NCBI GenBank assembly: GCA_948567375.1
Contig: OX419760.1
Location: forward strand, 2,914,001-2,978,000
From: Lunularia cruciata
Taxonomy: Eukaryota > Streptophyta > Marchantiopsida > Lunulariales > Lunulariaceae
Direction of reading: 5' to 3'
DNA: 64,000 nt
Shown here one piece after another: positions 1 through 64,000 of the stretch. A program made the translations under genes and the position numbers. Under the pieces are notes generated by a model. That model did not search any database, was not told the origin of the DNA, and saw only the letters and a list, made by a program, of their open reading frames with translations. The number at the start of each line of letters is the position of its first letter. Within the stretch, counting starts at the first letter, position 1.

Positions 1-3000
1 TCCTTGCTTCTCTGTTCTTTCCTTGTTACACTTTGCCTTCGCTTTTCTTGTTTGAGTAGGCTCGCCCCTTCCCATGCAGCGCTGATGTTTCTTGCTCCCC
101 GCTTGTGTTACTAACTAACCTTTGCTTGGCAATTTCTCATTGCTGTGTCCTGGATTTTCCCTCTACTAATGGATATTTGTGATTTCGGGGATCCATCAGG
201 TATCTCTCGATTCCTTCCCTCCTTTTACCCATGTTGATTCATTTCTTTCTTGCCCGATCCTCATTATGCAGCTGAGACTCCTGCGTTTATTTATGTGCCT
301 GCACTTCTGCTTGCTCTTTCTTTCCACACTTCCACTTCTGTTCTTCTGTTTTTTGACATTCCCACTACTTATGAGCGGCACTTTAAGGGAGCAACAGAGT
401 TTCCCATGGAACTGATGAGTTTCCGAGCAGAAACTCGGTACAAGGGGTACTGACACCTGCTCAGCTACTTCGGCACTGCATGAGGCATTGATGAAATCGC
501 ATGTGTTTTTGTGGAGGTTTACTATGGCCGCCTTCTGCTTCCCTTTAATGTTTAGTGTCTCAGGACTCAAGCGTCCATAGCGCTTGTTGTGATATACTTT
601 ATATCCTGTCCTCTTACACTTCGCTCTCATTACCCTGTTACACTTCAACTCGATTCTATAGCCACACCATCCGATAACTCTTGTATTGTTCCACTCCTCC
701 ATTCCCCAGCTAATTCCCCAGCTAATTCCCTCCATAGTATTTTTCCTTCTCTCTTTGACTGATTCCTGGTTTGACCTTTCACACCACAGTGTTCCTACCC
801 GACTCCAGCCCATGTTTTTAATTTTCATAGTTCACGCACTGCTTACTGGTGGTCTACTACATAACGTTTTATATTTCTTGCATTCGTTTGCATAGCTGTT
901 ATCAATTTCAAGTTGTTTACTGGTCCTTTAGATTTATGTTATTCTCGATTTGTTGCAATTATGCCTTTGCTTCAGGTTACATTCGAAGCATTCTACCTTA
1001 GGAATTTATCACTATTCTAGCATTGTGCATCACATACATCTTGGTTACCGATCATTTTCATTTCATGAGTTCTGGATAACCCGTTCCCAGAATGACTTCT
1101 GCTCTCATATACCTATATATCCTGTCCTCTTTCGCATCGCTCTGTTACACTGTTACACTTCAATATGTCTCTGCAGAAACACCATCCACTACGCTCCACT
1201 CCTCCCTTCCTCAGCTAATTCCCTCCCTACTATTTTTCCCTCGCCCTTTGCCTGCTTCATGGTTCATACATCCACTACGCTCCCGCATTGTTCCACTCCT
1301 CCCTTCCTCAGCTAATTCCCTGTCTACTATATTTCCCTCGCTCTTTGCCTGCTTCATGGTTCATACCTGACTTTCGATCTCCAGTGTCTCCAATGTTCCT
1401 GCCCAACTCCAGCCTACAGTTTAATTTTCTTCGTTCATGCACCACTTACTGGTGGTCAATCACACAATTTTTTATATTTGTCGGATTCGTTTGAATAGCT
1501 GTTATTGATTTCAAGTTGTTTACTAGTCCTTTAGATATATGTTGTTCTCAATTTGTTGCAATGATGCCTTTGCTTCAGGTTACAGTCGATGGATTCTACT
1601 TTGTGGATTTATCACTATTCTTGCATTGAACATAAAGTATATCTTGGTTACTGATCATATGCATTTGATGAGTTCTGGATCACCCGTTCCTAGAACTGCT
1701 TCTGCTCTCAACTGCCTATATCCAGTCCTCCTTGGCTTCCGGCTTACATTTACGGATGCGCTATTTATATCAGATCAGATGTTTGTTATCTTGTATACAT
1801 TACATATCCTGCATCGCATTTGCATTCACTGAGTTCTGGATCTCCCGTTTGATGAACGGCTTCTGTCCACATTTCTCTATATCCAGTTCTCCTTGGCACT
1901 CATGAGCTTTAGAACAGAAACTCGGTACAAGGGGTATGGGCATTCGCCTGCTACTTCAGCACTGCGTTTGGCACTTATGAAGTCGTATGTGCTTTCGTGG
2001 AGGCTTACTATGACTGCCTTTTTGCTTCCCTCTGTGTTTTTGATGTTTTGGGACTTTTGTGTTCATAACACATGCTGCGATATAATCTTTATCCAGTCCT
2101 CTAATGCTTAGCTGTACTTCCCTAGTTCTCTGAGCGATTTAATACTCTCGGTCTGCACACTCGCGGATCTCCCACGGCTTTCAATTTCCATACTTCTACA
2201 TGGTTCTCGACTTCTGTTTATTTTAATCTTTGTTGTCTGGCTCGTTAAGTCGTCTGCTTTTCCTGTTGATTTTATTTCTCTACATGTGCTGTTGTTCTGT
2301 TTCCGCTTTTGCGATGCATGCTACTTGTACATGGCTGTTACTCTTGATATGCTTCCAGGTTATGTTTATTTATGCTATCATTCGATCAGATGTTCGTTAT
2401 CTTCTACACATTACATATCTTGGATCTCATTTGCATTCAATGACTTCTGGATCTCCCGTTCAATGAACGGCGTCTGTCCTCATTTCTCTATATCCAGTCC
2501 TCCCTTTAATGAGTTCTGGATCCCCTGTTCACCGAATTGCTCCTGCTCTCATGTCCTCGTATCCAGTCCTCCCTCCTCTCCAACCCCCTTCCCCCTCTTT
2601 GGTGAGTGTTCTTGCAGTCTTGCTCTCCGCTCCTACTTTCCATTGGTCTTGCAGTATTGCTCTCTGCTCTTACATTCCTCGCTAGTTACTACCTGCTACT
2701 TCCATTGATCCATGGTCTCAATCTCTGCGCTAGCTGATTACCTTTTACATGCCTGTTCTGTAGAATTGTATTGGTTACTTTGTTTTCCTACGAAATGGTT
2801 GCCTCTCTGCTAATCATGGTTTCTTTTTCAGGTTTTAACGAGGCACGTTTCGTTTCCTTCTCCCGCTCTCAATCAGACGTTTTAGCTCTACTTCCCCGTT
2901 CTCTGAACGATTTCCACGCTTCTTTCTTTGTACCCAAACCAGTTTTAGTTGCGATCTGTCTCAGCATACCGCGCTCTACTCCAACTATCTCCGGCTTCTA

Positions 3001-4440
3001 CTCTCTTTCTTCGCATACCTGTCTGTCTGTCACACGGATCTTCCACGACTTTCGATTTCAAGGCGTCTACTCGATTCCCGACTTCATTTTGACTGAATCT
3101 TTCTCGTCTGGCTCGTCTGGTAGTCAATTTCCCCGTGGTGTTCATTTCTGTACATGTGCTGTTTATCTGTTAATTTTTATTCGATGCATGCTACTTGTTT
3201 ACGGGTGTTGCTCTTTAGATGTTGCTAGGTTGAGTTAACTTCTGCTTACTTTCGATCAGGTGCATCCGTTTCATCTCCTCTCCAGGTTTTATACTAATTT
3301 CGACTTACACATGTTTTGTATATATTCATCTCATTTGCATCTAGCATCTCATTTGCATTCAATGAGTTCTGGATCTCCCGTTCCTCGAACGGCTTTTGTC
3401 CTCATTTTCCTATATCCAGTCCTCCCGTTCATCGAACCGCTTCTGTCCTCATTTCTCTATCTCCAGTCCTCACGATTCCCGATTTCTGATTAACTTAATC
3501 TTTCTCGTCTGGCTCGTTAAGTGGTCGATTTCCGTTGAGTTCATTTATCTACATGCGCTGTTTATCTGTTACCGTTTATTCGATGCATGCTACTTGTATA
3601 TAGGTGTTTCTCTTTAAATGTTTCTAGGTTGCATTTACTTCTGCTTACATTCGATGAGTTGTTTGCATCTCATCTCCTTTCTGGGTTTTATACTAGTTTC
3701 GACTAGCACATGTTTTGTATACATTCCATATCATGCATCTCGTTTGCATTCAATGAGTTCTGGATCTCCCGTCCCTCGAACGGCTTCCGTCCTCATTTCC
3801 CTATATCCAGTCCTCCCCCGATCTTAGAACGGCTCCTGCTCTCATCTCCTCATAGCCAGTTCTCTCACGCCTCGCTCCAACACAGCCAAGACACCATCCA
3901 CTCCTCTCCCACTTCGCTCCGCTCAAACCATCCTCCACTGAAACTATGTTTTTCCTTTTCTTTCGGTTGGACCTTCCTACTCGCTTGATGATCCTCCTAT
4001 GCTTTCAATTTCAGATGCTTGATCTGTTCTCTTTGCTGCTCTTCTTCCATGATGTAAAGTTCACTGCAGGTGCTACTTATGAAATGTATCAAATTCCGTT
4101 CTTGCTTCCGCTATTAAAGTTGTGTTAGATTCACTTCAGTTCTATTTGCATGCGGTCATACATGCATTTCATATGCACGTTCTCGGTTCCATACTTACTT
4201 GGTTCTGGGTCCCCCGTTCTTCGTACGACTTCTGCTCCCATTTCTCAAATATTTTTAAAGTAGTTCCTCCTGTTTTCAGCTGGCTCGTAAACTAGACTCA
4301 AAACTATCTCAACTATTACGGATGTGAAGACTTGCAGGACATCAGCTTCTTATGTACACTGTCATGAATAAGGAGTATCCATGTTTAGAGTACCGACAAA
4401 TGATATCCCATGTATAGAATGCTGACTATCTCTCTGTTTC
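1..4440. repeat. Pyrimidine-rich region of segmental and motif duplications
   Basis: The plus strand is strongly C/T-rich and is built from repeated blocks. About 430 bp at 700-1135 recur at 1305-1740 in the same order: the 'cagctaattccct' stretch, 'ttcaagttgtttact', then 'cctttgcttcaggtta'. A block at about 405-560 recurs at 1890-2045, sharing 'cagaaactcggtacaagggg'. A third recurring block contains 'tcgatgcatgctacttgt' near 2310, 3181 and 3580. Many short reading frames exist on both strands, but their frames are not kept between duplicated blocks, so I do not call genes. A polypyrimidine tract and acceptor follow at 4426-4444, so this may be a long intron or 5' region of the gene whose exon begins at 4445. 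That link is inference. Confidence 0.7.
1067..4250 (+). repeat. Dispersed ~65-bp motif with conserved small hairpin
   Basis: A motif reading 'gagttctggatctcccgttc', then 'cgaacggcttctgtcctc' and ending 'tatatccagtcctcc', occurs near 1067, 1670, 1831, 2441, 2511, 3363, 3755 and 4197, with half copies after the 3363 and 3755 units. It is usually preceded by 'catttgcattcaatga'. Its core is an inverted repeat, CCGTTC-nnn-GAACGG, perfect in the 2441 and 3363 copies and decayed in others, with a variable 3-base loop. The function is unknown. It could be a minisatellite-like unit or a structured RNA element. Confidence 0.65.
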
Positions 4441-4444
4441 TTAG

Positions 4445-4918
4445 GTGGCACTTGCTTACTGTGAAGCAATCAAGGACGGGTCAACTTCTGAGGGACAAGA
4501 ACCACTGATTCAGCATAATTTTCTTGCTGCCTTGGCTAAGAAGGTCGATGACGTACTCAGTTTCTCCAAGTTCTTTGGCGCAGATTCATCTGAATCAGCC
4601 AAAATGCTTGTACCTGATCTAGTCAGATATTTCAATTCAGCTCAATGGCCTTCTGAGGGTAGAACAGGTGTTCAGGATTTCCTCATATATAAAACTTTGT
4701 TGGCTTGCTACCTTTGCTGGTACGATATACCAACAACTAGAGTTGTTCAGTTAGCAGAGCAGCAGCTTCGAGAGATTTTACCAAGTTTCAGAACATACGA
4801 CTCATCAAACCCAGAGTTTTTGTTACCAATCCTGGCCTGTGTTTTACCGGGCACACCAAGTCATGGATTGCTGAGAATCAATCCCTGTCTACCGTTTCTG
4901 GGCGGTAATCACAGCTAG
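4445..4918 (+). CDS. Probable last exon of an unidentified host gene
   Basis: A clean 474-bp reading frame runs from directly after a polypyrimidine tract and AG acceptor ('ctctgtttcttag', AG at 4443-4444) to TAG at 4916-4918. The frame is open from the first base after the AG, so it reads as a 3' terminal exon of 157 codons in phase 0, not as an independent gene starting at a Met. The translation is compositionally normal and probably mostly helical (LAALAKKVDDVLSF, LVRYFNSAQWP, YKTLLACYLCWYDIP, VVQLAEQQLREIL). No transmembrane segment, signal peptide, zinc site or transposon motif is seen. I do not recognise the family. It is the only coding stretch in the window with no stops or frameshifts and no transposon motif. 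Upstream exons were not identified and would lie within or beyond the repeated region to the left. Confidence 0.6.
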   Translation: MALAYCEAIKDGSTSEGQEPLIQHNFLAALAKKVDDVLSFSKFFGADSSESAKMLVPDLVRYFNSAQWPSEGRTGVQDFLIYKTLLACYLCWYDIPTTRVVQLAEQQLREILPSFRTYDSSNPEFLLPILACVLPGTPSHGLLRINPCLPFLGGNHS

Positions 4919-6100
4919 GAAATCTCTTCAAGAGCAAAGTCTGCACACGACTTTCTACCTTCAATCATTCGTTTCATCGAATTTGTAATTAATGATAACG
5001 TAGTTCATTCGATTCAGCTGATCAGTTTCTTTATGTTCTTGAGTAACGCATCATACTTAACCGTTCACGTCTTTGCTGCAGAGTCATTCATTCCTTTCTT
5101 TGAACAAAGACTTCTAACTAGATTAATCAGTCACTAATCAATTGTGAAAGCCATAAATGAATGAAAAAAAGCAAGCCCGCAAAGTAAGCAAAGCACATCA
5201 ATGACGTTAGAAATTTTATAAATGAACAAAGGTTAGTATCTTAATAGGCAATAATTAAGCGCTGTGAAAATTTCATAAATTGACGAGGGGGACTTATATC
5301 CATTAAATTGTGAAATCAATATTACAATTTGCACACCTTAAAACACATGTCCCGTGCGCCACGAACCTCACAGAGCCGGTACTGACAGTAACTTTGATCT
5401 AATCAACCGCCGTGCATTATATTGCACCTAAACGTCCGCAGGGGAGAACTGGATGTCTTAGATGAAGGAAAATTTCGTTCTTGTTGCATCGGAATTGTTC
5501 AATATTTTGTTTAAGTAGTCCTATTTTAATAAGATGATTTCGGGTGGCATTATTAACATTTCAAACATGGAAGCTGCTTTTACCGCTAGTATTATTTCAC
5601 CTCGTCTTACTGCAATTATTATGAATTGTTAGCTTCTATAATAAAAAATGAAGAAATCTTTGTCTATTTCTAAATCATTTTACTGACGAATTATGTTCTA
5701 AAGAGAGAATTCATTTCCAAACGATGAACCAAATACTTTGAAAAAAACGTCTAAAACCGACTCTTTATCGTTTAAGTTGAGAAACAACAATTAGAAATTT
5801 TAGTACTTCATTAACCCTTCAAGAAAACACTTGGAGCAGAGCTCACAAACTTCTGATTGTAAGTCCTTTTCTCTTACATGTAACAGAAATGAGAGTAATT
5901 CGAGATCACTTTGTTGCACTTTTAGCAGATCTGTTGTGCGCATTCCATAAACAAACTGCAAAACAAAATAACATAACATGTTGCATCCACAAATAGGAAT
6001 GTGTCCACAAGATCCACGTAATCAATACTCTAGGATACAACAATGAGGAGATTGCGCATACTATTGCTAAAATCTGTTTATAATTGAGGAGGAGATCAGT
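4919..6100. other. AT-rich non-coding sequence downstream of the host exon
   Basis: This is the presumed 3' UTR and intergenic sequence. It has no reading frame with a recognisable motif, no clear repeat and no structural RNA. A polyadenylation site cannot be assigned with confidence. Confidence 0.5.
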
Positions 6101-6935
6101 AGTTATGGTGTATCCAAGGTTACGATGATGAAAAACTCATCAAACCTTCTCCCCACATCTCCTATCAAACTTGAAGCTGTACTCGACAAACTAGTTGTTG
6201 AGACATCTACACCAACACTACTCGGCTGCAGCTTCAATGCAAATCCCAAAAAAATCTTCACAACAAATCCTAACAATATAAGCAACAACATTTGCATACT
6301 ACCTCCTCTTATTGCTTCTACATTGAGGATGACATTGACTATCAAGACGACAAAACCGATGACAAATGTTTCTACCTCTATGAAAATCTTCTAGATGATA
6401 CTATCATCCCTAAGGATAGCAAAATAGATGTCTTATAGGACAACAAGACTTCCCTAGCCAATTCTAGCGAGACATGCACATAGAATGTGATATACAAGAT
6501 ACAAGATACAACTGAGGTAGGAAACTCTCCAAATTGCGCCATTGTTGCTACCACTAAATACATCATCTCAAAGAGAAATGAAAAAGAGCGGGAAGTCCAT
6601 CAGACCATACCCGATCCAGAATTGCCACACTACTATTTGGACAAACATCCAAAACACACAACAAACACAAGCACTCTACAATTCTAGGTCATGAATGAAT
6701 TCAACAATCAACATATCTCCCATACAGAAGAGGCCCTAGATACATCTGGTTGGGTACCAACAAGCACCCTATGTATCCAGAACTCTTTTGAAAATTTAGT
6801 GATATCTTTACCTACAATTATACAAAATTGATGTGCATGAATCCTAGAACATGTCAACATCAAATATTGCTACATACAAATGCTATTCTGATTCAACCTT
6901 AACCATACATATTGAACCTCATCTACTCCCAAAAG
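6101..6935 (+). other. Unidentified low-complexity stretch upstream of a gypsy pol remnant
   Basis: This contains only short Asn/Thr/Ile-rich reading frames (for example 6125-6394 on the plus strand), without a domain. Because a plus-strand gypsy pol remnant follows directly, it could be the decayed gag or protease part of the same element, but no zinc knuckle or protease motif can be seen. Confidence 0.3.
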
Positions 6936-8990
6936 GTACGGGACAAACTAAACAAAATGTTGAAGTGAAGGTTCATCTATCCTGTAGGAGGAATTGAGAG
7001 GGCATTGCCTATCCTAGTAGTCCCAAAGAAGGATAGAAGAAAAGTAAGGACCTACATCAATTTCCACAAACTAAATGCCCAAACTATACTTGATCATGGA
7101 TGGATATTTTGGTTACAACCAAATTGCTATTGCCTTGGAAGATCATTTTAAAACCATACTTGTCACCGAGTGGGGAACTTATGCCTATCAAGTGATGCCA
7201 TTTGGACTATGGAGAAGTACAAGACAAACTAAAACTCTACTTCAATGACATTTGCATATATAGTTCCCATAATGACCATGTTTGAGTATTGTGGGCTGCT
7301 CTACATATCTGCCAAAATGTCAAGATTCTTTCAATCCACAAAAGTGTCTATTTGTTGTTTCTTGTGGACCTCTCGTAGGCTATTTGGCATGTGAAAATGA
7401 TATCATGGTCAATCCAAGAAAAATCCAAGAAATTGCACAACCCCTTGTACCTAAGATAGTACACAACCTTCAACACTTCTTAGGTTGTATGGAATATTAT
7501 CATCAATTATCCAAATGTATGCTAAGATAACATCTAATCTCATTGCGCTACTACATTCTATGGTGAAGCCCTATCGTTTAGGGCATTTAGCAAGTTGGAT
7601 GCTACTCCTACAAGAATTCTCCTTTTTAATTGAGTACCATCCTGGCAAGTCCATGATAATGCAGACTTCCTTTCCTAAACTACCTTAATATAGATCCCAT
7701 ATATTTTATCTCTTCTATGTGAGGGATCAAGTCACTACTCAATCCACATGGATGGATCAAATTTTTGTAAACATTACTTGTCTACAAAAAGAGTACCATT
7801 TGATTGCCAAACAACCATCATAAGAGCTCTACACTTCCCTTCACAATGTTCCATGGTGACCTTTACCCAATGGACCAAGTACTTCAATGTTGCATTAGCC
7901 CAGAAGAAATTCACGTAGTACTCAAGGCATGCCACTCTAACAAGTTAGGCTATCATTTCTCATGAAAGTTAACTTCTTGCAAAATCTACTTGATAGGCTA
8001 TTGGTGGCCCTCAATCCCTCAGGATGCCAATTGATATGCCCATATGTGTGACTCTTGCCAATGCATTTGAAAACCTACCTCCAAATACGGTATGTACCTC
8101 CATTTGGTATTAGCAACACAACCATTCCAACAATGGGGACTTGAATTTGTGGGACCCATCTATCCCACAGTGTGCCAAACCCACCACTGCAATATCATTG
8201 TAGTGGTAGACTACATCACTAAGTGTGCAGATGCCAAATCCTTCATTAACAACTTGGTAGCTATCACTATTCAATTTTTGCACAGAAACATTATATCCTT
8301 ATTTGGTGTTTTGTTATCTATTGTAACAAATAACGGATCCCACTTCATCAATGATGGAGTGAGGGATCTAACATGAAAGTTCTACCCCATATCATTTGCA
8401 AGCAAATAGCCAAGTACAACATGTTAAACATATCTTGCTTACCATTCTAAAAAAATTGTCAGTCTCAACCCCACCAACTGAGACCAAAAATTACTAGGTA
8501 CATTATGAGCATACTGCACCACCATCAAACTCACTGTAGGATACACTCCCTTCCAGCTTTTTTATAAGCAAGAATCAATTCTACCAATAGAGTTCCCATT
8601 CCCTCCCTTTGCATCCTTACCCATATTGTGAATGGGACATCTTGGTTTCAGGAAGGAGAAACCACATAAAAAGGGTCTTGGCACTCCATAATCTGAGTGA
8701 AAAGTGGTTGTGGGCTCTATATACATATTATACCACCTAGACCAAATAGAATACCCATTTTGATAACAAGACAAAGGAAGTACCACTCTATCAAAAAGAT
8801 TTGGTTCTTAAGTTTAAGGATCGGGTTGGCCAATTCCTTGGCAAATTTGCTAAAAAATAGCTAGGCCCATAAAGGACATGAGAAGTGTTCAACAATAAAT
8901 TGCTTTAGTTGGAACTATTGGATGGAAAAGAACTGGATACTTGTACCAATGGCTCAAGTGCATACCCTATAATTGCCATTACATTCCTCT
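6936..8990 (+). pseudogene. Decayed Ty3/gypsy pol (RT, RNase H edge, integrase)
   Basis: Fragments in shifting frames follow pol order. Reverse transcriptase pieces occur at about 7010-7230: a VVPKKDRRK-like fingers segment, FGYNQIAIALEDHFKT, then WGTYAYQVMPFGL. The catalytic YxDD region is shortened to something like 'YFNDICIYSSH'. A post-RT segment (about 7370-7510) has a GYLACENDIMVNPRKIQEI-type connection. Integrase follows at 8092-8376, with WGLEFVGPI, VVVDYITKCADAKS (first Asp) and TNNGSHFIN, where the second catalytic Asp of the usual TDNGS is Asn. GYTPFQLFY and LPIEFPFP mark the integrase C-terminal part to about 8610, and FKDRVGQFLGKFA continues to about 8960. Internal deletions and many stops show an old, dead copy. 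No LTRs could be matched to it. Confidence 0.75.
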
Positions 8991-9423
8991 AAGGGATCAC
9001 AAAGAGAGAATCCCACAAGAGAGCCACTATTTTGCTATTTCTATTGAGTGAAAGACTAGGAAATCTTGGTTACAAGAAAATCCCTTCTTAGGATTTAAGC
9101 ACCTTCCTAAAATTCTGCAAGATTTTCTGAAGGTACTTACTCTTTCTTGAAAATCCCATCCTAAACACCTCAAAAATTGGGATTCAAGAGGAAGTCATGA
9201 TAGGCACACATTGAAAGCTTCTAAGGGAGCATCTCCTATCCTGCAAGTCATAATGATAGTGACAAATCCAAGAAACTATGGCATTATGATCATAACAAAA
9301 TGCTTTCAATGAAAAGATAGTGCCACATGCGTGACGCTTTGGATACTAACATGAATTAGGCTAAGTGGAATGTGATCTTTCATATCTGATTGAGAAACTG
9401 CATGTCTGGCATGGAAATTTAAA

Positions 9424-9777
9424 TTGGTTAGGGAGGTTATGACTTCTGACAAGGACTTGATTCCAAAAAAGCCCTTGAGAGAACTCAAGCCACCATCGTT
9501 CTATAATTTACAAATCTTGAGTTGTGATGATCTTGATTCTGACAAGGACTTGATTCCAACAAAACCCTTGAGAGATCTCAAGCCACCATCGTTCTATCAT
9601 TTACAAATCTTGAGTTGTGATGATCTTGATTCTTGCATGAGCCAAAACACAAGAACTCAGATTTCTGAGAAAAGTCAGTATAGGAAGCAAACCAAACAAA
9701 GAAAACAAGCAACAAGAACAAAGTTATCAAAGGAGGAATTAGGAAATTCATGTAATGCAAGCAAGAACTTGCCTTGA
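9424..9777 (+). CDS. Short ORF with a tandem 31-residue repeat, unknown
   Basis: This open frame of 117 codons contains two near-identical 93-bp units in tandem (9444-9536 and 9537-9629), each encoding a SDKDLIP..KPLR.LKPPSFY segment that ends LQILSCDDLD. The period is an exact multiple of three, so the duplication keeps frame. The tail is Lys/Arg/Gln-rich. No known domain is recognised. It lies between a gypsy remnant and a coiled-coil protein remnant and may belong to either. Whether it is expressed is unknown. Confidence 0.35.
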   Translation: MVREVMTSDKDLIPKKPLRELKPPSFYNLQILSCDDLDSDKDLIPTKPLRDLKPPSFYHLQILSCDDLDSCMSQNTRTQISEKSQYRKQTKQRKQATRTKLSKEELGNSCNASKNLP

Positions 9778-10434
9778 GAGTGATAGCAAGAGCTCTCTTA
9801 GACAGGTTAGGCCAAATAGGAGAAGAAATTTCTGTTGCTCATACTCAAGAACTGAGTGCCTCAGCTGACAACCATCACAAGGACAGAGTGCTTCTGATCA
9901 ATGCCCTTGAAAGGATTTATAGACAACTTTGTTTAGGAATTTGAAATCTATGCTGACCCAAAATGAGTCAAAGAGAGGTTATTAGCAAGGGAAGGACAAA
10001 TATTGAAAGACATGAACATGGCACCACAAAAGAACATTGAACAAAAGGCACCAATCATTCAGTCTAGTTACTTGTGCAACTTTAGCAATGTAGATCTTGC
10101 CATAAGGAAGAATATGAAGCGTAGAAAGCTATAGAAGTTTGTAGCTCATAAGTACTTCTTGCTAGTAGAGGAAGAGCTCCCAAGGATCTTGGCAATTGAA
10201 ACAAAATCCAAGTGGGGTCCAAAGTAATACATCTACCTGTTCTTGTACCAAGTGACTCCAAATTTTTTGTACCAATTCCCATCATAGAAGATATGATATG
10301 GGACTTATTCTCATTAAGAACAAGGATATAAGATATTCTCCAAGCTTGGAGTGAATTCTATTTGAGCACATAACACTTATATAGGCTTCTATTTTTCAAC
10401 ACTACTTATGGCCTTTCAAGAAGCATGAACAAAA
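9778..10434. other. No recognisable feature
   Basis: AT-rich sequence with short frames only. No motif, terminal repeat or structural RNA is seen. Confidence 0.4.
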
Positions 10435-13060
10435 ATGGGTTCCCATAGCTATAGTCACCCATCCACCTCTTTTTTACACCATGAAGAATTTTCATTTGCT
10501 GATAGGTGTGTAAGTAAATGTGTCCTTTTTGAGCGCATTGGTAATAAATGTTATAATTTGAAGTGTGTTACATGGAGAGGCATTGGATTATGCATTGGTG
10601 ATATTCACCAAACTACATGAATGTTGTTCTAACGTCCAAAAAGAAATCCTCACAAAGAAGGCAAAAGGAGGATGGCCTTTCCTTATGAGGCCGGTGTTGA
10701 TGGTGATTCTTGAACATTTGGCTTTAGGAGCCATTCAAATATGGGGAAACCTTACCAAGGAAGTGTTGCCAACTTTGCAACTACCCATATTCTAAAACAA
10801 GTTACTAGGAGATGGTAACATAAGTAGGGAGACAAACCATGAGTCTCCATGTGACAACCTTACTATTTTCTATCTTCATGAAGTGGACCAATAGAGAATG
10901 AGAAAACCTACTAAAACTAAGGATGGCCCTATCACTATGGTGCAAGATGAAAAATGGTGTGAACTTTGCAATCCTACAAAAGAAGAGGCTCCCTATAATA
11001 AGAGGAAGAAGGTGGCAAGCTCTTATAAGGGCGGGGTAACATCTCCAGTCAAGGTGAAGAAGAAATTCAAGGTAAGAATTTGGTCTTCCTTGAATAATGA
11101 AGAGGATGTTAAGTTCACCTTTCCCTAGAATAGAAAGTGCCTTTGAAGGGGCCTAGAGTGCTCTCAAAAAGACCAAAGTCTCAAACCACTCCTTTCAAGA
11201 GAAAAACTGCACATTAGGGAGAGGTGGAAGTCACCAATATTAAGGATGACTCTCCCATAACCCCAAAAAGCACCACAAAACTCCTTATAAGTTTGTTCAA
11301 AAATTGTGGGGATATGAGCGCCTCACTCATGTCTCGGGCCTTGACTATTTTTCAAGACCCAAGGGAAGAATGGCCTATGGGATCCCATCCCATGCAAATT
11401 ACATAGAGGTTGCATGAGGAGGAACCCATAAAATGAGATGCATTGGGATCATCAGCCCAAATCATTGATAGCCTGATAGAGGGTCTAGTAATTGGTGAGC
11501 ATTTGAGGCAGTGGATAGAATGCCCAAACCAAGCATGGAAGCTAGGATTAGTTTCCATGCAGACATAATTGAAGTGCAGGCATATGGCCCAAGAGAAGAT
11601 CATGGAGTTACTAGAGGAATGGGAATAATTCCTACATGAAAGTTCCCACAAGTTCCATGAAGCCAAACTTTCATAGATCCAGAAGGTAGACAAGTGGTAG
11701 ATGGAAGCTACCAAGGATACAACCACATTGGTAGAGGTAGAAGTCCAACTCCAACATTTTTTAGGTGAGAAGGCCACAATGGATGACCAATTAGCATGTG
11801 CTCAGTTGGAAAAACAGAAGAATGAAGAGGAACTCCATCTGATACAAGACCAAGCAAGCCATGCCAAAGAGGAATCCAAGCTGGCCCAAGAGAAATTGTA
11901 GGAACTTTCCATAGCTTTTGAGAAGTCTCAGATCAACAAGCTAAAATTCTTTTAGGTGGAAATCTCAGTTCTCAAGGTAGACAAGAGTAACTAGGAGCAC
12001 GTCCAAGAAATTTGTTAAGTGGAGTTGGCCTCTCCACGACTTACCATAAACAAGCCAAACAAATAAAAGATCTCCTCCATTATAAGGAGAAGAGCCGTGA
12101 AGAGCAAGCTGAAGTACATGCTCAACAGACTTCTTTAAATGAACTTACTATTCAAAATCAGAAGTTAGAACAATGGTGGGCCAATTGCTTTAGGTTGTTG
12201 CCCACAACAAAATGGAAGTGCCTTGGTGGACAAGGATTCTGAAGTAGAAGAGGAGGATGAGATCAAGGATGCCAACCTTGAAGGGCCTATCTTAGGAGGA
12301 GCACCCAAAGATGACCCTAATGATAAGGCCAAGTTGCCGAGCAAGGAGAGTTCCATATGAGGTATATCACTTGCTTCTAGCTTGCATTGAGCTACTTCCC
12401 CTCTTGGGCAAGGAAGCCACTCCCACTCTTCCCCAAAGAAAAAGATAGGAAGTAGCTCTCTTAAGATGGGACACATGGGAAGTAGTCCCTGTACACAAGG
12501 AGGCTATGGGGTCTAACATCCTTATGGAAGAAGGAACTACATGAATGTTAGACACATCAGTCAAATTTTTTTTGGTGATCAAAAAGTACCAACATACGAG
12601 GAGTACAGTGCATACCACCTATGTCATGGACATACTCAATCTGGTCACTAACAAGATTAACTGACACCACATTGAGGATGCCACTATTTTGGATTTGTTG
12701 GAGGAAAGAATGAGCCAACTAAGCCTTACAAGACCCGCAAAGAGTCTAATTGCACTACAAGACCTATCACAAGATCCAAGGAAAGAAATTGTGCCGCTAA
12801 GCCATGTCTCCTTGCACCAAAAGAGGAAAGGGAGTTACCCCATGAAGACCTCCAAAATCCCAAGATGGCTGGACGTACAAAAACCAGCTTGCTCCTATAA
12901 GCCATGGAACTAGTGAAGCAACTAGTAGAAAGTACTTCTCTACTCTAGAGGAAGAGTTCTTGTACTTCATGACTATCTTTGAAGCTCCAAAACCTAGAGA
13001 TCCCATAGAGACAATGGTTATCACTCTATATATGTTAAATATGAAGAGATAAAAAGTTGT
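10435..13060 (+). pseudogene. Remnant of a Lys/Glu-rich coiled-coil protein gene (copy 1)
   Basis: Successive plus-strand frames read as one decayed protein. A hydrophobic/helical N-terminal part lies at 10565-10795 (LDYALVIFTKLHECC, LALGAIQIWGNL). A basic part follows at 10898-11128 (NKRKKVASSYKGG, VKVKKKFKVR). A long Glu/Lys/Gln coiled coil lies at 11701-12240 (EKQKNEEELHLIQDQ, AKEESKLAQEKL). An acidic tail is at 12230-12360 (DSEVEEEDEIKDANLEG), and a further segment with EEEFLYFMTIFEAPKPRDP ends near 13060. Stops and shifts separate the parts. A similar order of parts recurs at 21.5-23.6 kb. I do not recognise the family. An accessory ORF or unusual gag of a large LTR element is possible, as is a captured host gene. 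Confidence 0.4.
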
Positions 13061-13262
13061 GCATGGCACATGATAACCATATGGTGTCCTACTTTGCTCA
13101 TGAGGAAGTGCTAGTCTATTCTACCAATTTGGTAGGAAACTTGTACATAGTGCATTCTTTGAAGTTGTGACTCTTGAGCTAGCAACCTGAGTGATAGAGT
13201 GTGGGTCAGAGAAACACCTTAAGGAAGAATGTAGTAAAACTAGTTGGGATTGAAGAGTGCTC

Positions 13263-13933
13263 TGGGAGCCGGTATGTCTCTCACTCAGGATGAACATCTG
13301 ATGGCTATTATGATAACGCACCATGGACTAAGAAGGTAAGGACTCCAACTCCATCATAGTCCTCCAAGGCTAACACTCCAAGACTCAAACTATTGCTCAC
13401 TAGAGAACTCAATGAAAGAGAGATAGTTGAAAATGAAAGGATGATGAGTACCTTATATACTTGTGAAATAGTTACACACCAAACTTAATAATTATTAGAG
13501 TAACTCAAGTTATAGACTAAAATTCAAATAAAGACTAAAGTCTAAAGGAATATCCATACTCATTGGAATATTCTCCTAAGCATGTGGTCTTATCTTGACC
13601 CAACCACTAAGTCAAGGATTCCTTCATATGGGCTATCCTTGGACTATAGAACAATCCAAAAAAAAGGCTTGTGGGTCCAAGAGTTCTCAACTCTTTCCTC
13701 AAAGCCAAACACCTAGGAATAATACCAAGTCAATGCACTAAAATCCAAAATAGTGGTGCTCATCTTTTCCACTTCCTCTAAAGTAATATCCCCTCTATCT
13801 TAGCTATGACTAAATTTAGCTAATCATGGCTAATGCAGAACCATCCTTTCTCTATATAAATAATATCTCTCAAGTACTTGTAATATAAATCTAAATATCA
13901 AAATAACACACACATGCACAAATAAGTGTTACA
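13263..13933 (-). repeat. 3' LTR of the minus-strand family-A element
   Basis: On the sense (minus) strand it starts TGTAACACTTATTTGTGCATG and ends near GGCTCCCA. It matches the LTR at 20400-21074 along its length, for example 'caccatggactaagaagg' and 'ctaacactccaagactcaaa'. A TATA-like TATATAAGG region is present on the sense strand near 13450. Confidence 0.85.
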
Positions 13934-13945
13934 TTTACCCTCGGA

Positions 13946-15205
13946 CTAAGATTGCACTTTGTCCTTGGAATGAAGGTCTCTCTGCCTTCTATGATATATT
14001 TTCAACTTATCATGGTTAATCCTATCAAATTTTCTTCTCCCCAACTCCTTGAGATCATAGATGTAATTTCCCCATACCTTCTCTACTATGAAAGATCCAA
14101 AGTACTTAGGCAAAAACTTCTTTTGCACTCTCTTGAATTGAATGGAATCAAACAACATTACCCAATCACCTTCTTGGAAGGGCTCTACCTTCTTCTTGCC
14201 TTACCTCTTGTCATAGCTCTCCTTTTTTTTCCTTTGGGCTTGCTCCACATGAACCATAGCAACTGTTCTTCCCTCCTCCAATTCCATGAGTTGATCTTTC
14301 ATTAACTTCTCTACATCACCTCTTTGTGCTTTCTTCAATCTCTTATGAATGCTTTGAAAGGTAGGAAGATCAAAGTGAATAGGTAAAGTATACTCAATAC
14401 CATATACCAAATGAAATGGAGAATATCAGATGGAAGTTTTCATGGTTGTCTTATACTCCCATAAAACTACATGAATCCTCTTTTCTCAATGATGTTTAGC
14501 CTCCTCCATTTTTGCATCTTTGGCCAACATCATACACAAGGTCTGATTGGTTCTCTCTGCCAAGCCATTGGAGTTGGCTTATAGGATGTAGTTACTCTAT
14601 GTGTGATAGAGACATGTTTTAGCATGGTTGTACTGATGCTCCTTGTAAACTCTCCTTGTCTATCAAAAATCAACTCCAAAGGGCATCCAAACCTATTGAT
14701 AAAGCATTTCATAAAGAAATCTACAAACTTCATCTTCATTCTTATCCCTCAATGGTCTAGCCTCAACCCACTTGGTAAGATAATAATTAACTACCACAAT
14801 GTATTGAATATTTCTTTGGTTTTTATTGAGATGACCTACAAAGTTAATTCCACACTTCTCAAAAGGTCCTAGCAATGGAATTGATCTAAGAAGTGCAGTG
14901 GAAGTAATTTCTAGCAAAAGCTTGATGAACATGCCAAGTTTTGCAATAATCAAGACAATCCTTGAAAATCCTCCTCCAATGGTAACCTACATCTAGAATC
15001 TTGAAAGTAGTCATCTTTCTTGGAAAGTATCTCCTACATACTTAACCTTCATAAATTCCTTTATGAGTAGGATAGACTCTTCCTTACCCGTTGCTCTTCA
15101 AAGTAGACCATCTACTTCTTGGTGAACAAGCATATCCTTCACCATTGTGTAAGGTCTAGATCTTGCTACAAGGGTCTTCCTCTCCCTAGCATACATCCTT
15201 TTTGG
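13946..15205 (-). pseudogene. Integrase region of family-A element
   Basis: This is the decayed integrase that would insert element cDNA. Reading leftwards, 14953-14693 carries FEKCGINFVGHL and VVVNYYLTKWVEARPL (the first Asp appears as Asn). 14739-14530 carries FGCPLELIFDRQGEF (second Asp) and a changed third-residue region. 14410-14201 has the GIEYTLPIHFDLP segment with a basic helical part (VEQAQRKKKESYDKR). 14158-13946 has the C-terminal FLPKYFGSFIVEKVWGN and RRKFDRINHDKLKIYH. It follows RT-RNase H on the same strand. Several shifts separate the pieces, so it is inactive. No chromodomain is seen. Confidence 0.8.
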
Positions 15206-15239
15206 ATAGTTACCTCTTGTAACAAAGTTCACAATCTCT

Positions 15240-16560
15240 TTGTACTCCATTGAATCCTCTTGAGATTATCATGAGCTCCTCATCTGGGAAGGAATCATCC
15301 ATTGGTTCAACTCCATCATGATCATAGGCCCTAGATGACAAATCAAAATTTACATGTTTCTTTGCTAGCCCATCCTCAATATTGTGGTCATACTCAGGCA
15401 AGAGTATCATCCACCTTGCTAGCCTCCCTTCAACATTAGGCTTGTTGAAGATATACTTCAAAGCCTTCTGATCCGTGACAATGGTGACTTTCCGTCCAAT
15501 CAAATAGTGTTTAAACTTCTTGAGACCAAAGATCACTACCAACCCTTCTCTCTCCGTGATTGAGTAGTTATTTTCTGCTGAAACCATCTATCTACTACCA
15601 TAAGCTATTGGATAATCATGCACATCTTGGTCTAATTGAGATAAAGTGCATTGTATAGCTACATTAGAGGCATCAATGTAGAGGATGAAAGGCTTAGTCC
15701 AATCAGGTTTAGCAAGAATTGAAGCTACAACAAAGGATTGCTTGAGCTCTTCAAAAGCTTTGAGAGTCTCCTTGTCCTCCAAAATCACCATTTAATATAT
15801 ACCCTTCTTCATGTAGATAGTCAATGCATAAACTTTGTTGGAAAATAAAAACAGGAACCTCCTATAGTACCCAACCATCCTCAAGAATTGGTGTAACTTT
15901 GTCAATCTTGAAGGGAATGGAAGGTCTTAGATTTTCCTCACCTTCTCAATATCAACTACTAATCTATCCTTGGAGATGATGTGCCCCAAAAGTAGACCTT
16001 CGTCACAACTAAAAATCCACTTCTTTAGGTTGAGTGATGCATTTTCTTCATCCAAGCATTTCATGACCTTGATTAGGTGCTCAAAGTGCTTCTTCTTTCT
16101 CCCATAAACACAAAAGTCATCAATGAAGTCTCTCATAAATTTCCCAATGAATGGTTCAAACACCTTGTTCATGAACCGTTGGAATGTGGCTTGAGCATTG
16201 AAAAGCCCAAAAGGCATGACCTTGAAAGCATAAGTTCCCCAAGGTGTGGTGAATATGGTGAGTTGTTGATGCTTTGGTGCAACCTTGATTTTCTTATACC
16301 CACTATAATCATCTCCAAAACTATATCTCTCATGACCTACAATCTCCTCCAAGATCTCATATATGGATGGAAAATGATAATAGTCCTTCTTAGTAACAAC
16401 ATTGAGCTTCTTGTAATCCATACATACCCAAAGCTTACCATTATTTTTTTTCACAATCACAATTAGAGATATCCATTCTAAATCCTCCACCTCAAAGATA
16501 AATCTGGCCTCCTTGAGCTTATCAATCTCCTCCTTCACAACCAAAGCTATTTGTGAGCTA
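15240..16560 (-). pseudogene. Reverse transcriptase-RNase H of family-A element
   Basis: The RT frame at 16544-15927 is nearly intact: KLKEARFIFEVEDLEW, VCMDYKKLNVVTKKDYYHFP, TPWGTYAFKVMPFGLFNAQATF, then the catalytic box FIDDFCVYG (two Asp retained). RNase H follows at 15791-15588 (KPFILYIDASNVAI, first Asp kept) and 15587-15210 (SITEREGLVVIFGLKKFKHYL with the catalytic Glu, VTDQKALKYIF with Asp, ending with the decayed DLSSRAY). The FIDDFxVYG box and the order are typical of Ty3/gypsy. One stop separates the two RNase H halves. Confidence 0.88.
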
Positions 16561-16799
16561 GTGCAATGTTACTTTTGGTAGATTGGTCTTGCATGCTCCT
16601 CCACCTCTATCTTGTGCTCATCCAAGGTGACTTCCTTTAGATCCTTGTAATTCAAAGCAAACACATTGATGAACTGGCGGAAATCTCCTCAAATCTCACC
16701 TTCTCTTCCTTGGTAATATTTGGACCATACTTGAGGGTAGATAACCTCTTCTCTATCTCCCCAAGTGTCAATGGTGATTCATCTGGGTCTTTCACAACC

Positions 16800-17545
16800 T
16801 CTAACTTAGATGAAAAATCCATAGCACACAAGGGATACACATTTGAATCAGAACCAATTCAAATTCATCCTCCTTTGTGGAAGTCTCATCCCCTATGCTT
16901 GTGTCCACACCTAAACATCGTTGTTTTGAATCTGATTCCCAATAATTAGAAGATGGTGTATCTGAATATGAAATGTTAGTAGTGTTAGTGATAGGAATTG
17001 TAACTCTATGGTTTGATGGCCCAATCCTCAAGTGCCCTTTGTCCCATTGATTAGTTGTGTGTATTGCTCTCAACCATGGCCTCCCAAGAATCAAATCATA
17101 GCTTGAATCCTTTTAGACTTAGAAAGTCATGAGATTTTGAACTCTCATAATTGTAACTACCACCTTATTCATCACCCCTATTGGTCAAACTTGTTGATTG
17201 TTTGCCATGCTCACCATAAATGTTGAAGGTCTAGAGAGTATCATGCCCAACTTCTTCATCAACTTCTCTACATGGCATTCACTACATATCTTCCATAAAA
17301 AAATGCATCATTGATGTTGTGACCATTCACTCTTACATCAATCTTTGGAGGTATATTCACAAGCCTCCCATGGTGCTCGTTTGGCATCCACTACCCCATT
17401 TGAAACTAGAACATTTGCTTTTTTCTTCTTCTTGCTCCTTGTAGAACTCAAACCACCTCTAAGCTCCTTTTTCAAGGTAGGATTCAAAGCAATCAGTTGA
17501 CCCATTGTGATGTTAGCCTTGTGACTACCAAAATCTTCTAACAAA
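16800..17545 (-). pseudogene. Protease and linker of family-A element
   Basis: 17544-17338 holds the pre-protease segment (GQLIALNPTLKKELRGG, STRSKKKKK). The active-site part near 17300-17230 is frameshifted and no intact D-T/S-G is visible. 17094-16801 starts with the conserved post-active-site ILGRPWLRA and continues through IGPSNHRVTIP into an acidic Ser/Thr/Glu linker. The plus-strand sister element at 62.1-62.7 kb shows the same order more completely. Confidence 0.65.
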
Positions 17546-17799
17546 TTGTAGTTCCATTGTTACTTTGAGATCAAGAAGTCCTCCATCCCCAATTTTTTCC
17601 TTAGAGTCTTTGTTGTTGATGGTGTTGAGGTGCTAGTACAAGTGCTCATAGTAGTCTTAGGAGTATCCTTGCTAGGAGTAAATCCTTGAGAAGAGTGTAC
17701 ATCCTTTACAAAACAAGCTCTCTTCTTCTCTTGTGCCAAAAGCTCCAAATTAAGACCTTTGGAGTTTGAGCACTCCCTCTTCTTATACTTGCTCTCAAC

Positions 17800-18830
17800 C
17801 ACATCTATGGATGCTATCTCCTAATTTTTTTTGGATCAGGAGCCACTTGGGTTTCACTACTTCCTTCTTTCCTTCTACTAGCTCCCTCATAACTCCTTCC
17901 ATGGTAAGTGGAATTTGGGCAATTCCTTTGGATATGATCTCTTCCTCCACAACCAAAATAATTTCTATTATTGAAATTGTTGGTTGGTTGTCCCCCTCTA
18001 CATGGATAGCTTCCATAACTCCTAGGCCCTCTCCACAAATTCCAATCCACCTCTCTCTTCTCCCATAGTTGCACTACATTGATCTTGAGATTTGCAAGTT
18101 GTTTTGTGATGGTTTGAAATGGATCTTTTGGTAGAGGTGCAAGAATAGGAGCAACTACTACTTGTGATGCAACCCTTGCCATTAAAGCATCAAAAGTTCC
18201 ACCATAATTTTAGCCTTGAGGAGGATACACAACCTTCTTCACCACTAAATCACTCTCATCCCTTTCCAAACTCTCTTCCATGCGTATTGCAATCTTGATA
18301 GCTTTGACCTTGGAAAAAGGTTTATTATATCTCACCTTGCTTCTAATCTGTGGTCTCAACCCTCCCACAAAATTCTTTGTGAGCATGGCTCCTATGATAA
18401 TCATAGTAGTCTCCACATCATCCCCACTCTTACTCAACAATATGCAAAATTTGGATTCTAACTTCTCCACTCTTTCTACATAAATTCTCACTTTTCTCTT
18501 CATTTCCTTGTTTACAGAAGGTAATCTCACTCATCAATCTCTCATAAATCTCATCTGGAAGAACATTCTCAATGAGTGATGAAGTCAAACTCTCCCAAGA
18601 TGCTTCTTGCCCATCTCTCCTCTGTCTCGTTTTGTATTCTAACTCATATCATGTAAGTACTGCATCCTCAAAGAAATCCGGTAATAATGAGCCCCACTCA
18701 TTCTTCCTCTTCTGATTTATTTCCTATGCAAGCTTTCTTGAAGTCTCTCACAAAGGTCTCCACATGTTCTCCATCCTTGCCAAAGAAAACCAAAAGTTTC
18801 CACATCTTACCCCTGCACTATCTTTCTCTT
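17800..18830 (-). pseudogene. Gag of family-A element
   Basis: A structural protein remnant. 18530-18210 carries the capsid-like helical part (VRIYVERVEKLESKFCILL, AMLTKNFVGGLRPQIRSKV, AIRMEESLERDESDLVV). 18182-17814 carries ITKQLANLKINVVQLWEKRE and a zinc knuckle NYFGCGGRDHIQRNC, in which the first Cys of CX2CX4HX4C has become Tyr. The first third of gag (FFGKDGE, ETFVRDF near 18800) is broken. The 60.7-61.7 kb copy is the better preserved counterpart. Confidence 0.75.
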
Positions 18831-19037
18831 TTTTCTCAATGTTTTTTGTTTCTTTTCTCTCACTCTAAAATTAATAGAGTATATATGTTAATAACACCAT
18901 TTGAGAGTAATCCACCCTAGGGAACATAAAAGGTTCAGGTTGCTCCAAGATTTCTATAGCAACATCAAATCCTATTGTGTAGATTAATCAAACCCTCATG
19001 GATAGTTTATCCATAAGTTGAAAGATTATCTCCATCA

Positions 19038-19520
19038 CTAATCTTGAGAACTAGTTGATGAAAGTGGTAGTTTTTTTGTAGTTGTACTAAGACTTTCTCT
19101 AAGATTCTTCACCAAAGGCTCCAAAAATATTTTTAATCCACTATACTCATGTCCTTTTAGAAGTCCTTCCACTCCACAAACCTCACACAACTCTTTTGTC
19201 TTAGATCTCCTCCTTCCCAATCTTGGTGAAGAAGGTCCAACATGCAATCCCAAGTCATGTAAACCTCTCCTTTCTTTTAGTCTCTTTCTCTCAAAGGTCA
19301 ATGAACATGAACTTGCCTTATGTCTCTTCCCTCTACATAAAAATCACTTAGAATCACTCTTTCCTCCAAGTATTATATGTTTCTGGATCCTCTCAACACT
19401 CTCTTCAAATTCTATTCTAAACTCTCTTTTCCTCAAATCCACCACTACAATCCCTTCAAACCCTTGGGGAACCTTGCAAAGCCTCAACTTCTATGCTTGA
19501 TGACCCTCCATGTTCCCAAG
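19038..19520 (-). pseudogene. Extra zinc-knuckle ORF upstream of gag, decayed copy
   Basis: This is the minus-strand counterpart of the intact frame at 59995-60432, between the 5' LTR and gag. The C-terminal part is readable at 19301-19038 (LHDLGLHVGPSSPRLGRRRSKTKE, VEGLLKGHEYSG). The zinc knuckle lies just upstream near 19330-19290, where the first Cys codon is now TGA. The position, about 0.9 kb inside the 5' LTR, matches the sister copy, so the frame is an ancestral part of the family. Confidence 0.65.
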
Positions 19521-20399
19521 ATGAGTCTAAACACTAAAACATGCTTTTGGTTGCTCTCCTACTCCTCATGCATGAGATCTCAACTCTCTAAATTCCTGTC
19601 AAAATGTCACTAAATTCTCTCAACGGGTATGTTAAAGTCCTTTGAACATTTTTCCACTTGATCACAACCTCAAGGAGTCCTTCCTTGCAAAATTGCAGAT
19701 CTTTTCATTGAGCCATTTGGCCTAGGCACCTTTCTATTCAGCACACATATTTCAGATTTGGTCTAAAAAACCCCCTTACTTAAAAAACTTATAACTTCTT
19801 GCAAAAAAATGATCTATCTCTAATTCTTGAACCAAAAGTTAGAATCATATGCAGTACATTATCTTGAAGATTTTCAAAAAAATCCAATGAAAAACAAAGA
19901 AATGGAAAACTCTGTACAAAATTCTAGAGAGCGTGCAATTTGCAAGAATAGTGTACCTTACCACCTTCCAAAATTCTAGCTCAATGCATGTAGCAACCCT
20001 TACAATAATTTCAAATACATTTGAAATTATTGTAAGGGCTGCTATCAAACCTGTATCCCACCTAACAAATATTCCAAGCTATCCTCTATTAAAATTTCAA
20101 GTCCTGATCTCAAACTTGAGGTTTTGCCCAAAATAATCGCAATCTCCAAAATCTACAATCCACCTCCCACAATCTCTCCAAATTCTCTCATGTGTATATT
20201 GTGTACAATATTACCTTAAAAACATCATAATGATTTATAGGGTATAAAAATGGGTTCAAGTTCTCTAACATAAGTTCAGCCCTCTCTTCCCCTAATGTTC
20301 TCTCCAAGTGAGCTCTCATAGCCTCCTCTTGTCTAATATAGAATTGTAAGCAGAACATTATTTTGCCTTCTAGAGAGGTCTTGAAAATGGAACCAAAAA

Positions 20400-21074
20400 T
20401 ATGAGCTGGCCTATCTCTCACTTAGGATGAACCTATGATGGCTATTATGGTAGCACACCATGGACTAAGAAGGCAAAGAACCCCAATTCCATCATACTCC
20501 AAGGCTAACACTCCAAGACTCAAACCATTGCTCACTAGAGAACTTAATGAGAGAGAGATAGTTGCAAATGAAAGGATGATAAGTACCTCCTCACTCCTAC
20601 TTTATATACTTGTGAAATAGTTACGCACCAAAGTTAGTCATTATTGGAGTAACTCAAGTTACTAGGCTAAAAGTCAAAAGTCTAAATGAATATCTATACT
20701 CATGGGAATATTCTCCTAAGCATGTGGTCTTACCTGATCCAATCACTAAGTCAAAAATTCCTTCACATGGGCTATCCTTGAACTATAGAAGAATCCAAAA
20801 CAAAAAGGCTTGTGTGTCCAAGAGTTCTCAATTCTTTCCTCAAAACCAAACACCTAGGAATAATACCAAGTCAATGCACTAGAATCCAAAATAGTGGTGC
20901 TCATCTTTTCCACTTCCTCTAAAGTAATATCTCCTCCATCTTAACTATGAATAACTTTAGCTAATCATGGCTAATCTAGAACCATCCTTTCTCTATATAA
21001 ATAACATCTCTCAAGTACTTGTAATGCCAAAGTAAATATCACAATAGCACATACATGCACAAATGTGTGTTCCA
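20400..21074 (-). repeat. 5' LTR of the minus-strand family-A element
   Basis: This is the 675-bp partner of 13263-13933. On the minus strand it starts TGGAACACACATTTGTGCATG and runs to the GAGAGATAGGCCAGCTC end next to the primer-site region (20378-20399). It shares the tract 'agttctcaattctttcctca' and a TATA-like element. Several substitutions separate the two LTRs, so the insertion is not recent. Confidence 0.87.
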
Positions 21075-21399
21075 ATGCGAGTAGTACTTGGCATTGAATT
21101 TGACAAGGAATAAGGACAGCCCAACTACTTTCTAGCTAAAGAATGACTAAAGACTTTGCCTATAAAACAAAGTGGGGAATGACTATTTCCACTTCTTGCA
21201 TTGCAAGTGATTGATTAAGCATAGTCAATCCCAAATTTGATGCCTGTTTATTTTAGTTTTTAGTCTTCAAAGCCAAACCAACCTTCGCTTCCTTTCTTTG
21301 TCTTTGAGAGAATGATGTTTGTTCAAAAACCCTAGAGGAAGGCCCCCAAAGCAATCCTCCAAATCCCAACAATGTATGCTTGGGTAGTGTATTTTATAG

Positions 21400-23570
21400 G
21401 AGAGTTAATTCAAAGCAAGCTTACTGGATTCTTGCTCTAAGATTAGGATGCAACTGACTTTGAGATAATTCATGAGACCATGAGCCAAAAGGAAAGAAGT
21501 ATTAAGGACCTGAGAGGAAACTCCATGAGCTAGAGAGAGGAGATTGGAGGAATTTCCTTAGTCCGGATGCATGTCCAGTAGAAGCAATCATGATTGACAC
21601 CAAGTTTTATGATCAAGAGTTGATCCAAGAGATCAAAGACACCTTGAGGGAACTTTACAATTGCAACAATGGTTGACAATTTCTTAGCTATAAGGACCCA
21701 TGTCAACTGGTAATTGTTGATGTTATTATGAAGTTGTTCCATCACAAATGGACAACTTACTTAACAAATATCTAAGCCATCTTCTTTTATAAGATGAACA
21801 AAGGCAACCCTATAAATTGGGCTTGCATGTTCTATTTGCAAGCCCAAACCCTTTATTGTGACTTCTTGGATGAGAAAGGAGCTACTTACCTAGCTCTTTT
21901 TAGGATCTATTTCTACATGGGTAATTGAGAAACTAATTTCCCAATTTGTTGAACAAGAAAGAGCATAAGAGATTTTCCAACCATCATCCTACTATGGGTT
22001 ACTTTGCTTCCCAACCTAAAGGGAAGTCAATGATCAACAAAAATTGGGAGGTGGATGCAAAATTTGCCCAAACAGCCAAGTTTGTGCTTGTGGAAGAAGA
22101 AGTGGTGAATACCAAGCCAAAGAAGAAATAAGAACCATCAGGCCAAGTAGCCACACCAGCAAAGAAGTGGGCAAAGAAGAACCCTCTGTCATTGACATGG
22201 CCTCTAAAACCAAAGAAGAGGAAGAAATTGGTTTAAAGGAAGAAATAGAAGAAGAAGAAGAAAGGTCCTTCACTTTATAGTTAGAGAAGGAGGACCATGA
22301 AGAAGAAGATTAGTTCAAGGACACCTAGTCTGTCCTCAAATTCCCAATACCCTAAGAATATGAAGAACTAGAAGATGATGATAAGGATGATGATAAGGAA
22401 GATGAAGCCTAAGAGGAGATAACCAAAATAGAGCTTGAAGCCCAATGCCCACTCCTCAATCCCCTCTTCAAGGAAGAAGAACAAGCACTTGGAGGAAGGA
22501 GAGGAACTTTGGTCCAAAGTTCAAAATGTCATTTGGCCAAAAGGGAAAGATGTGGCTAAACACAAGGAAGAAGTAGATATTGAGGCAAAGGAGACTCCAG
22601 TCCAGATTGCAGAGGAAGTGGAAGTCTTGGTCTTTTAGGAGAAAGGGGAAGGATCAAGCCAAACCACTACCAATTGAGTTTCAAAGGAGTCTTGCTTTGT
22701 TATTCATCTAATGGAGGTGGTTTTTCAATTGATGGAACCCCTACTACCACAATACCAACATGACTGTCCAAAGATCATGGATTATACCCCCTTGGTGTGG
22801 AGGATGCACAAGGAGATTTATACAAGGGAGGAAGTGACTTGAAGCCAAGATCACTACAAGGAAGAAGCAAAGAAGGTGAACTCCTTGGTGTAGGAAGTAT
22901 TTGAGGAAGAGAAGAAGAATGCCTTCCTTGCTTCCACAAAATAGAACCAAGAGAAAGTTGAGAATGGAGAAGAAGGATTTCAACTACAAAGATCAGCTCT
23001 AAGCTCAAGACAAGGAGGTGCATAGCCTATGTCAAGAGCTAAAAACATCAAGATTTGGATTGCAACCTTGGGTTTGCATATGATTGAGTATTAGTAGGAG
23101 ATAGCAATGTAATTGGAGAACCAAGCTAAGGAGTTGGATTTGGCCATGGAGAAAGAGGCCAAACAAGAATGCTTGCACAATAAATTGGAGGAACACTTTC
23201 AGGCAAAGTGTCTATAGATTGAAAAAAAAGCAAAGAAGGCACTCCAATAGGTGGAAGAAGTCCATGCATAGTTTGTGGAGATGGTCCAAGAAGAAGCCAA
23301 AGGAGAGTACCAATTGCCAAATTCAAAAACTATGGTTTTAAGATTAGAAGTTGAACGAGAAACCAGATGAAGAAGAATCAAAGGACATGTTTGCTCTTTG
23401 ACTTTGAGGACATGCGGATTGGAAGTTCAATGAGGTGAAGTACTTGTACTTACTAAAAATTGCCAATTATAAAGAGTGGACCAAAGAAGTCCTTTGACAA
23501 CTCAACAACAAAGGATGTTCTTCCTAAAAAATTGTAGAGCCAAAGGAAACCAAGACACTAGAAGGAACCA
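21400..23570 (+). pseudogene. Remnant of a Lys/Glu-rich coiled-coil protein gene (copy 2)
   Basis: Plus-strand fragments lie in the same order as at 10.4-13.1 kb. A helical N-terminal part at about 21580-21930 reads through one or two stops (DTKFYDQELIQEIKDTLREL, INWACMFYLQAQTLYCDFLDEKG, TYLALFRIYFYMGN). A basic segment lies at 21946-22131 (KKEHKRFSNHHP, SMINKNWEVDAKFAQ). An acidic Glu/Asp/Lys tract runs at 22190-22420 (KEEEEIGLKEEIEEEEE). Broken coiled-coil segments extend to about 23400. The N-terminal part loosely suggests a plant-mobile-domain-like or gag-like helical fold, but this is a guess. The family is unrecognised. Confidence 0.4.
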
Positions 23571-25217
23571 TAGTGTTAGATTAGTGTACATTCTTTGATC
23601 TTTTCTAATAATTGTGCATAGACTCTATTAGTTGCTTGCAAGAACTCCCAACACATAATTTTAGATGTTGGAGTTCTTTGTACATATGTAATTTAGGAAG
23701 TAGATTGAAGGCTTTGGCTTGGTACAATTATTGGAAAAATAGCATTTAGTTGAGTTTTGGCCAAAGAACACTTCAGTGTAGTAACTTAGGAAGAACATTC
23801 ATTACTTCTAGCAAATGTTTTAGGGGAAGAACCAGCAATTGGCACTTGACAAAGTCTCATTAGGTAGTTAAGAGTAGAATAAGATAGAAATTACGATTGT
23901 AATTGGTGGAAATGGAGTAGTTAGGTTTGGTGGAGAACCCGCTTAGCCATCAGAGACCGTTTGGAGCAAAGTGGAGTAGTAGTAGGAAACTATACATAAA
24001 GCTTTGGCCTAACAATGAACAAGTCCACTTTACCATATAACTTTGTATCACACCAAAGTCCAATCTGATCAATTTGTATTCAGCTTGTGTCCGGCTTCAA
24101 ATGCTTGTTAATGTAGAGTTGTGAATCTTGATGGAGTATTGTAGTTGTTGAATCCAAGAGGAAGGGTTGGTAATTGGAACCTAAATATGAAGAGTGGCTT
24201 GATGATGGATGTGATCCATCCTAAGTGCCATCAATAACATGGAATCAAAACTCAAAGACATTCACTTGCTAATTAAGCCCCTTTGGTGGTGTGCCTTCAA
24301 GGAAGGGTAGAATATGCTATTGAGGTTGGTGGATTTGGGGTGAAGTGAACTTCAGAGAAAAGTGCACCATCACCTTTAGGGTAACTTTGGTTACATGTAG
24401 TTTTGAGAGTGATTTAGGATATTTTCAGGTTTTTCTAGAGCACTCCAATGGTTCCTCTACCCTCATACTAGGAGTGGTTTCTACCCAAGAGGTTAAACAA
24501 CAAACAATGAACAAATTGCAACTTGTGATACTTTCTCTTCACTTATAACCAATTTTGACTTGTACCCTTGTGTGATCTACTTTTTCTTACCATTTTACTA
24601 GTACTATGTCAACATTGGGTTATTATAGAAGGTCAAGAAATTTAAAGAGAATGGAGAGGGATAAAGCAAGAAGTGGTGAAGAGATCATAGGATTGAGCAT
24701 TTTTCCAACATAAGAAGAAGGGGTAGAAATCTGAACTAGCCATAGGTAGGAGAAAAGCACAACTTAGGCTATGGAAAATTGAGTACTGTAGGCATTTGAA
24801 GTAAACAGATGTGGGAAATTGAGCATTGAATGTATTGAGCTAGGAAGCACTAGTGTATACCATTCTATCAAAGCATCATGGTAGTTAATTGACTGAATAC
24901 CCTATGGGAGAATAGATACAAGGTAGAGGTCATCTTGGTGGGACGCCTTTCAGCTAAGTTGATAGTATTTCTAGAGAGGTAATCTCAAAGGAAGCACTCA
25001 AGATTGGTAGATTGAGCACCAAGCGCTCCAAACTCAAGTTGCATAGAATTCAAGTGGTAAGACAAGGTAGGGAGGGAATTGGAAGAGAATGAGGAACATG
25101 GGGGTCAAATTGCACAAAGGGGGCATGCAAAAATGTAGTCAATGTTGATCTAAATTACAAAAAGCTTGACAAGAAGAAGTTTAAAAGTAAAAAATTTCTA
25201 AAGTTGTTGTAGTATTG
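23571..25217. other. No recognisable gene
   Basis: AT-rich repeat-like sequence. One 67-codon frame at 24345-24548 has no motif. No LTR or terminal repeat could be paired. Confidence 0.4.
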
Positions 25218-25225
25218 ATTATAGA

Positions 25226-25245
25226 CAGGCCTCTTTATTTGTGGC
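25226..25245 (+). repeat. hAT left terminal inverted repeat
   Basis: Twenty bases starting CAGG, identical to the reverse complement of 27680-27699. The 8-bp target-site copy lies immediately to the left. Confidence 0.92.
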
Positions 25246-25339
25246 ATGGGCCCCAAATACCACAAATAAGCTAATTGCGGCCCCCAAGGAAAATTAAATG
25301 CGGTTAAATGTGGCAGTCATAGAAAACAACACATGTATT

Positions 25340-27486
25340 CATTTATTTCTTAATAAAACTTGATGGCTTGCAACTTCTTGAATTGTTTGAATGAGAATGC
25401 CTTCAAGCAAGAAGTCACTTAAAGAGGCTTGAGCATCATCTTTCTCCCACTTGACAATTAAGAAATCACCCTTGATAGTAGATGTGCCAAGAAATGTTGA
25501 TGTGCCAATAAATGTTGTTGAGCCCACCATAAAACTCACAAAGTTGTAGGAAGCAATCTTGGGCCAGCTTCCAACCGCCTTCAAAGGACATTCGATGATC
25601 ACACTTATCTAAGATAACCTTAAAACTGCTCTCATGATGGTTTGCTGCCTGAAGGCCATGGAACTCTTGCTCAATTTCATTGATCTCTGCTGATGATCAA
25701 CTATGTTGCAAGTGATGGATGTGGACCTTCACAATATTGGCAAATTCTTGACCTCAAAGTGTTACTAATTGATGTGGAAGTACAGAAGGCATCTCTTTGG
25801 CAGCATCATTTGATGAGTCACGCTTAGCAACAACAAAAATCACACTTGCAATCAGATTGATTGTGCAGTCAACAAGATCATGTAGAAGTGCCGCCATGTT
25901 TTCATTATCAGTCTCTTCCAACTTGTTGATCACAAACCCACCAAGGTCTTTGAGCATTGCCTTGACATGGAAAAGTAGCAATGAATATATACAATCATTG
26001 GAAACAATAGCAACTTCCAGATTGACCGCATCTGCCTCTACATCAGATAGCGGCCATGTCACATTGAATCAACATACACAAGTACCATGAAAAGTTTTCA
26101 ATGCTTCATGTTGTTGTGACACTAAGGTCTTTGAGGTTGCAAAACATTGCCATTGCCTCAGATGAGATTTTCTCAGTGAACATCATCACAATCCACCAAG
26201 ATGAATCAGGTGCCACAATACGCTTCTTTCCATCCAGATATCTCATAACCTCCATGCAATACTTCTTGAACCAAGACGCAAACTTGCTCATAAACTCCCA
26301 ATGAGTTTTAGCAACAGTTGGTGGCTCCAATTTCAACTCTCCAGTAAACTTTCTTTACCTGTGCAAATATGCAATCAACATTGTGAGCTTGTAATAGAAC
26401 TCCTCTCCCATCAAGGATGTGAAGAATCATTGAAGTTGAAGGTCAAGCTGGTGCAAAACACACCAAATATGATAAAACTAGGTAAAGTAGGCTACTCAAA
26501 GCGAGTCACCACACTTGGACACGCCACATCATCTTGCATTTTCCATGAATAGAAATTGAAACCATCATATTCTTCTATCCATGTATGATCACATTCAGAG
26601 CATGAAAAAATATATTCTTTGATGTGTGTTGAGTGAACATCGGGATCGCAAGCAAGTGCAGTTAAAAATATCACCCTTCCAATGCAATCTGATGCAAACA
26701 TCAAGGTATGAGGTGGTCATGTGAGTAGACATATCCATCGCAACAAAAAATGTCCACACCAATTTAAGCAAATCCCGCATTGATTGAAGATTTAAGGCAC
26801 ACATTTGGCATATGTCGCAACCTTTCCATTAGAGAGAGAGAGCCAAGAGACACTAAGCCAACTTGCTCTTTCATCATCCTCAAAATTTTTGCAGCCATTC
26901 AGAAGGACATTCCCAGGCTAAGATAATCAGAAATGAGGTAGAATTGAGCAGGATTCATCAGTCTAATCTGGTATCTCAATGCAGCGATATCAGCTCCATT
27001 ACCATCCATGGCTTCCAATTTGTGTAGGACATCTTCAAAGATATTGAGAGTATTGGTGTTGTTATCATCACCTTGCTCATAAAAAAATTCACCAATGATA
27101 ACATCAACAATATCCTTGTCCACAAAAAAATGAATAGGAGCATGTGAACCACCAAAGTGAGATTTGATGGTGTTGCGGAGAACAACATGAGCATTATTGT
27201 CAAATTTTTTTATCTTCTCGCAATTTTCAAGTTCCAAATAGTCCTTTTAGTGTTGGGGATGTTGGGTCTCCATGTGTCTAAATACATGTCTACACAAAAT
27301 GGTTTCTTGAAATACATGACATTGGTAGTTTGATTTCATTTTGTGCCAATATTTTCCTCACGGCCAAAGTGAATGCAGAACACGCAAGAGACTAACATCA
27401 CTACCTTTGTCTTAGCATCAAGCTTGCAGGTTTTGACACCAAATTGCAAACATTGTTCCTTCTTAAATGGAGTGGAGCATGACATT
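25340..27486 (-). pseudogene. hAT-family transposase, multiply frameshifted
   Basis: Reading leftwards from an ATG near 27486, the N-terminus has a BED-like zinc finger: VSCVFCIHFGREE, then a His-rich end (ETQHP) reached through a stop and shifts near 27300. Next come 27237-26899 (KFDNNAHVVLRNTIKSHFGG, LISDYLSLGMSF) and 26804-26595 (VCALNLQSMRDLLKLVWTFF, then DMSTHMTTSYLDV, a likely catalytic-Asp region). 26336-26106 has KFASWFKKYCMEVMRYLDGK and DSSWWIVMMFTEKISSEAM. 26062-25754 follows, and 25602-25339 ends with GDFLIVKWEKDDAQASLSDF and LLEGIL, matching the C-terminal hAT dimerisation region. From memory, this transposase type is common in oomycete genomes and also occurs in some plants. At least four breaks make it inactive. 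Confidence 0.75.
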
Positions 27487-27679
27487 ACAAGAGAATGATC
27501 AACAACCAAGTGTATTTCTAACTATTTTCAAGAAAGAAAATTCTAGAACGGGGTTTGGGATTTTGGGGTTGTGATCAAAACATATTATGGCTTGCTACTT
27601 TAATTTTCTATGCAAGATGTTCCACTTAAATGCTTCACCACACAAAATTTATATGCGGCTAAATGGGGCATTAAAAAAA

Positions 27680-27699
27680 GCCACAAATAAAGAGGCCTG
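27680..27699 (-). repeat. hAT right terminal inverted repeat
   Basis: Reverse complement of the left end with no mismatch over 20 bases. The second target-site copy follows at 27700-27707. Confidence 0.92.
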
Positions 27700-27707
27700 G
27701 TTATAGA

Positions 27708-28719
27708 GGAATAGTTACCCAAATTGATGATTTGAAGGAAGTAGAGTGTCTATGGACCAAAGTATTGAGAGATAGAGATACTACCTATGACAAATTGAGC
27801 TGAAAAAGAAGGAGATATCAAATAACTTGACCTCTAGAAGTTTTTGAATACCCTACTTCACAACACAATTATTTGCATAGTCATTCCATAAGGAGTTTGA
27901 GGTGGAGGTATTTCTTTTGGAAGGAGATGTAATTTTGATTAGAATTAAGAGTACCCATCAGCTTCAACCACCCCAAGCACCTTTGTATTTTGAAAATAAA
28001 AATATATAGCTTGTTATAATGTCAAGATAATGAGAAGTGATCAAAGGAAGTAGACCATTTCACTAAAAGGAATGGATTGTATTGCTATTTGAGTGAATTA
28101 AGAAGTGAGAAAGGACTCTTGATTAAGTGGACATTGGAGTGATTGTTGCAAGGAAGGGTTTTGGATATAATTGTTAGTAAATAAGTGAGGAGTCATTATA
28201 AAAGAACCAAGGCATTGGTTTCAAAAAGCATTGACCCATGGCAAGGTAGTAAACCGACAAGTCAAAATGATGAAGCCCCTTGTTACTCCTAAATTGGCAT
28301 TAAAGAGAGTAGTCCCTAGTGTATCCACTATAGTAGATGAACAAGAAGAGCTAAGGGACTTAAGAACCCTGGGGTGTGAATGATTGCTTGATGTTCCCTA
28401 GATTTTCCAAAAAACTTTCATGGTTATGGAGTAACTAATGAGATTCCCAAGTGGATGGATCTTTCAAAATGGAGAAATCTCCAAGGATGGGATCTCTAAT
28501 TCAATTTAGATACCTACTAGTTGAAAGATGGCAAGTGGTGGAGTGCCCAATAATTTGGGTAGAAAGAGAGGACTATGGAGCTTGATATTGACAATACCTT
28601 GCACTAGGAGCCGGGTCTTATGGAACCAACTTTGGGTAGCTCCCCGATCCATATTGTCACTACCAAAGGGAATCACATGAGAGTGATATCCCAAACCTCA
28701 TCCACCTTTGGGAGTGTTT
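27708..28719. other. No recognisable gene
   Basis: AT-rich old repeat sequence to the right of the hAT element, with short frames only and no paired repeat. Confidence 0.4.
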
Positions 28720-29560
28720 AGCAATTGCTTGATTAATTGCACACCTAGTACAAGAACATGACAATGGTGATCAATAAGGTATCCTTACTAGTTGGAGAGA
28801 GAGCCAAAGACAACCTCTCCTTACTTGAGTTAGTCTACATTGTAGCAAAGGCTATGATGCACAAGAAAGTAGTAGAGGAAGAGCTTGTAAAGGTCAAGAA
28901 GTACTAGGAATGCATCTAGTCAAAATTGAGAAGGCTCTAGAAGCAAAAGGAGCAATTAGCTCCCATGTGCAAGATGATGGGGGCTAAGGATTGATCCCAA
29001 ATTGATAGCCAAGGCCCAACACTATGATGAGAGGCAAGAGCATTGGACTTCAAGAGAAGTAGAAAGGCAAGAAATCTATAAATCTGCATGCATGAAAAGG
29101 ATTTGGTTCATCCAACATCAGTTAGAGGCAATACTCTCTCAAATAGAGACTCTAGTGAGGACCAATGCAAGGCAAACCATATCTAACAATCTAAGCCTAC
29201 TGAGCAGTAGCATACTCTAGAGTTCCATGTAGGAAGCTTACTTCATGCAAAGAAAGCAAAAATAGAGGCAATTATAGAAGGGCTAACTTCCCTCTTAGCA
29301 CCCTTGGTCAAGAGAGATCACATTGATATGGAAGAGAAATATTTGAGGGATGGAGATAACTTAGCACCAACTAGCTCAATACCCTCTTCAAAAGATATTA
29401 TTGTGGAGAGAGCCAAGTTAGTCCAATCAACCAAAGAGGAAGAAGAGAAAGTGGATGAGGTTGCAAACCTTATTGAAGCGGCTAGGAAATCCCTACTACT
29501 AATCCCAACCCCTCTAAGCTACCTTAGAGGAAGAAGTGCAAGATGCATAGATAAGTGATG
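28720..29560 (+). pseudogene. Coiled-coil protein remnant (copy 3)
   Basis: Plus-strand fragments contain helical, charged stretches: VGERAKDNLSLLELVYIVAKA near 28790, HKKVVEEELVKVKKY near 28865, REVERQEIYKSACMKRIWF at 29055-29110, and EEEEKVDEVANLIEAARKSLL at 29430-29500. Composition and setting resemble the remnants at 11.7 and 22.2 kb, but direct homology cannot be shown by eye. The function is unknown. Confidence 0.35.
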
Positions 29561-32189
29561 GTAGGTCAGCAAGCCATGGGCTAAATTTGGATGATGTAAT
29601 GAAGGCAACAACCGTAAAAGAAAAAACACCTTAATCAGTTAGTAGGAGGGGTCCAAGAAGTAGTGATTACCAAGTACAACCTATCCCAAGCTTGTATTTG
29701 TAATTGCACTTTTCTTAATCAACCACTATGTAATTAATGAACATAAAGGTATGTTGTAAATATGCAAGGAATATGCAATAAATATGCAAGATATGTGAGG
29801 ATACCACTCAAAGGAGCCAATTGTATATGTTGGCACCACAAGAGCTAGTTGATCACTTAGTATGAGTAATTGTACATCCTAGGACTTGATTCATTAAGTC
29901 TAGAGTAGTGGATTATTAACCAAAATTATCTGACCATCAGTAAGGGTAGGAATGTGTTTAGTGGTATAGTATGTCAAGGCTCTCAACTTGGTTTTTTATT
30001 TTCCTTATACAATTTTAAAAAGATGGGACCTTTGATTTGGACACTGATTGGATCTCCTTGTTCTAAGTGGCAAGAGTAAGCTCACTTGTTGGCTAGGTCA
30101 ACAAATCAACAATTAAAGATGGAGCATACTAGTAATCTAAGAAGGTACATAAGTTAGGAGGTAGTCCTAGCACCTTTTTGTTAGTATGTGGTTGGACATG
30201 AGCTAAGTAGAGGCCTGCCCATTTTCAGAACCTTTTTGAGGTAGTAGTTCATAGAACAACATAGCCAGGTAGAGGGTGAGCAACAACCTACTCCTAGTCA
30301 ATGTGAGGACCAAATGATATTTGGAGTTTTATAAGCATATCCATTGAATGATTATATTATAGCTTTAGTGCACATTACATTTGCTTTATTTTCTCTTCTC
30401 TTGTGACTTGCTATTTGTTGCATGGATGGAGTTGAGTGCAAGAACTTGTTTTGCCTAGTAGGTATATGGTCTATAAGTTGCAATTGATCTCAAACCAATT
30501 GCTTTATTGTCCAACAATTGTTGAATGCTAATGGAACAAGTTCTTTACAAGGTTCTCATTGTGATCAATTTGCAAGTTCATGATCCATTGAACTCTCCAA
30601 GAAACACTCTAGGATGGATCAAAGTTTGCTCACTTTTGGATCACACTAAGTCACCAACTTGACTTGGATCCAACACCAAGAGCACCAGAATGCACCTTGA
30701 AGTATCCATCAGGCTGCCAAATGGGATAATAGGCATTGAGTAATCCTATGTCAAGCATTTTGCCATCCAAGAGTCCTCCACATCAACTGATAGTGTTTGA
30801 TTTATCTTTCAGCACTCAATCCAAAAACTGATTGACCTTACTACCTATAGTTACTCCTTGGGTAAGGATAGGATTTCTTTGTAGTTAGCAACAAGGTGCA
30901 GATAAAAATATTAAGAGTTGAGTAGTGTGGGATAAGTAGGATAAAAAATTGGTTCAACCTAACCTTGGTTTACCATGATTGAGTAAGCCTTAGCTTTGGG
31001 AAAAATCCAAAGAGAGTAGCAGACATGAAAGTTCCAAAGCCATCTCATGGGTAGGATTTGGGATCTGGATCAAGGAGGCACCAAAGTTCCATGGCAAGGA
31101 TGGTGTGCTCTGGATTTAATGATTGGATCCGCTCCCAAATTGAAAGTCATCTTAATATTGTAGTCTTAGAACTAAAAATGGGAATGGGAGTTGAGTAAAA
31201 GTTGGTCAATGTTTTGGCCAAGATCTCCAAGTGAGGTGTGTATTGGGTGGATGGGATGATGAGTGTGACTAAGACCGGGTCATTCCTTACTCTTGGGATT
31301 ATCATGAGTTCTATCTTTGAACCAAGGAGAAAAAACTTTTTATCAATATTTGCTAAATGATCCAAGCTTGTTAGTGAAGATCATAAGTATAAAGGCAAGA
31401 AGACTAGAGAAGAGATATGTCCACTGATTTAGTTCAAGGAGAGGAACATGGTTGCCACTAGCCATGTAGGTAGAGGACAAGAAGACCTCACATTGGTAGT
31501 TGTTAAAATCTAGCTTTTGGCTCTAGGTAGTCAACAAATCACTTCACTTTTGTCAAGACACAGATAGTTGATTGCAAGTGATAAACCCCATTAAACCTTG
31601 GTGAGCAAGGCTCTCAAAGCCACCCCATAAAACCAAGGAAATTCTAGATTTGGGATAATTCATACCATAACTTGTGTGTGTATTGTTGTAGCAAAAACCT
31701 TTGGGAAGGGAGTTTGAGAGAAGATCTAGTGATACTTATGCATAGTCTAGGAGTAGTTTGGAACTCACACTTGTATGCCTTAACTTGATCCTATTTTGGG
31801 GATTGTGTGCATATAGTGATTTGATGTAGGGGACTGGTCTCAAGCCACTTCAAGCCTATCTAGTCTCCTTTGAGCACAATAATGGTTAATCAAAGTCTCC
31901 TTGTAGTTATAGACCTTTCAAGAATTACCTTGCGTGGAAGGACATTTTCTCTTTGAGTATTGGGTGGTGGTGGCCACTTCAACCCCAACCTGATCTAAGA
32001 TACATGGTGTGTAAAGGAGGCTGTTTGCTACAGCAAGGCATAGATCCATCATTTCTTTATGTTGACCATTAGATTGAGCTTCAAAATTAAAATTTTCAAG
32101 GAAATGACTTATGTATGCATGTTATCCTACCTTGAGCAATTTTTTGAGGTAGTTGAGGATACTTCCAATAACCTAACCTCCACATAGAG
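29561..32189. other. No recognisable gene
   Basis: Long AT-rich stretch without a supported gene. The only frame above 70 codons (31147-31365, minus) has no motif. It lies upstream of the truncated family-M pol and may include its degraded 5' part, but no gag zinc knuckle or methyltransferase motif is seen. Confidence 0.4.
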
Positions 32190-34560
32190 TTTGGAAGATC
32201 TTAGAAGTTAAACAAGTTGTTTTGCCTCCAATATGAAGGTTTTAGGTGCTGCAAAAGGACTTAGTATTTAGATTGAATTGGCTATTGATACATCATTTTT
32301 TTTATCCCTATAGATATAATGATATGGGGAGAACCTTGATTTAGAACTAGAGTAGAGACCTTTTATTGACTATTTGGTGGAGGTTTCACATGGAGGGTAT
32401 GCTTTAGCTACAATGATGCTAGCTAAGAAGGATGTGCATGGCAAAAGCATGGATGAGCAGCTATGTGGAGATTACTATCCAATCAATTGACATACTAAGG
32501 TTGATTGGTATGTTATGTCTACATTGGAGGAGATCTTTGGTGTAATTGAGCATGCAAGGTCTTCAATACATTGGATCTTAAGTAAGATTTTCCTGATCAT
32601 CAATTGCTGATCACGAAGAAATTCAAGTCAGAGGCTATTGATCTTCCCAATAAGGATGTATGTACTAGTGGTTGTTCTTAACATTTAGGTTAAAGAATGG
32701 TCTTAATGAGATCCAAAGAGTCATGGATAGGATTCTATTAGGATTGGATTTTTCTTTGTGTTATATTAATGACATTTTGGTTTATAGTGCTATTGTGGAG
32801 GAGTGTAAGAGGCATTTGTGGAGGTGTTTGAGAGATTGAGATCTCATGGACTCAAATTATATCATAGGAAGTAGAGATTCATCCAAGAGCAAGTTAAGTA
32901 TTTGGCTCACAATATCTACCCAAGTGGAATTGGTGTTCAGTAGACCAAGATGGAATATATTGCATGTATTTTTAGCCTACATATATGAGTAGAGTGTGAG
33001 AATTACTTGGGTTGGTACAATTCTATCATTGATATGTTAGATGATTTAATTTAATTTCCAAGGCCTTGATAAAGCTAACAAAGCTTTCATAGAAGTGGTG
33101 TTGGGAAGATGAGCACGAGAGAGATTTAGAGCTCAAGGAGAGGTTGATATTTGCCTCTATTCTTAGAAGATAGATCAAAGGACCCCCATTCCAAGTTCAT
33201 ATTGATTGGAGTACATTGGGACTTGAAGTAGTGATCACCTAGCAAGATGATGAGGAGAAGGAGTTTGTGGTGGCATATGCTAGTTGCTATAACAATTCAG
33301 TGGAGGCAAAGTATAATTCATATCAAGGAGAATGCTTAGTAGTAGTGTGGGCATTAGTACATTTCCAATTTTATTTATTTTCTAATCCCTTCATTCTCAT
33401 CATTGATCATCAACCATTGAAGCGGTTGATAGATTCAAACAAGATTTTAAGGAAGCTTGCATGATGGGCTTTGATATTTTAGGAGTATGATTTCATGGTT
33501 GTTCATAGACTTGGAGTGGTGAACCATGATATAGATGGGTTGAGTAAAAACCAATGTACTAGTCAACATGATTAGATTAGAGCACATTGGCATGGTGAGA
33601 TGGATCATGAGATAATGCTAGGTTGGTATACATCTAGCCTTTTGTGTATAATGATTGAGGCTTTGGTGGTTTCTCCCTCAATATAGACAAGAAGAGTTGT
33701 TAAGGTCTTAGATCCGAAGAGTGTAGATATTGGTATAGGTCAACAAGATATTCATGATGATCTCTTAGTGATAGACTATCTTTGCATTGGTGTTTTGGGT
33801 GGCACAATTTGTGCCAATGAGAAAGACCACATCCTTTAGCAAGCCATGCAATTTAGATTGGAGTCCAAACATCTATCTTGGGTTTGAGAGGATGATAAAG
33901 CATGCATAGTACCCCTTCCATCTTAAAGACCATAGTTGGTATAACATGCTCATAAGTAGCTAGGAAATTTTGGAGGAAAGTGGACATATAGCTTACTTTA
34001 GAGTCATTATTGGTGGTATGATATGTAGACTAATATATATCAATTTGTTGCCAGATGTATGGTTTGTGACCAAGTTAGAGCATCATTCAATGTTCTTATG
34101 CCATAATTACATGCACTACCTATCATGGGGTTGGATTATTGCTAGAGTTTGGACTAGAGTTTGGACTTTGTTGGACCTTTATTATTGATGGTGAGACATC
34201 ATTGGTATGTTTTTTTATGGTGGAATACTTCTCCTAGTGGATTGAATTGGTGGTACTTCTTGACAAATCCAATGAAGAGATGGCTCATTCATTATTTGAT
34301 GGGGTTCTTAGTTGTTTTGGTGCACCAATTGAGGTCTTGATTGATCAAGGTAGAGAGTTATTGGAAGAGTTTCAGGTCTTATACGATAAGGCCTTGATTG
34401 ATCATCATATTGCCTCCTAAGATCACCTTAAGACAAATGATTTAGTAAAGAGAGTGGTTTAGATGGTGAAGAAAGGATTGCATAAGTATGGTTTGCAAAG
34501 AGGCTACTAAGGAGATTAGAATTTCCAATTACTTTGGTTGGCTATGGGCTATTAGTTTAG
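32190..34560 (+). pseudogene. Family-M gypsy pol, copy 1 (RT, RNase H, integrase)
   Basis: This aligns throughout with the pol at 43.74-46.74 kb, starting at 'acaagttgttttgcct', so the 5' end is truncated near 32190. The RT active site is CYINDILVYS (32759-32790), in which the first Asp of YIDD is Asn. The connection segment and RNase H follow at 33180-33550 (VAYASCYNNSVEAKYNSY, GECLVVVWALVHFQFYLF, IDHQPLKRLID). The integrase zinc-binding and core regions lie at 33940-34500 (WWYDM-like region, GAPIEVLIDQGREL with the second Asp, then DHLKTNDLVK replacing the usual DHPxTDGLAE). Many stops. It reads into a well-conserved C-terminal part and then an LTR. Confidence 0.8.
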
Positions 34561-35110
34561 TTGGCAAGCCTTCTTAGTATCCTTTTCTCCTTATTTCTTA
34601 CTCTATAGATAAGATCTAGATTTATCTGTAGCCATTCACTATGATGCAATAGTAGTTTTGGACTTGGATGATCTGGATGTATAGGTGAGTGCATGTTCTC
34701 AATGTGCAAAGATCTTTTGGAGAATGATGCCAATGGTCTTTGAGAACTTAGCAAATGCTTAGCATATGGATACCTTATGTTACACCACTATTCAAAAGAG
34801 AGGTTACATACCTTTGATCCATCAGTTCCATCCATGTGATTATATATATTTATAGTAGACACAAACAACTATTGATGTGACTACAACCCATATTATCTTA
34901 AGAACGTGTGAAGTCTTGCCTTCCAAAGTGCTTATGTTAGAAGGATGTGATGATATTGTTTGGAAGGATCATGTATGCAATTATGCACCATGCCACCTCC
35001 CAAATATTGATGGCATGATAGACCCAAACTTGGCATTTTGTATGTGCATGCTTGTAATGTATGTTATGTGGCTTTTTGGTTGGAGTTTCTACTATGTTGG
35101 TGTGTGATAA
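34561..35110 (+). pseudogene. Family-M integrase C-terminal part with possible PHD-finger remnant
   Basis: The frame continues the copy-1 integrase: FSPYFLLYR near 34580, VVLDLDDLDV at 34652-34680, MPMVFENLANA near 34728, then 34877-35107 with THIILRTCEVLPSKVLMLEG and DIVWKDHVCNYAPCHLPNIDG ending in DPNLAF. I recognise this C-terminal module from a gypsy family in which it is followed by a PHD-type zinc finger. Here the last ~60 bp give only a degraded match with a shift (M-L-C, G, C spacing near 35055-35105). Copy 2 has lost this whole segment. Confidence 0.5.
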
Positions 35111-35123
35111 TTGTTTGAGAAGA

Positions 35124-35562
35124 TGTCACACCATTTGTAGTGTCGTATCTAGATTGCTCAAACACTAGAGTTCTAGTGATAGTAGTTAGCGGCATTTTGG
35201 CAGTTACTCATAGACTACTTTCCGACAGTCATATTTTGTGTTTAGGGTACTGACTTCATGGCGGTGCCCACCATTACTTGCACCATCCGCACCATTGGGT
35301 GTGCAATCAATGGGACCGTTGGGATGAGACCTAGGTCAAAATCAAGAGTATACCCTAGAAGTGCAGCTCCAGAGAGCTCATTTGTTTGATGTTGAGCTTT
35401 TGAGTTCCTGGCTAGAGTGGAAACAAAGCCGGTGAGCATCACTTGGATTCTCTTAGCTAGAGTGGGTGTGACTTGATTGTAATCAGTGCCCTATTGTTGG
35501 CAAAATCAGATCAAGTATTGATCCAAGTTCAGTTGATTTGAGTTGTAAATAATCTTATTACA
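35124..35562 (+). repeat. LTR of family M
   Basis: A 439-bp sequence starts TGTCACACCATTTG and ends TTATTACA, with purine-rich TTTGAGAAGA directly upstream as a polypurine-tract candidate. It aligns with 46830-47261, sharing 'gtcgtatctagattgctc' and 'gatcagatcaagtattgatc'. It is downstream of pol copy 1 and upstream of the gag of copy 2, so it serves as the 3' LTR of one and the 5' LTR position of the other. No convincing primer site follows it (ttagagaagtgagtcaagg). Confidence 0.75.
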
Positions 35563-37089
35563 TTAGAGAAGTGAGTCAAGGTGAAATTTGATGCAGGAAC
35601 TGCAAGTGTTGTTGGTGGTATCTCCAAGCTTGGTGGATCATGGTGTCTCAATCGAGTAGTTCAGATTTCCCTGAGAGAGAGAGAGTGTGTGGAAGCACTG
35701 GAAAAATTTGGAGCTAAGGAGAAGCACTTTTCAAGCGGTAGTTGTGATTTTGAGCTTAAGACCAATTTGTTGTGAGTTGAGCTCAGAAACTAAAATTGAA
35801 GGTGGAGTTGAGAGCACATCCTCACAAATTAGAGATTGGACAAAATCCATTTTTCCAATTTGGCTTGAGTGAAGAGTTAGTGGAGGATTTGGCGGTCAAC
35901 CCTTTTTAGGGATTTACGTCAGATTTACATCAGATCTTGTGAAGGATTTATGTCAGATTTTGTGAAGGATTTATGTCAAATTTTGGCAAGAAGAACTTTG
36001 ATCATTGAACTTTGAAGAACTTTGATCCGATCCTCGATGATCCTTGTAGCTTAGGAAGTAGATAGGTACTCCAATTGTGTCAAATGCCAAATGATGGCAG
36101 AGTCAGTCACGTGTTGATTTATGAGATGGAGCATTCTTATGATTTGACCCCCTCCATTCTTTGCTTCCTGTTTGTGCATCGTGTTTGTGTGAGGTGCCTT
36201 GAATTTTGAGCATTGGTGCTCTAGTGTGCTCTTGGTAGTGAGGCTAGAGTGATGACCTATTAGTTTTTTTCTCTCTGATGAAGCATGAAGTGATGACCTA
36301 TAGACCGTGAGAGTGCGTGTTGTAATGGCAGGTTACATGTTACCCTTTCCCCTAGTGTAGTTACCTTAGTTAGAGTTATAGTAATGGGTGGTGTTCCATA
36401 GGTATTGGCACTTGGTGTTGCTTAGTTGGTGTTGGCACTTGGTGATACTTGTTGTTGTGGTTTGCGATTGCAGTTTGTGGTTCCAACTTGTGGTTGCAAT
36501 TGCAGTTTCTTTGTCACGATAGAGTTCTTTGGGGATTCCAAAGGAACTAGCCCTATAGTATGTAGTGGGTTTAATTAGAGTAGCATTCAATATCATCATG
36601 TATCTTAGGTCCCAATTAGGGAGGAGATTGACTCTGAGTTGGAGTTTGACACAAGAGTTGATTCAATTGAGAGTGCACTTGGCGTGTCCGCACCGTTGTT
36701 GTGGGACATGGACAAGATTTATGGGACCCCCAAAGGCCCTAGGTGTTACTCTGGTACAGTGGGTACCATTGAATTGGATGACTTCATCCATGAGTTTGAT
36801 AGTTGATGTGATTTGCAGTAGATGCGGAACCCAACTTTGTTTACACCCTTCATGGCATAGAAGAGGTTGTTTCAGCATTTAGAGGGTCCGCCAATGGATG
36901 ACTACCATGAGTTTAGGAGAGCTCACTTGGAGGATATTGAGTTATGGAGATAGTATTGATCTCCAAACTATATCTCCATCACTTCAAGCTTGGTCGCTAG
37001 GAGTAGATTAGCTATACCCACGAGTTCTAGCTCAAGTAACGTTGGTGGAGCTAGTAGAGGTGCACTAGCTAGAGATAGTGCTACACGAG
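35563..37089 (+). other. Leader and decayed gag N-terminal part, family-M copy 2
   Basis: This is the sequence between the LTR and the readable gag. Only interrupted frames are visible, such as NFVYTLHGIEEVVSAFRG near 36830-36890, which may belong to gag. A short duplicated phrase 'gatttatgtcagattt' occurs near 35910-35990. Confidence 0.4.
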
Positions 37090-37860
37090 TGGAGGTACCA
37101 CTATAGGAGGTGGTGTGATACCGGGGTTTAACCCCACGGTGGAGTTCTTCCAATGTTTGAGGTAGAACTACCAAGGAGTGTAGACTGACAAGTTGAGGAG
37201 CTTGCAAGAGTTCCAGCAGGAAGGTGGAGAGAGCCTACACAAGGCATACACTTGCATGAGGTGGCTGATCAGTTTCACTCAAGGAGTTATTGAGGCCCAA
37301 GCAGTCCAGTTTTGGTATGGGATATTGGATAGAGCATTGCGACATAGAGTTCATGATGTTATGTTGTTATAGGCTACTTTGCCTACTTTGGTAATGGTCT
37401 CTGGTTTGGCTGAGCATATTGAACTCAACATGGTGGAGGAGAGGGTAGTGACATCTGGATTTGGTAGGGAGACCTTGTTCACAACTGTTACTTCTTCTAG
37501 AGTGCAATAGAGTGCACCACACCTAGTTGGTTTTTGAGGACAAGATGGACAGCCCAAATCCTATGGAGCGAGTGGAGGGCCTAGTGGAGCTAGACCATTA
37601 CCTTCATTTTTGGGTCAGTTGCAGCCAATAAGTGGTAGTGTTGCTTGTTGGACTTGTGGTGGACCTCACCATAGGAGAGAGTGTACTCAAAGCAACAAAC
37701 ATGATACCTCTGGTGCATCACAGCCAACACAGAGACAATGTGAGCATTGCCATAGATTTGGTTACACTAGTGACCAATGCTTTGACCTACACCCAGAGTT
37801 ACGGAGTGGTAGGGCTGCTATGGCAGGTAGTAGAGGAGCTCCAGTTAAGGGAGGATGAGG
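37090..37860 (+). pseudogene. Family-M gag with two zinc knuckles
   Basis: A capsid-like helical segment is at 37190-37500 (LRSLQEFQQEGGESLHKAY, GVIEAQAVQFWYGILDRALR, SGLAEHIELNMVEERV). The nucleocapsid frame at 37610-37858 has knuckle 1, CWTCGGPHHRREC (37646-37684), in the CX2CX3HX4C spacing used by many plant gypsy gags. Knuckle 2, CEHCHRFGYTSDQC (37739-37780), is followed by the usual FDLHPELR; its His has become Tyr. Several stops precede the knuckles. This is the N-terminal product of the copy that carries the methyltransferase domain downstream. Confidence 0.75.
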
Positions 37861-38370
37861 TGGTGATAGAGGATCTACACCTAGTAAAGATGCAGTACTT
37901 GCCCTTACTTTTGATATAGCTATTGCTACTCGGATTGAGCAGTTGGAGTAGTTAGAGCCCTCAGATTGGCTAGTATGGCCATTGCTCAGAGGAGATCAGA
38001 TTTGGGTGCTGAGGCTTCCACCTCATATGTTGGTGATAGAGATGCTTTGTACTTCATGTGTGGAGTAGCATAGGTGGATGCATCTATAGTAATGACTAGG
38101 AGTGAAGTACGTGCTCTAGAGCCTAGAGGAGCATCAATGGAGTTAGACCCATAGAGAGGAGAGGTTGGGAGACAAGTCAAACTTCCCCAATCTTTCATGC
38201 TATCTAAGGCATTGTAAAGGATATCCATAGCTCCTAGATGTCCCAGTGCAGGTGTGGTAGGTGGTAATGGAGTTCATTATAGAAAGTTTAGTTTGTGCTA
38301 ATTTATTGTGAGAGAAAGATAAATAAAAACTCACTATGTAAATAAATTACTGCCCTCGCCCTTCATACAT

Positions 38371-38436
38371 CGTGCAACTTTTGAACCTACAACATTCAGA
38401 TTATGAGCCTGACGAGTTACCAATTACCCACGAACA
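38371..38436 (-). pseudogene. tRNA-Met(CAT)-like sequence, decayed tRNA or SINE head
   Basis: On the minus strand a perfect anticodon arm, TCAGG-CTCATAA-TCTGA, is present with anticodon CAT. Upstream is a D-arm-like GGTAATTGGTAACTCG and downstream a T-loop-like GGTTCAAAAG. Outer ends TCGTG and CACGA can pair as a short acceptor stem. The T stem is weak, so it is not a functional tRNA. The surrounding ~300 bp (about 38280-38580) differ in composition from the gypsy sequence on either side, which suggests an inserted tRNA-derived SINE. The boundaries are not defined. Confidence 0.45.
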
Positions 38437-38584
38437 TCATCAAAGTCTAACGCTTTGCCATTATTTTTGGATGAAACCCGGTTTTTCGAAGGGTTGGAGA
38501 TGCAAAGCTCTCGACCAACGGCCCAAAGAACAATACTTGCTAGTCAGCCACCTGCTACAACACAAACTGAGTCTAGCATGATTT

Positions 38585-39640
38585 GGGGGCGGCTCAGTTG
38601 ATTATGCGGTGCTCTTTGTTCTTAGCCAGTGACATGTTTACATTGGGAGTTGACCCAACCCCAATGTTCCGGTTGGCTACCATGCTTTGTGAGAGTAGGG
38701 ATGATGCGGTTCATACTACTAGAGTAGCAGTGGTTGATAGTGGAGCTGACTTGGTTGAAGAGCATGGGGTCCATTCAGCGACCAATGGTTTATGGCAAGC
38801 AGCAATGGCTAGATTGGAGGAGTAGCCAGCTAGACCGGCCTTTGAGAGAGCATGGTTCACACTTGGTGTTGTCTTATTGGATAACCAGAGGGGGATTTTC
38901 TATTTGGTGGGACCTTCAAGGAAGGTTTGTATACCATAGAGAGTCTTGTTAGACTTTGGTACCCATCCCCTTATGTTGGGGAAGGCTACAGTAGTTGGTC
39001 TGGAGTTACAAAAGACCGATGTAGAGAGGTGTCCATTTCAGATCCAAACATCTCTAGGTGGTGGTTTGACATAGTACATCACATGTGGGGAGCTTGTTGT
39101 CCAGGTTCAGCTTGGTCATCTGATTGATAGCTTGGTGGTGACAGCTCAAGCTATTGTGACAATAACTAAATAGCTGAGTCATACGATGTGCTAGTTGGAG
39201 GAGCAGTGTTATACCCCATAGGTTTCAGCACTGACTATTGGGAGGAGACAACCTCCTATAGACCAGGTTGGCAGTCTGGTTATGTCGCTTACCAATATGC
39301 TTCAATAGTGGCAGTCTTGGCTCACTATAGTCCGGGACCATGGCAGCATCAATTTCAGCTTTTAGTGGTGTAGTTACTTGGCTTGGTGACTTGTAGGAGG
39401 TGAATGCCCATGCAAAGGATACTCTAGTGCCAGAGGAGATCACTTGGATTTGGAGTACAAGTAGGATTGTTCTATCCACCTTGGATGTTCCATTGTGGAG
39501 TTTAGAGGAGGCATTGCAGCAGCATGCAAATCAATTGGTACAACAGGCTTGGAGTGGAGCCTTCGTACCATCAAGAGATGAGTGTGAGGATGAGCCTCCA
39601 GAGTCAACTACTTTGACACCTCTGGATACCACACTCATTG
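38585..39640 (+). other. Decayed spacer or protease region of family-M copy 2
   Basis: This lies between gag and the methyltransferase domain. A DSGADLV string near 38728-38750 resembles a retropepsin active site, but flanking protease motifs are missing, so it is only a candidate. The rest is interrupted frames. Confidence 0.3.
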
Positions 39641-39649
39641 CTTGGTAGT

Positions 39650-40640
39650 ATCCAATATAGTGGATATGTCTATTGGAGTTGTTTGGTAGGATTAGTATCA
39701 AAATAGTTGCGGTATTACAGGCGGGTATACAAGTACAGAGGTACTTGTATGTAGAGAGAGATAAGACTGCTAGGCGAGTCTCTCTACATCATGTGACACA
39801 TTTGGCCTATTGGTATCTTGAGTTATTACCAATATCAACAGTCAAAGATTACTAGAAGGCCCTACCAACATATATTTCCTTATTGGGAGCACATGATCTG
39901 GAGAGACATGAGCCTATTCACTTGGTGATTTTGGATGGCCATGTACGGGACATATACGTGTTGGCCAAGGTTTGGATCTTTAGGATCCTTGTTTTGGTGT
40001 ATTTTGGGAGATGTTATGGATACTATGACATCTCCAGGTCCATCAGTCTGTTTCTCTATCTTATCTTTTGGAGAACATTCCTTTGATGTGCGTTCTTGTA
40101 CTTGGGTGGTGGCAAGTATACATTAGGTCTATTCTTAGATGGGACCTGCTGTATTGTTAGATGGAGCTAAAGTGGGATCACGGGCTCATCAGCTTTGTTT
40201 TTGGTAGATGAACCTCTTACCTAGAGAGGTTTACAGCATGCATATGATGGTATTCAACAACTAGACCATATCCTTGTTGATGATATCTTGGATGTGAGGC
40301 ATCAATCTTAGACAATGGTAGTGGTTGATAGGTCACCTATGGCAGTGGTGAACCTAGTTAGATAGCCTAGAGCCGCTTTTCCCACATTTATGAGTTTTCC
40401 AAGCTCTCATGCTTTTCATGAGGGAGAATCTAGACTTGTTTGGGACTTACAATTATAGCAGTTGGTGGAGCCCAATGCCAATGAGAGAGAGCGAGCAATG
40501 GGTTTTTGCACCGGTAATACTATTTTTCCAATAATGTCAAAGGCATCCATGCATTAGGTGTTAGGTCAAGCTATGGACTTGAATTTTTTGACATAGATTG
40601 TGAGCCTTGGCTTGGTAGAGTAGCATAGGACGCGCTTGAT
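39650..40640 (+). pseudogene. DNMT3-like cytosine-5 DNA methyltransferase domain inside a gypsy element
   Basis: The motifs of a C5 methyltransferase, which would bind S-adenosylmethionine and methylate cytosine, appear in canonical order through three frames. Motif I is LLELFGRIS with AGIQVQRYLYVERDKTARRV (39670-39790). Motif IV is GWPCTGHIRVGQG (39933-39970), with the catalytic Cys codon at 39942-39944. Motif VI is SYLLENIPL (40055-40085). Motif VIII is AKVGSRAHQLCFW followed by MNLLP (40168-40222). Motif IX is NERERAMGF (40480-40506), and motif X is LGQAMDLN (40561-40584). The spacing and the AHxxxxFW and ERxxAMGF...LGQ strings resemble DNMT3 rather than DNMT1 or CMT. At least two shifts and several stops inactivate it. 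Strand and position (gag, this domain, RT) make it part of the retroelement. Confidence 0.82.
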
Positions 40641-41519
40641 AGGCATCGCCACTCAAACACTTGTGAGCCATGTGCCTATCAAGACAATTCAAGCACATGC
40701 TGGGGACAATGGACCGGGTGGACAAGTGTGACAACTCGACAAATATCACTTTTGCGGTAATCAGGTAAGTAAAGTTTGTTCCCACAGAGATACAATTCAG
40801 AATTGGTCAAATACAAAGTCAAATGTCACGATATAGTTCTTCTTGGTTTTGTCTTTAATCTCTCAGGTAGAAACCACACCCAGAAGAGAGTAACAAGCAT
40901 TGACTCGCAATCTCATCACGAATTAACATTCTTTAATCACAACTCCATCAAATCTTTCCAAACAATCTTGATTGTGATGATTCAGGCTCTCCCAAAAATG
41001 GCACTTCACTGCAAAATGACTTTGCCTTAGAATTGTGTTCCACCCCTCCACTGAAGGCACAACTTCCTCAAACAAAATTGCTCCATATCAACTTTGCGCT
41101 GCACTTACAAATGCAAAATATTGCCAACACTACAATTCCTCTTAGATCTGTCAAGGCATTGCTCCGATTGCACTTCACTCAGGATCAAACACACATATTG
41201 AAGATCAAGGCTCGGGAATCCAACATCCAACATCCAACAAGCACAATGCCTTGCACTTTGAATTTCTCCACACACTCATAAACACAAGCACAAAATTGAT
41301 ACTCGGAATCAAGCTCAAGCAACAAGCACTACTTCACAACACTTTGTTTTATCTATTCTCAGAAACTATGAGCACTGAACAACATAAGACTATGAATGCC
41401 ACTCTTAAACAGTGAAGCAAATAATAGGTCTAACAACTATACCGTTCTACAACAACTCTTCTAACCTGCAGATCCAAAATGACAATGCACCTCTTCATAT
41501 CTGCCTCTTCAGATTTCAA

Positions 41520-42790
41520 ATCTATTACTAATCCGATCCAATGTCTACTTCTTCCTTGGCTTTCAAACCCGATCCCAAAGTAACTTCACTCACTACTACT
41601 CTATCCTTGGGTTTCATAACTCCTAACTCCTCTACCGATTCTACTAATTCTCCACTTTGATCTACAATACCTATCACAGATAATCCTTCTAAATCTCTAT
41701 CTCCCAACCCACTCTTCTCTTAAGTCTCCAATGTCAACTCTGAAGACACCTACACTCCTACTTCATCTACTTTGGGTTTCATTACTATCAATTCCTTTAC
41801 TAATTCTACTATGTCATCATCAAGAATTGTAATTGAAAACATGAGTACACTATCTACACCTTCAATTTGCAACCCACTTTCCCCTAATTGCTCATGAAAC
41901 TGACCCGAAGTGTAATACTCCGAGGACAAGAGAGGAGAAAAAACACAGATTGCACACTCAAACATTCGATGCCCCAAGGGAGCACCTTCTCTTTATTATA
42001 TAGACAAAGAGGATCTCCTCCAAGGAAGCTCCACCATAGGATTAGGGACACAGATAGGTGACATGTCAGCAAGCTCCACCCTTGGATTACTTACTTGGAT
42101 GGGTGACCTGTCTGGTCTAGGTCCTATCTGGTTGGTTAAACAAGCTTTGACCGGAGGGAATCTTTTAGGGAATCTTCCTGTAGGAATCTCAGAATCACAT
42201 GAGTAAGGTACCATTGGAAAACTCTCGACAAGACAAACCAGGGGGAAGGGAAGGCTAGCCTTTCCTCTGTTGGGGGGGAATCTGCACATTTTTGAGGCTA
42301 ATTCATCCGTTTAGGCCTTCGAAATTGCCTTCAAAGATTTCAAGCATATTTCGGTTCCTACTCTATTAGTAGAAGTCCCCTTTTGGTGATACCTCTTTCT
42401 GATCTGTTTATTCCATCATGTGTAACATCCTTCCAGATGTTACCAAACCAATTCTCACCTTTAAATCATATGTCTAGCTATTGGTTCTAAGGTTCTCAAG
42501 TCTATTTCGGTTTCTGCCCTATTAGTAGAAGTACTCTTTTGGTGATACTTCTATCTGATCTATTTTGACCATCATGTATAACATCATTCTAGATGTTACC
42601 AAACCAAATTTCATATCTAGATCATATGGCTAACCCTTGGTATTACACGAAGACACTTACCGTCTGATCTTGCACTTTGGGTTCATTCACTACTACTATT
42701 TCTCTTCTAATTCTATCCTATCTTCAATCAGAACTGAAATTGAAGTCATGGGTATCCTAAATATCTTCTTTCCCTCCTCTAACTTCCTCT
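41520..42790 (-). pseudogene. Repetitive acidic protein remnant, split by a solo LTR
   Basis: On the minus strand three related ~55-65-residue units are readable. One lies near 42730-42652 (VLIEDRIELEE, shift, VVNEPKVQDQT), right of the solo LTR. One is at 41860-41740 (ILDDDIVELVKELIVMKPKVD), and one at 41680-41575 (VDQSGELVESVEELGVMKPKD, RVVVSEVTLGS). The shared core is ExVxEL.VMKPK followed by a VSxEVTL-type strand. The plus-strand phrase 'ttgggtttcat' marks each unit. No known family is recognised. It belongs to the unidentified insertion and may be a captured gene fragment or that element's own protein. Confidence 0.45.
41911..42647 (-). mobile_element. Solo LTR of the chromovirus family
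   Basis: This 737-bp LTR runs from TGTAATACTCCGAGG to TTGGTATTACA and is homologous to the LTRs at 49698 and 55532. It is flanked by perfect 5-bp duplications CGAAG (41906-41910 and 42648-42652). No internal sequence remains, so it is the product of recombination between two LTRs of a former full element. Its orientation corresponds to minus-strand transcription. It interrupts the repetitive protein remnant. Confidence 0.92.
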
Positions 42791-42889
42791 AATGCCTCTG
42801 GCAAGATTCTCGAAGTCATCTTCATTGCACTCCGAGGTCCGACTACCTTAGATCTAGTCATCTTTGTCTTTAGGCAAAGTCTCATGATC

Positions 42890-42995
42890 CAAAGTTGTGT
42901 AAACCCGAAGTCCAAAATCCAAAGTCCAAAGACCCAAAGACACCAATCCAAAGTCCAAAGTCCAAAGACTCAAAGACACCAACCCGAAGTCCTTC
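42890..42995. repeat. Short tandem repeat of 'ccaaagtccaaagac'-type units
   Basis: The phrase 'atccaaagtccaaag' followed by 'caaagacacca' occurs in tandem with variation, giving a simple Gly/Phe/Leu/Trp-rich translation on the minus strand. It is best treated as a simple repeat. Confidence 0.6.
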
Positions 42996-43420
42996 AACTA
43001 CTTTGTACATCTACTCTCAAAACTTCAAATACTTGTTACTTCTTCTATAGACCTTTAAACTCTATGATTTTGGTGCCAACAGAAAGCCCTGAACAAGAAA
43101 ATTCCAACGAAATATAGCATGCATGATTTGGACCTTTTGTCACTGAGATATGGCACTCGCAAGAATCCTGACCTACAACTTCCATTCCGATGCGAAGAAA
43201 CCCTCCTTTGGCATTTGACCTCCTCCTTCTTCTTCTTCCTCTGACACAAAGTAAGCTTCTTTGGGTCTGATCCAGTCCAAGTTCTTCTTCCTCTTACATG
43301 AAGTTGACTTCCTCGGGTTGAATCAAAATACAAACTTCTCATCGTTTCTTCTCCATTTGGGTTCAATTTGGTTTCAATAATGCACTTCTTCTTTAAAACT
43401 CGTCCAAAATGAAAAATGTG

Positions 43421-44803
43421 GGCACCACAACAAGGTATTCTTGGGACACAGCCAATGGCTACTAGGGAGAGTGGTCTATTAGGAGTCTATCCATGTGAGC
43501 GTGGTCTACTTGGATTACACCCTTGGTCTACTTGGGATGTAGCTAGAGGACGTGTGGAGCTTGTAGCCAGAGTAGAGGGAGTTTTTCACATAGAGGTTGG
43601 GACCTCTAGTGGTCAGGAGCATGACACTATTGCTCCCAAGGGCCCAATGTAGCAGCAAGTCAATACGTCTTCCACTCTTGCGACAATTACAGAGGATACT
43701 TGGGAGCCAAATCTTGGACCCAAGCTTACTGGAGAGGGAAGATGGAGAGTTTGGAGGTTCTTGAGGAGCTACACAAGTTGTTTTGCCTTTAGTATGAAGG
43801 ATTTGGGTGTTCTAAAGGGACCTGGTACACGGATTGAGCTGACTAGCAATACACCCATTTTCTTATGTCCTTATCTCTATAGTGAGATGGAGAGGACATT
43901 GATTCAGAGCCATAGTAGAGACCTTTTTGAGGCTGGTTTGGTAGAGATTTGGCATGGAGAGTATGCATTAGCTGTAGTGATGCCAACCAAGAAGGATATG
44001 CATGACAAATACACAAATAGGCAGATGTATGGAGATTACCCTCCTATCAACCAATAGACTAGGGCTGATTGGTATGCTATGCCTACACCGGAGGAGATTT
44101 TTGATGCAATTGGGCATGCAAAGTCTTTAGTACTTTGGATCTTTGAGTAGGATATCATCAATTGCCGATCAAAGAGAAAGAGAAGTCCAAGACAACATTC
44201 TATGCTATTGATCTTCACGGTAAGGATGTGTTATATCAATGGAAGTTCTTACCATTTGGGTTAAAGAACACTCTTGCCAAGTTCCAAAGGGTCATGGATA
44301 GGATCCTAACTCGATTGGATTTTTCTCGGGGCTATATTGATGACATTTTGGTCTATAGCACTATTGTGGAGGAGCATGAGAGATAGTTGTTGGAGGTGTT
44401 TGAGAAGTTAGATCTCATGGACTTAAATACATCTTGGGAAGTGTAGGTTCTTCCATGAGCAAGTTGAGTATTTGGGTCACACTATCTACCCTCGAGGACT
44501 TGGTGTTCAGCAGACCAAGGTGGAGGCTATTGCACGTATTCCTTGGCGTACGGATGTGAGCAAAGTGCAAGCATTCCTTGGGTTGGCAAACTTCTATTGC
44601 CGCTATGTTAGAGGATTTAGTGCCATTGCCAAGGCCTTGATGAAGTTGACCAAGCTTACACATGAGTGGTGTTGGGGAGATGAGCAAGAGAGAGATTTTT
44701 TAGAGCTCAAGGAGAGGTTGACATCTGCTCCTATTTTGAGGAGACCGATCAAAGGATGACCATTTCAAGTTCATACTAATTGGAGTATGTTGGGGCTTGG
44801 AGC
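43421..44803 (+). pseudogene. Family-M gypsy pol copy 2: linker and reverse transcriptase
   Basis: After the 2.7-kb insertion the frame resumes with a Gly-rich linker (43421-43640), then the RT entrance at 43740-44057 (MKDLGVLKGPGTRIELTSNTP, YSEMERTLIQSHSRDLFEAG, VVMPTKKDMH). A shift follows, then 44162-44386 with YQWKFLPFGLKNTLAKFQRV and the catalytic box GYIDDILVYS (both Asp kept). 44472-44759 holds the thumb and connection (GHTIYPRGLGVQQTKVEAI, VQAFLGLANFYCRYVRGFSA). It ends in the first RNase H strand HTNWSMLGLGA, where the expected Asp is Asn, and is interrupted there by a solo LTR. Confidence 0.88.
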
Positions 44804-45492
44804 TATGACACCCATTTGTGCATGTGTGTGGTACTATGATATTTAGCTTGGTGTTATAAGTACTTGAGAGATATTATTTATATAGAGATAAAGGATGGTT
44901 CTATATTAGTCATGATTAGCTAAATTTAGTCATAGCTAAGATAGAGAGAACCTTACTTTAGAGGAAGTGGAAAAGATGAGCACCATTGTTTTGGATTCTA
45001 GTGTGTTGACTTGATATTATTCTTAGGTATTTGGCTTTGAGGAAAGAATTGAGAACTCTTGGCCCGCAAGCCTTTTTGTTTTGGATTCTTCTATAGTCCA
45101 AGGATAGCCCATGTGAAGGAATCCTTGACTTAGTGGTTGGGTCAAGATAAGATCACATGCTTAGTAGAATATTCCCATGTGAGTGGATATTCTTTTATAC
45201 TTTTTGACTTTACTTGACTTTTAGTCTAATAACTTGGGTTACTACGGTAATTAGTAACTTTGGTACCTTACTATTTCACAAGTATATAAACAAGGGGTGA
45301 GGAGGTACTCATCATCCTTTCATTTACAACTATCTCTCTCATTGAGTTTTGTAGTGAGCAATGTCTTGAGTCTTGGAATGTTAACCTCAGAGGAGTATGA
45401 TGGAGTTGGGGTTTCTTGCCTTCTTAGTCCATGGTGTGCTACCATAATAGCCATCAAAGGTTCATCTTGAGTGAAAGACAGGCCGGCTCACA
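44804..45492 (+). mobile_element. Solo LTR of family A inside family-M RNase H
   Basis: This 689-bp LTR has the family-A start (TATGACACCCATTTGTGCATG) and end (GACAGGCCGGCTCACA). It contains the TATA-like TATATAAACAAGG near 45285. Flanks gagct and gagca suggest a 5-bp duplication GAGC(A) with one change. The RNase H frame before it (LGLGA) continues after it (VLTxHDDEG-like), so the insertion postdates the family-M element. Confidence 0.85.
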
Positions 45493-46745
45493 GAGCAGTG
45501 CTCACCTAGCATGATGATGAAGGACAATAGTTTATAGTGGCATATGTTAGTCGCTCCAACAATTCAGCGGAGGTAGAGTATAGTTCATATGAGGGAGAGT
45601 GCTTGGTAGCAATTTGGGTAGTAGCACATTTTTTATATTACCTATTTGGTAACCCTTTCACTCTCATCATTGATTATTAGCAGCTAAAGTGGTTGATGGA
45701 GTCCAATAAGCTTTCAGGGAAGCTTGCACGATGGGCTCTGATTTTACAAGAGTATGATTTCACGGTTGTTCACAAACTTGGAGTGGTGAACCATGATGCA
45801 GATGGGTTGAGTAGAAACCCATGTCCCAGCCAGCATGATCGGACTGAACCACATTGATAGGGTGAGACAGATGAGGAGATGGTGCAAGGTTTGCATGCAT
45901 CGGCCTTTCTGTGTATATTTTTTGAGGCTTTGGTGGTATCTCTCTCAATGCATATAGGAGGAGTTATTGAGGTCACAGATCCAAAGAGTAAAGATATTGG
46001 TACAGTTCAGTGAGACATTCATGGTGACATCTTAGTGATGGACTATCTTTGCATTGGTCTTGTGGATGGCATAGTTAGGGCCAAGGAGAGAGATCGTGTT
46101 CTTCAGCAAGCCAAACAATTCAGATTGGAGTGCAGACAACTTTTGTGTGTATAGGAGGATGGTAGAGTGCGAGTAGTACTACTTCCATCTTAGAGACCAC
46201 AGTTGGTACCTCATGCTCATGAGGAGCTAGGACATTTTAGAATAAAGTGTACATATAGCTTACTCCATAGTCATTATTGGTGGTACGGTATGCAAACCAA
46301 GGTATTGAAATTTGTTGCCAGATGTGTGGTTTGTGACCAAGTTAGAGCATCATTCAATGCACCTATGCCACAAATACACCCATTACCTATCTTGGGATGG
46401 ATTACCATTGGAGTTTGGACTTTGCTGGACCTTTACCGCTGACTGTGAGACATCATCGATATGTTTTGGTGATGATAGAGCACCTTTCTAAGTAGATTGA
46501 GTTGGTGGCACTTCTTGACAAGTCTAGTGAAGAGATAGCTTACTTGTTCTTGGATTGAGTTCTTAGTCATTTTGGTGCACCAGTTGAGGTTTTGACTGAT
46601 CAAGGTATAGAGTTCTTGGAGGAGTTTCATGTCTTGTGTGAAAAGGCTTTGATTGATCATCATACTACATCCTAAGATCACCCTGAGGTAGATGGCTTAG
46701 CAGAGAGTGGTTCAGACGGTAAAGAGAGGATTGCAAATTTATGTT
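45493..46745 (+). pseudogene. Family-M copy 2: RNase H remainder and integrase
   Basis: RNase H continues with VAYVSRSNNSAEVEYSSYEG and ECLVAIWVVAHFLYYLFGNP (45493-45660), ending in LARWALILQEYDFTVVHKLG and DADGLSRNPCP (45720-45830). The integrase zinc-binding region is at 46203-46360 (ELGHFRIKCTYSLLHSHYWW, ARCVVCDQV, an HHCC finger). The core follows with EVLTDQGIEF (second Asp, near 46590) and DHPEVDGLAE (Glu, near 46680). The gene ends abruptly near 46745; the C-terminal module seen in copy 1 is absent. Confidence 0.82.
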
Positions 46746-46829
46746 TGACTTGTGTTTGAGTTGTGCTTCTATAGTGTATGATGTTGACAATGATGTATGT
46801 TGTGCAGCAATGTATATACGCACAACAAC

Positions 46830-47261
46830 TGTCATACCATTTGTGGTGTCGTATCTAGATTGCTCAGACATTGGAGTTCCAGTGATAGTAGTTAGAGGCA
46901 TTTTGGTAGTTACTCATAGACTACTTTCCGATAGTCAGATTTTGTGTTTAGGGTATTGAATTCATGGTGGTGCCCACCATCACTTGCACCGTTTGGTGTG
47001 CCATCTACGGGACCATTGAGATGAGACCTAGGTCAGAATTAGGAGTATATCTTGGAAGTGTAGCTCCAAAGAGCTCATTTCTTTGATGTTGAGCCTTCGA
47101 GATCTTGGCTGGAGTGGATAGAAAGCCGGTGAGTGTCACTTGGATTCTCTTAGCTAGAGTGGGTGTGGCTTGACTATAATTAGTTTCTTGTTGTTGGCAA
47201 GATCAGATCAAGTATTGATCTGAGTTCAGTTGATTTGAGTTGTAAACAATCTGATTATTAT
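46830..47261 (+). repeat. 3' LTR of family-M copy 2
   Basis: It starts TGTCATACCATTTG and aligns with 35124-35562 to near 'gagttgtaaacaatctgatt'. The end is blurred (TTATTA instead of TTATTACA). No polypurine tract precedes it; instead the 70-bp motif abuts it, so this boundary has been rearranged. Confidence 0.75.
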
Positions 47262-47586
47262 GGCACTTTAGAGTTTATGTATGATTTATATGTGAGTTAT
47301 GCTTCTATAGTGTACAATGTTGATAGCAATGTATGTTGTGTAGCAATGTATATACGCACAACAAAGATGGCATATGGCATGTTTCACATTTGCCCTCATG
47401 GTGGTTTCTCAAGAGCAATAAATATGTCCTTAATGTACTTAATATTATAGCTATTTCACTTCTTATATGATATAGATTGTAAACATGCAACTAACAATTG
47501 TGCTTGATAGCACCCAGTCTCTTGATCTTTGCTCACCATAAAGCATATCACATACTTGGAGTATATGGTTATCTAGAGTTAGAGGG

Positions 47587-48280
47587 TGTAATACCAATAG
47601 CTAGATAGATGCTCTAGAGATGAAATTTGGTTTGGTAATATCTAGAAGGATGTTATACATGATGGACTAAGTAGATCAGACGAGGTATCACCAAAAGAGT
47701 ACTTTTACTAATAGGTCAGAAACCAAAATATGCTTGGAAACTTTAGAATCAATAGTTAGGCATATGATCTAGAGGTGAAACTTGGAGTGGTGACATCTGG
47801 AAGGATGTTACACATGATGAAGAAAGTAGATCAAATAGAGGTATCACCAAAAGATCACTTCTACTATAAGAGCAGAAGCCAAAATAAGCTTGAAATTTTG
47901 GAGGCAATTTTGAGGGCCTAATTGGATTCCTCTTCCCCCTATTTGTCTCACCAAGAGCTTTCCAATGGTACCTCACCCACATGAATTTCTACATAAAGAG
48001 ATTCCTACATAAAGATTCCCTAAAAGATTCCTCTAGTCAAAGCCTATTTGACCAACCAGATGGGACCAAGATTGACATGTCACCCATCCAAGAAAGTAAT
48101 CTAAGGGTGGAGCTTGCTGATGTGTCACCTATCCATGTAACTTATCCTATGTAGAGCTTCCTTGGAGGAGATCCTCTTTGGCTATATAATAAAGAGAAGG
48201 TGCTCCTTTGGAGCATCGCAATTTGAGTGTGGAATTCATGTTTTCTCTCTATTGTGTTTCTCTATCCTTTGAATATTACA
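47587..48280 (+). mobile_element. Solo LTR of the chromovirus family, plus sense
   Basis: This 694-bp LTR runs from TGTAATACCAATAGC to GAATATTACA in the opposite orientation to the copies at 41911 and 49698. The TATA-like box CTATATAATAAAGAG is at about 48182. Flanking 5-mers (gaggg and aagga) do not match, so the copy is older or rearranged. The internal two-unit repeat typical of this LTR is present. Confidence 0.88.
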
Positions 48281-48399
48281 AAGGAAAAAATACCAATTGT
48301 GGGTCTTTGGAGTTTGTGTGTGACTTTTATATGAGTTGTGCTTCTATAGTATATGATGTTGCGAACAATGTATGTTGACTAATGATGTATATTTGCATG

Positions 48400-48800
48400 A
48401 AAACTAGTTTGCTAGAATGCTAGAATGATAGTTTTGGCAATCACCATGTTATCAATAATTGCTCAAGGACTACTTAATGGCAACTAGATATGGTATTAGG
48501 TTGACTGATTGCACCATTGAGCTACCATTTGCATTGTTAGATGGGCTATCAAATGCGCCATTAGTGTTGGATTCCTAGTTGCTCTAGAGTAGGTATACCT
48601 TGAAGTGCAACCCTAGAGAGCTCATTTCTTCTATGTTGAGGCTTCAATCTCTTGGCTATGGTCAATAGAGGTAGGCAAGTGTCACCTTCATTCTCTTAGC
48701 AAAAGTGGATGTGGCTTTAGAATGTGATCAAGACCTATTGGTTGTGTATATTGAGTGTTGAGTGTTCAAATTTGAGTCCTTATTCAAGTTTTCATTGATT
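48400..48800 (+). repeat. Diverged family-M LTR body
   Basis: Similar in order to 46830-47261: 'gcaccattgagctacca', 'tagagagctcatttctt', 'tgttgaggcttcaatctctt', 'attctcttagcaaaagtggatgtggctt'. It is clearly older than the 47-kb copy. Confidence 0.65.
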
Positions 48801-49169
48801 GATTGTTGTCGGTTTGTGTAACTTCTATATTAGTTGTGCTTCTATAATATATGATGTTGAAAACAATCTATATTGAGTAGTGATGTATATATGCACAACA
48901 TCATCAATGGAAAGAATAATTATAATTATTTGATATCAAGCTTGAGTACAAACCAAGAAAGTTCCATATCATTCTTAATGTCCTATCAAGACAACTTGGT
49001 TTGAAGATTTCTTTTGAATCTCTCATAGAAAATACCATTACCATGGTGCCAAAGGACTCAAAGATCCAAATAGAATTAAAAATTACTTTACAATAAGACT
49101 TCTTCTTTCATCTTGTGCAAAGTCATCTTGTTGCACATGATAAGGAGTACAACACCTTTTCATTAAAAT

Positions 49170-49697
49170 ATGGCCTTCTATTTCTGAGAACCAAATCTAT
49201 GTTCTAAACTTTGGGAGATCTAGGACTTGTGTGACTTCAAGAGGTACAAGACTTACAAATTGTTGGTCACATAGGTGTGAACAAGACCTTGAGTACCTTA
49301 CAACATCAATGGTGGTAGCCAAACATGGCACAAAAGCTTGTACAATTTTGTGGATGTTGCCAATGCAACAAGGCCAACAACCAAAACCCAAGTGGACTAC
49401 TCCAATCACTCCCAATTCCATTTACTCAATGAGACATGTTAGTCTAGACCTCATCTAGACCTTGACAAATAAGGATCATAGCCATACAACAATTGAGGTG
49501 CTTGTCAATAAGCTTAGCAAGCATGTTCACTTGGCACTCATTGTGGATACGATGGATGCTCCAACATTGATCCATCTACTTCCATACAATCTTCAAACAC
49601 CATGGAATGTCATCTTTGATTTTGATATTGGATGTGTTGGTAATTCTTGGCAAGCACTTTCCAAACTCCTTGACACCAAGCTTGCCTTATGTAAAGC
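49170..49697 (+). pseudogene. Older gypsy integrase, N-terminal half
   Basis: Through shifts it reads HIGVNKTLSTLQHQWW and FCGCCQCNKANNQ, an HHCC zinc finger, at about 49265-49385. It continues through PIPFTQ and SISLASMFTW (core domain) to FWQALSKLLDTKLALCKA-type sequence, ending exactly at the chromovirus LTR at 49697. The gene continues at 56268. Confidence 0.78.
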
Positions 49698-50405
49698 TGT
49701 AATACTCTGAGGACAAGAGAAGAGAGAAAACACAGATTGCACACTCAAACATTCGATGCCCAAGGGAGCACCTTCTCTTTATTATATAGACAAAGAGGAT
49801 CTCCTCCAAGGAAGCTCCACCATAGGATTAGGGACATAGATAGGTGACATGTCAGCAAGCTCCACCCTTGGATTACTAACTTGGATGGGTGACCTGTTTG
49901 GTCTAGGTCCTATCTGGTTGGTCAAACAAGCTTTGACCAGAGGGAATCTTTTAGGGAATCTTCCTATAGGAATCTTAGAATCACATGAGTAAGGTATCGT
50001 TGGAAAGCTCTCGTCAAGACAGAGCAAGGAGGAGGAGTGGGCACATTTTCAAGGCCTAATTCATCCATTTAGGCCTCCGAAATTGCCTTCAAAGATTTCA
50101 AGCATATTTCGATTCCTCCTCTATTAGTAGAAGTCCTCTTTTGGTGATACGTCTTTCTGATCTGTTTAGTCCATCATGTGTAACATCCTTCCAGATGTTA
50201 CCAAACCAATTCTCACCTTTAAATCATATGTCTAGCTATTGGTTCTAAGGTTCTCAAGTCTATTTTGGTTTCTGCCCTATTAGTAGAAGTACTCTTTTGG
50301 TGATACTTCTATCTAATCTATTTTGACCATCATGTATAACATCATTCTAGATGTTACCAAACCAAATTTCACATCTAGAACATATGGCTAACCCTTGGTA
50401 TTATA
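49698..50405 (-). repeat. 3' LTR of the chromovirus
   Basis: 708 bp. The sense-strand TATA-like box TCTATATAATAAAGAG is at about 49778-49793. Two ~156-bp units sharing 'ctattagtagaagt.ctcttttggtgata' start at 50121 and 50277. Compared with the 5' LTR it lacks most of the 'ggaaggccagcctttcc' and poly-G segment. Confidence 0.93.
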
Positions 50406-50420
50406 GACCTCCCTCCTTTT
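50406..50420 (-). promoter_or_regulatory. Polypurine tract of the chromovirus
   Basis: On the minus strand AAAAGGAGGGAGGTC directly precedes the 3' LTR, the expected site for plus-strand DNA priming. Confidence 0.8.
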
Positions 50421-52100
50421 AAGACGCAACATCCTCGTTGCGCAATTGTTGCTCAAATACTTGTACCAACACCGATGCATGTGCCAAATTGGCAGTGGGT
50501 TCCCAGGTTACTTCATAGAGGGGGTAACCTTTCCATTGTACTAGATATTCCACCCACGGATGGCAAGTACCACGCATGCGCTTTTGGAGAATCCGCTCCA
50601 CTTCATATTCCTCTGTGCCATCAATGAGTGTTGGACAAGGTCAAATGTCCTGTGTGGAAGGACCTTGGCTTGATTGGGGAGCATATCTGCATAGTAAGGA
50701 GACATGGAACACTGGATGGATCTTCATGTGTGGTGGTAGCTCAAGGTGATAGGCCACAGTGCCGATACGACGAAGAATCAAGAAAGGCCCAATAAAACGA
50801 GGTCTGAGCTTACGAGATCCAACTAATGTGAGGTTGGTTGTCGATAGCCACACTTGATCCCCAACATTGAACTCCATGTGCCTACGGTGTGCATCAGCAT
50901 ACTGCTTTTGTTGATTTTGCGCAATCTGTAACCTGTGCTTGGCGCTCTCCACACCTTGTTGGATTCTAGAAACAAATATGTTGACTGCATCAACCTTGGT
51001 AGTCATTGGACGGATCTTCATCAAGCTAGAAGGTGTGAAGGGATGCTCACCATACATGAGGAAGAACGGAGTGACCTGGGTGGAGGCATTCACTGAATTG
51101 TTGTAAGCGAATTCCACCAACGGTAGTAGGGTGTCCCACCTCTCTTGCTCTTCTAAGGTGAAGCCGCATAACATGTCTTCAATCGTGCAATTAGCCCACT
51201 CTATTTGGCCATCTGTTTGTGGGTGGTAAGCTGTAGACATGGCCAACTTGGTTTTGAAGAAACCAAAGAGTGTTTGCCAAAACAAATTGGTGAATTGGGT
51301 ACCTCTATCGGTGATGAGTACTCTAGACAAGCCATGGTGAGCAAAGACTGCATCTAAGTATAGTTGAGCTAGTTGTGGAGCGGTCACCTCCTTGGTGGTA
51401 GGGCGTACATGAATCATTTTGCTGAGCCGGTCCACAAAGACCACAATGGAGTCAAACCCTGAGGTGGTCTTGGGTAATTCGCAGACGAGATCCATACTCA
51501 CTTGTTCCCAACGTTGGGTAGGAGTGGAGAGAAGTTGAAGGAGCCCTGTAGGAGCTTGATTATAAGCTTTGTTCTGTTGACAAAGTAGGCAGCTACGCAC
51601 ATAGTCCATCACGTTGTTGCTCATCTTGGGCCAATAGTAATGGCGCTTGACTGCATCCAAGGTCTTGTCTACTCCGACATGAGCTGCAATGGCCGAATCA
51701 TGACATTCCACTAGAATGGTGGAGCATAAGTCTGAGACATTTGGGATCCATAATCTGCCATCCCGAAAGGTGAGTCCTTGGGTGCTGGTGACACCTTTGG
51801 ACGATTGTGCTTCTACAATCTGTGGATCAGTTTTTGTAGCAGCTAGAATCTCTTGCCAAAATTTAGGGTTAATCTTAACCTTTGCCACCAAGTTGTTGGC
51901 CATTGGCATACGGGTGAATGCATCTACCAGTTGTTTCTTACCTTCCACGTAGGTGATTGTCATGTTGAAGTGTTGTTGCCACTCTGCCCACCGAATTTGG
52001 CGACGAGATAGATCCTTCTGCGTCTCGAGGTAGACTAGAGGTTTGTGGTCTATCTCTACTACAAATCTCTCTCGCCCAGGTAGTGCTTCCAATGCTTAGT
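50419..52100 (-). pseudogene. Chromovirus RNase H end, integrase and chromodomain
   Basis: A 483-codon frame (52092-50641) begins in RNase H (VVEIDHKPLVYLETQ, LVDAFTRMP). It continues into the integrase HHCC finger (AAHVGVDKTLDAVKRHYYW, SCLLCQQNK) and the catalytic core: VSMDLVCELP with the first Asp, ITDRGTQFTN with the second, and YHPQTDGQIEWAN with Glu. Then follow FFLMYGEHPF, FNVGDQVWLS and RPRFIGPFLILRRIG. A TGA at 50638-50640 separates the chromodomain (50601-50419), with aromatic residues kept in VEYLVQWKGYPLYEVTWEP. Chromodomains of this type can direct integration to methylated histone marks. The triad is intact, and only the stop and an upstream shift break the polyprotein. Confidence 0.93.
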
Positions 52101-53800
52101 TGCTAGAACAATGGCTAGCTCTTCTCGTTCTGTGGTGTGGTAGTTGCGCTCTGCCGGTAACAACTTTCGAGAGAAATATGCAATTGGATGCCATCCGTCA
52201 TGCCACTCTTGTTGTAGGATTGCTCCTATTGCTATGCTTGATGCATCTGTAGCCAACTTGATTGGACTTTTTGGGTCATACCACTTCAAGATTGGTGCAT
52301 GTAGCAAGGTAACCTTCAATTCTTGAAAGGCCAACTCTTGTGCGGTTCCCCATGTCCACTTCTTCCCCTTGCCAAGTAGTGCCGTTAAAGGCTGTGCAAC
52401 CTTGGAGAAGTCCTTGACAAATCTATGATAGAATCCCGTCAACCCCAAGAAGCTCTCAAGTTGAGTTCGATCTTCTGGGGCACTCCATTTTTGAATGACC
52501 TCTATTTTATCTGTCAATACTTGAATGCACTCTGCACTTACTCTATGCCCTAAGTAGTCTACTTCAAACTTGCCAAACTCACACTTTGAGATTTTGGCGT
52601 ACAACTGATTCTGTCTTAGAATCTGGAGGACCTCTCGTAGATGTTGTTAGTGTTTTGTCATCGTGCTACTATATACTAAGATATCATCCAAGAAGATGAT
52701 AACAGACTTATCCAAGTATGGACAAAATATGTCATTCATTAGGCTCATGAAAGTGGCAGGCGCATTGGTGAGGCCAAAAGGCATCACAAGATACTCAAAA
52801 TGGCCATACCTGGTTCAAAAGATAGTTTTGTACACATCCTCCTCTGCAATTCGGATTTGATTATAACCGCTCTGCAAGTCCAATTTGGTGACATATCTCG
52901 CTCCATGGAGTTGATCAAACAGGTCATCCATGCAAGGTAAGGGGTATTTGTTCTTCACTGTTTGCTGATTGAGACCCCAATAGTCAATGCACATGCGCAT
53001 TGTACCATCCTTCTTCTTCACAAACAAGATAGGGGCCCCATATGGTGATATGCTAGGTTGGATGAACCCTTTCTGTAGCATCTCCTTAATTTGAGTCTTA
53101 CACTCCTCCAACTCATGAGGTGATAGGCGATATGGGGCCTTACAAGGAGGTGTCTTCCCCGGGAGTGTCTCTATTTTGTGATCTACTCGCCTTTTAGGTG
53201 GTAATCTTGAGGGTAGATCATCGGGAAAGACATCTTGAAACTCATCCACCACATCCTTCAATTTCTCAAGAATTTGTCCAACGAGTTGTGCACTTTGGAC
53301 TTCTCTTATTAGACCCATAAAACATCTATCGGTCTTACAGACAGTTGTCGTCCCTACGACATATAGAGGCAGTTTCTGCCTATGTGATTTTTCTTTAACC
53401 CCAATGATTGACCATTGGTGGGTTCTCACTACTTTCTTCCTCCAATCCACCATTGGGTTATATTGCTCCATCCATGGCATGCCTAAAATTGCATCATAAC
53501 GGGCTAACTGTATCACTCGCCACTCAATTGCTTCCTGATATTCTCCTACAGAGAGGGTTACCCGTCTAGGTAATGATTCAATCCTCTCTATTTGCCCATT
53601 TGGTAACTCTACTTCTTCACTTCCATCTCTCTCTAGATCCATTCCAAATCTTAGTGCAACAGAGCAAGACAAGAAATTCTCTGTTGCTCACGGATCTATT
53701 AATACTCTCACTTGATTACCTTCTAGGATTCCATTCACGACAATCAATTGTGAGGTTGCCTTTTGGGATCGTTGTGCATTATTCTTCTTCCTTCCCTCAC
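52059..53800 (-). pseudogene. Chromovirus protease, reverse transcriptase and RNase H
   Basis: The protease region lies at 53760-53480. The active-site string reads LIDP, stop, ATENF where DSGAT is expected, so the catalytic motif is destroyed (near 53690); DAILGMPWM follows. RT is open at 53672-52815 ([75 protein letters not shown]). A TGA lies at KTIF-stop-TRYGHF. Then come [12 protein letters not shown], catalytic [10 protein letters not shown] near 52670 and a TAA at TKH-stop-QHL. The 52604-52059 frame carries the connection and RNase H (LATDASSIAIGAILQQE, TEREELAIVLATKHWKHYL). It shifts near 52075 into the next frame. Confidence 0.93.
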
Positions 53801-54916
53801 TTCTATGCTTCCTTATTGAGCCAGTAAGGCCGCGAGGTACATTTACTGGCGATCTTTGTTTTCCGAAGTGGTTTCTACCTCCTCCTCTTCAATGTGCCTC
53901 ATGTTGTTCAAAGATTGCATGTACAAAGGCCGAGGGCCCCTAGGGAAATGAGTGTAACAATTGGTAGATATGTGCCCAATACGGCCACAATTGTAACAAT
54001 GGCGTTGTTCTCCTCGAGTCCCTTCTCCTCGTGGGACTCCATCTCTTTGTTCTTCTACTCATCTCCGCTCCCCTTGAAGCAGCCGTGCTCCTCGATCCCG
54101 GAATCGAAGGTTGCCCAATTCCATCGGTACTGGTCCACCCATGTGTGGCATTTCTGCCCGATAATATTGAGGTAGAACTACTCCTTCACCTCCACCTATT
54201 GCTCTTGCTATTCTCTATGCACAAGTAATGGCTTCAAATATCGTGTGAGGGTTTTGCACCATGACTTCTTGGCAAATCCACTCTTTCAATCCTCGTTTGA
54301 AATTGTCGAGAGCCTCTGCTGGACTCATGTTGGTAATTGCAACTTGTAGATCCAAAAATGCGTCCATATACTCTTGTATGCTATTCTTCTGTCTCAATTC
54401 CCATAGTCGGGTTCGAGCCATCTGCACAAAATCCACCGATTGGAAATTCTTCAGCAGTCCTTCTTGCATTGCTGTCCATGTGACCTCCCTTCTCTCGGCC
54501 AGCATGGATCGTTCCCAAGCGCCATACCATGTGAGCGCTTTATCGGTCAAGTACCCACATGCAAACACGCTTGCAACATGCTCTATGATCTCTATTGAGA
54601 ACAATCGGAAATATCGATTCATTCTCGAGATCCAATTTTCCACTACTCCCATTGTACGCTGCCCCTTGTAAGGCTCGATGTTGCAGGTCTTCTTCATCCG
54701 GAGTAGCAATGTGGCTTCATCGTTGATAAGATTCATAGGCACGGGTGCCTCTCCAAGTACTTCAGTCATAAGTACTGGGTTTTGAGATGGCTCTTCTCCT
54801 TGCATGGCTTGATCGTTCTTGAGGATCTGCACTTGACTTTGTAATGTCTCCATGGTCATCTTAATCTCTTGAAATTCATTCAGCATTCCTTGCATTCCTT
54901 GCACCAGCTCTTGCAA
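53800..54916 (-). pseudogene. Chromovirus gag
   Basis: The 233-codon frame (54916-54215) starts with a coiled coil (MLNEFQEIKMTMETLQSQV) and has a capsid-like region (VENWISRMNRYFRLF, ALTWYGAWERS, FQSVDFVQMARTRLWELRQ, SIQEYMDAFLDLQVAI). A TAG near 54213 interrupts it. Downstream fragments reach a canonical zinc knuckle CYNCGRIGHISTNC (CX2CX4HX4C, 53955-53996). The true start is probably a few codons upstream at MDP, where another stop follows. Position and order fit gag of an LTR element. Confidence 0.9.
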
Positions 54917-54961
54917 CTACGGATCCATGGTTCCTGCAACACCTAATTGCTAACGTCTACT

Positions 54962-55391
54962 TCAATACAGAGTCAATATAATCACTCTAGAAGGTGCACA
55001 AACTATCGGAACTACCATTGGGACCTCAGAAGCTATCACTCGTTGATAATACTCCTCACCAAAATTCCTAACCACAAAATCTCTAAACATCACTTTTGGC
55101 CTCACTACATAACAGATTTCTACTTGAGTGTTGAAAGGGAGAGGATTTGGGACATTCATATCCATATTATCATAATAGAATGTAGATCGTCAAATCCCAC
55201 TCTCTGTCATATATCACCACAAGTAGAATCACCGGGTTTGGTGAGTTCATCCCTCTGTCCATGAATTCCGCACCAAAGTGATAAACTAGCGATACCCTCA
55301 TCTGCTCACGCTGGATGTACATAACCTTGATGTGGAATGGGTTTGAAAATGGAAAGCTAGGTGCGGGAAATTGTCCCCCCGGCGCATCCAT
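54962..55391 (-). CDS. Two short leader ORFs between primer site and gag
   Basis: Frame A (55391-55170) begins MDAPGGQFPAPSFPF, and frame B (55165-54962) begins MDMNVPNPLPF. They resemble each other with equal spacing: PF, 23 residues, FG, x, E, F or Y, two residues, R, three residues, S, then a hydrophobic strand (VYHFGAEFMDRGMNSPNPV versus VRNFGEEYYQRVIASEVPM). The pattern recalls the core of SPFH/prohibitin-type domains, but the match is weak and from memory. They are in different frames, 5 bp apart, so they could also be one decayed two-repeat protein. Their role in the element is unknown. Confidence 0.4.
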
Positions 55392-55517
55392 CCCATCCGC
55401 TCTCTAAAGCCTTTCCTAAGTCTAGCGATTACTCTATGTTCTCCACCTCAAATTACTCAGTTTCAGTAGTTTGTGCTATTCCAAGAGGGGTGATCCACTC
55501 TCTTGGACTAGAACACT

Positions 55518-55530
55518 CTCTCTGATACCA
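55518..55530 (-). promoter_or_regulatory. Primer-binding site, initiator-Met tRNA type
   Basis: On the minus strand TGGTATCAGAGAG lies one base inside the 5' LTR, matching the 3' end of plant initiator tRNA-Met for the first 11 bases. Confidence 0.9.
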
Positions 55531-55531
55531 T

Positions 55532-56267
55532 TGTAATACTCTGAGGACAAGAGAAGAGAGAAAACACAGCTTGCACACTCAAACATTTGATGCCCAAGGG
55601 AGCACCTTCTCTTTATTATATAGACAAAGAGGATCTCCTCCAAGGAAGCTCCACCATAGGATTAGGGACACAGATAGGTGACATGTCAGCAAGCTCCACC
55701 CTTGGATTACTTACTTGGATGGGTGACCTGTCTGGTCTAGGTCCTATCTGGTTGGTCAAACAAGCTTTGACCGGAGAGAATCATTTAGGGAATATATAGG
55801 AATCTCAAAATCACATGAGTAAGGTACCGTTGGAAAGCTCTCGTCGGGACAAATCAGGGGGGAGGGAAGGCCAGCCTTTCCTTTGTTGGGGGGGGGGGGA
55901 CCTGCACATTTTCAAGGCCTAATTCATCCGTTTAGGCCTCCGAAATTGCCTTCAAAGATTTCAAGCATATTTTGGTTCCGCCTCTATTAGTAGAAGTCCT
56001 CTTTTGGTGATACCTCTTTCTGATCTTTTTATTCCATCATGTGTAACATCCTTCCAGATGTTACCAAACCAATTCTCACCTTTAAATCATATGTCTGCTA
56101 TTAGTTCTAAGGTTCTCAAGTCTATTTTGGTTTCTGCCCTATTAGTAGAAGTACTCTTTTGGTGATACTTCTATCTAATCTATTTTGACCATCATGTATA
56201 ACATCATTCTAGATGTTACCAAACCAAATTTCACATCTAGATCATATGGCTAACTCTTGGTATTACA
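55532..56267 (-). repeat. 5' LTR of the chromovirus
   Basis: 736 bp. It starts (plus strand) TGTAATACTCTGAGG and ends TTGGTATTACA. It has the same TATA-like box and 156-bp duplication as the other copies. It contains a run of about 12 G at 55888-55899 that is shorter in the solo LTR at 41911 and missing from the 3' LTR. Confidence 0.94.
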
Positions 56268-57060
56268 AAAGCCTATCATCCTTAAACTAATAGGGAAACA
56301 AAACAAGCAAATTTCCCTTTAGAAGATATGTTATGTGCCTTTATCAACATTCACCACATTGATTGGAGTACTTGTCTTGCAATTACCAAGTTTTCCTATA
56401 ATAATTCCAAGCATGCAAGTACAAGCTTCTCTCTTCTTCCTTAATTATGGGCAAGATTCACTTGTTCTAAATTCTCTTCTGGCTCCACCACCATCTCATG
56501 TCTCCCATACTTCCACTATCTTGTCCATGTTATCTATGTCCTTACACCAAGCCAAGTCTTATCTTCTTATTGCTCAAAATTGGCAAAAGCAATAAATTGA
56601 TAGTCATTGTTGTGATCTCATTTTTGAAATTGGTAATAAGGTTATTTTGTCCTCTAATAACCTTCCCCTTCCTCTTGATAACCAAGTTCATAAACTTGCT
56701 CCTTATTTTGTAGGTTCCTTTGATATTATGTAGATCAGTTCTCTTATTGTCTATAGACTTGCACTTCCTAATCACATGAAGATCCATCATGTCTTCCATG
56801 TCTCAAAATTCAAATCCTTTGTTTCTAAATCATCTTCTTGTCCTACTTTTATACAACCTACTCCTCCTCCAATCTCCATTAATAATCATGATGTTGACCA
56901 TATACTTGCATATTGCAACATCTAATGTGGCCACCAACAACAAATTAAATATAAGTTCCTCTAGAAAGTGTATTATCTTCATGATGTCACATGGAAGCTT
57001 GTTTCTCATCTCCAAAATGTGCAAGCGGCTATACATGAATTTGAAGATTTGATGGTGATG
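56268..57060 (+). pseudogene. Older gypsy integrase, C-terminal half
   Basis: This is the continuation of 49170-49697. It starts AYHP and TNRETKQAN (the region of the catalytic Glu), then LEDMLCAFINIHHIDW, ITKFSYNNSKHASTSFSLL, LHQAKSYLLIAQNWQKQ, VHKLAPYFVGSFDIM and LPNHMKIHHVFHVSKFKSF. It closes with a chromodomain-like tail (YLHDVTWKLVSHLQNVQAAI, FEDLMVMKT at 56970-57060). The older element was therefore itself a chromovirus-type gypsy. Stops and a shift are present. Confidence 0.82.
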
Positions 57061-57474
57061 AAGACATTACAAGTAGCAATGAGAGAATATGTAATAATAT
57101 GGAGTTAGTAAAAGCTAAATATAGATAACAAGAGGTAGAACTAGCATATATCTAGGAAATTTCTAAGAATATTCTAGAAGGATCCAAGAAGCTTCCCAAT
57201 TAGAAGCTTCTAGGAAATTTCCAAGGATTGAGTAACTTGTATGCAACTTGATGGCAAGCTTAGTTTGCACTCCAAGAAAGGTGGACTTTAGAAGTAACCT
57301 TCCTTGGAAGCTTCTTGGAAGACTTGTACCTAGGTTGCCTATAATACCAAATCCTAAGCTCAAGTCAAGCATTTTGAGTTTCCCTCTTTTGAAGATTCTA
57401 ATGTGATCTTCCTACTTCTTATTTCTATCCTGTCTTTTACACCATTGGTCTAAAGAGACTTCTTTTTTTCCCAC
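57061..57474. other. Non-coding sequence, possible decayed LTR of the older gypsy
   Basis: It follows the integrase tail, where a polypurine tract and 3' LTR would be expected. The palindrome GAAGCTTC occurs three times (57188, 57203, 57307). No partner LTR could be found in the window. Confidence 0.3.
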
Positions 57475-58403
57475 TATGGCTAACTCTCATTCACTCCAAT
57501 CTAGTCTAAGCATTGCTTGCTGTAAAGTTTCAAGATCACCATCTATCTCATTGCAAATGTAAAGATTCATCTGACATCATTCAAGTTTATCAATAGGCTT
57601 TATCACTCTCTCTAATCTTCTTGGGCCTTCATTTAGAAGTTCCATATCATATCTTGATCTCTTTGACATTTCACTCAGATTCTCCACCTAAGGTTACCTT
57701 TTGAGAATCTTCTTCTCCTTTTGTGGCATTAAGATCAAAAACCACTACCCTCCTTTGGGTACCTCCTTAACCTCCAAAGTCAAGGTCTCTTTGGATGAAA
57801 CATCAACTTCAAGTAGGAATTGCTCTTTTGATGATTGATTGATCTAAAGGATTTATCCTATAACTTGGAAAGATAGACTAATTAAGCTTATCAGCTATCT
57901 CCATCACTTCACCATTGTTTTCTCCCCAAGTCTTGAACACATCAAAGAGGACATCTTGACTTTTGATAACCTATTTGGTCTTAGGATTGAAAAGGAGATA
58001 CCCTTTCAAACCTTCTTCATAACCTACATAGATTATTCTTTATACTTTCTTGGTGAACATTCTCCTTTACTCCTTAGGGATATGAGCTTCAAAGAGATAA
58101 CCAAAATCTCTTAGTATAAGAACATCAGGTTTCTTCCCACTCCAACATTCTTTTGGAGTTTTCTCTTGTAAGGTAGTGGTACCATTGATATTCCTTAAGA
58201 AATTAGCAGTTGCACTCCATAATTTCCTCTCTAGCTTTTCATGTTGAAGCATTGCCAAAGCTTTATTGACCAATGTAAGATTCAACATCTCTACAACTCC
58301 ATTTTGGGTTGGACCATCTCCACCAATATAGTCTAGAAATATTCCTTTCTCTAATAAGAAAGACAAAATTCCTGATTTATTTACTCTCTACCTCCATCTG
58401 TTC
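57475..58403 (-). pseudogene. Ty1/copia integrase remnant, truncated by an LTR insertion
   Basis: At 58366-58067 the minus strand reads LLEKGIFLDY, NGVVEMLNLTLVNKALAML (catalytic Glu region), LWSATANFLRNI, KTPKECWSGKKPDV, LRDFGYLFEAHIPKE, a typical copia order. Leftwards it continues with YVGYEEGLKGYLLFNP and SQDVLFDVFKTW (58050-57930), the integrase C-terminal region. The rightmost bases encode a TDGGRE-like string, cut at 58403 by the family-A LTR. The rest of the copia element lies beyond that insertion, outside the window. Confidence 0.85.
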
Positions 58404-59110
58404 TATAACACCCATTTGTGCATGTGTGTGATATTGTGATATTTAGCTTAGTATAACAAGTACTTGAGAGATATTATTTATATAGATAAAGTATGGTTCT
58501 ACATTAGTCATGATAAGCTAAAATTATTCATAGCTAAGATAGTGGGAACCTTACTTTAGAGGAAGTGGAAAAGTTGAGCACCACTACTTTGAATTCTAGT
58601 GTGTTGACTTGGTATTATTCCTAGGTGTTTGGCTTTGAAGAAAGAGTTGAGAACTCTTGGGCCCGCAAGCCTTTTTGTTTTGGATTCTTATATAGTCCAA
58701 GGAGAGCCCATGTGAATGAATCCTTGCCTTAGTGGTTGGGTCAAGATAAGATCATATGCTTATTGGAATATATCCATGTGGATGAATATTCCTTTATACT
58801 TTTTGACTTTACTTGACTTTACTTGACTTTTAGCCTAATAACTTGGGCTACTTTGGTAAATAGTAACTTTAGTGCATAACTATTTCACAATTATATAAAC
58901 AAGGAGTGAGGAGGTACTCATCATCCTTTCATTTGCTACTATCTCTCCCTCATTGAGTTCTCTAGTGAGTATGTCTTGAGTCTTGTAGTGTTAGCCTTGG
59001 AGGAGTATGATTGTAGTATGGAGTTAGGGTTCCTTGCCTTCTTAGTCCATGGTGCGCTACCATAATAGCCATAAGAGGTTCATCTTGAGTGAGAGACAGG
59101 CCTGCTCACA
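58404..59110 (+). repeat. 5' LTR of the plus-strand family-A element
   Basis: 707 bp, beginning TATAACACCCATTTGTGCATG and ending CCTGCTCACA. The TATA-like TTATATAAACAAGG is near 58891. A short tandem 'ctttacttgactttacttga' occurs near 58805. Confidence 0.88.
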
Positions 59111-59113
59111 TTT

Positions 59114-59133
59114 TTAGTTCCGTTGCCGTGACC
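59114..59133 (+). promoter_or_regulatory. Primer-binding-site candidate, tRNA-Asp-like
   Basis: TAGTTCCGTTGCCGTGACC lies three bases inside the LTR. Its core CCGTTGCCG matches the tRNA-Asp-complementary primer site known for Athila/Tat-type plant gypsy elements; the flanks have drifted. Confidence 0.55.
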
Positions 59134-59994
59134 TCTCTAAAAGGCAAGATAATATTCCGTGTACAATTCTATATAAGACAAAAGGAGGCTATGAGAACTC
59201 ACTTGGAGAGAGCTTTAGGGGATGAGAGTGCTTAACTTATGTTAGAGAAATTAAACCCATTTGTATACCATGTAGTTCATTATGATATCTTTGAGTTGAT
59301 TTTGTATATCTTGTACACATGAGAGGATTTGGAGAGATTGTGTGAGGTGGATTGCAGATTTTGGGGATGAAGGTGATTTTGGGCAAAATCTCAAGTTTGA
59401 GATCTGGACTTGAAATTTCTACAAATGATAGCTTGGATTATCTTTTAATTAGTATACTTCAAATTATTATGTGAGCTACTATGCGCATTGAGCTATAATT
59501 TTTGAAAGTTAATAGGGTAAATTGTTCGCGCAACTACATGCTCTTTAAAAAATTGTACATAGTTTGCCATTTCTTCAATTTTTAGTGGAAATTATTTTTT
59601 AAATTTTTCTTCAATTGTTTCAAAAATTTTCAAGAAAATTCAATGCATTATATCCTACCATTTGACACAAGAATTAGAGAGAGATCATTCTTGCGCATGG
59701 AGTTATGAGTTCTTAAAGTGAGGGGGGTGGTTTTCATACCAAATCTGAAATATGTGTGTTGAATAGAAATGTGCCTAGGCTAAATGGTTTGATGAAAAGA
59801 TCTGAAATTTTGTAGGGAAAGATGTCTTAAAGTTGTGATCAAGTTTGAAAATTTTCATGGGACTATGACATACGAATTGAGAGATTTGAGTGACATTGTG
59901 AAGAAGGGTCAATTCTGCAAAGTTTAGATCTCATGCATGAGGAGTGTGAAAGCAACAAAAAGCATATTTGAGTGTTTAGACTCATATTGGGAAC

Positions 59995-60432
59995 ATGGAG
60001 GGTCACCAAGAGTGGAAATTAAGGCTATTCAAGGTTCCCCAAGGGTTTGAGGTGATTGTAGGGGTAGATTTGAGGAAAAGAGAGTTTAGAATAGAATTTA
60101 AAGAGAGTGTTGAGAGGATCCAAAAACCTACACCACTTGGAGGAAAAGGTGAGTCTAAGTGCTTTCTATGTAGAGAGAAGGGACATAAGTCAAGCTCATG
60201 TCCATTGACTTTTAAGAGCAAGAGATTGAGGGAAAGGAGAGGTTTACTTGACTTAAGTTTGCATGTTGGACCTTCTTCACCAAGATTAGGAGGGAGAAGA
60301 TCTAAGACCAAGGAGTTGTCTGAGGTTTTTGGAGTGGAAGGACTTCTAAAAGGACATGAGTGTAGTGGAGTAAAAGCACTTTTGAAAACTTTGGTGAAGG
60401 ATTTTTTAGAGAGTCTTAGTTTAGCTACATAA
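59995..60432 (+). CDS. Extra zinc-knuckle ORF upstream of gag in family A
   Basis: This intact 145-codon frame lies about 0.9 kb inside the LTR. Residues 1-45 are mixed (WKLRLFKVPQGFEVIVGVDL, FRIEFKESVERIQKP). Residues about 56-69 form a CX2CX4HX4C knuckle, CFLCREKGHKSSSC. The C-terminal half is basic, then helical (RLRERRGLLDLSLHVG, SSPRLGGRRSKTKE, VKALLKTLVKDFLESL). It is separate from gag, which has its own knuckle at 61544. A decayed copy sits at the same place in the minus-strand element. Plausibly it is an RNA-binding accessory protein or a split gag part. The function is not known. Confidence 0.6.
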   Translation: MEGHQEWKLRLFKVPQGFEVIVGVDLRKREFRIEFKESVERIQKPTPLGGKGESKCFLCREKGHKSSSCPLTFKSKRLRERRGLLDLSLHVGPSSPRLGGRRSKTKELSEVFGVEGLLKGHECSGVKALLKTLVKDFLESLSLAT

Positions 60433-60699
60433 ATATTACCATCTTCATCAGCTAGTTTTCAAGATCAGTGATGGAGATCATCTTTCAACTTATGGATAAA
60501 CTATCCATGAGGGTTTGATTAATATGCACTCTAGGATTTGATGTTGCTATAGAAATCTTGGAGCAACCTGAACCTTTGGTGTTACCTAAGGTGGATACTC
60601 TCAAATGGTGTTAGTCACTTATACACTTTATTAGTTATAGAGTGAGAGAAAAGAAAAGAGAAAAAAAGTTGAGAGAAAAGAAAGATAGTGAGGGGTTAA

Positions 60700-61690
60700 G
60701 ATGAGGAAACTTTCGGTATTCTTTGGCAAGGATAGAGAAGATGTGGAGACCTTTGTGAGAGACTTCAAGAGAGCTTTCATAGGAAAAAATGAGAGGAGGA
60801 AGAATGAGTAAGCCTTGTTATCACCAAATTTCTTTGACAATGTAGCACTTACATGGTATGAGTCAGAATACCAAAAGAGAGAGAGGAGAGATGGGGAAGA
60901 AGAGTCTTGGGAGAATTTGACTTCAACATTCATTGAGAACTTTCTTCCATATGAGAGTTATGAGAGATTGATGAGTGAGGTTACCTTTCTCAAGCAAGGA
61001 GATGGAGAAAAAGTGAGAGTCTATGTGGAAAGAGTGGAAAACTTAGAGTCCAAATTTTGCATAGCGTTAAGGAAGGGTGAGGATGATGTGGAGACTACTA
61101 TGATTGGCATAGGGGCCATGCTCACCAAGAATTTTGTGAGAGGATTGAGACCACAAATTAGAAGCAAGGTGAGATATGAGAGATCTTCTTCTATGGTTGA
61201 AGCTATCAAGATTTCAATTCGTATGGAGGAGAGTTTGGAAGGGGATGAGAATGATTTGGTGGTGAAGGAGGTTGTGCATCCTCCTCAAGGTTACAAGTAT
61301 GGTGGAACTCCTGATAATTTGGTGACAAGGGTTTCACCCCAAGTAGTAGTTACTCCAGTTCTTACACCCCTACGAAAGGATCCACCTCAAACCATCACTA
61401 AACAACTTGCAGATCTCAAGATCAATGTAGTGCAACTATGGGAGAACAGAGAAGTGGATCAAAATGTAGGAAGAGGGCCTAGGAGTTATGGAAACCATCC
61501 ATATAGAGGAGGCCAACCAGCCAACAATTTCAATTATAGAAATTGTTTTGGTTGTGGAAAAAGAGGCCACATCTAAAGGAATTGCCCAAATTCCACTTAC
61601 CATGGAGGAAGGGGTTATGAGGGAGCCAATAGAGGGAAAGAGGGAGGAAGTGAAACCCAAATGGCTCCTAATCCAAACAAAGGGAAGGGG
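60700..61690 (+). pseudogene. Gag of the plus-strand family-A element
   Basis: The start is near 60700 (KLSVFFGKDREDVETFVRDF), with a stop near 60810. A 253-codon frame (60815-61576) follows with WYESEYQKRERRDGEEESWE, FIENFLPYESYERLM, VRVYVERVENLESKFCIAL, FVRGLRPQIRSKVRYE and ITKQLADLKINVVQLWE. The zinc knuckle CFGCGKRGHI, stop, RNC spans 61544-61585, with a TAA inside the finger at 61574-61576. The frame continues as a Gly/Arg-rich tail. Gag is otherwise well preserved. Confidence 0.85.
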
Positions 61691-61909
61691 ATAGCATCTA
61701 TAGATGTGGTTGAGAGCAAGTATGAGAAGGGAGAGTGCTCAAACTCCAAGGGTCTTAATTTAGAGCTTTTGGCACAAGAGAAGAAGAGAGTTTGTTTTGT
61801 AGAGGATGTGCACTTTCTCAAGGATTTACTCCTAGCCAAGATACTTCTATGCCTACTAGGAGCACTTGCACAAGCACTTCAACACCATCAACAACAAAGA
61901 CTCCAAGAA

Positions 61910-62700
61910 AGAAGTTTGAGATGGAGGACTTCTTGATGTCAACGCAACAATGGAACTATAATGTCTTTGATGATGTTGGTAGTCACAAGGTTAACATCAC
62001 AGTGGGCCAATTGATTGCTTTGAATCCTACTTTGAGAAAGGAGCTTAGAGGTGGCTTGAGTTCTACAAGGAGCAAGAGGAAGAAGAAGGAAAAAGCTCTA
62101 GTATCAATGGGGGTGGTGGATGCTAAGCCAACACCATGGGAGGCTTGTGAATATACTTCCAAGATTGATATGAGAGTGAATGGTCACAACATCAATGATG
62201 CATTAGTTGATGGAGGATCAGTGAATGCCATATCAGAAAAGTTGATGAAGAAGTTGGGTATGATAACCTCAAGACCTTCAACATTTGTGGTGAGCATGGC
62301 AAACAAGAAACAAGTTTGACCAGTAGGGGTGATGGATAAAATGGTAGTTTCAGTTATGGGAGTTCAAAATCTCATGACTTTCCAAGTCTTGAAGGATTCA
62401 AGCTATGACTTACTTCTTGGGATGCCATGGTTTAGAGCAGCATGCAACTGATTGATGGTACAAAGGTTACTTGATGATTGGGCCATCAAACCATAGAGTC
62501 ACAATTCTTGTGACTAACACCACCAACACTTCACATTCAAATACACTATCTTCTGATTATTGGGAATCAGATTCAGAAGAAGGAGCTTCAAGTGTGGACA
62601 CAAGCATGAAGGAGGAGACTTCCATGGAGGAAGATGAATCTGAATCTGATTCAGATGTGTATCTCTTGTGTGCTATGGATTTTGCACCTAAGCCATAGGT
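61910..62700 (+). pseudogene. Protease and acidic linker of the plus-strand family-A element
   Basis: The frame 61792-62319 contains GQLIALNPTLRKELRGGL, the segment RVNGHNINDALVDGGSVNAIS (active-site Asp followed by Gly-Gly where Thr/Ser-Gly is usual) and KKLGMITSRPSTFVVSM. After a stop, LLGMPWFRAA gives the conserved C-terminal protease strand near 62410-62440. 62471-62698 encodes an acidic Ser/Glu/Asp linker (SDYWESDSEE, EEDESESDSDVY). The altered active-site triplet may be family-specific or decay. Confidence 0.7.
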
Positions 62701-62946
62701 TTTGAAGGACCCATATAAATCACCATTGACACTTGAGGAGATAGAAAGGAGGTTATCTACTCTCAAGTATGATCCAAATGTTACCAAGGAGGAGAAGGTG
62801 AGATTTGAGGAGATTTTCCAAAGTTCATCCATGTGTTTGCTTTCAATAACATTGATCTAAAGGAACTCACCTTGGAGGAGCACAAGATTGAGGTGGGGTC
62901 ACATGCAAGACCAATCTGCTAAAAGCAACGTTGCATTAGCCCACCA

Positions 62947-63640
62947 ATGTCTTTGGTAGTGAAGGAGGAGATTGATAAGCTCAAGGAGGCCAGATTTATC
63001 TTTGAGGTGGAGAATTTGGGATGGTTGTCTCCAATTATGATTGTGAAGAAAAAGCTTTTAAGTATGTGTGGATTACAAGAAGCTCAATGTTGTTACCAAG
63101 AAGGACTACTACCCATTACCATTCATTGATGAGATCTTGGAGGAGGTTGCAAGTCATGAGAGGTATAGTTTTGGAGATGGTGATAGTGGATATAACCAAA
63201 TCAAGATTGCACCATAGCATCAACAACTCACCACATTCACCACACCTTGAGGAACTTATGTTTCAAGGTCATTCTTTTTGGGGTCTGCAATGCTCTAGCC
63301 ACATTCCAATGATGCATGAACAAGATATTTGAACCTTTCTTTGGGAAAAATGTAAGAGACTTCATTGATGATTTTTGTGTCTATGGGAGCAAGGAGGAGC
63401 ACTTTGAGCATCTAATCAAGGTCTTGAAATGCTTGGATGAGGCAAATCCATCACTCAACCCAGAGAAATACATTTTTGGATGTGAAGAAGGTCTAATTTT
63501 GGGACACATCATCTCCAAGGATGGAATAGCAGTTGATCTTGAGAAGGTGAAGAAAATCTCATACCTTCCATTCCCTTCAAGCTTGACAAAGTTAAGCCAA
63601 TTCTTGGGGATGGTTGGGTACTATAGGTAGGCTCATCTTC
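62947..63640 (+). pseudogene. Reverse transcriptase of the plus-strand family-A element
   Basis: It opens at 62947 with VVKEEIDKLKEARFIFEVEN. It passes a frameshift near 63050 (MCGLQE for CMDYKKLN-type sequence) and stops near 63216 and 63250. It recovers at 63316-63630 with the catalytic box FIDDFCVYGSKEEHFEH, LDEANPSLNPEKYIFGC, GHIISKDGIAVDLEKVKKI and LSQFLGMVGYYR. It is colinear with 16544-15927 on the minus strand. Confidence 0.88.
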
Positions 63641-63689
63641 TCATTTTCCAACAAGGCTTATGCATTGACCATCTACATGAAGAAGGGTG

Positions 63690-64000
63690 TAGATTACATG
63701 GTGATTTTGGAGGACAAGAAGGATCTCAAAGTTTTTGAGGAACTCAAGCAATCCCTTCTTGTAGCTCCAATTCTTGCTAAACCTGATTGGAGTAAGCCTT
63801 TCATCCTCTACATTGATGCTTCTAATGTAGCTATAGGATGCAATCTTAGTCATGATCATCCAATAGCTTATGCTAGTAGGCAGATGGTTTCAGCAAAAAG
63901 AACTACTCTGTCATGGAGAGAGAAGGGTTGGTAGTGATCTTTGGTCTCAAGAAGTTTAGACACTACTTGATTGGAAAGAAAGCCACCATTGTCATAGATC
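63690..64000 (+). pseudogene. RNase H start of the plus-strand family-A element
   Basis: Frame 63614-63934 encodes DKKDLKVFEELKQSLLVAPIL and KPFILYIDASNVAIGC (first catalytic Asp). It then shifts into the Glu-containing REGLVVIFGLKKFRHYLIG near 63925-63980. The window ends inside the domain. Confidence 0.85.

What the first reader, a model, noticed from the sequence alone, without database searches (positions are those of the whole stretch)
39650..40640. DNMT3-like DNA methyltransferase embedded in a Ty3/gypsy retrotransposon
Between gag and reverse transcriptase of family-M copy 2, six C5-methyltransferase motifs occur in canonical order on one strand: I (ELFGRIS, AGIQVQRYLYV), IV (GWPCTGH with the catalytic Cys), VI (LLENIPL), VIII (GSRAHQLCFW), IX (NERERAMGF) and X (LGQAMDLN). 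The motif VIII and IX-X wording resembles DNMT3 rather than DNMT1 or CMT. An element that encodes its own methyltransferase could mark its own or host DNA. Retroelement-borne methyltransferases have been reported in a few algal and protist lineages, so the general idea is known, but this copy, its DNMT3-like character and its order relative to gag and a possible PHD finger are worth description.
Basis: partly seen in the sequence, partly recalled or inferred. Interest (0 to 1): 0.9.

Follow-up and report, generated by a model that had tools for sequence, protein, structure and literature searches.

The report
Retrotransposon carrying a DNA methyltransferase
A dead copy of a jumping gene in this window belongs to a family whose better-preserved copies in the same plant genome carry a DNA-methylating enzyme of the kind cells use to silence jumping genes, and end in a histone-reading finger.

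Summary
At 39,535-40,704 (+) lies a broken (3 frame switches, 14 in-frame stops) C5-cytosine methyltransferase, after the protease and before the reverse transcriptase of a Ty3/gypsy element. Pfam misses the decayed copy itself; 16 of 17 relatives match PF00145. Sequence profile and fold put DNMT3A/B/C first. The host genome (565.8 Mb; a liverwort by inference) gave 123 scored PF00145 matches of 2161 candidates; I confirmed 40 distinct element copies. In 20 longer loci, chosen by their methyltransferase, ORF1 ends with an in-frame UAG after the methyltransferase and RT follows; CARYYA, the tobamovirus readthrough motif, follows the UAG in 19, and a PHD finger is found in 16. Relatives occur in Marchantia, Calypogeia, Riccia, Sphagnum and Closterium; 19 such enzymes form one clade apart from plant DNMT3. 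DNMT-bearing retrotransposons are known (de Mendoza 2018); land-plant members, the place before a leaky-type stop and the PHD finger were not found in my paper searches. Activity and function are not shown, and selection within this genome is modest.

The parts
35124..35562 (+). 5' LTR of copy 2 (starts TG; 3' end uncertain, similarity to L052 runs on to 35,962 at 72%)
   Evidence: 86% identical over 437 columns to 46,830-47,257; matched over its whole length near the 5' side of 17 of 20 own-genome loci, in part in L046, not in L051 and L054
36762..37948 (+). Gag remnant, frames shifted
   Evidence: tblastn with an unchanged L052 ORF1 translation, residues 1-399, 79-84% identity
37646..37780 (+). 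two Gag zinc knuckles (in the second, His is replaced by Tyr)
   Evidence: read by eye from the translation; P0019 tblastn 37,583-37,948
38274..38533 (.). short insert or unalignable stretch before the protease part
   Evidence: gap in blastn against L052
38534..39280 (+). linker and aspartyl protease region, remnant
   Evidence: P0004, P0012, P0029 tblastn; PF13650 in P0004, 20 bits, below Pfam's cut-off of 24.3
39535..40704 (+). DNMT3-like C5-methyltransferase, pseudogene: 3 frame switches, 14 in-frame stops
40725..43429 (.). 2.7-kb insertion inside copy 2, holding a repeat also at 49,698-50,403 and 55,532-56,267
43430..43652 (+). C-terminal tail of ORF1 and its stop (TAG at 43,650-43,652, followed here by CAGCAA, which is not CARYYA)
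43653..44803 (+). start of ORF2: reverse transcriptase remnant
   Evidence: 90% identical to L052; P0025 and P0028 tblastn
44804..45492 (.). 0.7-kb insertion in copy 2; family also at 58,403-59,110 and, inverted, at 13.3-13.9 and 20.4-21.1 kb
45493..46746 (+). RNase H and integrase remnant; integrase C-terminus and PHD finger missing
   Evidence: 89% identical to L052 7968-9224, whose PHD pattern starts at 9791
46830..47257 (+). 3' LTR of copy 2
32186..35123 (+). copy 1: RT to integrase and the first residues of the PHD finger; 5' part missing, 3' part ends where the copy-2 LTR starts
   Evidence: 78% identical to L052 6911-9861; no methyltransferase trace upstream

Best explanation
Shown: the window holds a dead member of a Ty3/gypsy family whose better-preserved copies encode Gag, protease and a DNMT3-like cytosine methyltransferase in ORF1 and, after an in-frame UAG, RT, RNase H, integrase and a PHD finger in ORF2. 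Inferred: most ribosomes stop at the UAG, so the methyltransferase is made as part of the abundant Gag product and packed into the particle, while RT-IN-PHD comes from occasional readthrough. The enzyme then methylates the element's own cDNA, probably at CpG, before or during integration, so that the new copy arrives already marked. The PHD finger, like several of its closest solved relatives, would read histone H3 unmethylated at lysine 4 and help the integrase settle in inactive chromatin. The gain would be a lower cost to the host, or escape from recognition as foreign DNA, so that the family is tolerated at high copy number.
Against: No activity was measured here. The K. nitens Gypsy enzyme gave no methylation in yeast, called inconclusive by its authors. 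Selection within the genome is modest: 0.63 of neutral for shared variants in 34 copies (p = 0.016), with no sub-region significant against neutral on its own, while the first 17 copies gave 0.33. Plain pN/pS is higher in the methyltransferase than in RT or Gag. Copies were picked by methyltransferase score; 13 of 34 are open. Readthrough rests on the motif alone; copies are about 97% identical, so its conservation is weak evidence, and the window copy does not keep it. Pfam finds no Gag, knuckle or protease family in ORF1 of L046; these rest on patterns and alignment. CpG depletion (0.44) is not stronger than in one other Gypsy element of the window (0.48).
Confidence: 0.5

Rival explanations
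1. The methyltransferase acts in trans on host DNA or on silencing: it competes with or misleads host DNMT3, DRM or CMT, or marks host defence loci, as a counter-silencing factor.
For: The host keeps its own DNMT3-, DRM- and CMT-type genes, so an element enzyme is not needed for bulk methylation; placement upstream of the stop would give much product.
Against: Nothing here shows release from the polyprotein or entry to the nucleus; methylation usually silences elements, so the benefit is unclear.
Confidence: 0.2
2. The domain no longer works as an enzyme and serves as a structural or nucleic-acid-binding part of the Gag product (RNA or cDNA binding, packaging).
For: Placement in the Gag-side product; pN/pS is 0.45 in the methyltransferase (17 copies) against 0.27 in RT (17 of 20) and 0.23 in Gag (16 of 18); no activity tested.
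Against: The catalytic PC and ENV motifs are kept in 32 of 34 copies and in distant relatives; the predicted fold is complete.
Confidence: 0.2
3. A passenger: a methyltransferase gene caught once by one element and amplified without benefit.
For: Singleton changes are near neutral (1.12 of neutral) and 21 of 34 copies have a stop in the domain.
Against: One clade with the same position in hosts from a zygnematophyte to liverworts and Sphagnum, and fewer amino-acid changes among shared variants.
Confidence: 0.09
4. A host gene or chance motif match lying inside a retrotransposon by accident.
For: In the window alone the frames are broken and Pfam finds nothing.
Against: 40 distinct own-genome copies of the domain, 20 of them seen with RT behind it; homologs at E 1e-114; host DNMT3 lies elsewhere on the tree.
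Confidence: 0.01

Closest known systems
KnitGypsy-Dnmt3 of Klebsormidium nitens (de Mendoza et al. 2018, PMC5890265; parts 1-2 of the text and sections 9-11 read)
   Same: DNMT3-related domain, without the DRM rearrangement, in a Gypsy-type element of a streptophyte; key residues kept
   Different: There described in the Pol polyprotein ORF of an element whose repeats are arranged as in DIRS; here in the Gag-protease ORF upstream of an in-frame UAG, with ordinary LTRs and a PHD finger, in land plants and (without data on the PHD) Closterium. Sequences were not compared: none labelled Klebsormidium was among my listed hits, so common ancestry is open.
SymbioDIRS-Dnmt3 and SymbioLINE-Dnmt of Symbiodinium (same paper)
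   Same: Retrotransposon with its own cytosine methyltransferase; two DIRS copies methylate CG de novo in yeast
   Different: Other element classes and other hosts
Plant DNMT3 (PpDNMT3a/b, MpDNMT3a/b; PMC6453930, passages)
   Same: DNMT3-type enzyme with unrearranged motifs
   Different: Has a DUF3444 domain and is a host gene; the retrotransposon enzymes form a separate clade on a long stem
Chromodomain Ty3/gypsy elements (chromoviruses; recalled, with search listings)
   Same: A histone-reading module at the integrase end
   Different: PHD finger instead of a chromodomain, plus a methyltransferase

Membership tests
Ty3/gypsy LTR retrotransposon | LTRs and order protease, RT, RNase H, integrase | tested here: met
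   LTR pair in the window 86%; LTRs at both ends in L048, L057 and L063, the 3' one partial; RVT_1, RNase H, integrase in order in L048; protease motif upstream in 16 of 20
C5-cytosine methyltransferase (PF00145) | Profile match with motifs I, IV, VI, VIII, IX, X in order | tested here: met
   16 of 17 relatives match PF00145; the window copy itself does not; each motif in 28 to 32 of 34 own-genome copies
DNMT3 family | Closer to DNMT3 than to DNMT1, CMT or DNMT2 | tested here: inconclusive
   Sequence profile and fold both put DNMT3A/B/C first; the tree has no DNMT1, CMT or DNMT2 rows and the stem is long
DNMT3 family | Unrearranged motif order (unlike DRM) | tested here: met
   Order I, IV, VIII, IX, X; the host DRM has its IX-X part before I
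Plant DNMT3 gene | DUF3444 partner domain | tested here: not met
   No PF11926 listed for the relatives scanned; listed for the plant DNMT3 hits
Active DNA methyltransferase | SAM-dependent methylation of cytosine | not testable with these tools
   Catalytic residues and predicted fold only
Type I (tobamovirus-like) stop readthrough | UAG followed by CARYYA | tested here: met
   19 of 20 copies, not L059, and not the window copy; motif definition from PMC3542737, passages; readthrough itself not tested
KnitGypsy-Dnmt3 lineage | Methyltransferase of common origin | not tested
   No sequence labelled Klebsormidium was obtained

The most novel reading that the evidence does not exclude
A lineage of Ty3/gypsy elements, older than the split of zygnematophytes and land plants, captured a DNMT3-like enzyme once and has kept it as a Gag-level particle protein together with a PHD reader on its integrase: a self-contained 'write the mark on the cDNA, read the chromatin at the target' kit by which the element sets the epigenetic state of its own insertions.
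Probability: 0.3. Interest if true: 0.85.

Novelty: new variant of a known kind. Interest (0 to 1): 0.66.

Why it matters
Why an element would carry the enzyme that normally silences it was left open in 2018 (discussion read) from work on algae and dinoflagellates. Long open relatives annotated in Marchantia polymorpha (such as P0037, 1248 residues), a plant with good genetics (recalled), would make the question directly testable. It would also suggest one old capture in streptophytes rather than one special to Klebsormidium.

Tried and rejected
Pfam and NCBIfam on the window reading gave nothing (one search lists only weak unrelated families), and PDB by single sequence nothing; solved by moving to relatives. 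Host as conifer or fern (my first guess) was dropped: the host DNMT3 is closest to Marchantia DNMT3b (61%), and eight large contigs hold about 558 of 566 Mb, as expected of a liverwort (chromosome number recalled). Lunularia cruciata (580 Mb assembly, Gypsy bursts; PMC9985172, passages) is possible but not shown. I first took the Gag zinc knuckles for the 'PHD finger'; one search showed a real PHD at the integrase end. IMG/VR: 14 loci, pieces 26-50% identical, not pursued. Rfam and tRNA scans were empty. Copy counting: one pattern gave 5 places, as this subfamily reads SGWPCQG rather than AGWPCQG; the next patterns did not complete. LTR dating: only partial 3' LTRs (87%, 95.5% and 96.3% over 328, 134 and 107 columns), so no ages. 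Tree: 11 of 66 rows were dropped for want of a recognised motif, and the program warned of long branches. Papers: nine searches on retrotransposons with methyltransferase or PHD domains and one on readthrough in an open-access library listed no report of DNMT-bearing retrotransposons in land plants; I read listings, and passages of some. The nearest is one sentence in PMC12344493 naming streptophytes (passages), whose supplement I did not see. Subscription papers and preprint servers are not covered.

Full report
Observation. They lie in frames 1, 3, 2 and 1, with 3 + 2 + 3 + 6 = 14 in-frame stops. The X-masked joined reading nevertheless finds 36 homologs among 6515 candidates, and tblastn back from P0001 covers the stretch colinearly with E 3.8e-93.

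Element. Compared with L052, a better-preserved copy of the same subfamily in the host genome, the window copy aligns over 36,021-38,273 (85%), 38,534-40,724 (87%), 43,430-44,803 (90%) and 45,493-46,746 (89%), with LTR matches from 35,124 and 46,829. Two later insertions split it (40,725-43,429 and 44,804-45,492). The integrase end and PHD finger are missing. Copy 1 (32,186-35,128) aligns to L052 6911-9861 at 78% and stops where the copy-2 LTR starts; it has no 5' half, so its lack of a methyltransferase is uninformative.

Own-genome copies. PF00145 against the host assembly gave 2161 first-look candidates, of which 123 were scored, all listed as over the cut-off. By my count of the list 110 of the 123 show no stop and 7 show frames over 1000 residues, one of them counted through a TAG. 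Of the 30 loci returned, 25 are this element (87-97% identical to the L052 protein) and 5 are host genes: two DNMT3-type, two DRM-type and one CMT-type by my reading. With 20 longer loci, 5 of them shared, 40 distinct copies are confirmed; the other listed matches were not checked one by one. In the 20 longer loci strict patterns find motif IV and X in 20, IX in 19, VIII and I in 18, zinc knuckle in 19, a Gag motif in 18, the protease motif in 16 and the PHD in 16; three of the four without PHD end before it and L064 lacks it. In all 20, ORF1 ends with TAG in the same frame as RT, and 19 read TAG-CARYYA, the tobamovirus type I motif (PMC3542737, passages). Pfam names RVT_1, RNase H, integrase zinc and core domains and PHD in ORF2 of L048; in ORF1 of L046 it names only the methyltransferase. 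A full-length match to the window's 5' LTR was found in 17 of 20 loci, a partial one in L046, none in L051 and L054. I did not sample RT copies independently, so the share of elements without the methyltransferase is unknown.

Relatives elsewhere. 117 proteins, some of the aligned ones included, match a ten-row alignment of the family at E <= 0.001; only the 7995 candidates sharing most words were scored, and the last two (P0133, P0134) look like ordinary bacterial enzymes. Named hosts are Marchantia, Calypogeia, Riccia, Sphagnum and Closterium; many others are unnamed. Eight keep zinc knuckle, protease and methyltransferase in this order, including Closterium P0113. Marchantia P0037, Calypogeia P0002 and Sphagnum P0029 end soon after the methyltransferase, in keeping with the same ORF1 end. 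P0058 of Marchantia carries integrase-like sequence followed by a PHD finger (the integrase reading is by eye).

Selection. In 17 copies, variants shared by two or more copies run at 0.33 of the neutral N/S in the methyltransferase (p = 0.006), 0.32 in RT (17 copies) and 0.20 in Gag (16 copies), while singletons run at 1.41, 0.76 and 0.58. With 34 of 40 copies (6 left out for indels or no anchor) and all single-base codon variants counted, shared variants are at 0.63 (p = 0.016) and singletons at 1.12; shared against singletons p = 0.028. Against neutral no sub-region is significant alone (p 0.07, 0.29, 0.25). Plain pN/pS is 0.45 for the methyltransferase, 0.27 for RT and 0.23 for Gag. Ranking by PF00145 score may itself favour conserved copies. 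So constraint within this genome is present but modest; the wide conservation between hosts is the stronger argument.

Mechanism. Shown: anatomy, conserved catalytic residues, predicted fold. Inferred: Gag-level dosage through the leaky stop, methylation of cDNA, PHD-guided integration. The PHD finger's best solved matches include CHD4, PHF12, DPF2/3, ATXR5, KDM5B and PHF21A; that several of these read H3 without K4 methylation is recalled. In the 2018 paper two DIRS enzymes methylated CG de novo in yeast; the K. nitens Gypsy and the LINE enzymes did not, which its authors call inconclusive.

Novelty. De Mendoza et al. 2018 described the kind (dinoflagellates, Klebsormidium). Not found in the nine searches named under Tried and rejected: land-plant members, the place before a UAG, and the PHD finger. 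The library is open-access only. I therefore file it as a new variant of a known kind.

Noticed in passing
50,641-54,916 (-): A fairly intact second Ty3/gypsy-like element (ORFs of 484, 195, 290 and 233 residues); of the methyltransferase-bearing proteins printed only the RT part of P0028 matched there.
   Followed up: no
41,911-42,648; 49,698-50,403; 55,532-56,267; inverted 47,586-48,249: A dispersed repeat, 91-94% identical between three copies and 75-79% in the inverted one, with an internal duplication.
   Followed up: no
15,470-21,071 and 58,407-64,000: Large inverted pair, 83% identical over 5.6 kb, old retroelements by their ORFs.
   Followed up: no
L045-L064: These elements are CpG-poor (0.44) but rich in CWG (observed/expected 1.42), while the other Gypsy element of the window has 0.48 and 0.68. 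Codon use may explain it; one comparison only.
   Followed up: partly
46,738-47,364 and 48,313-48,901: LTR-like and 91-base pre-LTR units repeated after copy 2, perhaps leftovers of copy 1's 3' end or of unequal exchange.
   Followed up: partly
L015, L018, L016, L029, L017: Host DNMT3-type (two), DRM-type (two) and CMT-type gene pieces in the same genome.
   Followed up: partly
9,444-9,629: Tandem duplication of a 93-base unit that reads like leucine-rich repeats of an NLR-type gene (reading by eye).
   Followed up: no
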